From NCBI GenBank assembly GCA_011033025.1, contig WFMF01000002.1, positions 992,001-1,056,000 of the forward strand: DNA of 64,000 nt, written 5' to 3'. The DNA comes from Beroe forskalii. Lineage: Eukaryota; Ctenophora; Nuda; Beroida; Beroidae. The position numbers and the translations under genes are program-made. The notes below the pieces were generated by a model, which was not told where the DNA came from, made no database searches, and saw nothing but the letters and a program-made list of their open reading frames with translations. This document shows, piece by piece, positions 1 through 64,000 of the stretch (its first letter is position 1; each line of letters opens with the position of its first letter).

Positions 1-28
1 TGCAGTGTGCAGTGTAGATAAAGTAGAC

Positions 29-1547
29 TTACATCATGCTCTCAGGAATGTTTGGAACGTTGATCCCCGAAGGACCCGGACCATCGCCCGTATTCAGACT
101 CCCCACCATGGACAGAGGGTTTTTAGAGGTCCGATCTAAGAAGGAAGGCGGTAAACTGGAAGGTGTAGCGGTTGGCACAAAGTTCTGCAACCCTGAACTA
201 ACGTCTGTCCCGGATATTGAAGTCATGAGTTGTTGTAAACTGTCTGGGGTGAGAAGCTCGTTGCCTTGATCAGCCATATCGTCCATTTCTTCCTTGATAT
301 CGATAACTTCAGGGACGGGTTGCTCGGTTTTCACATCGTTAGAGGGAGGTGGTTGAGCGATGGGTTGCGTGGCGGGAGGAAGAGTGGTTGAGAGGTTTTC
401 CGAGGATTGGGCTGAAGTGGGGTGTTGTGTCGCAGGGATGTTGGGAGCGAGAGATAAGTTGGCAGACGTATCGGAGAATATCGTGGGTGGAGGAGGCGGA
501 CCTTCTTCGGTTGACGAGAGGGTTTGTACATCGGTCGAAATGTTGGAAGTGCTTTGGATGGCATTCGTTGAATGGGAAGTGCTCGACTGTAATGCATTAG
601 TGGGTTGCATAACAGAAGTACTCTGCATTACGGGAGTGGATTGCATCACAGGAGTGGATTGCATAACGGGGGTTGAATGTATCGAGGGTTGCATGGCAGT
701 TGATTGTTGAGACGACACTGACGCTAGAGAAGTGGTTTGTAAGACTTGAGGGATCTGTGTTTTCTCAGCAGACGAGGCACTCTGCATGACAGGCAGGGAC
801 TGCAAGGGTTCTGGTGCTGGCTGCTGCACGGGTAACTGAGCAACGAGTCTAGAGGAGGAAGCTGAGGAGGCGCCGTAGCTGGAGGCAGGGAGTATTTGAG
901 AGGTGATCTGGGCATTCGTTATCTCCTGGTTGATCTGCTCCAACTCAGCTGATAACTGAGATGCAGTGACAGTAGTGTCCACTTCCATTGCGCCTGAGTG
1001 TATCGGATTTATTGTCAGGACATAGGGATAAGAATAGTAGAGAATCATTAAAGTTATTTCGGCCTAACGACAATGTTTGTCAGCGAAAACTTAACTCTTC
1101 CATACTTTAAAAAACGTCCTTCTGACAACGTCCTTCTGAAAAAGTCTAAGGTTTACTAACCGGTTATAATAGATGAGTTGGGAGTGTGGACTGGGGAAAC
1201 ATCCTCTGGATCTTCCATATCTGTACTCGCATCCGAGACAGCTTCTATCACAGGAGCTAGGTGCTGAACTGAAAATAATGGGTATGGAATGGTAATTTGA
1301 CGATAACCATTCGACAACCCCAATTTACCCTTCGATTTGAACCGATTGTCAGCAAAAAACGTCATTGATCCATCAAATGAGAAATTGTCTCACCAATAGA
1401 GATAACTCTGACTGCAGTGTCTAGTAAAAACATCAGGAATTCGTTGTCACTTTTCTGGTTAAAGTGAAACTCTTGTTTCTGTTTTATGTAGAAGTTGTGT
1501 ACGTCTGGGTTGTAATAAATAGGGAAGGGGCCAGCAGCAGAAGCCAT
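29..1547 (-). CDS. Ser/Gln/Pro-rich protein of unknown function, three exons
   Basis: Three exons on the minus strand join with consistent phases: 1547-1394 (ATG start), 1268-1161 and 993-33. The donors are GTGAGA and GTTAGT, and the acceptors follow TTTTCAG and CACTCAG. The first 50 residues look folded and start MASAAGPFPIYYNPD. The rest is low complexity: an acidic stretch, then long Ser/Thr/Gln/Pro runs with a hexapeptide (STPVMQ) repeated about four times, and an acidic IKEE motif that fits a sumoylation consensus. Exon 3 either stops at TAA (29-31) or continues through a strong donor (AT|GTAAGT at 32), so the C-terminus is uncertain. The composition resembles a transcriptional co-regulator, but that is inference only. 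I do not recognise the family. Confidence 0.6.
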
Positions 1548-3208
1548 GATGGTGGTTAAAAACTAAACTCTAATCTCAGATTGATGGTTAAAGATCATTA
1601 GACAAAACATCAACTTGTACATGTACGGATATGATCAACACTACAAATTAAGTGAGTAATTCGTCGCTCAGGTTTGGATGAGAATTTTATTCCCAATTTG
1701 AACGCTTGCAGAACACTTAAAAGAAATCATACTAAAAATCTGAAAAAATAAGTTGGTGGGAGGCGTCACCTAGGTACAATCGTGTAGACTGTCAAAGGGC
1801 CATCAAATGGAAAGCTTTTGATTTACAATTGCGAAAGACATTTAAAAAGCACAGATGAAGGTCTGAATAATGGATGCTGGTTTAAGATATTACGAAAACT
1901 GAAATGAGAAGTATCCTCCATTCTCCTTAATACCTCTTTGAACGATACTGCTGTTACGGCCTTGGACCCAACTGTATGTCGACCCAATTTAGACTATGAC
2001 AACCTTAAAAAAGAAGGCAAAGTAACACTTAACGAGGCAAAATATCCAAAAGACTTCATATAAAACTTAAATCTACTTCTACGACCAGGAACCCTTGTCA
2101 ATTGAAACTATCTCACTGCTGCGAAAAACAAGGAACAAGTCTCGATTTGGAATTGGACTGATACAATTTGATCGCTGGTAATATCCAACGCGAAAATTAA
2201 ACCACCTGATACTTCAAAATTTAATGCGCGGCACGTTGCCTGGTCGTAGGGTGTTCGATGTTACCCTACCAATGCAACAGGCGCGCGGTGCAGCGTTGCT
2301 AAAAACGTTTATACGGCCCGTTAACCTTATATACTTGCTAAAAACGCATATATCCCTGTTCGCGTTGCGCTTTGCGCTTCCCCAGGGAAGCACTGAGCTG
2401 CGCGCGTATTTGTCTGACGTTGACAGACCCTTTCAAAAATCAGCGCCCGCGCCGCGCACGGTGCTGACACCGGCCGGTCATACATCAAACGACAACGAGT
2501 GTAAGCGCATGCACACCTGTGCGGGCGTTATAAGATCATAAAATTTATTCCTAAGCCCGCGGCAGCATAGATGTGTGTACGTGCGCCGCGCGAGCCACAC
2601 AGGGATATACGTGCGCGTGTTTAGCAAAGAAATTTATTGCCTAAGCCGAGCCCTGAGGAAACTGCGATTTTTTCACTTTTTCAGGATGAAATTAGGGAAA
2701 AGTTGTCTCTGTAAAATATCGCATGGTTCTTTTTTGCATAATGGCTTTGATATATTGAATAAATTTATCAAATTATATGATCTGCTCTGCGAAATTGTGA
2801 TACACTATAAGTAGTAATTGTAAATATTATAATTAAGTATTTGATTCTGTTATTGTGATACACCATCCATCATGGATGTTTGGTGCTTCCTCAAGCTATA
2901 TAATATTTTACTCTCTTCGGAGATTTTTCCCACAATTTTCACGTTCCAAAAAAAATTGTAAATACATTATAAGTATAAATTATAATAATTAATTATAATG
3001 GTGATGTACCATTCTCGAACTATAATTCATTCTCTTAGGTGATTTCCACACATTTAAATAATACAGGCTAGATAATGTCTGGCCGTGACAAGCTCCGCTA
3101 TGTGATAATGTAATCTATAAGTATAATCCAAGCTTGAAGCTGCAGAATTGAAGGATTATGATAGCAGGTGATGAACAGCTTTCCTTAGCCGCATAGGTGT
3201 GCATATGA
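1548..3208. other. Intergenic, no gene seen; GC-rich CpG block at 2224-2650
   Basis: No convincing exon is visible. From 2224 to 2650 the otherwise AT-rich sequence turns rich in GCGCG and CGCG motifs, with open frames of 105 and 79 codons that resemble nothing known. It could be a decayed repeat or a small CpG-rich element. Confidence 0.35.
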
Positions 3209-4767
3209 GTAAACAAAGTTTTTTTTTAAGTAAACAAAGTTTTTTATTGATCTCCACAACTTACAATCAAAAACACACAAAAGAATGATGAAGGCATAAC
3301 GCTACCCAATTCTACTACTCATATTGATATTTGAGGGAAAGACTATTTTTCGCATTAGGCATCTAGGACTTGGATTCATTAGGTAGATACAGATAATTTA
3401 AAATATAAGAATGATATGACTAATGACTATCTAGGTAAGATTTGTAACATCTTATAAGCTTGTAGCTTTAATATTATAATGGAAGAGTTAGTAAAAATCA
3501 TTATATCGGGAGGTCTGCTGCATTATCTGTATTGTATCAATAGGCACCGTTATAATTCATCAGACCAATTCAGGTCTATTTAAATGAATCATGGCTTGAC
3601 ATATAATGTTCTACCATGGAATAGATAACTCTTGAGCTTGGTCTGCTATACAAAGGGAGAATGATACCAGACCCTTTGTAGAGCACATACTTCATGACAT
3701 GGCAGTAAAGTATGCCTTTAAAGACACCAAGTGTATAGAAACCTATTTTATATTTTACATGAACTTATTGATAAGGCTATTTGAAACTGGTCCAATGAAT
3801 TCGTAAAAGTCACCTTTTAGTTGACCAGATCCGTTTCAGGGGCCAATTGATTAGTGTAGCTTAGTATGTGGCTGGAGAAAGGACACAGTTGCTATATGCT
3901 TAAGAGTGCCCCTAGGGACCACCTGCCACACACCAATCAGGGCCCATTTTCCGTTATTCACAGTCATGTTTATAATCTTTACAAGAGTATACTAATTCAA
4001 TAGACACATTTGTCTATAGCACTGAGATAAAGCCTTATCACGTACAATTTTAACTCATCAAGTACGGCATTCATGTACAACTCTCATAAACTTTCACAAC
4101 TCTCATTATAACATGAAAGTTGTTGCACTTGATTCTCAAGTGATGTTAGTTTCCCATACCTACGTGAAGAGGCACGATAGTATAATATTCAAGTATTTAC
4201 TATTGCCAGATTTAATAATAATAATAATAAATACCTTACAACACTCATTCTTTAGAATTCAGTAAAAAAGTTACCTTCCAGCCTGTGCCATGGTCGACCC
4301 TCTTCTTAACCTGCATTGAGTTTGAATTAAAGAATTAAAGAACGGCATTAACATTGGTCAGATGAGCTACAATTTGTTTTTTGTGAGCTCAATTGGAGCG
4401 AACTCCAGAAAGTTTTCGTTGCTCCAGGGTCCAAGTTGTTGTTTTGTTGCCTCTAGGAGAGACCTTTTCAGCATACTTTTTATCAAATTTTCATCGCTAT
4501 CTAAGCCAAATTTCCCTAAGTCAAGACTTTGGGTAAAGCAATTCCACAGCCAGGGGGCTCTATATGTGAAATTCTTAGAAGGGACAGAGTTATAAATCCC
4601 AGTTTGTATTACGTTTTTGATCTATTAAGGATTTGGTACAGAGACACAGGCTCCTCTTGCTTTTGCTAATTTTCACTAGTTCCATTATGCAGTGTAAGCG
4701 GTACAGATTTTGTACAGTTAGTAGGTCCTGTTTTTTAAATAGTGGTTTCGAAGGTTCTCGAGAATAT
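3209..4767 (-). mobile_element. 5'-truncated CR1-like LINE (3' UTR and ORF2 C-terminus)
   Basis: The element is antisense. It begins with the family's 3' terminus, a doubled GTAAACAAAGTTTTT-type repeat. About 1.05 kb of 3' UTR follows, then the ORF2 C-terminus (translated from the minus strand up to about 4767). It is nearly identical to 10340-11810 and to the reverse complement of 16830-18301. Homology ends abruptly near 4767, which is the usual 5' truncation of a LINE. The coding part is shifted by small indels. A (TAA)n microsatellite at about 4210 lies inside the UTR and is missing from the sister copies. Confidence 0.85.
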
Positions 4768-4908
4768 GTGTGCTGCACAACACAAACAGGGACATATGTG
4801 TTTAGCAATGAAAAGCTAAATGTAAATTCTGAGCTGTACTTTCAATGTACTTTTAGTATTTTAAATCACTGATATAAATACTTAACTTTATATGCAACAA
4901 GTGAGCAA

Positions 4909-5146
4909 GTCTCCCATGTAAACGGAGCTGAGTGACATCACAGATCTGAACGCCAATTTTTCTGTATCCTTAACCTAACCATGACCCTAACCAAAACTGT
5001 AACCTTAATCCTTACCTTAAAGCTAACAAATCCTGAACCTGATCCCAACCCTAACCCTATCATTTAAAGCGCTAGATGTGCTTAATTATATTTTCTGAGT
5101 GATTTCATTGTCATAGATAATAAAGGCTCCAGTTTACATGGGAGAC
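4909..5146. mobile_element. Foldback/MITE-like element with telomere-like interior
   Basis: The ends are inverted repeats: GTCTCCCATGTAAAC at the left and its complement at the right (5126-5146). The interior (about 4969-5061) is a degenerate CCTAAC/CCTTAAC array, resembling the metazoan telomere repeat. The element is about 238 bp and has no coding capacity. Confidence 0.7.
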
Positions 5147-5990
5147 TAGCCAACAAGTTTTATGGAAACATCACTACAACAGAATATTTTCTTTATTTTG
5201 ATTAATTTTGATTTGATTGAGGAAATCAGAAGAAATACGTAATTTAATTCAGTTCAAAACTGTCAGTTGATTAGTGGTATACATAGTATGTGGGTTTGAT
5301 ATCATTTATAATTTTTGAGAATTGTGTTTATGTATATCATTGATCACTTCAAATGTGTCATCAGGCAAATATTTTAATTGTCAATCTTTCAAATAAGGTG
5401 ATTCATTCAATGAATTAAATGATGTCAGCAAATACAATGGAAAGGAGTAGGGAAACCAAAGAAAGATTGACTGAAAACTCTATTTATCTGCTCAATGAAA
5501 TTGGAAAACTTGTCAGACAAAGTAACAAGAACAGTAATTCTCAAGAGGTAGGCAATAACTGGTACACACAGGGAGAAAAGTTTTATGTTTGATTTTATCA
5601 TTTTTTATCTCTTTGTCCTATGTAATAAATGGAGGTTTTGTACAATATTGTTCATGTCAGTGCTCTTTTAAGTTCTATGGTTCAAACATCTTTGCATTGA
5701 ATCTTGAGCAAATCTTCCAACTCAGTTATTTCAGATATCCTTACAAACCAGATTATTCAACTCAACCCAGGGTCCATTATTGAGTCAATTCAAATGAACA
5801 ATTATTTAGGTACTTGTTAAGAGTGCAAAGTTGTTCTGTTCTCAGGAAAACAGTCTTCACAACTTGTCTACTGTGAGTACTTATTGTTGATGGTATAATT
5901 AAAATCTAAGATTAGGTCTTAAACTTTACCATTCATGTGCATGGTGCTTACCATGTCATTGATCATTTGAATTAATATTGAGCATGTAAC

Positions 5991-6148
5991 CCATATGTGT
6001 GCAGACTGCTCGATTGAAAAAGGGCTTGATAGAGACGCGCAAAATTGTGTGCTTTTGACGGAATTTGTATAGAAAGTTGAAGCGCGCAGAGGAAATCCGT
6101 GCATCTTTGTCGAGGCCTCTGTCAATCAAGCGGTCTACACACATATGC
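5991..6148. mobile_element. About 160-bp MITE, copy 1
   Basis: The inverted ends begin CATATGTGTGCAGAC and close with the complementary CACACATATG. A second copy at 21177-21339 is about 85-90% identical over its length, ends included. No ORF is present. Confidence 0.7.
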
Positions 6149-6840
6149 TTTAGAATATATTCTTTGTAGAACAAATACAGCCATGTTAGAGATTTGCTTA
6201 TACTTCCATAGTTTGGTTCAGAAAAGCATTTTTGAAGTTTTGATATTTTTCCAGTATAAATTTCCATCTGGGGTTGACTTGGTGCTTACCCTCAGCTCGA
6301 CCATGCATGAAGTCATGATTTGTTTAAAATATTTCATTGATTTCACTTATTCAATCAATCAATGTGATCTACAAATATTCAAGGTTATTTGGCCAAATTT
6401 CTCTCAAGCAGAAATTGTCAATCCCTTATTACTTCAGAATTTGAAGACAATAAGCAAATTGTTGACTAATATTGAAAGCCAGTAAGTTTTTTTCATATTT
6501 TTCATTTTCTAATAATATGATAACAAATAACATCACACTTCATTGTGACTCTCATAATATCTGAAAATTCTACAAATTATGGAATTTCCTTTGTGCTCTA
6601 AAATTCATCAATTATGCATTTCAGGGCTATTCTAACCTGTCAAAGGTATGAGTCATGAGTGAGTATTATTCAGTGATGATAAGAATAATATTTTGAGAAG
6701 CTATAGTGTCAAATGTTGGTTTATACAAAGTGTGCTTCTCAACACAAATGCAGATCATATGAGTAATGGCCAATTTGATCATCCTCACAATTTGTATAAC
6801 AAATTAACACAGTGCATCATAACTAGTGGATAAATATTAA

Positions 6841-8207
6841 GGGGGCCAAGGGAGTTCCAAGGCCAATTTCTGGTTTTTGTAGTTTCTTATATAGAAAGCA
6901 TGCCAGCTACCAGTATGCTTTATCCCCATAAAAATATTGTTCCTAGGCGAAGTTTTGAATTTTCTAATCACAGTTCTGCCTCTTATTATAATACATGCCC
7001 AAACCTCCAATTTTTTCTTGTTGCCTATGTAATTGAGTAAAAGCATCATCCACAGATGCCTTCAGAAGTGAGGCAAAGCCTCTATACATTAAACATTCTC
7101 AATAGTCAATATCCACTTAACAATCATGCAGAAAGGTTTCCCAAAAACTTGATCAGAATCTAAAAGGTGCATCTTAGTTGCATCACACAAAAATTCAAAT
7201 TTGGCATTAACATATCAAGGAAATATTACAGTTCATTTTTATAGTAAAAGCTATCAACTTAAAATTGTACCTCTTGCAATGCAATTGTTTGCAGAAAATA
7301 AACTTTAAGGGGGCCAGGGGGATCTGTGGTCGATTTTCGGCTTTTTGTTGTTTCTGATAGAGCTGAACACCAGCTACCAGTAGGTTTTTACTGCATCAAA
7401 AAATATTGTTCCTAGCCGAAGTTATGAATTTTTCAAATGGCGATTTCGCCTGTAATTACAGTGCGCGTGCAAACTTACAACGCAATTTGCCGAAAATAAA
7501 CTTTAAAATCTATCTCCTCCTACAGTTTTTGAGGAAACCCCTTGAAACTTAGTAGTTATGTTCTAGGGCATAAAACAAAACTTTCGTGTGAGCCAATTTT
7601 GGATTTAGGCCTCAGAAGTGAAAAATGAATTTTCAAAGTTGGCTCCTGTCCCAAAGATGGTCAAAAATGACGATTTTCAAATTTCAAAAATTTATATTTT
7701 CACTTCTGAGGCCTAAATCAAAAATCGGCTTGCATGAAAGTTTTGTACTATGCCCTACAACATAACTACCAAGATTCAAGGGTTCCTCAAAAACTGTAGG
7801 AGGAGATAGATTTTTAAGTTAATTTTCGGCAAATCGTCAAAGCATGCACTGTAATTACAGGCAATCGCGATTTGAAAATTCATAACTGGCTAGGAACAAT
7901 ATTTTTTGATGTAAAACTACTGGCGCTGGCATTCAGCCTATCAGAAACAAAAACAAAATCGACCTCAGACCCCCCCCCCGGCCCCTTAAAATCGTCCTCC
8001 TACAGTTTTGGAGGAAAACCCTTGAAACTTGGTAGTCATGGTCTAGACTCTAGAGCATAAAATCTTCTAATTGGGCATATTTTCAATTTAGGCCTATAAT
8101 GGGATTACAGGAAAATCCATGATTTCAAGAAGTCATAACTTTACCTGGGAACAATATCTTTTCATGGGGTGAAACTTTAGTACTGAATTTCGACCCCTTT
8201 GGCCCCC
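6841..8207. mobile_element. Outer foldback element (GGGGGCC...GGCCCCC ends), interrupted
   Basis: The left end, TTAAGGGGGCCAAGG at 6837, and the right end, TTTGGCCCCCTTAT at 8198, are inverted. The arms contain related sequence such as a CTCCTACAGTTTT motif and a CTTGAAACTT motif. The element is interrupted at 7305-7989 by a second copy of the same family. No transposase ORF is visible. Confidence 0.6.
7305..7989. mobile_element. TTAA-flanked long-arm foldback element
   Basis: This is a near-perfect long palindrome. The left arm (7309 to about 7650) is complementary to the right arm (about 7690-7985), with a short spacer in the middle. The ends are TTAA followed by GGGGGCC, and GGCCCC followed by TTAA. 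A TTAA target is typical of piggyBac-type transposases, so this may be a non-autonomous piggyBac-like element. That assignment is inference, because no transposase is encoded. Confidence 0.7.
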
Positions 8208-8209
8208 TT

Positions 8210-9285
8210 ATATAGTCCTCTATAGTCTCCTAGACTAATCAAATGTTACTGTTCAGTGCAGAATTAACTGGCGAACTCCGTGACAAAGTTGACAATATCA
8301 ATAGGGTATTGAAACAATGAGGAAGAATAACAGATTAAGTTTAATGCTTTATGTTGATGTTCAGAAACAAATATAAATTATAAGCAATGAATGGCTTTAG
8401 TTTGAACTGTGTGGCATGTTCCAATGATGAGGATTTATTGAATGGTATCTGATAGTGTAAGTAAAGTTCACTTTGATCGTTGGTTAGAAACAACAATTTT
8501 AACCACAAATGCAATTCTACATAGGTAGGATTCAGGAATTCAAATATCTTGGGTTACTTTTAAAACAAATTCAATGACATACATTTAATTCACTTTTCAC
8601 ATATTGAATGGAATTATGGATGTGGAATTTGATTTTGTAATGATGAATATTTGATCAATGTAACTAATTTTTAAGTTTTTATCAAGTACTGTCAAATGTG
8701 TGTTTATTTGTCACACATGAAAATTGTGTATCATTCTTTGACTTAAATTATGCTAATTAGGTATTAAAGCATTTACAAAGATGCATTCAAAATATACATT
8801 TGACTAAGTTTTGTTTGACTACTCATAGTCTTGCTTGCTTAAAATCGATTGATCGGTCAGGCTTATTACAATGTGCCTACAATTACAAAAATGTTCCCCT
8901 TTTACTTGTTTTTCAATGTATCAATACTTCCTCATGAGTATTAATAAAAGATTTAACCCACTTAAATAAGAGATTTAATGCAGTCAAATAAAAAGCAGTA
9001 CTTATTACAATTATATTATTGAATTGTTTTTATTTACACTATTAAATCGTATCATTCATTTATTGATAATATTGGAATACTGTACTCTTCTGTTACAATT
9101 ACTCAATCAGTTTGAATTGTACATATGGATTGTTATATTTTTGATGCCAGTTTAAAGGTAATATAATAATCATTTCCATTGATTTTTCCTTGAATGATAA
9201 ATTAATGATCTACATGCTATTTCTCTTCACAAGATTACTAAGGAATGTTCAGCTTGGAAGAAGTGACTACGACAGCCATATCATC
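8210..9285. other. AT-rich intergenic/5' region, no gene seen
   Basis: I see no convincing exon or repeat structure here. The GT8-like gene begins just downstream, and TTTCTCTTCACAAG near 9225 could be an acceptor for a 5' UTR exon. Confidence 0.3.
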
Positions 9286-10339
9286 ATGATTAGATTTCGT
9301 ATTGGGAAAGCTCACTTGATAATCACAGTCTTGTTTCTGCTTATCCTGTTTTGGAAGTCAAAGAATTATGTTGCTCAGGTTAGTACTTGGCGATGAAATT
9401 GGGTGAGCCAAAACCTCTTTGTTCTTTCTTGTCACCTGTTGATGGAGAAATCTCTTTGCAGTTGACACCTGCATCTCCAAGGTAACCATCTCAGATTCAC
9501 AGCTTAGTCTCTTCCCTCTCCTCTCTGATCCTTGGATGAAAAAATCAATATTCAGTATTTTACGTTTGTCATATACCCATACATCTTTATGGATAAGACA
9601 ATCGGATTCGGTAAATCGAGCAATTTTCTTGTCTCAACCTTTCGTTCAAAAGTTAGAACCCTTTCCTCACTGTCACATTTCTTTTCTCCTTCAGGTGAAC
9701 AGTGTGATAGCTGAAAGTGGCCCAAGGGAAGCACAGCGCTGGAGTGTGATTGCTGCTGAAATGGAATTCCAGCTCTATTCTCTGCAAACGAAATACAAGG
9801 TAGAAGAATGTCAGAAGAGTAAGAACATTTCTTCTTCCTTTCACAAATACACATGGGTTACTTTTGTGCATGACGAGCTGACCACAGTGCAGGCTCTTGT
9901 TCTTGGACAAATGCTTGATAAACTTTCGTGTTTTACCAGTAAACTTGTTGTAATTCCCACTGGACTAGATGATGGGTGTCGTGATGCACTGGTTGATGTT
10001 GGGTTTACTGTCAAACCCATACCTAAAATGAAATGTACACCATCCTCTCAGGGATTAGAGTATGTCACTGAGATATTTGGAGAAATAAAGTATGATAAAG
10101 TTGTTTTCATGCAGCCCACGTTATTCCCTCTACAGAATGTCGATGAAATATTTGATTCTGTAAGTCACAACTCAATTGCAGCACCCTATTGCTCTCCACC
10201 AGGTGTTGTTCATCCCTGCTTCAACCCTTCTCTGATAGCTTTCCAACCCAGCCCTGAACTCCAGTCTAAAGTCTACCAACCATTCCAAACTCTATCATCT
10301 TGCCCATCTCTAGTTTCTGTTCTATGTTGCAATACCTAG
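9286..10339 (+). pseudogene. GT8 (glycogenin-like) glycosyltransferase, truncated, lacks DXD
   Basis: There are two exons, 9286-9378 and 9695-10339, joined in phase 0 (CAG|GTTAGT donor, TCCTTCAG acceptor). Exon 1 encodes a short basic N-terminus followed by a hydrophobic segment (IITVLFLLILFW), a typical type II Golgi anchor. Exon 2 has the GT8-like fold: a WVTFVHDE strand, a Y-D-K-V-V-F strand and the LQNVDEIFD motif that follows the metal-binding DXD in glycogenin-type enzymes. At the DXD position (10112-10120) the sequence reads Gln-Pro-Thr, so both aspartates are missing. The reading frame ends at a TAG formed where LINE sequence begins (10340), before the rest of the catalytic domain. 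It is either a pseudogene or a gene whose last exons lie beyond the insertion. Confidence 0.65.
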
Positions 10340-12720
10340 GTAAACAAAGTTTTTAGGTAAACAAAGTTTTTTTTATTGATCTCCACAACTTACAATCAAA
10401 ACACACAAAAAAGAATGATGAAGGCATAACGCTACCCAATTCTACTACTCATATTGATATTTGAGGGGAGAGACTATTTTTTCGCATTAGGCATCTAGGG
10501 ACTTGGATTCATAAGGTAGATACAGATAATTTAAAAATCTAAGAATGATATGACTAATGACTATCTAGGTAAGATTTGTAACATCTTATAAGCTCTTATA
10601 ATGGAAGAGTTAGTAAAAATCATTATATCTGGAGGTCAGCTGCATTATCTGTATTGTATCAATAGGCACCGTTATAATTCATCAGACCAATTCAGGTCTA
10701 TTTAAATGAATCATGGCTTGACATATAATGTTCTACCATGGAATAGATAACTCTTGAGCTTGGTCTGCTATACAAAGGAGAATGATACCAGACCCTTTTG
10801 TAGAGCACATACTTCATGACATGGCAGTAAAGTATGCACCTTTAAGAATACCAAGTGTATAGAGAAACCTATTTTATATTTTTTACATGAACTTATTGAT
10901 AAGGCTATTTGAAACTGGTCCAATGAATTCGCTAAAAGTCACTGTTTAGTTGACCAGATCCGTTTCAGGGGGCCAATTGATCAGTGTAGCAGTATATGTG
11001 GCTGGAGAAAGGACACAGTTGCTATATGCTTAAGAGTGCCCCTAGGGACCACCTGCCACACCAATCAGGGCCCATTTTTTCGTTATTCACAGTCATGTTT
11101 ATAATCTTCATAAGAGTATACTAATTCAATAGACACATTTGTCTATAGCACTGAGATAAAGCCTTATCACGTACAATTTTAACTCATCAAGTACGGCATT
11201 CATGTACAACTCTCATAAACTTCACAACTCTCATTATAACATGAAAGTTGTTGCACTTGATTCTCAAGTGATGTCAGTTTCCCACACCTTACAACACCCA
11301 TTCTTTAGAATTCAGTAAAAAAGTTACCTTCCAGCCTGTGCCATGGTCGACCCTCTTCTTAACCTGCATTGAGTTTGAATTAAAGAATTAAAGAACGGCA
11401 TTAACATTGGTCAGATGAGCTACAATTTGTTTTTTGTGAGCTCAATTGGAGCGAACTCCAGAAAGTTTTCGTTGCTCCAGGAGTCCAAGTTGTTGTTTTG
11501 TACCTCTAGGAGAGACCTTTTCAGCAGACTTTTATCAAATTTTCATCGCTATCTAAGCCAAATTTCCTAAGTCAAGACTTTGGGTAAAGCAATTCCACAG
11601 CCAAGGGGCTCTATATGTAAAATTCTTAGAAGGAACAGGAGTTATAAATCGGTTTGTATTACGTTTTGATCTATTAAGGATCTGGTACAGAGACACAGGC
11701 TCCTCTTGCTTTATAATTTTCACTAGTTCCATTACGCAGTGTAAGCGGTACAGATTTTGTACAGTTAGTAGGTCCTGTTTTTTAAATAGTGGTTTCGAAG
11801 GTTCTCGAGAATAGAATTCCTTATCTAGCTTCTGTGCACCATGTTCCCGAGCTCGCACACAAGTTCGAAACTTTTCAAGAAAGGCCTCCGTATCACCAAA
11901 CATAATACGGAGACATTTCTTTTGAGTCCTGAATACTGAGTCCAGGTTGCTAAGGGCTACACCTCCCCATACAGAGATTGCATAATTTAGGTGAGACTCA
12001 AAAAGTGAATGATAAATTTGTTTGTGAAGTTGATCGGGCAGAGAGTTAGCAATGTGGTATAGCCTGCCACATGCACTTTTAAGCTTCTTATTAAGTTTTA
12101 GAAGGTGTGGCTTCCAGGACAGTTCATTATCAATAGTAACACCAAGGAATTTAGTTTCATCAACGGCATTAATTATTCTTCCCTTGATGGAAATCTGAAG
12201 TTTATCTGAGTCTATGACAGCCTTTTGCTTACTACGAGGTGAAAAATCATATAAAACATTTCTTAGTATTAATGTGAAGTAGATTAGATTCCATGTATCG
12301 AGATATACTTTCAAGGACATTGTTAGCATTTGTGAAGGCTTCTTCTATTGTATGCCCAGTGACAAAGATATTAGTGTCATCAGCAAATAGTACTAGCTCA
12401 CAGTTCATATTTAAGTTAGATATATCATTGATATACAACAAAAATAAAAGGGGCCCAAGAACTGAGCCCTGAGGAACACCGAATTTGACAGGAAGAATTT
12501 CAGAAATTTCATTCAATGCACTTACTAGCTGCTTTCGGTTTTTAAATAGCTCGATCAGTTTCAACGCAGTTCCTCTAATACCATAGTTGTTTAATTTGCA
12601 TAACAGTATCTCGTGATCAATGGTGTCGAATGCTTTACTGAGATCAATAAAAATTCCAAGAGTATGCTTTTTAAGCTTTTTTTGCTCTTCAATATGGGAG
12701 ATTGAGTAATTTAAAGCATG
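10340..12720 (-). mobile_element. Outer CR1-like LINE, 3' half (RT C-terminal part and 3' UTR)
   Basis: The element is antisense. Its 3' terminus lies at 10340 (two GTAAACAAAG-type repeats), followed by about 1.05 kb of 3' UTR. ORF2 is readable on the minus strand in two frames: 12564-12247 (RT palm with the FADD catalytic box) and 12329-11553 (thumb and C-terminal domain), separated by one frameshift near 12250. At 12720 the RT stops in the middle of a motif, just after a GHST-(T/A)-H-A-L-N-Y block, and resumes at 18302. The two halves are therefore one element split by a later insertion. Confidence 0.85.
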
Positions 12721-12927
12721 ATGGAAATCTGATGCTTATCTGAGTCTATGACAGCCTTTTGCTTACTACGAGGTGAAAAAATCATATAAAAACAGCACGC
12801 CCCCTCCCTGGCGATGGCTCCCTGTCCTCTCTGGCGTCTGCTCCTCTGCTGGGTGGTGTTTCCCTGGTTGGTGAGCATGCTGACCTCTGTTCCTCTTGAC
12901 CCCCACCCTGATGCCGTTAGTTATACA

Positions 12928-13758
12928 ATGCCTCCAAAAGGACCAAATGCAAAACCAAACAGTTCACAGTCTCCCAAGGCACAGCGAACTAACATTCCAA
13001 AGAACCCACACAGACACAGTGAACGGCTCATAGCTGCAACCACTGGGCAATCAACCCCTCCTGAAAGCCCTAAAACTAACAAAGGGAATTTAAGTTCTTC
13101 CCAGAAGGATCAGGAGTTGATTGATGTTGAGAAAACAGCCAAAAAACCGAGTGAAGAAAAGAAGGCCAATAAAGGATGCTGCCCCTGTGGCAAATCATCA
13201 GGTGGACAGTGCTGGGTCCTAACTTGTTCGGACTGCAAACAGGCCTGGCATCAAGCTTGTGTAGGTCTCAAAGCTGACCTAGACAAGGCAGCTGTTGATT
13301 CTCTTGTGAGTACATGGCAGTGCCCCTGGTGCTGGACCTGTCCATTTGCAAAGCCAGACTCCCACTCATCCAACAAATTGGCCAAAACCATCCATGAGAA
13401 AGTTTTCATAACCTCTACAATCCAGAGTATTGTAGAATCTGTAGCCCTAGAAAATCAGAAGTTGTCTGCCATGATAACTCACCTAGAAGACAGAATAGGT
13501 GCTGTATCCTCTGACATAGATGCTATTCAAGGCACCCAAAATTCTATATCAGAAAAGGCCATTAAGATTTCTGATATAGAAGTTCATCTCCAGCACCAGC
13601 TGCTGAACCAGGCTTCTCTTGAGCAGAAGATGAAAGCTGTCCAGGCCACCCTGGCCAATATTCAAGGTGAGGTGAAGAAGCTATCTGAATCTCCTATAAC
13701 TCAGCACACCCCTCCCTCAATGACTCCTCCACAAACCACCCCCCACAGCATCCCCTGA
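12928..13758 (+). CDS. LINE ORF1 protein with PHD-type zinc finger and coiled coil
   Basis: The likely start is the ATG at 12928 (MPPKGPNAKPN); the frame is open from 12814. A basic, Ser/Pro-rich N-terminus is followed at roughly residues 82-140 by a Cys4-His-Cys3 finger: CCPCGK, CSDCK, WHQACV and a final CPWC. A long helical region (about 170-260) rich in Leu/Gln/Glu looks like a coiled coil, and a Pro/Thr tail ends at TGA 13756. PHD plus coiled-coil ORF1 proteins are known from CR1-group LINEs and act as RNA-binding chaperones or chromatin tethers. In this family an SGNH esterase normally follows. Here it is present only as decayed pieces at 14270-14450, so this ORF1 is probably shortened. 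Confidence 0.75.
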   Translation: MPPKGPNAKPNSSQSPKAQRTNIPKNPHRHSERLIAATTGQSTPPESPKTNKGNLSSSQKDQELIDVEKTAKKPSEEKKANKGCCPCGKSSGGQCWVLTCSDCKQAWHQACVGLKADLDKAAVDSLVSTWQCPWCWTCPFAKPDSHSSNKLAKTIHEKVFITSTIQSIVESVALENQKLSAMITHLEDRIGAVSSDIDAIQGTQNSISEKAIKISDIEVHLQHQLLNQASLEQKMKAVQATLANIQGEVKKLSESPITQHTPPSMTPPQTTPHSIP

Positions 13759-15712
13759 CCTACCACCTGAACTGCCTTGCCACAACGAAGAGGCCATATC
13801 AGAAGTCAAGGAAGACTTCGTAGATGAAGAGCTCTCTGACAGGCTCACTGCCTTCCTTGACACTCTCTTACAGGGATGAAAACGGTCACTTGTCACATCA
13901 TTTGGAGCCCCATAAATATATACAGGCTCCCAAGCATCGGAAGAACCTCAGGAGGTTCCAGCTCAGCTTCAACCACTCCTAGAACAGATTGACAACCTCC
14001 AAAAGGAAATCCACTGCAAGAAGTACCCAGTCAGTATCAGATACAATAGGCCCCATCCTCAAATCAACTCAGTACTCATCAACAGGTACACTGGTACAGA
14101 AGCCTTCCTCCCAAGCACTCAGATGATGAAGAGACCATTCACCCGAATCTCATATCTTCACCCTGTCCCTAGGTTCTGAGTGTGAAATTGACTTCCATCA
14201 GAGGTTTCATCCGACCGAAATGTTTAGATACAAATCACCATTCAATGCCTGTTCATCGAAGCCTTACTTTCAACGACATGAGCTGATGGCATTGGGGCGC
14301 AGCATGCCTGCCGATGATGATGAAGATGGCAGTGCACACCTGTCGAGTACTGATCGACACAGTCGACCTGGATTAGCCAGTGACTCCTCACCTTCTGGTA
14401 TCAGGAGCCAGGTTTCTCATCACAAATCAGTGGAACTGCCAGTCATCCATCCGGGTTGATGAAAGTCGACCTCACCAGTGCCAACAGCCCACTGGAGTAT
14501 CCAGCAGTGAATTTAGATGCCACCACGACACCACAAAGCAGGTCGGAGTCACCGTTAAAAACATATCGTAATGCTTATGAATGTTACCAATGCGAGACTT
14601 CATCGTACCAGCCTCAAAATTCATCGGTGACAGGAACTAGCCCCGCCGAATGCTCGAGTTCAGATAACCCTTTTAGAAATATCATGTAACGGCAATCACA
14701 CGAAGACACGATGATTAATGTTGCAACATGTTGAGGTCCGTGGACATTGACGAATTTTACCTATTTAAAGGCCGATTGAGCATATGCTCGGTACAAGAGA
14801 TGTTTCAGCCAAAACATAGCCACGAAATTCAAAGTTCTCTCGTTGTCTATCTGAAAACAAGCTTGAGACTAGCTTGTGAACTGGTTACACTTCTTATCAG
14901 GTGTTCAAAGGGAACTGGACACCATGCTGGCTCTTCTATGCTACCATTAATGAGAGCTGTTACAGACTATTGGTCAGCACAGGCAACCGTAGGAGAAATG
15001 TCTCAATAAGTGGAATGATGCTATCACATTGCCGAACATCCTCCAAAAAGACCACAATAGGTGACCTGACACGCATAAAAGATGATCAACATAGCCTCCA
15101 CTGCTGGAAGATTGCTCAGTCTTTGCCAAATCTGGGTCCCACATCATTTGTCGATGCAGAAAATATTTATAAGATTTTCAATAGTCTAATCTTCCGGGGA
15201 CACAAATCCAGTTATCACACTTGCTGCATTCAATCACAGCTGTCACAGTGGTAAGTAAGGTGCTTATTCAATACCAGTGATTACTGCGTAATCCTAATGC
15301 CGATAATTGAATCAGTACGAACTCTTAGTCACCCCCAACTTTAAATACTAACCTTATTTCATTTTGTTAGTCTGTATGTAGTCCAGATAAATCAATGAAT
15401 AGCGCCATTCAAACATTATTAACCATGGATAAATGTTTATTGTCTCCACAGCGCTAGCAAAGATAAATACCAGAATATGTATAATGGCTATGAAGAAAGG
15501 CATTGACAAGCTGAGTGAAATCAGTTTATAGGGAGCTGCATTGCCTGTGTTGCAGGCCTTCAGTAAATATAAAACACCGAAATAAGTTTAAAGAATCGAA
15601 TGGCTCAGTGGGAAAATGACGCAGGAGACAGTAGCAGGGCCCTGAAAATTATAAAGAGGTAACATCCCCTGGAAACCAATTTGTTGTTATGTCAATGTTT
15701 GGTCAATAGGAA
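13759..15712 (+). pseudogene. Decayed LINE segment: esterase end, zinc finger, endonuclease
   Basis: Short frames match the outer element piecewise. DRHSRP at about 14355 matches the esterase tail. NAYECYQCE at about 14571 and NPFRNI at about 14664 match the ORF2 N-terminal zinc finger. DIDEF at about 14746 matches the ORF2 start. DNA near 15490 and 15600-15700 matches the region between endonuclease and RT. Many indels and substitutions break every frame. Divergence drops sharply at about 15710, where the RT becomes nearly identical to the outer copy. Confidence 0.65.
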
Positions 15713-17235
15713 TTGAAAACTGGTAGAATAAGTCCAATTTATAAGAAGGATAGTGAAGAACTTCTAGAGAACTATAGACCAGTTTCAACTTTGCCAATTT
15801 TTGGAAAAATTTTTGAAAAGATCATTTATAATCGGCTTTATCAATTTCTTGACGATAATAAAATTCTATCCAACAATCAGTTTGGCTTTAGGAAAGGCCA
15901 TTCTACAGCACATGCTTTAAATTACTCAATCTCCCACATTGAAGAGCAAAAAAAGCTTAAAAAGCATACTCTTGGAATTTTTATTGATCTCAGTAAAGCA
16001 TTCGACACCATTGATCACGAGATACTGTTATGCAAATTAAACAACTACGGCATTAGAGGAACTGCGTTGAAACTGATCGAGAGCTATTTAAAAAACCGAA
16101 AGCAGCTAGTAAGTGCATTGAATGAAATTTCTGAAATTCTTCCTGTCAAATTCGGTGTTCCTCAGGGCTCAGTTCTTGGGCCCCTTTTATTTTTGTTGTA
16201 TGTCAATGATATATCTAACTTAAATATGAACTGTGAGCTAGTACTATTTGCTGATGACACTAATATCTTTGTTACTGGGCATACAATAGAAGAAGCCTTC
16301 ACAAATGCTAACAATGTCCTTGAAAGTATATCTCGATACATGGAATCTAATCTACTTCACATTAATACTAAGAAATGTTTTTATATGATTTTTTCACCTC
16401 GTAGTAAGCAAAAGGCTGTCATAGACTCAGATAAACTTCAGATTTCCATCAAGGGAAGAATAATTAATGCCGTTGATGAAACTAAATTCCTTGGTGTTAC
16501 TATTGATAATGAACTGTCCTGGAAGCCACACCTTCTAAAACTTAATAAGAAGCTTAAAAGTGCATGTGGCAGGCTATACCGCATTGCTAACTCTCTGCCT
16601 GATCAACTTCACAAACAAATTTATCATTCACTTTTTGAGTCTCACCTAAATTATGCAATCTCTGTATGGGGAGGTGTAGCCCTTAGCAACCTGGACTCAG
16701 TATTCAGAACTCAAAAGAAATGTCTCCGTATTATGTTTGGTGATACAGAGGCCTTTCTTGAAAAGTTTCGAACTTGTGTGCGAGCTCGGGAACATGGTGC
16801 ACAGAAGCTAGATAAGGAATTTTATTCTCGAGAACCTTCGAAACCACTATTTAAAAACAGGACCTACTAACTGTACAAAATCTGTACCGCTTACACTGCA
16901 TAATGGAACTAGTGAAAATTATAAAGCAAGAGGAGCCTGTGTCTCTGTACCAAATCCTTAATAGATCAAAACGTAATACAAACCGATTTATAACTCCTGT
17001 TCCCTCTAAGAATTTCACATATAGAGCCCCTTGGCTGTGGAATTGCTTTACCCAAAGTCTTGACTTAGGGAAATTTGGCTTAGATAGCGATGAAAATTTG
17101 ATAAAAAGTCTGCTGAAAAGGTCTCTCCTAGAGGTACAAAACAACAACTTGGACTCCTGGAGCAACGAAAACTTTCTGGAGTTCGCTCCAATTGAGCTCA
17201 CAAAAACAAATTGTAGCTCATCTGACCAATGTTAA
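15713..17235 (+). pseudogene. LINE ORF2 reverse transcriptase domain, one frameshift
   Basis: The frame runs from [10 protein letters not shown] through the RT motifs: [16 protein letters not shown], the catalytic palm pair [11 protein letters not shown] and LFADDTN (near 16245), [12 protein letters not shown] and the thumb [13 protein letters not shown]. At about 16850 one A is missing from a run of A compared with the antisense sister copy, giving an early stop at 16870. The C-terminal frame resumes (16903-17235) and ends at TAA. No start codon belongs here; the N-terminal half lies in the decayed segment upstream. The RT type fits the CR1/Jockey group of APE-type LINEs. Confidence 0.85.
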
Positions 17236-18301
17236 TGCCGTTCTTTAATTCTTTAATTCAAACTCAATGCAGACTAAGAAGAGGGTCGACCATGGCACAG
17301 GCTGGAAGGTAACTTTTTTACTGAATTCTAAAGAATGAGTGTTGTAAGGTATGGGAAACTAACATCACTTGAGAATCAAGTGCAACAACTTTCATGTTAT
17401 AATGAGAGTTGTGAAAGTTTATGAGAGTTGTACATGAATGCCGTACTTGATGAGTTAAAATTGTACGTGATAAGGCTTTATCTCAGTGCTATAGACAAAT
17501 GTGTCTATTGAATTAGTATACTCTGTAAAGATTATAAACATGACTGTGAATAACGAAAAATGGGCCCTGATTGGTGTGGCAGGTGGTCCCTAGGGGCACT
17601 CTTAAGCATATAGCAACTGTGTCCTTTCTCCAGCCACATATACTGCTACACTAATCAATTGGCCCCCTGAAACGGATCTGGTCAACTAAACAGTGACTTT
17701 AAGCGAATTCATTGGACCAGTTTCAAATAGCCTTATCAATAAGTTCATGTAAAAATATAAAATAGGTATCTCTATACACTTGGTGTTCTTAAAGGTGCAT
17801 ACTTTACTGCCATGTCATGAAGTATGTGCTCTACAAAGGGGTCTGGTATCATTCTCCTTTGTATAGCAGACCAAGCTCAAGAGTTATCTATTCCATGGTA
17901 GAACATTATATGTCAAGCCATGATTCATTTAAATAGACCTGAATTGGTCTGATGAATTATAACGGTGCCTATTGATACAATACAGATAATGCAGCAGACC
18001 TCCAGATATAATGATTTTTACTAACTCTTCCATTATAATATTAAAGCTACAAGCTTATAAGATGTGACAAATCTTACCTAGATAGTCATTAGTCATATCA
18101 TTCTTAGATTTTTAAATTATCTGTATCTACCTTATGAATCCAAGTCCTAGATGCCTAATGCAAAAAATAGTCTCTCCCTCAAATATCAATATGAGTAGTA
18201 GAATTGGGTAGCGTTATGCCTTCATCATTCTTTTGTGTGTTTTTGATTGTAAGTTGTGGAGATCAATAAAAAACTTTGTTTACTTAAAAACTTTGTTTAC
18301 T

Positions 18302-20386
18302 TGTAGAATGGCCTTTCCTAAAGCCGAACTGATTGTTGGATAGAATTTTATTATCGTCAAGAAATTGATAAAGCCGATTATAAATGATCTTTTCAAAAAT
18401 TTTTCCAAAAATTGGCAAAGTTGAAACTGGTCTATAGTTCTCTAGAAGTTCTTCGCTATCCTTCTTATAAATTGGACTTATTCTACCAGTTTTCAATTCA
18501 TCTGGAAACTCACCATTACTCATACCTTTATTCAACAACGTTGTTAGATATGGTGAGATGACTTTAGCAGTTAATTTAATTACATGTATCGGTACATCAC
18601 TAGACTTGCCAAGTTTAAGGTCAGATATTATCGATTCAATTTCCTCCCCATCGCATTCTCTGAGGGTTATTGTCTCAGTGCAGCTGTTATGTAAGAAATC
18701 GGTGAATTTGGTGAGCTGGTTTATCCGTATACCATTCTCATCTAGATAAGTTTTATTTAGGGAGGGAGCAAGTGATACAAAATATTTGTTAAATTCATTT
18801 ACAATAGTTCTCCTGTCTGTTATTCGCTTGTTGTTAACAACAAAATTTGGTTTCAAGAGTCTATTATTTTTACCTCTTACACTATTTATAATTTTCCAGA
18901 TTTTCTTACTGTCTCCTGCACATTCCTCAATTTTCCCACTGAAGTATTTCGATTTTCTTTCGCTTATCAAATATTTCAGTGTTTTTCTATATTTACTAAA
19001 TTTTTCATATCTTGTTCGAATATCAACACAGAAATAGCAATTGCAACTTTCCCTATCGGCTGGTTCACTCAGCTTATCAATACACCTTTTCTTCATAGCC
19101 GATTGCCATAATTTGTACAATTTATCTTTGCTAGCAATGGAGACAATAAGCCCATTTGTTATCCATGGATTATTAATGACAGTGCGCTTAGAACATTTTG
19201 GTTTATCTAGTTTACATGACTGGTCTAACTTAAGATGAAATAAGGTTGAGAATTGTTTAAAGTTGTTAGGGGGGTTATTTAAGAGTTCATTGCCTAGTTC
19301 AATTTTAAATTTATCAACATTAGAGTTGCAATAATCATAGTATTGAATAAGCTTACTTGCCTTACTACCACTGTGAGCAATACTATCTGTGATTAGGAAT
19401 ACAGCTAAGTGGTGAGAAATATGCAGTTTGAGTGTCCCCGAGAGATGAGTACTTTCTGGGTCATTTGTGAAAATGTTATCTATGCATGTTTTCCTGCATC
19501 CTGGTTTTTCGTGAGTGTAGGTTGAGATTTGAGGATAAAGTCCAAAGGCTAGCGTTGAGTCTTCCAGCAATTGAATTTCTCTTGAGCTATCTTTGTGCAT
19601 GTCAATATTGAAGTCACCTATTATATGAGAATCTTTTGGAAGTTGTTCAGCAATCCTGCTAAACTCATTGATAGCATCATTTAGCACTCCACTTGGTGGA
19701 CGGTACACTACTCCTACAGTTGCCGATTTATTGTCACTTTTATTAATAGTCACAAATAGAGTTTCTAGGTTAGTGGTAACAGAAGAAAAACTCTCATTAA
19801 TAGTAGCACTTAGAGAATTACTTATGTAAAGACAGACTCCAGTTCCCTTGGACTTATCCTCTGTTATTTCCTGATAAAAAGAAGTGTAACCCGGAAGTTC
19901 ATACACAGAGCTTGAATCTGCACAAACATTAGTTTCAGATAGACCTATAACAGAGAACTTTAATTTCATGCGCTGTACTTGAGCAGCAAACATGTCAAAA
20001 TTACTCTTATTGCCATCAATATTTTGAAACATAATGCTACCTTGCGTACTCCAATCATTGCTATAGAGTTCATTAAATTCATCAATGTCAAATGATTTAC
20101 AGTTTTCAAGCATATTTGATTGCCTTAACGTGAAATCATCATTGTCATCATATTCGTGGCCGTTTTCGCGTTCTGTAATATTTCTAAAAGGGTTGTATCT
20201 AGACTCAGTATTCAGTTTACATTGAGAACAATATGAGTTCCTATTAATGACTTCACCATTGGATTTTTTGAAGCAATTTTGATGAAATATATTTTCGCAT
20301 TGGTAACATTCATAAGCATTTTGACCAATGTTAATGTTTTTAATGCAGTGACTGCATTTTTCTTTAGTAGTTAAATTGAATTGTAT
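18302..20386 (-). CDS. Outer LINE ORF2, 5' part: zinc finger, AP endonuclease, RT start
   Basis: The minus-strand frame is open from 20386 to the junction at 18302. It begins with a zinc finger (CSHC, YECYQC, HQNC, YCSQC) at about 20367-20200. An exonuclease-endonuclease-phosphatase domain starts near the first ATG (20113). Counting from that Met, the visible catalytic residues are the Glu in GLSETN (about 60), GDFNID (about 166-171), Asp in CIDNIF (about 212) and SHHLAV (about 233). RT fingers follow ([16 protein letters not shown]), then the frame runs into the inner LINE's 3' end. There is no ATG before 20113, and the frame follows directly on the ORF1 stop codon. The other half of this RT lies at 12720-11553. 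Confidence 0.85.
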
Positions 20387-20880
20387 CTAAGTTCCACCCC
20401 TTGCTGGATCTCCAGTGGGCCTGGGGGATCCAGCAACACTTGAGTAGGGTCGACCATTAACCCAGTTGGTTGGCAAACGACGGCGGTTCCTATCTCCAGC
20501 AGCACCCTGATGTCTCCCTAGAACAGTTTGCTTGATGAAGCCTGCAAGCTTCCTGATACCGGAAAGGTTGAGGTGCAGTAAGTCAGGTCGACTGTGTCGA
20601 TCAAATTGCCTCGACAAATTCTTGGAGAGAAGACCACTGCCATCTTCATCCAAGAAGTCATCGAAGCCTCTGACATGCTGCACCCCCAAGTCTCCACGTA
20701 TCAGCTGTTTAAATATCATATCATTGAAATGTAAGGCCCCTCGGTTAATTCTATGACATTTAGATGGAAGGATTGGGCAGACGAAGATTTTACATTTGGG
20801 GTTTAATCTACGTATTTCAGCCAGTTTAGTGTGGTACAGATGATAGATTGATTCAATGTCATGGGACTCATTCCATAAAG
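20387..20880 (-). CDS. Outer LINE ORF1 C-terminus: SGNH/GDSL-type esterase domain
   Basis: The minus-strand frame reads a typical SGNH hydrolase C-terminal half: a KIFVCPILPS strand, then N-R-G-A-L-H-F-N, and at the end DLLHLNLSGIRKLA, which carries the Asp-x-x-His catalytic pair of the family. The N-terminal Ser block is missing, because the element is 5'-truncated near 20885. The frame ends at TAG (20387-20389) and is in register with ORF2 downstream. Esterase domains of this kind occur in CR1-group ORF1 proteins. Their exact role is unsettled; lipid or membrane interaction has been proposed. Confidence 0.7.
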
Positions 20881-20929
20881 AGATCTAGGGGGGCATGTGA
20901 TTGCAGTATGAGGGTGACTGTCATGATGA

Positions 20930-21100
20930 AAGGGATCATGTTGGTGTTCAAGTACAGAGTTGGAGAAAAGTCTTTCAGATTGATGTCCCTGAAGAATGAT
21001 TCCTTTTTGTTTCAAACATTACATGAGTTAACTATCAACTCATGTTTCTTCAATGATTCATGTCAAGATGATTTCAAGATCATCTGAGACAGATAGATAA
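20930..21100. repeat. Repeat shared with 24040-24130
   Basis: About 90 bp starting at GGATCATGTTGGTGTTCAAG recur at 24050 with about 90% identity. The frame KGIMLVFKYRVGEKSF is open here, so this may be the remnant of a duplicated exon, but I cannot assign it. Confidence 0.45.
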
Positions 21101-21176
21101 GTGATGGGGCTTACTGACGCACCTTTAGTGCCCACAACCACAAGAATTTTGAGGTCATATATTGTGCAACTATACC

Positions 21177-21339
21177 CATATGTGTGCAGACTGCTCGATT
21201 GAAAAAGGTCTCGATAAAGACTCGTGAAATTGTATGCTTTTGACAGAATTTATATAGAAAGTTGAAGCGCGCAGAGGACATATGCGCATCTGCCATCTTC
21301 ATTGAGGCCTCTGTCAATTGAGCGGTCTGCACACATATG
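21177..21339. mobile_element. About 160-bp MITE, copy 2
   Basis: This copy belongs to the same family as 5991-6148, with CATATGTGTGCAGAC inverted ends and a GAAGCGCGCAGAGGA core. Confidence 0.7.
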
Positions 21340-21389
21340 CGTTATGGTCTAATCTGATACCTTACAAGACAAAATAACATGGGACAATA

Positions 21390-21830
21390 ATTCCGGGGAT
21401 CGAAATTTTGGGGGTTCGAAAATATGGGGATTTTTTTCAAAAATCCCCAAATTTCGTACCCCAAATCAGGTGATTTTCGCCTTTTTTCAAATTCGAAAAA
21501 AATAAGGTAACTTTTGGGAATAAATCAGAACTTCAGAAAGGCCAATATCACTGAGGTGATCGATGAAGTAGGATTTCCAGTACAAGATCCCTTTTATCGA
21601 GTCGAGTGTAGGAGGTTTTATTAGGAATTACTGCATTTAAAATATTTTTAACTCTTCTGCACTGATATACTTATTGAAATTTGTCTGGGAATTCCATATT
21701 TTATGCACTGTTAGTCAAATCACAAACCCGCAATTAACTAATTTGGGGGAAATAATTTTGGGGATCGAAATTTTGGGGGAACGAAAATATGGGGATTTTT
21801 TCGTAAAATCCCCAAATTTCGTACCTTTTA
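21390..21830. repeat. Paired palindromic repeats (GGGGAT...ATCCCC)
   Basis: Two copies of an 85-bp block (about 21395-21465 and 21755-21825) share GGGGATCGAAATTTTGGGGG followed by a hairpin whose arms are TGGGGATTTTT and AAAATCCCCA. About 280 bp separate them. They may be two related short elements or the two ends of one. Confidence 0.5.
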
Positions 21831-22265
21831 AATATGTCTCGTAAGGTATACATAAAACAATGAAATTTTAATAAAACAATAAAATTTATATTTTGTAGCA
21901 CATTACACCAATAATAATACAATCAGGAGTCCCAGTTTACAAGCAAATACATTTGACTTCATCTTTGGATCTTGTCTGGACAAGATGAAGCTTTGGATCC
22001 CCTACACTGGAAAAAGACTGTTGATGAATTCAAATTCCTTGATGAATTTAAAGCCCTTGAAACTAAAACATAGGTTATCATGTGGTTGGCGGAGCCTTGG
22101 TCACATGTCAAATGCATTTAACCCTATGGCACAGTCGTAAGTCCATGTGCCACAGTGTTAGCTTTCATTACACCATAATATAATTTTTGATGTCTCATTA
22201 TGACTTGTTGGGATCTACCTAGACTGCTGATGAAGGCATCTATTTCTATTGTATTATGAAATGAT

Positions 22266-23760
22266 GTGAAAAATAAAAGTTCTTTAAAAAAATTCTTTTG
22301 CATCTCTATATTGGATGCTATAGACAAAATGCAGATTGTAGCTAATTATATAGCTGAATGGTGCAGCATTTGGAGATTATGTATAAACTGTTCCAAAGAC
22401 AAAACAGAAGTTATCATCATTGACCCTTATTTTTCATCTCATAATAGCAAAGCACTTCCTAAGATTGTTATCGGAAAGGAATTGCTTCATTATGTGCAGA
22501 AAAGTAAAGTACTTGGAGTCATTTTGGATGAAGATCTGTCTTTTGTGCAGCATGCAAGATACACCCTGAAGAATGTTTCATATCATTGGCAAAAACTCGC
22601 AGATGACACATCAAGGATAAGAGGGCTCAATACATCTGCTCTTATTTTGCTTTTCAAGACCATAATCATTACCAAAATCCTGTATGCTTCACCAATATGG
22701 CTGAATGTGACCTAGACTTGTTTAAAAAGTTCATGGCTAAGTCTTTGCTTAGAATAACTGGAGCACAGTATTACCCTTCTAATGAACTAGCAAGACTGAT
22801 CACTGGAATCCCCTTTTCAGAAAATCTACACAAAAGAGTGGTCATTAAGTTTGTTCTGAAGAGTTTATTCCAAGCAGATAATCTAACTGGATGCTTGTTG
22901 CAAATAGAAGAAAGTAGAGGTCACTCTTTCTATGAGCACACAAGTATCACAAAGATGTTTCTCCAGAGAAAATTCAATGTTTCTGAAAATAGAAGGATGA
23001 AAAAAGTAACTCTGGCATCATATAAAAAGGAACAGCTTATCTACAAAAAAGATGAAGTACTCAAGTTTATCTGCCACTTGTGGGATAATTATCTTTGTGA
23101 AAACATGCATACTATCTGCAAGGCTGATCCCTTCTGCATAGAAAATGATGAAAAATTTGAGTGGCTCAAAACATACATTGATTCCTTCTAAGCTATACAA
23201 TCAATAATATTCACCAGAGATAGCTCAAGAATAATGGACACACATGTTGCTGACTTTATGCATGGCCACTGTTTAAGGTTCCAAGACTTTACTTATTCAG
23301 TTTTGAAAGCAGACAAAGGTGTGGATATTCATTTATGTCTTGAATGTGGTTCATTGCCGGATTCCCCTTCTCATCAGATTTTAGAATGTTCAAATTATCA
23401 ATCAGTTCACAGAGATGCAAAAATATGACAATATGTTCAAGATATTATGATAATGGCATAATATTTCAGTTATAAATCAATTGCTTTTTAACCCTCATTA
23501 AGTACGGTCTGTGTTTCATAAGTGCTATTATGAGGTATAATCCAATGTTTACCACCAGAAATTTGGACGTTTGTCAATTGATTATGATATCTCATCTCAT
23601 TTTTCCCTACAATTAGAGGGCATGTGTCACAGTTTTTAGTTTATTTATTTTAAATTTTGATTTATTAAGTTAGTTTAAATTATTAAGTTTTTAAAGGTGA
23701 CACATTGTGTGTATATTTAGAAGTAATTAATTAATTAATTAATTACAATTGGATCTTGTC
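22266..23760 (+). mobile_element. 5'-truncated LINE, second family (RT thumb to C-terminal CCHC)
   Basis: Translation reads an RT thumb region (VLGVILDEDLSF, and the W-Q-K-L helix typical after the palm), a helical domain, and a C-terminal zinc motif (CLECG...H.ILEC) of the kind found at the end of R1/I/Jockey-type ORF2. There is one frameshift near 22705 and a stop at 23189, so it is dead. The catalytic palm is missing. The 3' end carries an (AATT)n run at about 23725-23745. It differs clearly in sequence from the CR1-like family in this window. Confidence 0.7.
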
Positions 23761-24266
23761 AGTTGTTGAAAAGTTTTGTGACTTGAATTTTACAAAGAAG
23801 ACGTTAGACAATAAAGTTAATGGACCAAAGAGCAAGTTTCAGTTTCATTCAGGCAGGTGGTCACTGTACTTGACAGTGCTATACCCTGGTACTATGGGGT
23901 GACTGTTGGGAGCCTATCTCATAAAAAGCTCTCGCAATTTAAACACACCCCAAAAGCTGAGGTAGGTATTTGACTGAAGATGCTTGCACACCACTCATCG
24001 TGGTGTGACTCACTTGGATCCTACTGCTCTCCGCATTGCATTACCTAAAGGGATCATGTTGGTGTTCAAGTACGAAGTTGGAGAAAAGTCTTGCAGATTT
24101 ATGTCTTGAAGAAAGATTTCTTTTAAATTCAAATAAGTCTATGGATTAATAGATTAATCAATATACACTCCTAAATCAGACTCAATTATTCCTTGTAACT
24201 TGGTTTTCTTATGGTATAAATTGAAATATACTCAAGTTTATTAACATGCTTAATCTTTGAGCATAG

Positions 24267-32537
<8,271 letters not shown>

Positions 32538-34544
32538 ACTTTTGACATTGATCAGGAGTACAGGGTACAAAATGTACATTATAATGTACATTATACATCG
32601 TGCACAGGCATGTACAATGTAAATTATCTTCGCTTCTTGTCTCTGAACTCCATAGATAACCAGATAACCGTACCCCTCACAGACACCACAGGGATTACAG
32701 ACACTTATTTTATTTTATTTTCTGATTAACGCGAAACAAGTTTGTACAAATAATTATCCAATCCGGAAAAAAGGATCGAGTCCTTGCAGTGTAATTGTGT
32801 AGTTATGCTATGAATCTGGGAGGGAATCTAATATGTAATATTTTCCTGGTGAGTTGAATACCTATGAAAGTATAAAAGTTGAAACTATGGAATTTCATAC
32901 TTTCATAGATCGTTCAAAAGTCCGATTCCAATCTGTCCTTTTCAAAATTTACTGGTATGTGACTGCAATAATATTTTCACTGATTTGATTTGTCTCACTC
33001 CGTCCTAGTGAAATCTGTGGTAAAGCATTGGGTGTGCAATAAATACAATTGGATTTGATATTTTACTGAGAAGTTGATCATTAAAACTTGTTAGCTAAAT
33101 ATTCAGAAAGTTCAATTATTAAAAAGTGATCAGACAGTTTAAAAGTAATTGTAAATTTTCAATTCTTTGAAATTTGAATAGTATTGCCTGCAGTCGAGTT
33201 TCGGTGATAAAAAGTTGTGGTGCTATTTATCTGCAAAGTTATCATTATTAACGTTTGTAACCAACCAATTAACGGGATTAGATGGAGGTGTAGCTCATGA
33301 TTTTAATAACTTGTGAAGGGGGAACTGTATTATTGAAAAACACCTGCAGCAGTTTAATACTAAGTTAATAAGTTAATAATGTCTGGTATATTGTATATCA
33401 TAAGAGTGAAGATTGATGATGCTGAATGAAGATTGATGGTAGTTAAACTGATCATATTATCGTGGCCACTTAGCCAATTACCAGTTTTTTAACCTCTAAG
33501 TCACATAACCTCTAAGTCACATATTATTATAGATTATGCTGCAAACTTTCGAGGACCGTACAAATTTGATAAAAGGAAATGATGACTTTACACTTTTACG
33601 ATCTTTGTTTGCATATTACAAGCCTAAAATATTCCCTGGATACACAGACAGCACATGTCTGAATTCTGAAAGCTCCCATTTTAGTTGATTTGTTTATCAT
33701 ATTCGCTTATTATTCGGTCACAAAAACTGACATTACGCATGAAGTCATAGTCGTCATTATTAAAAAGAATTAAATTTTACCTTTTATACATTGATATTTA
33801 ACTCATGTTCGACTACTGTCAGTAGTGCCTGTAAAGTTACAAACTTACAAAGTGGAGTTGTTTGATTATGTTTTAAGATACGATGTGAATATTATGTTTA
33901 AATAATAATATGATGCGATATAAACCGTATGCAACTCAACATTTTTCAACATGAATTGTGGATATTCATTGTGATTTGCTATGCTTGAAGAATGTTTGAA
34001 ATATTGTTGACCTTTTGTTTTATTTGATATAGCTCTGAAGTGCATTCCAAATAGTCACATGCTCACATAGTAGGTGTAATTAAAGTTGTATCTCACTACA
34101 TGGAATCTTGTCATCCTCTGACAGTCCATGATCTTGATACGATCCATGGATGCCAATTTCGGAATGTCCCATATAAACTCATTAAAACATGGAAATGTCA
34201 CATTAAGAGCTTGAAAGATTTAATAGCAATGTAAAATATACATGCACCTTGGTGTACCTTGGGTGTTTGGATATTTTCCTTCTGATATATGATATCTTAA
34301 ATTAGTATATTGCTCGATCAGTGCACGAATTGACCATCACCCTGTGCGCCGATTGGTCAATTTCAAGACTATTTCTTTTACGGACTCCTATTCCTATGGG
34401 CAAGCTTATACGACCTCAATGAAAGATACCTGTAGATGGTGTATTCCTCACTTGTCACTAAGAAGATGAGAAGATACATGAGGATGCTGTGCTGTGAATC
34501 ACAACAGTCAACCTAACATAAAGCCCCAACTAGAAATGATATTA
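32538..34544. other. Intergenic/3' region of RING gene, no gene seen
   Basis: This AT-rich stretch has no convincing exon. AATAAA near 33041 could be the polyadenylation signal of the RING gene. Confidence 0.3.
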
Positions 34545-34717
34545 GGGATCGTTCACATATTATTACGTAATCAATTTTTGACCGATTTCAACCCCCCCTC
34601 CCCCTCGTAATCAAGTTTACAGTAGCTGTATTTGTTACAATTACATGTAAATATGTAACGTTATCATTCGGAAACCCCCTCCCCCTCTAGGTGATTACGT
34701 AATATGTGAACGATCCC
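34545..34717. mobile_element. 173-bp MITE just upstream of EMC5
   Basis: Long inverted ends are visible, GGGATCGTTCACATATT at the left and the exact complement at the right. The next bases on both sides form TTACGTAATC and GATTACGTAA. The interior has C-rich blocks (CCCCCCTCCCCCTC and CCCCCTCCCCCTC). A 17-bp direct repeat, TGCTGTGAATCACAACA, lies outside both ends (34490 and 34724). Confidence 0.8.
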
Positions 34718-34766
34718 TTTACGTGCTGTGAATCACAACAATTATACAATCAAATTTGAGCTAGCT

Positions 34767-35783
34767 ATGATAAACGTGAACCTGGGTCGGTGTTGTGTGC
34801 TGGGTGGGATACTACTGGTGCTTCACGCTGGACTGGGCTCCGCACAACACAGGGCACACCTGAGGGTTTCAGAGCAGCCCTACGGAGGTAAAAGACTCGG
34901 ATGGTCGAGAAATATTAGCTCAATTTCTTACATTTCGGCTCTCTCTCTAAGTCTCTAGTCCCTACTTCTTTATTTGTTATAATTTCTCGAAGACTACTAA
35001 AATTTTCGAATGATAATAGAACTCTCGAGTAGGGATGATTTATTAAAGTATTAAATTATGATCATACTTTACTTAAATGATGTGATGTGACTTCAGGTGT
35101 TCCCAACGACATAACAGCTCAGTGTGTTATCGGATTCGTGATAGCCTGCTTCGGCATTACCAAGGTATATATCTCCGTGTATTGTGTATATGGTTAGTTA
35201 GTCAATGCAACCACGTTTTGTATTCCACACCCTCATATAGTAGACACACATTACACTTGCAGACACTACAATTCACTGGTAATGCTCTATATGGCACATT
35301 CTGACCAGCTGCCCAATTTAGCTGTCACTTCTTGTAATATCTGGTTGACTAATAACTGCCTGTCGATAGGCTTTGCCTCTGGATTTGCTACTTCCATTAA
35401 ATTTTGATGTTATGAAATACATAAACACGCGCCTATCGGATCCATTTGAAGATAATTCCCGAGGGTGCAGCCCGAGGAATATATTCGATTCAAACCTGCA
35501 GCCCGGAAGGCGAGGGTCCATACCAATATGGGCCGGATCAAGCAAATTTCTGAGTATTATTAATATTATAGATATTTAAATACTTATGAAGTTATGAAAA
35601 CGTCAGATGGTTCTATTATCTGTAGCTTAATAAACGGGCCGGTTATATTTCCAGGTAGCTGGCGAATTTAAAGCCATCAGTGCTACGAACGACATCAACA
35701 AGCGTACGATGGACAGCATTTCAAATGTCCCTTCCTTCTACCACTTCGCTCACAGGGGGAGATCACTCTACTCAGTACTTTAA
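34767..35783 (+). CDS. EMC5: ER membrane complex subunit 5 / membrane magnesium transporter 1
   Basis: Three exons, 34767-34887, 35097-35164 and 35655-35783, join in matching phases to encode 105 residues. The protein follows the EMC5/MMGT1 plan: a first membrane segment (CCVLGGILLVLHAGLGSA), then the conserved SAQHR turn, a second segment (AQCVIGFVIACFGI), and a cytosolic tail with VAGEFK and the diagnostic PSFYHFAHRGR. Human MMGT1 has 131 residues, so the tail is shorter here. The subunit is part of the ER membrane protein complex, which inserts tail-anchored and multipass proteins; Mg2+ transport has also been proposed. The ATG at 34767 is chosen because it places the first membrane segment as in the family. 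A MITE ends 49 bp upstream. Confidence 0.93.
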
Positions 35784-37941
35784 ACCTAGAGCTGTGTGCT
35801 CTCTGTGGATCACTCTACTCTTTACCCCTAGCTTTGTTCCCTTGTACTACGTCCTTTCTGCTCGAATGTCTGACTCTAATAGAGATTAGGGTACGGGTTA
35901 CCTGGCGTAAGGTACCAATGAGGATTCTTGTTCTCAACTCCTTGGCCTTTGATGTTATCAATATGAGAAATTCTTCACAATAGTATAGGATAAGTAGGCG
36001 TATATAAACGTATATATATATAAGTATATACGTTAATCACCTTTTATTATGAATTAATTTAAGTGGATTTAGTTCAATGTAATCTGGAGAGTGAAGAGTT
36101 ACGGCCCACATTGTACCTCATTTGGACATCTAAACCTGAAACTAAATATCTGAGATAAGATTTTTGAATTAATTCAATAATGGTATTAATTTTAGTTTGT
36201 ATTGTGACATTTTGAATGAATGTTAAACTGGATCATGTCTGAATACTAATAGATTTTCCACATTAAACTTAATTATACTGGTGTATCGAAGTATACTGTT
36301 CAGTTGCTTGTTATTTTAGTGAGATCAAGGTTATTGTATTCAATATTCATGCCGGAATGACCTCTAAAATACTCATAAGATTGTAATGCGAGTTGAAATA
36401 GCCGTTTCGTTTTTATCTACAATTTTAATATGACATCATTAGCACGTATGAAATCACTCTTACTTTACGCTCATAATGTTAGAATGCTTAATGACTCTTG
36501 AGTGCGAGATAATTTGACTAATCTTTGAGCAGGAAATTTCCCCTGCCTCAATTCGGGGACAGATTGTATTCTCCTGTGAGTGGTCAGGCTATTGTTTCCC
36601 TAAGCTCTGTTTCCAATAACTCTTACTTTGTGACAATATGAACTAAACTACCTGCTCACTACTAACTACTTGTTTGAGCTGTTTTTCTAAATCTGAAAGT
36701 CTGAAGATGTTTCGATTTGCATGAACAATGATAACTTAACAAGTTAACAATTGGTTGATTATTTATTTTAACTTTGTAAGTTTTCACTTTTCAGTTTGAG
36801 TCCCTCTCTTGACAATGGCTACACTAACCAAAGTCTATGTGAGCATTATTCCTTCTATAGAACAGTTCTGATTTCACACAGTTTATATCTTGAAACTGGT
36901 TCATCCTGTAATAAATCTTACTTGTTGTAGAGATAAACCGCTTATCAGTAGGCTATCATCTCTTGATAATAAGCTATAGTTATCTCTCATCTTTCAATTG
37001 GTGATAAGATAAGAGGCTACAAATTAGCTAATGGTCAGTTTCATCCAATGATAAGAAATATGGTGATATCTACTCAAGTATTAAATCGAGATATTGTTAT
37101 TTATCCCGGCATAAAAATATTTGATGATGTAATATTTGACTTCCATCTTCTACCAACCTACTGTACTTTAAACTTTGGTTCATAAACTACTCATCTAGTC
37201 TCTAGATTCCATTATAAAGTTATAAGCTCTTATTACGGTCTGGTGGTCTACTTAAACTTAAATACGTATATATAGATACATCTGGTATCCTATTTATACA
37301 TTTAGAGATTTAGGTATTCAGTACTAAATTCACAGCACTATATTGCTCACTACAATACATAACACTGAAGCACTGAGCTATGTGTAGACTGTAAGCCAGA
37401 TTGTTAGTTTCCTCCTAATGTACACGGGACGAAGATTCGAGTAGGGACTTGCACCCAAAATACCAGCCCGTGAAAACGTAAAAACACTGTACACCTTGAA
37501 AACAGTGGGTGTTGTACTGCTGTACTCATGATGTCAGGTAACCTTTCTGAAATAGGAGGCTAAGCGGCATACCTCCACTTACTGCCTTACTATGGATGCA
37601 ATGAAAGTGATTTCACTGCTAACTGTTCTTGGTACACGTCCAATGATAGCACCAATGATAGGTCTACCAAATCAGGAGGCGCTGTAGAAGTGAGGGACCC
37701 TCTCTTTCACTTGCTCCCTTCTCTCGTTGTGTTTTGTAATTTGTCTACCTCCTACCTCACACTAACAGTGGTGTTGCTCTAGTGAGACTGTGAGTGTCTG
37801 AATATCATACCGCATGTTTTATAGTAGGAGACAGGAGTAGCTTAGTGCTGATGTTAGGACTGTATGAGAGTGTGATGTGTAGTGCAATAGATTCACCTCA
37901 CACTACTAATCGCCCTTAGCTGTTAGGATGTGAGGTGTAGA
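35784..37941. other. Intergenic between EMC5 and Tollip, no gene seen
   Basis: I find no supported exon. An AT palindrome built on CGTATATA and TATATACG lies at about 35999-36035. This stretch should include the Tollip promoter, but no core element is obvious. Confidence 0.3.
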
Positions 37942-40900
37942 ATGGGAGACAGTTTGCGGGACAAGGTCGTCTTGGATCCACTACCGGACTCCTTCCTACG
38001 ACTTGAAAACAGGTAAGTAATTACTAAATTATTATTACTCTGATTATCTGACCCTAGATATTGATAAATATTATTTCTTCCCCCAATCAGTTTTTTGATA
38101 ATTACAGTCAAGTTTTAGATTCACTTGAAATTTCTAAACAGTAAAATGGGTTGACGACTGAAAATTATTTCAAACTTTACATATCACACTTGTCACCTTT
38201 CAGCAATGCTACCCCGAACAGCCCTGGAGAGCCCACCCACGTGGAGCTGCCGCCTCGCCCACCTGGTAGTGGGGCGCCGCCCCCTCAAGCCGCCCCACCA
38301 AGACCGCCCCCTCCTCAACACGTGATACCCACCCAACAAGTCATCTACACGGGGCAACCTAGCCAGGTCCTGCAGCCCTGCGTGCCTCAGGCTGGACTCA
38401 GCATCACTGTAGCTCAGGTACTGTCAATCCTCAGCATCACTGTAGCTCAGGTACTGTCAATCCTCAGCATCACTGTAGCTCAGGTACTGTCAATCCTCAG
38501 CACACTGTAGCTCAGTACAGGTACTGTCAATCCTCAGCATCACTGTAGCTCAATCCTCTGTTACACATCGCACAGGTACTAGTTAGGTACTTAGGTGTGT
38601 ATGTTTATCAGTGTGTGTATGTTAATTAGTGTTTCAGGTTAGTGTATCAGGTTAGTGTATCTATCAGGTTTGTGTATTAGTGTATCAGGTTAGTGTATTA
38701 GATTAGAATAATGTGTAATGTATAAGTGACAAGTGTATAGTGGTATAGTGTGTGACAGTAAACAGTTACACATCTCACATAGCTCCCGTGTATGTAGATT
38801 AAATTAGAATGGTGTGTAATGTATAAGAGTATACGTGTATAGTGTAAATCAGTATGCACTACTCACATGTGCTCCCAATGTGGCTGACTAGTAAAGTGTG
38901 CCTACTTTAGTACTTTATACTTTACTCCTTGGAGAGTTGGGGCTACTTTGAACTTTTGAAAGTTCTCGTGATACTTGGTACTTACATGCAGTGATTTATA
39001 AGTTAACTCTCTCTAAACAAGTAGGTACTGGGCAATGTACATTGTACAGCATGCCCTGTATACAGTGTATGATTTAATGGTATGTCAAACGCTTGATTAG
39101 CTGGTGGATGAGATGACATCATTATCATAACCTAAAGTAACCTATTGAGCGTGGCAGGCCGCCTACCTTTTATGCACGGGGTGCTATGTGTATGTATGGT
39201 ATTCATTAGGTGGTATTCACTATTCATAGTATGGTATTCATTAGGTGTATTGTATACAAAATATCGTGTCATTAAGCACTTGCTGCATTGCAGGACTACA
39301 ATTAAAACTTAGGCATTGTAGTTCACTGTCAATTCGACTGTCAAATACTATAATTAAATAAGTTATCATCGATACGTATGAAGGTGTAATAACTTAATAA
39401 TAATACCTAGATGTATTATTGTAGAACAATACTTACAGTAGAAGCAGCTTTGATCTTTTGATATTATCAAAGTGAATGACTTCTTACAAAAGTACATTCA
39501 TCCAGCTTCAATCCAGGAGGCAGGAGCTCATATTGCTACCATCTACATGATGCATAACATGCATGATGCTATTAGTAGATACCATCAGAAACCCACGCGC
39601 CTAACCTAGGCGATTCAACCTCAAATTAACTCACCATTTAGTGCTATGATCTTATGATGACGTAAATGACGTCATCTGAATCGTGTGTATATCTTGTACG
39701 TTGCATATTGGAAACAATATGTTAATAAGTTCTGGAAGTAAGTTTGAAAATATAGGATAATCAAACACCCTTAGGATACGTTTATATGAATTATCACACG
39801 AGCGAAGCGAGTGTGATAATTCGAATTATTGCTCGAGCCGAAGGCGAGTGCAATAATTCCAATTATCACTCGAGCCGAAGGCGAGTGTGATAATTGATAT
39901 AAACGTATCCTCAGGGTGTTTGATTAATCTATTATATAACGTGAGAAACGGGCGGAGATCTACACTTGTTTTCCAATATAAGAGAGCAAATTTAGAAGCT
40001 TTTAAATATCAAAATCCCTTAAACTAGAGAGTAGAGGGCCTGAAATTGTTGAATCTTAAGAATATCAAGCACCGAAGTGGCCAGTAATTTTAGATTAGAT
40101 GGTGAAGAGTGGCTATGTATATTTATTTCAGTTAGCCTAAGTAAGTATGAATAAAAACGTAAGTCCAGAAACTCCATAAACTTTGGTCATATATATCTTT
40201 TGATTCCAAAGTGATTGTCGATTGAAATGTGTAGCAACGTCAAAACAAAATTGAAAGGTTATTTTCGTGTAAGTTTGTAACGCCGTAATGATGTAATGGA
40301 TGTACATTTATTGACAAATTGTGTAATAGAGTGAGAGCAAGTTGTCTTACTGGCACGTGTGTGCGCGGCTCATATAATGACCAACAAGTATAGATAAACT
40401 CATGAAACCAAAACAAGATAACATAATGTGTACACTGGTGTATCGTAATGGAGTGAGAGCAAGTGGTCTTACTGGAACGTGGGTGCGCGGCTCATATAAT
40501 GACTAACAGCTATACATAAACTCATGAAACCAAAACAAGATAACACAATATGTATACACTGGTATATCGTAATGGAGTGAGAGCAAGTAGTCTTACTGCT
40601 TTACTGGCACGTGCGTGCGCGGCTCATATAACGACTAACGTGAACGGTGAATGCATAAACCCATGAAACCAAAGTCCAAAACAAGATAACGTAAAGATGT
40701 ATACACTGGTGTATCGTACTGGAGTGAGAGCTAAAAAGTCAGATTCAAATGGTTTTACATAGTAAACAAATACGAATCACAAAATTCTGAAGTTTTGATT
40801 TTTGGGGTGTGATAATTTTTGGAAGGGTGTGTTAACTGTTCTTTCAGGGGTGTGATAACTGTACAGTTATCACACCCAAAATTTCGAAAATTTTAAAATC

Positions 40901-43900
40901 TTATGAAAATTATTAATTGACCCCTAAAGTACATTTTTGAAGCCGTTATATAACAAAAATTATCAGAGCAAGAATTATATAACGATCGTTATATAATAAT
41001 AATTTGTTAATATCTGGCAGGCGATCCTGAACAAGAGCTACACCCTGATAGGGAGCATGGACCCTTACGTTAGACTCAAGGTGGGACACAGCACCTACGA
41101 GACCTTCACAGACGAGGGGGCTGACAAGAACCCCAAGTGGAACAAGATCTACCACTGGTAAGAGAGGGGGAGGGGCATCACGCGTAGTGGTGCTCGTTAG
41201 TCTTAAGGGACCAACGACGAGTCAAAAGGGTGGTAAACACTTTAAAAGGGTCGGTATATAGGCAGAACGATGTTCGGTTGAGCCCGGTATGGTGAAGCCC
41301 AAGGTAAGGGTGAGCCTGGTACGGGTGGGCCCCTATATTGGGGTTATCCCAGGGCATTGGTGAAGCCCGAGGTTCGGTGGAGCCTGGTATGGTGAAGCCC
41401 GGCAATGAGGTGAGCCTGGTACGGGTGGGCCCCTATATTGGGGTTATCCCAGGGCATTGGTGAAGCCCGAGGTTCGGTGGAGCCTGGTATGGTGAAGCCC
41501 GGCAATGAGGTGAGCCTGGTACGGGTGAGCCCCTGTATCGGGGTTATCCCAAGGCATTGGTGAAGCCCAAGGTTCGGTGGAGCCTGGTATGGTGAATCCC
41601 GGAAATGGGGTGAGTCTGCATCTGGTATGGGTGAGACCGTGTATAGAGGTGAGCCCCGGACAATCGGGGGAGCCCTAAATTAGGGGGAGCGGTGTATAGG
41701 GGAGCTTTCCTAAGAGGTTATCCCATGTGTAGGGAAAGCCTGGGTACGGTGAACTCTATAATTTGTGATACCTAGAATAGAGGGAGCCGGTGTAACCGAA
41801 ACGGATGCATGGGCTCCCATAACTTGCCAACCCCATTGATATCGGAACAGTAGTAGAACAGTAGTAGATAAGCAGATTAATTGGAAGTCGGACATGTACC
41901 CGAGCACGAATAAACATGATGATATAGGTAAGTACTTGAATAATGGAAGGTATTTGTGGGAGTGTGGGTGACGTCATTGTAATTGTTTTACGGTCGTGAA
42001 TTGTGGACGTCACTCCACCACTCATTCATTTCAGCCCTCTACCGAACACCACTGCTGTTCGCATGATCGAGGTGCTGGTATTCGATGAGAAGTCTCTGAC
42101 AGAGGATCAGCGGATAGCTCACGCCAAGATACCCGTACCTCAGTCTGTCTTTGACGTGAGTAGGAATCTCGTAATTTTACTGCAATGGTTGTCACATTCT
42201 TCGACTTAATAAGGGCCATTTTCAAGCATATTTGCTCTACTCAAATTTCTGTTAAATAAGTAAATTAGTACGTTGGTACAAGTGCCAAGTTCCGAAACGA
42301 TAAACTATCGACAAAAAAAAGAATGAAAGTTGCCAAAAAGAGACAAAGATCATGAACCAAGCCGATTGCCCCCCACTTTCGAGAGAAAATTTGATTATCA
42401 GTTTTCCCGCATTTTTGATCTTATACTTTTTTGCGGCTACCTACCACCATTGCATTGGAACTTGTAAGCAATGTCCCAATCCAGACAGTACATTTTTCAT
42501 TGTATCATCAAGTCGGATGAAAATACAAATTGGTCTCATTGAATTTTACAATCCTAAATTGTTACTTTTAGGTAAGTTCTGTTTGTAATTACTGTTAGTA
42601 CTTAGTAATAATTATAGAATTATAATTAGTAATTTTCAGTGTTCTTACATCACAGTAACGTCAGACCGAAATAAAATCAAAGAGAGTGAACAACATGTAT
42701 ACATTTGATCATAACAATATAAAAATTCAAGCTTAGCTTATTTTTCAAAGATAATTTGAGTCTCCCGCTGTTCACAAATTTGACATATTATGATTGGCAG
42801 GTTCCGGTGTCTTCTGTCTATGTCTCATCAATCATCACGGATCTTTGTTCCGGAGCAATAACACTCCTTATGGATGAACTTTGTTATTATTTCCTTGGGA
42901 TAAATACAGCTAAGATAATCTTCAAAAGTATTAAAAAACCTTATAAACTTTTAAATCATGAACTGCCGATATGGAAGCTGTACTTTTTGCCTCTTCTTAA
43001 CTTGCCACAGTCTTGAATTAGATCTTTAGAGTCGATGTTTTGCTTTTGGGGGCCCTTCTGGCAACCATTCCCTCAGAAGCTAAGACGAAGGACTTTCAGG
43101 GCGTCCTCAGAATGATCGTGACATATCTATGTTAATTGTTAGCATGTCTGGTATCAATTTGGTAATATCCATAATAGCTTGCATCACTAATTTATCAATT
43201 ACAGATAAGCATTAAAGCATTAATGTTTTATTCACGGTAGTATAATTAAAACGTCAGAAAAACAATAGATGAGCCTGTTTATTAAGCTGTTATCTATCTA
43301 CAATGCTGAATGCATAGATAACAGCCTTTCCCGGCCCCTCTTGTTATATATTCGTCTACTCAACGCAAGTTCTCCCTACTCTAACTCTGTTTAAACTTTG
43401 AAACTTTGAATCTTTGAATTAAATATGAAATTAAATTCGTGTTTTTTTAGATCATTATTCCAGTACCAAGTCTTAAAGTCTTTACGTTATAACAGAATCA
43501 TGTGATCACATAGAGTGAACTGCACATTTTCATTGTGAAGCAACATTTCACTTCCTACTTTACCTGGACATGTTACTTGGTAGACTGAGTTCATCCAATT
43601 GCTGCCGCCCCCCGCGATACAGCCGTAAGCAGGACCGTACTTGTCGTAGGTGTCTGCTGCGTCTGGGCTGGTGTGGCATGCCTGCTGAGTCTGTACCCCG
43701 AACACTGTCCAGCCCTGCTCTATCGTGTACTGTCTGCACCCCTCTACAGGGTTTTCTGGAAAGCCAGCTCTCTTGCCGCCAGCAAAGGCTCTGTCTTCCG
43801 TGTCGTTCCAGCAGCCCAAGTCCTTCAGCTTAAAGCATACGGGGAGATCTGTATCCCCTGCGAGAAAACAGTGATGCAGTCAAGTATTCGAAGTAAATGG

Positions 43901-46900
43901 GAACCTCAATTGATAAAACCCATAATTAAGTTCCAGCAATTATCACGTTGTAAAACGGATGTAAATTGTAATTTTAGAAGATTTTCAACGTTCAAGTCTA
44001 CACAGACAACCTCCAGTGGATTCCGCAAGTCTTGAGGACCAAAGTATCCAGCAGCATATTCCAACCAGAGAACCTTTCATACTGTCATAACTGTTGTCTG
44101 TTCAATATAATGTGACGTAGGACTTGATGAGAAAAAGGGAAAACTGAAAGCTTATTATTAAGTATGGAATGATTCTTTTTTTCAAATTAATAACTGTTAA
44201 TAATCTACAGATGAAACACTTAACACAATGATCCTTGACCGAAATTCAGTCAGGGGTCCTCAGTATTCCTACTTTCTGACTTTCATACGAAAAAAATAAC
44301 AACTGAGGAAATAAAGGGAGGGGGGGGTTCAAGCCAAAAATTTTTGGAAAACAAATCTCTGAGATAATGGTTGACCTAAAAGGTACACCCCGTGGGCCAT
44401 CTTTTTGGCCGGGTTTGGCACCTCCAGACCCACTGGCGCCGGCGCCAAGAGTGCGCCCAAAATGAGCGCATTTCTCAAAAGTTACTTGGAGGGAATCTAA
44501 TGTGTGCAATCGTTAGATAAGGGTCACCTGAGTTACCATAAAGAATTTGAGGTCGGTAATCTCACAAAATGGCAGAGTTATGGCCGAAAAACTTATGCCA
44601 ATATATTGGCATTCGCGTGTCGCGCAAGCCTATTTCGGCATATAACTTGGCCAAATATCCATATTTTTGAATGAAATCAACTTAATTCGATGAATAGTGT
44701 TGGGTTACGTATTCTCTGCAAGTTTGGGATTGATTGCTGTTGAAATGACGATTTGAGGTCAAAAACTCTTTTTAAAACACAAATTTGCCATTTTTGGGTT
44801 TGCAATAATGGACTTTACACCTTTTCCTACTCCTCCGCCATTTTTCAATGTTTTGCATGAAATTTTCATAATCGCTTCGAAACTTAATAACATGAGTGGC
44901 GAGTGCCAAAGTAAGTTTGGGGGGGGGGGAGTTTACACGACCTTGAAATATAAAACAACAACAAAAAACCAAGATTAGTAAAATCAAAAGTAACTAGTAA
45001 AGTCATATTTTCATCGAGTTGACCTCGTACGTTGAGTAGAAAATGGACAAATTGCAGCAGTTAGAGGTGACTGATTTCTCTTGAATTGGGAGAGCTAGGC
45101 AGCGAAAAATAATGGAGCCGCTCGCATTGCATATGCTCATATCGGTGCTTTGAATTTAATGGTCTACAAAGATGTTATTGTGAGGAATTACGATGATACC
45201 AGTCTCCTGCCTAGAATAAACTAATGATCCAGGAACCTATAGCAGCACAGCCTTCATCTCAGCATATTATTCAACCATAAGCTGTGATTTTTAATACCCT
45301 TCCCCGCCATTGAAAGTAGGAAAGGGGGTTTGTGTGGTGACTGATACAATGCGTTTCTGCTCAATTAGTGCACCTGCCATCAGCTCACCATTTACCGAGC
45401 TCCGAGGGAACAAGAAGCCTTCACAGAGAGCAATTGTTGAATATCCTCGAATATTTTGTCATTAGCTTTAGCGGAATCGGAGGCAATCTCAGTTTAACAT
45501 TAACAGGCTTGTGTTTAGGGGTGTTTATCATATAGACAATAACAGAGGTACCTATTCAGAATATTTTGTTGATGTGAACTACTCTTCAAGAGCTTTCAAC
45601 AAAATTAATACTGAGAAATCTTAAAAACCTGTAAACAAGTCTCGAATCTAATTCCCAACCAGTTTTGAGAGCAATCAAGCCATGGTAGTGGTGTCGCAGT
45701 AGACTGGAGTCAGAGTGAACTGGTGTTACAGTGGAATGATGTTATAGCATATATGAACATGGCATCATTAGAATTCAGCACAATTTCCATTTTTCGTATC
45801 GCAGTTGCACCAACATCATAAGTTAAACAAGGGATCGAAACTGAGGGCAGAGGGGATCCGTACAGGACATTGCTATTGCGACGAATGTGATTATACAGCC
45901 AAGATTTAGATTTACAAGTGAAAATGAATGACACACGGATGATATATTTGAGAGTTTTAACACTTACGTCATAGATTCGTATTGGGAGCTTACTCACCAA
46001 CCTCTTCCTCTAGAGGACCACTACTCAGGACCACATCATTACGGACTTTCGTTGCACGCGCGAGGCAAAATGTGACAAATTGACAAAACAGTAGTTCTTT
46101 TCGTTTTGTTTTTGTAAGGCGCATAGCTTCGATAGGTAAAATCAGCAGCGATTCACGCGAGTTCGCACAACGTAATTGTGGCTTTGTCAATTAAGTTTGT
46201 TCGATCGCGTCGATTGATTGATTGACCGGTACATATCCAGTGTGTATCAAGTGTTTATATGCATAACTTTGCGGTGCAGAAAACTAAGTCACGACAGTCA
46301 TTTGTCAATGGGTCATCTACGTGCAGAGTTATTAACCTAACAGAAGGGTTGTGGATTATTGCTTCATCTTCTGAGATAATAAGATACATAAAAATTGTCG
46401 TAAACAATACAACTGACTCTTTTTCAGTACCAAGGTTTTCCTAATTGTGGATTAAAGCAATGAATCAACCAAGTATTGATTGATAGGCCTGTGTCGGTAA
46501 AGCAGTGTTATGCGTTAGTTATCAACCGAGGATTCCCAGAACACTGATTTATCTTTACTCAGGGACACACGATAGATGATTGGTTTCCACTAAGTGGCAA
46601 ACTGGGCGAGGACAAAGAAGGGACCATCAACCTCATTATTTCTTATACGGTAAGTCCTTTGGATCTTTGATTGTATCTTCAAACTCGGGATGAATTATTG
46701 ACTTACTTATCCTCGTGTGAATTACATGGTTGGACCTACAATCTTACAGGGGTGCTGTCATTGGATCGTTTCAATGTTTCATGTGTCCCAGATTACACTG
46801 AAACACTTATTGGTTAACCAGTCATTAATTTCTCGCCATTTCAGACGATGCCGATGATAACACTACCCTACCAAAGGATCCATTACCCGTACGCCAACAC

Positions 46901-48989
46901 AGCCCCTCAACAATACCCTCCCCCTGCTGCCAACCCTCCTCAACCAGTCCCTGTCAAGGAGGAGGATGTAAAGACTTTGAAGGTAGGTAATTACTAACAC
47001 AGCCCTCAACAATACCACCTCTCTTCCTTACTTCGTCCTCTCTTTTCCCCACTACACCCCTCTCTTCCTTACTACGTCCCCTCTCTTCTCCACTACGCCC
47101 CCTCTCTTCCTCACTACGCCCCCTCTCTTCCTCACTACGCCCCCTCTCTTCCTCACTTCACCCCCTCTCTTCCTCACTACACCCCCTCTCTTTCTCACTA
47201 CACTCCCTCTCTTCCCCACTACGGCCCCTCTCTACCCCACTACGTCCCCTCTCTTCCTCACTACGTCCCCTCTGTTCCCCACTACGCCCCCTCTTTCCCT
47301 CACTACGCCCACTCTCTTCCTCACTACGCCCTTTCTTCCTCACTACACCCCTCTCTTCCCCACTGGATTCTCTCTTCCTCACAACGCCCCTCTCTTCCTC
47401 CACTGTCGGACGCCCCTCTTCTTCTCATTTCGCCCCTCTCTTTTCCTACTGTCGATTAAAGCAATCAATGAGCCACGCCCCTTGATTCTCACTACGCCCC
47501 CTCTCTTCTCCCACTACGTCCCCTCTCTTCCTCACTACATAGATACCTCTCCTTCCTCACTACGTCCCTCTCTTCCTCACTACACCCCTCTCTTCCTCAC
47601 CACGCCCCCTCTCTTCCTCACTGCGCCCCCTCTCTTCCTCACTACGCCACCTCTCTTCCTCACTACACCTCTCTCTTCCTCACTACCTCCCCTCTTTTCC
47701 TCACTACGCCCCCTCTCTTCCTCACTACGCCCCCTCTTTTCCTCACTACGCCCCCTCTCTTCCTCACTACGCCCCTCTCTTCCTCACTACGCCCCCCTTC
47801 CTCACTCCTCCCTCACTACGCCTCTTTTCATCACTACCCTCCTCTTTTCCTCAACGCCCCTCTCTTCCTCACTACACCCCTCTCTTCCTCACTACGTCCC
47901 CTCTCTTCCTCACTACGCCTCCTCTTTTCCTCACTACGCCCCCTCTCTTCCTCACTACGCCCCCTCTCTTCCTCACTACGCCCCCTCTCTTCCTCACTAC
48001 GCCCCTCTCTTCCTCACTACCCCCTCTCTTCCTCACTACACCCCTCTCTTCCTCACTACGCCCCTCTCTTCCTCACTACGTCCCCTCTCTTCCTCACTAC
48101 GCCCCTCTCTTCCTCACTACGCCCCCTCTCTTCCTCACTACGCCCCCTCTCTTCCTCACTACGCCCCTCTCTTCCTCACTACGCCCCTCTCTTCCTCACT
48201 ACGCCCCCTCTCTTCCTCACTACGCCCCTCTCTTCCTCACTACGTCCCCTTCCTTCCTCACTACGCCCCCTCTCTTCCTCACTACACCCCTCTCTTCCTC
48301 ACTACGCCCCCTCTCTTCCTCACTACGCCCCCTCTTCCTCACCCGCCCTCTCTTCCCCACTACGCCCTCTCTTCCTCACTACACCCCCTCTCTTCCTCAC
48401 TACGCCCCTCTCTTCCTCACTACGCCCCTCCTCTTCCTCACTACGCCCCCTCTCTTCCTCACTACGCCCCTCTCTTCCTCACTACGCCCCCTCTCTTCCT
48501 CACTACGCCCCTCTCTTCCTCACTACGCCCCCCTCTCTTCCTCACTTCGCCCCTCTCTTCCTCACTACCCCCCTCTTCCTCACTACACCCCCTCTCCCTC
48601 ACTACGCCCCACTTCCTCACTACACCTCTCTTCCTCACTACACCCCTCTTCCTCACTACCCCCCCTCTTCCTCACTACGCCCCTCTCTTCCTCACTACGC
48701 CCCTCTCTTCCTCACTACTCCCCCTCTCTTCCTCACTACGCCCCCTCTCTTCCTCACTACGCCCCTCTCTTCCTCACTACGCCCCCTCTCTTCCTCACTA
48801 CACCCCCTCTCTTCCTCACTATGCCCCCTCTCTTCCTCACAAAACCCCCTCCATCAGGATATGTTCCCTGACGTAGAAGAGCAAGTTATCAGGACAGTGT
48901 TGGAAAGTAAGCGCGGTAGTTTGGAAGGAGCAGTTGCTGCTATTCTCCAAATAACACAGCCCGGTATTGATGAGGAATCTGAAGCTTAG
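37942..48989 (+). CDS. TOLLIP: Toll-interacting protein (Tollip), complete, seven exons
   Basis: Exons are 37942-38012, 38204-38417, 41021-41157, 42035-42155, 46563-46649, 46845-46982 and 48858-48989. All phases match, giving 299 residues (human 274). Residues 1-23 match the Tollip start (LPDSFLRL). Exon 2 adds a Pro-rich linker and enters the C2 domain (AGLSITVAQ). Exons 3-5 give the C2 core: MDPYVRLKVGHSTYET, NPKWNK, EVLVFDEKSLTEDQRIAH, and DDWFPLSGKLGEDKEG with the family's W-x-x-L-S-G. The last exon carries a CUE ubiquitin-binding domain (DMFPDVEEQVIRTVLES). Tollip links ubiquitinated cargo to endosomal sorting and dampens IL-1/Toll signalling. Four introns are loaded with repeats, and one hosts a gene on the other strand. 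Confidence 0.95.
38400..38555 (+). repeat. 33-bp minisatellite spanning Tollip exon 2 donor
   Basis: The unit is 18 bp of exon end (AGCATCACTGTAGCTCAG) plus 15 bp of intron start (GTACTGTCAATCCTC). Three near-perfect copies end at 38417, 38450 and 38483. A fourth, altered copy ends at 38520, and a fifth lacks the donor. Each repeats CAG|GTACTG, and 33 is divisible by three. Confidence 0.85.
39759..39925. mobile_element. 167-bp MITE made of three hairpins
   Basis: The terminal inverted repeats are about 28 bp (AATCAAACACCC then TTAGGATACGTTTATAT, and complement). Inside are three successive 33-37-bp palindromes built on AATTATCAC(T/A)CGAG and its complement with short AGCCGAAGG-type loops. 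It lies in Tollip intron 2. Confidence 0.75.
40328..40745 (+). repeat. About 119-bp tandem repeat in Tollip intron 2
   Basis: There are three copies plus a partial fourth (starting about 40328, 40447, 40572 and 40718). Shared motifs are GGAGTGAGAGCAAGT, GTGCGCGGCTCATATAA and ACACTGGTGTATCGTA. Confidence 0.8.
41280..41640 (+). repeat. About 101-bp tandem repeat in Tollip intron 3
   Basis: The unit contains GTGAGCCTGGTACGGGTG, GGGGTTATCCCA and TGGTGAAGCCCGAGGTTCGG. Three full copies start near 41309, 41411 and 41512, with decayed units on both sides. Confidence 0.8.
43487..44080 (-). CDS. Secreted cysteine-rich protein nested in Tollip intron 4
   Basis: Two exons on the strand opposite Tollip are 44080-44011 and 43857-43487. 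The donor is GAG|GTTGTC and the acceptor TTTTCTCGCAG, phase 1, for 146 residues. Exon 1 is a signal peptide by composition (Met-Lys start, a hydrophobic stretch with VGICCWILW, then SRLAEST). Exon 2 encodes one Cys-rich domain: LGCWNDTEDRAFAG at the start, a G-C-R-Q-Y-T helix, W-T-V-F-G-V-Q, and the closing motif DKYGPAYGCIAGGG followed by S-N-W-M-N-S-V-Y-Q-V. The pattern (GCW/Y...RA...YxKYG...C..G.G..W.N.VY) recurs in WSC-like extracellular proteins of many aquatic invertebrates, where function is unknown. It lies wholly inside the intron between 42155 and 46563. Confidence 0.7.
44240..45000. repeat. Repeat-like block in Tollip intron 4
   Basis: G-rich ends (GGGGGGG at about 44325 and 44925, in the same orientation) and motifs such as CACAAAATGGCAGAGTTATGGCC look like old transposon sequence similar in style to 6841-8207. 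I cannot define its borders. Confidence 0.3.
46990..48857 (+). repeat. 21/22-bp pyrimidine-rich minisatellite in last Tollip intron
   Basis: The consensus is CCTCTCTTCCTCACTACGCC with one or two more C. About 80 copies with length and base variants run right up to the acceptor CCATCAG (48851-48857). The top strand is almost pure pyrimidine. From 47543 to the acceptor there is no AG dinucleotide. A 464-codon open frame over this region is only a by-product of the stop-free repeat. Confidence 0.9.
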
Positions 48990-49199
48990 TCTCACATCCT
49001 ACCACACGTAGCATGGCTGAAGTATGGGTGTGCGAGCAATGAAGACTGGGTTGTGGTGCACAAATGGTGCGAACTATTGTGTGATAAGTGGTACGATAAC
49101 ATTGAGGGTGCGGAGATAGCAACGAACGCTGATCGCTCAATTTGCCACTAAAAATATGCACTAGACAGAAGTTCTCTTATTTCATTGAGGTTTCAATTT

Positions 49200-49205
49200 A
49201 ATAAA
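49200..49205 (+). promoter_or_regulatory. Likely Tollip polyadenylation signal
   Basis: AATAAA lies about 211 bp after the Tollip stop codon, the first canonical signal in this orientation. Confidence 0.5.
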
Positions 49206-50212
49206 GAAATTGAAACTGGAGTATTTCTAATACTTACATCATACATGCTTCGCATATTATTTTCAAGATTACTTCTATTACTATATTACAACTATTGACC
49301 TAGATATAACCGTCTCATAGATGGATAATATACGTGTATGCTGATTAAAACAAGAAATTTGAAAATAGCAATATATACTTTGATTTTGAAATGTATTTCT
49401 CTAGCTGTACATAATGGAATGTGTATGATAAATTACTGATTACCTTAGCAGCGAGCTACTGCTACGTAGCTATTTCGTAGGATACATTAAATGAGATAAT
49501 ATATAATGTGTATGATTACCAAGTTACGATTAGCATATGAACGTGGTTGGTTTTCATCGTGATCGGTTCTTAGATTAAAATTGAGAATAGTTCTAGGTTG
49601 ACTTTAGGATCAGGTAATGTTCAGAAGGTTGCGATTTGTGAAAAACTTTGGCAAAACTTTATGATAGCAATTTGATAATTTGTCATAGAACCCAAATGAA
49701 TAATTAATTTCTATCATCATCTTTCGAAAATATGATTTTTTATCAATTGGAACTCAAGTTTTAGCGATTATCATTAAGTCTAGTGCCACTCTTTATATAG
49801 TATTTTGGCCATGAAATATCTTTGGTTCGTTCGTTTGGTAAAATTCCTTTTTTCCTTTTGGAGTTGGATTTAAATTCTGCATTTTCAGAAAATTTGTGAT
49901 CTATTTGGAGATCTTTCGGTGGATTTTGTGGATTTTTAGTTGTTTCTAATTTTATTATGATATTGCGATGTTTATCAATTTATTTTGATTCATTGGCTCA
50001 TGGTGAATACACTACAGTAACTGTGAATACGGTTAATAATGGTGAAGTGACATGCATTTCGCCTTGCCATTCATAATATCTCCTCGTGTCAGATATGTAT
50101 CTGAGAATGACGTTTCTGATTATGTTGAATTTCTGAGTTACTGTGCGATACTGATTATCAACATCAACATTATTGTTGGAAAGCTATTCTAACTCAAGTG
50201 TTTTGCCCAGGC
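49206..50212. other. Intergenic, no gene seen
   Basis: This stretch is AT-rich with no supported exon. The TTTTGCCCAG ending at 50210 looks like an acceptor, so the next gene probably has a 5' UTR exon in this region. Confidence 0.3.
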
Positions 50213-50878
50213 ATGGCAATGGCTTCCAATGGCAGCAATGTCAAAGTTATAGCAGCAGCTTTTGGCATTATTGGGACGGTCTATATTGGAGGACAGGTGA
50301 GTCGATGGGAAAAGTCCAGTTTATTTCCTAAGCATGCTTTCTATTCTTTTTTATATATTCGTTCCACTAACTCTGAAATTATCAATGACTCTTCCATCTA
50401 AATCTATGAGTATGACTCTTTCAAATGTAAAATCACTAATGCATGTTATCCGTACAGTTATTTGAAGCGTACGGCTACAGGCCTGGGAACAAAGCTATCC
50501 TCCAGAGATCAGCTGCCGTTAAGGACGAAAGAGACATGCGCCTTGCAGGTACATGTTCATGTTCAAGTTCAACCTGTGGGATTATTTCAACTTTTCAAAA
50601 TTATGAGATTCCTCAGCGATTCAATTTCATTTAGAAAAGACCTCTAACATCCAACTCCAAGGAAATACTCTATAGTCTTAAATTTATTAATTTATGTGGA
50701 ATTAAACCAATACTCAAATATTATGTCGCTCTGCCCTTCTTAACAATGCCCCTCTCCCCCAGATAACCTCGCGAGTGGAGACGCCCCCTCAGCACCTTCC
50801 TCCACTCTCTTTACTCGGGATCAGAAGGAGAGGTCACGAGTGGAGGGCGCCCTGGCACACAACACTATCAAACCTTAA
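50213..50878 (+). CDS. Small single-pass membrane protein, unknown
   Basis: Three exons, 50213-50296, 50458-50548 and 50763-50878, join in frame and encode 96 residues. The ATG follows a good acceptor by two bases, so the 5' UTR is probably spliced. Residues about 10-27 (VKVIAAAFGIIGTVYIGG) form one membrane helix near the N-terminus. A charged tail follows (AVKDERDMRLAD) and ends in IKP. Size and shape resemble small mitochondrial or ER integral membrane proteins, but I do not recognise the family. The matching phases, good splice sites and regular codon use argue that it is real. Confidence 0.65.
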
Positions 50879-50967
50879 AGTCGCAACTTCTCGTCCCTTC
50901 AGAGCTAAACTTTTTGATATACCACGGACTCAGCCTTGTCCATTATATTGCCGATTTTACCGTGGTG

Positions 50968-51176
50968 TCTCGACCTTTTCAAGCGCGGCGTATTGCGCCG
51001 CACATGGGTACTTTTTGCGGCGCGTAACAGGGCGCAAATGTACTTTACTGTTACAATAATACTGCTTTGTAATAACATTTTCGCGCTGTGACGCGCCGCA
51101 AAAAATACCCATGCTACGCGTTGTACTAGTAAAAACTAAAAGTACGCCGCGCATGAAAATTAATTAATGGTCGAGA
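50968..51176. mobile_element. About 209-bp foldback element, GCGC-rich
   Basis: The ends TCTCGACC and GGTCGAGA are inverted. Inner arms continue as GCGCGGCGTA with TACGCCGCGC, and ATGGGTACTTTTTGCGGCGCG with CGCGCCGCAAAAAATACCCAT. There is no ORF. It starts 90 bp after the stop of the small membrane-protein gene, so it could form its 3' UTR. Confidence 0.75.
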
Positions 51177-52500
51177 TCATTTCACGCCATGTCTCAATGT
51201 ACATTTCGGTGTGATGAAGTGTTTTTGTTAAGTTTTTTAATTAAGTTAAATATTTTTGGTTTTATGAAATTGAATATGAGCAGACCACATTGACATTTTC
51301 CCCTAAAATCACCCTATTATTAACATTTAGTCGTGAGATATGGATTAATTGTAGTGTTGTCCTAGAAATCAATTGGCTAGATTCTGTTTAGAAAGTGGAC
51401 ACTTGTTATCAGAACAAAGAAAGTATTTAAAAATTGAATTAATACTAGGGGCAAAACATTTACTTTGATCATGTCTACAATAAGTGAAAGTGAGTGGAGT
51501 CTGACATCTCAGGGGCCGGCCAAAGAGATAGTAGATACTCGATGCTTTTGATAATCCATATTTTAACTCTTCACGCATCGCAATTGACTTTGTGCAGATC
51601 ACAGTCACACAAATAACCTAGCTCGAGCAGAGTGCCAAATTGTAGCTAAATCATGTTAATTTATTGGCATCACCTCTTAAAGTGCATATGAATATTGATG
51701 CTTACAAATGGTTTTATCACTTAAATCAGCCGCATTATTGCCATTATCGGCTACTGATTGTACGAAACAGGACACGGAGTCCGTACCATACTCCCACTGA
51801 AATTGTAATATTTGTGACACGCATGCTGTAATGATGTATCAAAGACAATCGCCTTTATACAATGCGATATTTTTGAGCTTTTTTTACAAAGAGCAATTGT
51901 TTAGTACACTAGGTGGCGTTAAACACGTCAAAATTATCAATAGCCACTACGTTTAACTTATTGTAAAGACTTAATTGCTTTAAAATTGCTCAAAATTAAA
52001 GTATGCGTTTTATGGACTCCATCAGCCCGGGATATTCTATTAACTATCATCATTTTATGCCACCGCGATGGCACAAAAGCCGAGCGTGGATTTTTGTTAA
52101 ATTGCCGATCTTTTTGCATGGTTAATTCATTAATATGAGTTTCGTTGGTATTTAAGGCTCGCTTTTATTGAGAAGATTCGATGGTTTCACTATTCAACTA
52201 TTTTGTGTCTTGTATTTTGCTGAAATTCGATGTCAGTACTTCATTCTTTCATTGATCGCTTTGTTCATATCACCAAGTGATTGTTTTATGTCTCTGCTCC
52301 GGGGAATTGTCGTTTGACGCTCAAATTTTAAATTAAAAGTCGCTCATCTTTTCTTAGTTAAACTTAAATCTGTGAAATTGGTATGAAATACAAAATAATA
52401 ATGAAGTAAAAACTGTGCAGACGCTTACCTTCCGACAATTTCGCAATTGTCACTATTCTTATTAATCATAATCAAGAATTTTTCCCACTGAGGAGGTTGC
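51177..52500. other. Intergenic, nothing recognised
   Basis: I see no exon, repeat array or inverted ends that I can support. Confidence 0.3.
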
Positions 52501-52519
52501 ACAACAAAAAGTTGTGAAT

Positions 52520-52750
52520 GTTGTCCAATGGATCCATCATGTCCAACGGACGTCCGTCGTCCATTGGACAATGGACATCCATTGGACATGATGTCCATCG
52601 GTAAAAATGTTCAATGGATCCATTGGATCCATCTTCGATGTTCAATGGAGATGTCCAATGGATCCAATGGATGATCAATGGAACCATCTGAGTGGATCCA
52701 ATGGACATATCCAATTTAGATCTAATAGAATTGGATATTTAATGGATCAA
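52520..52750. repeat. Palindromic CCATTGGATCCAATGG-type repeat cluster, left
   Basis: Many irregularly spaced units of ATGGATCCATTGGA and TCCAATGGAT, each partly self-complementary, are packed here. A larger cluster of the same motif is at 55187-55610. Confidence 0.8.
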
Positions 52751-52849
52751 TCTGAGAGGAAACAGTCACCAAACCTAGTTTTGTATAATTATATGTACAG
52801 GGTTGGTAATAAGTCGGCTTCACTACCATGATATCGTTCATCGTTATAT

Positions 52850-55000
52850 TAAGATACGAGAAAACCCGTTAGGTTTTATCTTTAATTAGACGTATGGTCA
52901 GTTGGACGTTAAATAAATTGAATGAAGTCCCTGATACAATTTTTTGTTACTGGGGGTAGGGATGCAATGTAACGAAATTACGAAATATTTTCATAGGATT
53001 TGAATAGGCGTAAATCAAAAAATATTGCACATTTTGCGATTGTAAATGAATGTCGAGGACACATAACAGTAAATAAGAAGAACTGAAGGACAATGGTTTT
53101 CTTAATGATCCAAAGTTCAGGTCCGGAGAAACGATGGGCAACAAATTTGAATCCAAGCTCATTGAAATCAAAATTGTCCGCATTTTCATCTGTTTATAAC
53201 CCACTTCTAACTATAATTGGACTTGTAGTAAGTTGGACGTACAATAGATTAAACGAAGTAATTGATGCAATTTTTGTTACTGGGGGTAGGGGTGTAACGT
53301 AGAACGTAACAAAATCACAAAATATCTACATACTGTTTGAATATGAATCAAAAATTTTTGCAGATTTTGCGATTGTACATTAATGTCGAGGACACAATAT
53401 AACAGCAAATATAAGAAGAACTCAAGAACAATGGTTTTCTAATACAAAGTTCAGATTCGGAGAAAAGATGGGTAACAAATTTGAATCCAAGCTCATTGAA
53501 ATCAAAATTGTCCGCATTTTCATCTGTTCAGAACCCACTTCTAACTTGAGTAATTTAAAATTCCTACTACTTCTGTCGAATCCTCGCACAACTATCAAAA
53601 CTACAAATTTCTTGATACGAAAGAATTATCGCTGATTTTCACAATGTAACAAAATGTTCAAGTATTACCTTTTCTCCTACAAAAGTTATTACTTATTAGA
53701 GTTGATAGTCTTCTGTCGTAAAATTTTTACCAAACTCGAAAATTCCATTGAGAACGTAAATTATGAATTCAAACATTGGAAACGTTTCCAAAGTACACAG
53801 TAACGAAATGGCAGATTCTTCGTTAAAATGCACGTGCAGTTTTTGCGCGCAATCACCAATCACCATGGCAACGCGCGCAACTGGTGAATTAAACCTTCAA
53901 CTCGATATTGTTTTTCGCGATTCCTTTTCCAACTTCGAGCATTAATTACGGAAAGTCTAAAGCCTAAATTCAAATAAAAATAATGCTTCTCTAGAGGGAA
54001 TTTATTTTTCTACTACCCTGCAAAAAATCGCGGGATTTCAACTCCGTTTTTAGCCGGCGTTTGGGTTGCGCTAAGCACGGTGCTTCAACTGCCTTAATCC
54101 TTTATAATAATGACGAGAAAACCCGTTGGGGGTTCTCACTAATTGGACGTATAGTTAGTTGGACGTACGATAAATTGATCGAAGTCATTGATGCAATTTT
54201 TTGCTACTGGGGGTAGGGGTGCAACGTAACGAAATTACGAATTATTTTCATAGGATCTTAATATGAATCAAAAAATGTTGCAGAATTTGCGATTACAAAT
54301 TAATGTCAAGGACACATAGTTCAGTAAATCCAGAACAACGGTTTTCTAATCCGAAGTTCAGATTCAGAGAAAAGATGAGCAACAAATCGTTGAAATCAAA
54401 ATTGTCTGCATTTTCATCTGTTTTGAACCCACTTCTAACTTGAGTAATCGAAAATTCCTCCTTCTGTCGAATCCTCGCAGCAAACCATCAAAACTACAAA
54501 TATCTTGATATGAAAGAATTATCGCTGATTTTCACAATGCAACAAATTGTTCAACTCTTACCTTTTCTACTACAATAGTGATTAGAGTTGATAATCTTCT
54601 GTCGTTAACTTTTTACCAAACTCGAAAATTCCATTAAGAACGTAAATTATGACTTTAAACAGTTGAAACGATTCCAAAGTACACATTAACGAAATGGCAG
54701 AATCTTCGTTAAAATGCACGTGCAGTTTTTGCGCGCAATCACCAATCACCATAGCAACGCGCGCAACTTGTGAATTAAACCTTCACTTCGATCTTGTTTT
54801 TCGCGATTATTTTTCCAACTTTGAGCATTAATTACGGAAAATCCAAGGCCTAAATTCAAATAAGAATAATGCTTCTCTAGAGGGAATTTATTTTTCTACT
54901 ACCCTGCAAAAAATCGCGGGCTTTCAACTCCGTTTTTAGCCGGCGTTTGGGTTGTGCTAAGCACGGTGCTTCAACTGCCTTAATCCTTTATAATAATGAT
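52850..55000 (+). repeat. Three direct copies of a 0.36-0.9-kb repeat
   Basis: Copies begin near 52855 (partial), 53200 and 54110. Shared landmarks include GTTACTGGGGGTAGGG, AATGTC(G/A)AGGACACA, CCCACTTCTAACT and GTGCAGTTTTTGCGCGCAATC. Copies two and three are about 85-90% identical over about 850 bp and both end near GGTGCTTCAACTGCCTTAA. No ORF of note. Confidence 0.8.
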
Positions 55001-55186
55001 TACATTGACACCTCTTTACTATCTTGAAATCATGTTGCTACCTTGACACCACTCTACAACCTTGACATTGCTTTATTACATTGACACCATCTGCTACCTT
55101 GACACTGCCTTGACAAACTGGGAAATATGCAAACCAACAAATTTCAATAAGATTGCATTAATTTGATGAGGTTGGGGTATGAATGT

Positions 55187-55610
55187 GTCCAATGGATCCA
55201 TTGCGTCTAATGAGTAATGGATTAAATGTTTCCAATGGTGTTTAATGGATCCAATGGACACATTGAATCCTTTGGACTCTTTGTTTCTAATAGATCCATT
55301 GGATCTATTGTGTTCAATGGATCGTTTGATTTCATTGTGTGACACAATGGATCCATTGAAAACTTGAACACAATGGATCCATTGGACACAATTTGTGCCC
55401 AATGGCAATGGAGCAATGGACCAATGGGACGAAAATGCCAGCTTGATGTCCATCAACCAAACTAGGTCTGGTGAGCATCCATTGGATCCATTGGACAGGT
55501 CCATTAAACATCGAAAATGGATCCATTGGATCTGTTGAACACCATTAAAATTTTCAGCTGGAAATCCATTGGACATTTCCATTGAACATAATGGATCCAT
55601 CGGACATGCT
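55187..55610. repeat. Palindromic CCATTGGATCCAATGG-type repeat cluster, right
   Basis: This is the same motif family as 52520-52750. The two clusters bracket the direct repeats between them. Open frames of 64-208 codons here come from the repeat and do not look like protein. Confidence 0.8.
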
Positions 55611-55789
55611 TCACGACTCTTGTGACCCTTGCCAAAAATTGCAATAAAACCATTGCCAATGTCATTGGTTTTAGAAATCGGCCCGATATCCTTCAAGCAC
55701 CCAAATTTTCCACTCGCCACGATTTTATTATGACTCCCAGCAATGTACTGTAATTAACCAAATGGTTTAGGCGGGACTCTTACCAAGCT

Positions 55790-56100
55790 CTATGCACTAT
55801 ACTGACGTACGGTATCCACTATCCATGCACTGAAGTACTGTGCCCTCTGTCCGTGCACTGAAGTACTGTGTCCACTGTCCATGCACTGAAGTACTGTGTC
55901 CACTGTCCATGCACTGAAGTACTGTGTCCACTGTCCATGCACTGTGTGTTGTGACTGGTGCGACTCAGAGCACTGTACTGACGTACTGTGTCCACTGTCC
56001 ATGCACTGTGTGTTGTGACTGGTGCGACTCAGAGCACTGTACTGACGCACTGTTTCCACTGTCCATGCACTGACGAACTGTGCCCATTGTCCATGCACTG
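55790..56100 (+). repeat. 28-bp minisatellite
   Basis: The unit is TACTGTGTCCACTGTCCATG plus CACTGAAG. Several near-perfect copies are interleaved with a 72-bp higher-order unit containing GTGTTGTGACTGGTGCGACT. Confidence 0.85.
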
Positions 56101-57630
56101 AACGTTGCAGCTGACGTTAAGCTTTACTAATCTGAGCTGCAGCTGCTGTTGCAGTAGGAGTGCATCTGCTTTGTGCCTGAAACGATGAAATGCACATTAC
56201 ATACTTATTACAACACTCAAGTGACAGCAGAGCGCAGCACATTCTCAGCTTTACTATATATCCGGTGATAAACAGATTATTCAATATTCCGTACGTAAGG
56301 AGGCCAGATTCAGCTCTTATAGTTATTGAAATGACAAGCTGTGTTTAATCAGCTACTGCCCACGGTGACTCAGTGACAAAATGCATGCGATTAAAATATA
56401 AAGCTCGGATTTTTACAATCCGTATATCAATACAACTATGCTGACCACAAACTATCGCGTAAACAATTAATTCGCACAACGTGCTTTCGATTGTTTCCTA
56501 TGTTGAGATAATTTTAGATTGTTCTGATAGTTTGTTGCACACTTTTGGCTCAGAAAAACCACAATTTATCGTAACTGCAACCACGCATCCACTACCAGAT
56601 AAGAGCTATCTCGTACATGTATCACTATAAGCATGAGCTGTTCGCTTGTGAAAATGAACAGCTTATTCGATATATCGTCGTTATGCCGGTGTTTACTCCA
56701 TCGAGTTGTATACTGCACTTTTCTCAAGAACTTCGATAGATTCTACCAACATATTTTCCCAGCCATAAACTCATAAATGAGAAATATAAATCAACTGTTG
56801 CCGCGTCAAGTTTAATATACCATGATTAAAAGTGCATATTAAAGCCACTCAGGCACCGCTTCTTCGTGCAAGCCAATGCCATGACACAATTAATAAAAAA
56901 CGTTATTGTTATAGTTGTGTACAGGACGAAAACTTCATTGGTATCTGCGTAGTTTAGCTAAACTGTTGTCGTTTGGTTTGCCGCAAATATTATTGGTATA
57001 TTCAGCAATCAGCAAAATACCGGGCAGGTCAAAACTCAAAAAAGGATGAAATGAGGTCCTAAATATTTTGGCTTCTGTTGCGAGTTTTTGCATGAAATTT
57101 TGGGATCTCATAGGTATGGGTCACAAATATTTGTACCAAAAATTTGAAGCTCCAACCTCACAAAAATTTTAGTTATCGCCAAAGAACCTAATTTCACAAA
57201 AGTTAGGGTTTTTTCTTTTTATAGCCCGAATATTGCTTCAATTTCAAATATCTAGAAACGTCCATCAACTGTGTCAAAAATCTCGTAACAGTATTTTTGT
57301 AACGGTATTTAAATGCAAGTTTGCAATTATCACAGAAATTTGTTGGAAATGATGAACAATTAGAACACTCATGAAAAAGTTAATATTGATTCCATTTCCT
57401 AATCATTTCAACTCAATGGTTAACTGTGATTGTAGAATGGCAATTCCATTGAAGCTTGGACTCAAATTCAAAACGATAGCTCCAAAAATTAACTCACCCG
57501 GTACATTGGAAATGTTATTCTTAATTTTGAACTACTTTTCGAATCTGAGGAATAATCCCAAATCTGTAATTTTTAACTCACCACTTAAAACATCTCTCTC
57601 CAGTAGTAGAAGAAGCTTCTGATATATCAC
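56101..57630. other. Intergenic or intronic, no supported exon
   Basis: This stretch is AT-rich. I cannot find a clear acceptor for the exon that ends at 57793, so earlier exons of that gene may be here or be split by repeats. Confidence 0.3.
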
Positions 57631-57652
57631 TGCGTATCTGACTGACGTTGCA

Positions 57653-60600
57653 CTGGGAGCGGACACGAAGCTGAGTCCCGTGTCGGGGACTGACATTCTG
57701 GTGGGAGTCCACTCCGTGACAGGGAGCGATAGCACGGACGCCTTGCTCGTCACCATGGGCAAGCGAGACCTCCTGCCCAATGCCATCTACCAGGTAGAGT
57801 TGTAGGGGACTGTAGTGTCACCATGGGCAAGCGAGACCTCCTGCCCAATGCCATCTACCAGGTAGAGTTGTAGGGGGGACTGTAGTGTCACCATGGGCAA
57901 GCGAGACCTCCTGCCCAATGCCATCTACCAGGTAGAGTTGTAGGGGGACTGTAGTGTCACCATGGGCAAGCGAGACCTCCTGCCCAATGCCATCTACCAG
58001 GTAGAGTTGTAGGGGGACTGTAGTGTCACCATGGGCAAGCGAGACCTCCTGCCCAATGCCATCTACCAGGTAGAGTTGTAGGGGGGACTGTAGTGTCACC
58101 ATGGGCAAGCGAGACCTCCTGCCCAATGCCATCTACCAGGTAGAGTTGTAGGGGGACTGTAGTGTCACCATGGGCAAGCGAGACCTCCTGCCCAATGCCA
58201 TCTACCAGGTAGAGTTGTAGGGGGGACTGTAGTGTCACCATGGGCAAGCGAGACCTCCTGCCCAATGCCATCTACCAGGTAGAGTTGTAGGGGACTGTAG
58301 TGTCACCATGTGGGCAAGCGAGACCTCCCTGCCCAATGCCATCTACCAGGTAGAGTTGTAGGGGACTGTAGTGTCACCATGGGCAAGCGAGTCCTGCCCA
58401 ATGCCATCTACCAGGTAGAGTTGTAGTGGGGGACTGTAGTGTCCTCCTGCCCAATGCCATCTATGGGCAAGGAGTAAATGTCACCTCCTGCCCAATGCCA
58501 TCTACCAGGTAGAGTTGTGGGGGGACTTGTAGCATGGGGACTGCCCAATGCCATCTACCAGTGTGGCATGGGCAAGCGAGACCTCCTGCCCAATGCCATC
58601 TACCAGGTAGAGTTGTAGGGGGACTGTAGTGTCACCATGGGCAAGCGAGACCTCCTGCCCAATGCCATCTACCAGGTAGAGTTGTAGGGGGACTGTAGTG
58701 TCACCATGGGCAAAGCGAGACCTCCTGCCCAATGCCATCTACCAGGTAGAGTTGTAGGGGGGACTGTAGTGTCACCATGGGCAAGCGAGACCTCCTGCCC
58801 AATGCCATCTACCAGGTAGAGTTGTAGGGGGACTGTAGTGTCACCATGGGCAAGCGAGACCTCCTGCCCAATGCCATCTACCAGGTAGAGTTGTAGGGGG
58901 GGACTGTAGTGTCACCATGGGCAAGCGAGACCTCCTGCCCAATGCCATCTACCAGGTAGAGTTGTAGGGGACTGTAGTGTCACCATGGGCAAGCGAGACC
59001 TCCTGCCCAATGCCATCTACCAGGTAGAGTTGTAGGGGGACTGTAGTGTCACCATGGGCAAGCGAGACCTCCTGCCCAATGCCATCTACCAGGTAGAGTT
59101 GTAGGGGGACTGTAGTGTCACCATGGGCAAGCGAGACCTCCTGCCCAATGCCATCTACCAGGTAGAGTTGTAGGGGGACTGTAGTGTCACCATGGGCAAG
59201 CGAGACCTCCTGCCCAATGCCATCTACCAGGTAGAGTTGTATGTCCTGCCCAGGGGGACTGTAGTGTCACCATGGGCAAGCGAGACCTCCTGCCCAATGC
59301 CATCTACCAGGTAGAGTTGTAGGGGACTGTAGTGTCACCATGGGCAAGCGAGACCTCCTGCCCAATGCCATCTACCAGGTAGAGTTGTAGGGGGGACTGT
59401 AGTGTCACCATGGGCAAGCGAGACCTCCTGCCCAATGCCATCTACCAGGTAGAGATGTAGGGGGACTGTAGTGTCACCATGGGCAAGCGAGACCTCCTGC
59501 CCAATGCCATCTACCAGGTAGAGTTGTAGGGGGGACTGTAGTGTCACCATGGGCAAGCGAGACCTCCTGCCCAATGCCATCTACCAGGTAGAGTTGTAGG
59601 GGACTGTAGTGTCACCATGGGCAAGCGAGACCTCCTGCCCAATGCCATCTACCAGGTAGTGTCACCATGGGCAAGCGAGACCTCCTGCCCAATGCCATCT
59701 ACCAGGTAGAGTTGTAGGGGGACTGTAGTGTCACCATGGGCAAGCGAGACCTCCTGCCCAATGCCATCTACCAGGTAGAGTTGTGGTAGGGGGACACCAT
59801 GGGCAAGCGACCTCTGCCTTAAGCCATCTACCAGTTGTATCAAGCAGTGTCACATGGGCAAGCGAGACCTCCTGCCCAATGCCATCTACCAGGTAGAGTT
59901 GTAGGGGGACTGTAGTGTCAGCATGGGCAAGCGAGACCTCCTGCCCAATGCCATCTACCAGGTAGGGTTGTAGGGGGACTGTAGTGTCACCATGGGCAAG
60001 CGAGACCTCCTGCCCAATGCCATCTACCAGGTCTGTCCCTCAGTGCAGGGATTTAGAGTTGTAGGACTGTGGGTTGTAGTTGCAGTTGGAGCTCTTGCAG
60101 CACCTGTGGGAATTTGTTTACTTTTAATATGTGATCAGTGTGACCAAAGGGGGGGGGGGATAAAGTTGAATAAGGGAGATAAAAGCGTCCCATAGGGCAC
60201 AGCCCTGTATTATGGATTACCCTATAACAGGTTGTCACAATATAAATTTCCTGTGGCCTAAACCATAGCTGACTAGCTGAAGCTTAGAAGTAAACTCCTT
60301 CACCCTTCAGCGTATCAAGCAGTTGCAGTCCCGCCTCAAGAAACGTACAGAAGAGGAAGAAAAGAGACTGAAAATGGCTGAGAAGGCAGTCACTGCAAGA
60401 TGGGAGGAACACCAGAAAAAGGTTTGGAAAGTCCCGGGACAAAATATATGCTTTGGATTTATTTGATAGAAACAGTACCTATTATGTCCACACCGATGGA
60501 TCTGTTGGCTCAGCTCCACAAATCACTTCCACTAAAACCGGTACAGATTTTGCAGTTTGAGAACTACTTGAAGAGCCTGGAAAGCCCGGTCCCGGATGAG

Positions 60601-63600
60601 AGTGAGCGGGGCACAAAGTCAGCGCCAGACAGGGTGGGAAGTTTGGTGCCCCCGAACTCCCGCACCGGGTCGACACCCCTCCATGAGGCACCTACCATGC
60701 GGAGTATTTCATTGGAACACGTGCAGCTCGTGGAAACGTGCATCTCAACCTCACCCTCACATGTTATTACCATGTTATACTTTCTAGTGCGTTGGAGGGC
60801 AGTGCTCCAGTGGTCATCCCACATTGGGAAGCGCATATTATACACTTCCTTATTGGCCCTTATACTTAGCCGGCCCTTAAGGACCAATTGATAGCTTGTC
60901 AATTTTGGTCCTGAGGGCCGGTTAAAATGCAGCAGCTTAAAAAGACCAAATTATTTGGGTGAAATGACATTTTTGATGTTTCAAATTTTGTATGTATTGT
61001 ACATGATTTGTTTGAAAATCGTTGTGAAACAGCCATGACACAAGAAAAGTGACGTGAAAGGAGAACATAAGTTTACAAAATAAACCTAAATTTGAGGTAA
61101 ATCACGACTGTGGCGAAAATATTTGTCCAAATTCTGGTGACAACCAAAAAAACTGTTTTAAAGGGTCTATCTTGGGTGAGCAAAAAGGCCGGTCACAAAA
61201 AGACCACTTAGATAAGGGCCAATAAGGCATGGTATTCTACCATGGAGTATTTCTACACCAACTATTGCAGCGCACAAAAATAGGCGGTTAATGGTGACAT
61301 TCACTGATTCGACAGCAATGATGTCACTCTCGACGGCCTATTATAGTGCGGCATTTACTGAATATTGCGGTAAATTGGTGTCATAAAAATTAGTTCTAGC
61401 TGGCACCTATTCAGGAGAAAATAAAAATTGTAATACGCAAGCTATTTTCATTCAATCATTCATTAAACTATGTGAATCAGGATTGTGATTAGGCACTGCC
61501 CGACGTGTGTCCCTTTGTGACAGTGCAGCATTTGTTGTTGTAGAGATGTGAATCAGTAGCATTGTTGATAACTTGACTACTTGACGTTTGTTTGGGCAGC
61601 GGAAAAGTCACTTGTGATATTTATGTGATCATTGATGCATGTCTTTTGAATCAGTTTTTACATGAAAGCAATCATAAAAAAGCATAGAACGGCATCTATT
61701 TGATTTTCTTAGTATCAAAAATGAAGTATGATGCCATGAGTATAAAATTCTCCTCAGAATCATTCTAACCAACTAAATAAGATAGGCATCGTTCGTCAAG
61801 CTTCAGCCCCAATCGCTGCCAATTTTGTCTCCTAAAGTTCTAAACATATAAAGTATAATGTCCAACTGTCTGCAGTTGTCAGCTGCAATCATATTCTTGG
61901 CGTTGTACAGTTATTTATGGTACTCGGATGGTCTGGTGTTATTGTTGAACTGGTGTCACACTACAACTCAGAAGATAAAGCTGAGATCTGTCTATCTGTT
62001 TAGCTGGTGTATGAGTTAATTTGATCAGTGTCAACAAGAACCGGTGTCAGAAAAAGCTTTGTGCCTTTTTGTCTGCAGTAGACTGGAATCAGAGAAATAA
62101 AGTACTGAAGGGTCGAGACACTTCTAGCTAAACCAGGACAAATCATAGCCTCATAGCGTGTATAGAGTGGGGGTCCGAAACAATTGAGATCGACTTAGCC
62201 AAGGCAAATCTAAAATTTTATTACTTCATTAAGATAGAAAGTTCCCAAGGTAAATAGCTAATAGACTGAGAGAGAAATCCATGAAGTGTGATATCTTCCA
62301 CTCAATTCTTCACAGTATGCCAACTGAAGTCATGGAACACAATCTTAACACAAATGTATCTTGACAGTTGAATGAGGGTAACTCAAACGCTTAGAACGTT
62401 TTCAACTCGATATGCTTTGGAGCTCTGCGGATTTTCTAAAACGGAGTTTGCATGTGTTCTTCCATAAATCTTTGAAAGTAGAGATAGAACTGGCTCAAGT
62501 GAACAGTAGTAAAATGCGATAACAATACTTTTCAGACATCCAGCATGTCAAGATCGGCCGGCTCCATAACCCCAGCCCACTCGAGCAAAGCCAACTCTAC
62601 CTCATCCTCCAGACTGAGTAGTGTGAGAACTGAGAAGGTCAATCTATAATCTTATTAGACTTAGATGTGCCAACATGCCATTGAATTCAAAATATAGTCC
62701 AATATCTCATTTGAGTAACCTCGATAAGGTTTTAATTGATACGGATTCCTAACTAAAAAGCTGATATCAAATCGAGGTACTCATCAGCTACTCAGGTATG
62801 GAAATTCAAATAGCATAGTGAAAAGTATTATTTTTGGTAAGCATTGCATGGGTATTCCCGGCATTTTATAAAAATTCATCTCCAAAAGTAAAGCCAGGAT
62901 TTAATCATTTCTATTGTTAGAGAAGCACTCGATTGAAGCACATGAATAGCAAATCCATTACCCAAAAATCACGGAGAAGGGTAATACAATTATTGGATAA
63001 GAATTTCATAACGAATCGTTATTGTTGTAATCATCGAAATGAAAAAACAAAGCGATGCTAAATTCAAACATTTGCTTCAGATGGCTCAATCTACTCCACA
63101 CGGTCAAAGCTCGAATCCAGATTGGTCAGTGGGGACACCGATAGATGACAAATCTGACAAGATATCAACAGGTTAGAAATGCTGGCACTGATTTCCAACT
63201 TAAGGTTTCGAATATGTTCACTATGATCGGAACAAGGAGTACCTTTTTGCAATTTAAAAACTGCTTAGAATCAAAATCTTAAAACCCATTGACCGACCAT
63301 TTCCATACAAATGCAAATCAAAAATCCATTCTCAGGCAAATCGAACCTGGCTCAGGCCTTAACGGAACTAGAAAACAAGACTACGATCACTAAGACCTCC
63401 CTCTCAAGCGGGGCTCCCAGCAGTCGGAATCAGGGAGCACATTCGAACGATGGGGGTGCGTTCTCACGGACCTTCTCACCGCCCCCCTCCCTCCCCTCCA
63501 CCCCATCAGTATCAGCGACCCCCTTCCAACAAACACCCCTCCCAGCACCAGAGTCACCTGTACAGCAGGAGACGGTGGTGTCTTCTCCAGAAGTACCTTC

Positions 63601-63970
63601 ACAGGTTGGTGGGGTGGGGAGGGATGATATAGAAACATCACCAGTTTGATACACCTTCCCACTGGGAAGAGGAAGTGTCTCATTGATAACCTCCACCACT
63701 ACTGTATGTGAATTCTAACCCTCACCATGCATACAGCCAGAAGTTCCGAACATATCTGTCACGAAAATGACAACAGCATCCCTCGACAGCAACTCTAGCA
63801 AGGATGTCTCATCGCAGAAGAAACTGAAACAGAAACCCAAGAAAAAGACCAACAAACCACCAAAGAAGAAATTAAATCGACCAAGGCCTGAAAAGCCACC
63901 AAGGCCGCCAAAGGACTATGAAGAAGAATCTCAAGAAGAGGTGAAAGAGGTGCCAAAAAGCAAAAAAGAG
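57653..63970 (+). CDS. Coiled-coil and Lys/Pro-rich protein, 3' portion, unidentified
   Basis: Exons are about 57653-57793 (5' edge unclear), 60311-60421, about 60514-60633, 62536-62637, 63081-63171, 63336-63604 and 63737-63970. The last four join with matching phases. The first reads GTDILVGVHSVTGSD and ends NAIYQ at CAG|GTAGAG. The second is a charged helix (RIKQLQSRLKKRTEEEEKRL) that should form a coiled coil. The later ones are Ser/Thr/Pro-rich and end in a very basic stretch (KKLKQKPKKKTNKPPKKK). The gene continues past the window, with the donor GAG|GTTCGT at 63970. Exon 3 is the least certain (short upstream intron, weak donor). The family is not recognised; such layouts are common in centrosomal or microtubule-associated proteins, which is inference only. 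Confidence 0.6.
57755..60030 (+). repeat. 69-bp array repeating an exon end and its 5' splice site
   Basis: About 34 copies. Each unit is the last 39 bp of the exon (ATGGGCAAGCGAGACCTCCT through CATCTACCAG) plus the first about 30 bp of the intron (GTAGAGTTGTAG, a G run of 3-7, ACTGTAGTGTCACC). Unit length varies with the G run. About 32 copies keep an intact CAG|GT. A few internal units are broken (58430-58560, 59800-59850). After the last unit the intron reads GTCTGTCCCTC. Confidence 0.92.
60634..62535. other. Intron, nothing recognised
   Basis: The open frame continues to about 60890, but I see no good donor there. The rest is AT-rich with no exon or repeat that I can support. Confidence 0.3.
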
Positions 63971-64000
63971 GTTCGTTTAAATTTTACAAAAATTTCTGAT

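Follow-up and report, generated by a model that had tools for sequence, protein, structure and literature searches.

A tandem array in the window (the whole 64,000-nt stretch of Beroe forskalii DNA that was analysed) repeats an exon-intron junction together with its donor, one per unit, as the original prediction had recognised. The array is real and unusual, and chance is excluded as the source of the array itself, yet arrays of this kind are already known. Based on splice-site scoring, we consider this junction minisatellite to be a row of candidate dual-specific splice sites, which would be spliced directly or in steps to the acceptor of the exon at 60311; we give this reading slightly less than an even chance. 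Coordinates are collected in Table 1.

Table 1 Features of the two junction arrays and of the gene that contains the 69-bp array. Positions are those of the window, except for the exons past its end.
Feature	Position	Strand	Details
Second junction array	38397..38552	+	unit of 33 bp: 21 nt from the exon end, 12 nt from the intron start
Probable exon with first unit copy	57604..57793	+	AG acceptor 57602-57603, donor after 57793; start of exon probable
Tandem junction array	57749..60030	+	unit of 69 bp: 45 nt from the exon end, 24 nt from the intron start
ATG in CACCATGGG	57755..57757	+	possible start codon
First array donor GTAGAG	57794..57799	+	donor 6.48; same CAG|GT as acceptor 9.79
Scrambled units within array	58415..58566	+	
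Last donor GTCTGT with 22-nt stretch (60033-60054)	60031..60054	+	unique intron follows
Next exon	60311..60421	+	37 codons, phase 0, acceptor CACCCTTCAG
Array-gene exon	62536..62637	+	
Array-gene exon	63081..63171	+	
Array-gene exon	63336..63604	+	
Array-gene exon	63737..63970	+	
Six further array-gene exons, through to the stop	L009 97-2172		past window end

Tandem Repeats Finder reported a period of 69-70 with 96% matches in both main blocks of the array (57749-58443 and 58567-59659), and less regular adjoining blocks extend it to 60032. The unit had originally been described as 39 bp of exon plus about 30 bp of intron. Its exon part is longer and its intron part shorter than that (Table 1), because the GTCACC in front of the ATG is also present in the unique exon. 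Within the array, the 45-nt core (GTCACCATGGGC...ACCAG) occurs in 25 exact copies and the 39-nt exon piece in 28. The 32 CAGGT sites have the context CAGGTAGAG in 29 cases and CAGGTAGTG, CAGGTAGGG and CAGGTCTGT in one case each, the latter restricted to the last copy. Reading of the sequence added three pieces that contain no junction, which gives about 35 unit-derived pieces, close to the 34 copies and 32 donors of the original prediction. When parsed at unit starts, the array falls into 29 pieces, 23 of which have two or fewer differences from the consensus. These 23 pieces show only three substitutions in total, their remaining differences being small indels that mainly affect the length of the G run; the remaining six comprise the last copy, which is shorter, and pieces that are merged or scrambled. 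A query with the first part of the array found no other match in the 216-Mb genome, in a search that ignores very common words, and the sequence 5' of the array was likewise found at a single locus. RNA folding was no better than that of shuffled sequences, both for two units (z -0.52) and for the exon with the first two units (z -0.25).

The proposed exon-intron setting of the array held. The five exons 3' of the array within the window have GT and AG borders and fitting phases, and the exon at 60311-60421 joins with ten more in one frame; when the stretch ATGGGC...CAG is connected to these eleven downstream exons, a 630-codon frame results that ends at a stop. The exon at L009 363, whose acceptor ACCATCCCAG is among the 11 used for scoring, is less certain, as it was placed where this acceptor avoids a stop. 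In our own reading the product is a charged, coiled-coil-like protein. Searches revealed no relative in the PDB at E up to 1 (85-residue query; 413 of the 630 residues, low-complexity parts omitted), no Pfam family above the cut-off and no second genomic copy of the gene at E up to 0.001 (282-residue query).

Splice sites were scored with models trained on this genome. The main model is based on 19 donors and 20 acceptors, of which ten donors and 11 acceptors belong to the array gene and nine of each to CCT1-like and G-beta-like genes. Twelve junctions were found in these housekeeping genes and three were dropped before scoring (two weakly aligned in L040 and one tied in L035); two of the nine that were kept (L029 and L031) are near-tied in placement. 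A first acceptor model had been position-specific and trained on the array gene's own 11 acceptors. The main model was made after it, with nine junctions added and positions -20 to -5 pooled, and the score of the unit end rose. Model dependence was checked by nine variants, combining three scoring schemes with three training sets, and known donors were ranked by leave-one-out.

These scores also bear on the start of the exon that precedes the array. The original prediction had placed it at 57653, a position that was rejected for want of a preceding AG. By comparison, all nine models give a good score to the acceptor at 57604, with a value of 8.53 in the main model (above 11 of 20 known acceptors) and a range from 5 of 11 to 16 of 20 known acceptors beaten. 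An internal exon that starts at 57723 is possible; its acceptor beats 0 to 7 of 11 known ones across the models and ranks above 57604 in the first acceptor model (4.4 against 3.44), whereas 57604 scores higher in the other eight variants. A start at 57660 is poor in all nine acceptor models, beating at most one of 11 known sites.

In the main model, the array donor GTAGAG (6.48) exceeds 98.2% of 598 random GTs but only four of the 19 known donors. It was originally called strong, while our ranking shows a middling site below the median. Furthermore, the donors had been taken as equal, yet that of the last copy, GTCTGT, differs in its letters and scores better (9.82, above 15 of the 19 known donors). 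As an acceptor, the unit end ACCAG|GTA reaches 9.79 in the main model and outscores 13 of the 20 known acceptors as well as 99.4% of the 511 random AGs. The first model gave it 1.33, above three of 11 known acceptors and 80% of random AGs, and over the nine variants it beats between 3 of 11 and 7 of 9 known acceptors and between 80 and 99.6% of random AGs. Of the 11 exon ends of the gene that were scored, none is more acceptor-like. The ten others range from -11.6 to 8.1, and since two of them are also fairly acceptor-like (8.12 and 5.95), this property is not unique to the unit end. On the + strand of the window, eight of the 215 AGGT sites outside both junction arrays reach a donor score of 6.4 together with an acceptor score of 5.9, a pair of values that both junction arrays exceed, and one reaches a donor score of 6.4 with an acceptor score of 9.7; these thresholds were set after the scores were known.

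The edges of the array are informative about its origin. Unique exon lies to the left of the first unit and unique intron to the right of the last, and the intron part of the unit (GTAGAGTTGTAGG..GACTGT) matches this unique intron, the match differing by 22 nt that are found only after the last copy (60033-60054) and by a shorter G run. Unique exon on one side and matching unique intron on the other are as expected from tandem duplication across an existing exon-intron border. A minisatellite would have grown across the 3' end of the exon and the start of the intron. Judged from the anatomy of the array, an early tandem duplication may have copied about 24 nt of intron along with 45 nt of exon; the last copy would have retained the old intron edge, and later slippage or unequal exchange may have led to the about 35 mostly near-identical units.

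Each intact unit end reads ACCAG|GTAG, letters that suit a 3' splice site as well as a 5' one, which makes the array, as far as scoring is concerned, a row of candidate dual-specific sites: each unit offers one AGGT that is donor-like as well as acceptor-like in context. The juxtaposition AG|GT that is typical of recursive sites is likewise present in letters and scores, but the location inside a long intron is not, as the sites lie at the donor edge of an intron of 0.3-2.5 kb. The pre-mRNA would most likely be spliced from the first junction to 60311 either directly or stepwise via any number of unit junctions. Joining the donor of one unit to the acceptor of a later one takes out whole units and restores an identical CAG|GTAG, so that all chains ending at 60311 would give the mRNA expected of a gene with one copy. 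As the junctions are identical, every route would produce the same mRNA, and the expansion may for this reason be tolerated by the gene. According to the original prediction, splicing must either choose the first donor or yield nonsense transcripts. If coding enters upstream, the first donor is indeed the only one of the 32 that leaves the frame open, but the choice would not be forced, because ACCAG|GTAG is also acceptor-like and unit-to-unit splicing would restore the same junction.

Besides the model-dependent acceptor score and the donor rank below the median, further points argue against dual use. The 19 introns placed in this genome have a median length of 273 nt, and an intron of one unit (69 nt) would be shorter than all of them; as the shortest measures 126 nt, a step would more plausibly span at least two units than just one. 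In addition, use of the first donor alone yields the same mRNA. It is a real possibility, well short of even, that the array is a passive filler of the intron and that the first donor, which bounds the 190-nt exon, is always or nearly always used, while the other 31 junctions stay silent in an intron of 2.5 kb. Exon definition would favour the donor closest to the acceptor at 57604, 28 of the 31 later donors share the letters of the first, and the distance of 2.5 kb between the first donor and 60311 is within range for a gene that has another intron of 2,114 nt. However, the last donor is the stronger one and would leave an intron of 280 nt, nearer to the usual size, and the splice-site letters of the first copy are the same as those of the other intact copies.

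Whether coding enters upstream of the array or starts at the ATG of a unit is a near even choice. The exon at 57604..57793 contains an in-frame TGA (57620-57622), and its first ATG is that at 57755; in the array, ACCATGGGC is present 28 times and CACCATGGG in most units. The frame that opens at 57623 stops after 60 codons for 31 of the 32 donors and is open for the first, which confirms the in-frame TAG of the original prediction. With the unit ATG as start, 30 of the 32 donors keep the 630-codon frame intact, alongside 1 to 70 other ATGs. It is conceivable, although we rather doubt it, that the mRNA has its first ATG in CACCATGGG, so that an intact unit would consist of a start codon, 13 codons and a donor. 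Retained units would then add short upstream frames (MGKRDLLPNAIYQVEL followed by a stop) and leave the protein untouched, and donor choice would thus tune translation. Leader trans-splicing is described as widespread in ctenophores in parts of PMC8527503, and with it each unit could be a first exon. A start codon in the unit is compatible with dual-specific sites as well as with a passive filler.

In line with a start within the unit, the acceptor at 57604 appears real-like in nine models and puts the TGA at 57620-57622 in frame. The 151 nt before 57755 are free of ATG, which was also the case in 860 of 10000 shuffles, and, as noted above, the array ATG reads the full frame with nearly all donors. 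Moreover, an exon scan of 50600-57640, which covered exons of 45-400 nt and would miss those below 45 nt, returned one weak candidate only, with a phase that fits neither 57660 nor 57723. On the other hand, the 132 nt before the ATG are coding-like in the same frame, with a z of 3.1 that was reached by none of 729 open, overlapping control segments presumed to be non-coding, and the other two frames of this stretch contain three stops each. The possible internal exon from 57723 also speaks against a start in the unit. Furthermore, the 3' end of the Hormiphora leader was searched as a 15-letter pattern, one mismatch being allowed, and showed no clear enrichment (90 matches compared to 62 for the reversed control).

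An assembly artefact or an inflated copy number, with few units at the true locus, is unlikely: the differences between units are mainly indels and a few units are scrambled, as could result from noisy long reads, but the array contains distinct internal variants and is flanked by unique sequence on both sides. Micro-exons between TGTAG and CAG|GTAGAG, as suggested by the original prediction, are highly improbable and were rejected, since the AG that precedes the repeated exon piece in most units (GACTGTAGTGTC 28 times) makes a poor acceptor (-18.25, lower than all 20 known acceptors and at the lowest end of the 511 random AGs; none beaten in nine models) and the arrangement would need 23-nt introns around a piece of 46 nt, which is not a multiple of three.

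The original prediction knew of no standard description for such a donor array, but precedents exist in the CBS VNTR and in the UBC and VCX3A arrays. Lievers et al. reportedly addressed the effect of the CBS VNTR on CBS splicing in 2001. Passages of PMC2630376 name the human 31-bp VNTR c.1444_1467+7(16_21), which corresponds to 24 exon and 7 intron bases in 16-21 copies. Going by this name, the unit straddles one junction, from the end of the exon into its intron, as in the array described here, and the donor is repeated with each unit. The unit is longer here (69 compared to 31 bp), the CBS copies are fewer, and the passages concerned claim no start codon in the CBS unit. They describe copies that vary by substitutions at a constant length of 31 bp, whereas the array in the window varies mostly by indels (PMC2630376). 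A further similarity is found in CBS 844ins68, a duplication that covers an intron/exon junction; according to the same passages, its additional splice site is tolerated because the extra piece is removed by splicing (PMC2630376).

Tandem arrays of dual-specific splice sites have been described for UBC and VCX3A, and passages of the source state that those of human UBC are spliced in RNA (PMC10809524). The arrays share with the present one a single AGGT per unit, which can act there as 5' or 3' splice site and gives introns of whole unit multiples. In contrast, UBC units are coding and can be kept, while the intact units here are interrupted by a stop in frame and lie across an exon-intron border that already exists; dual use is demonstrated in UBC, whereas the sites here are candidates by score. 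A duplicated AG|GT stretch is also the basis of a form of intron gain, in which duplication makes donor/acceptor pairs that are able to splice out the copy precisely, as set out in parts of PMC3443670. Here, the donor edge of an existing intron appears to have been multiplied, which would make a new intron unnecessary; part of the unit is already intronic and homologous to the intron that follows the last copy. Recursive splice sites, or ratchet points, have an AG|GT that serves first as acceptor and then as donor (PMC10809524), and they are described for long introns. Here, by contrast, the donor edge carries 32 consecutive sites, each with a copy of the exon end in front. Compared to these precedents, the array differs in its copy number, in a unit that combines an acceptor-like end with a donor and a possible start codon, and in the presence of a second array 20 kb off.

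This second junction array has the unit CTCAGCATCACTGTAGCTCAG|GTACTGTCAATC, with CAG|GTACTG sites after 38417, 38450, 38483 and 38520 for which the main model gives a donor score of 7.27 and an acceptor score of 6.96. If its units were retained, three would read through in frame and a stop would follow in the fourth. The exon border is supported by a C2 domain match, which crosses the join to the exon at 41021, having begun six residues ahead of it. The gene ends in a CUE domain, for which Toll-interacting protein is the best PDB match, and is TOLLIP-like. We claim no enrichment of arrays at junctions: two hits among roughly 16 placeable junctions are about what chance would give, because the ten arrays picked from the window cover 5,622 of its bases.

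The TOLLIP-like gene contains other repeats as well. About 89 copies of a 21-bp pyrimidine-rich unit occupy 47018-48851 in one of its introns, forming a 1.8-kb polypyrimidine tract that stops just a few bases short of the CUE exon's acceptor (AG before 48858). The start of this intron repeats 14 nt of the preceding exon (46904 and 47003), and a 100-bp tandem unit with AGGT sites is present in 3.5 copies at 41268-41618, shortly 3' of the C2 exon.

It may be speculated, though we regard it as improbable, that around thirty near-identical modules, each comprising a start codon followed by 13 codons and a site usable as both acceptor and donor, form the 5' end of the gene that contains the 69-bp array. 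Nearly every junction could then either terminate the first exon or be erased. The choice of junction would be protein-neutral, and the kept units would set the number of short upstream frames encountered by the ribosome. If this were true, the length of the array would be a heritable dial on expression that acts via RNA, and the TOLLIP-like gene 20 kb away would show the same kind of junction growth. Splice-site choice among identical neighbours is usually studied with built minigenes of few copies. This genome supplies 32 copies in a row in one gene, 29 of them with the same donor letters, and four in a second gene. Should the copies be dual-specific, they would provide a natural test of the proposal, made in passages of PMC10809524, that repeats are tolerated because splicing erases them, and the test locus would be situated in an animal probably distant from humans.

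Elsewhere in the window, closely similar reverse-transcriptase frames were detected at 11553-12735, 15710-16870 and 18284-20386, on both strands; judged by eye, they are apparently copies of one LINE-type element. A long simple repeat of the CA/TG type lies about 10-11 kb past the window end (L010 122-1214). Furthermore, contig C1134 (13,339 bp; L028 and L041) is mitochondrial and contains a very divergent COX1, in which TGA is read as Trp, along with further reading frames. By eye, it resembles ctenophore mitochondria, for which parts of PMC6991124 describe unidentified frames and use of the mould and protozoan code.
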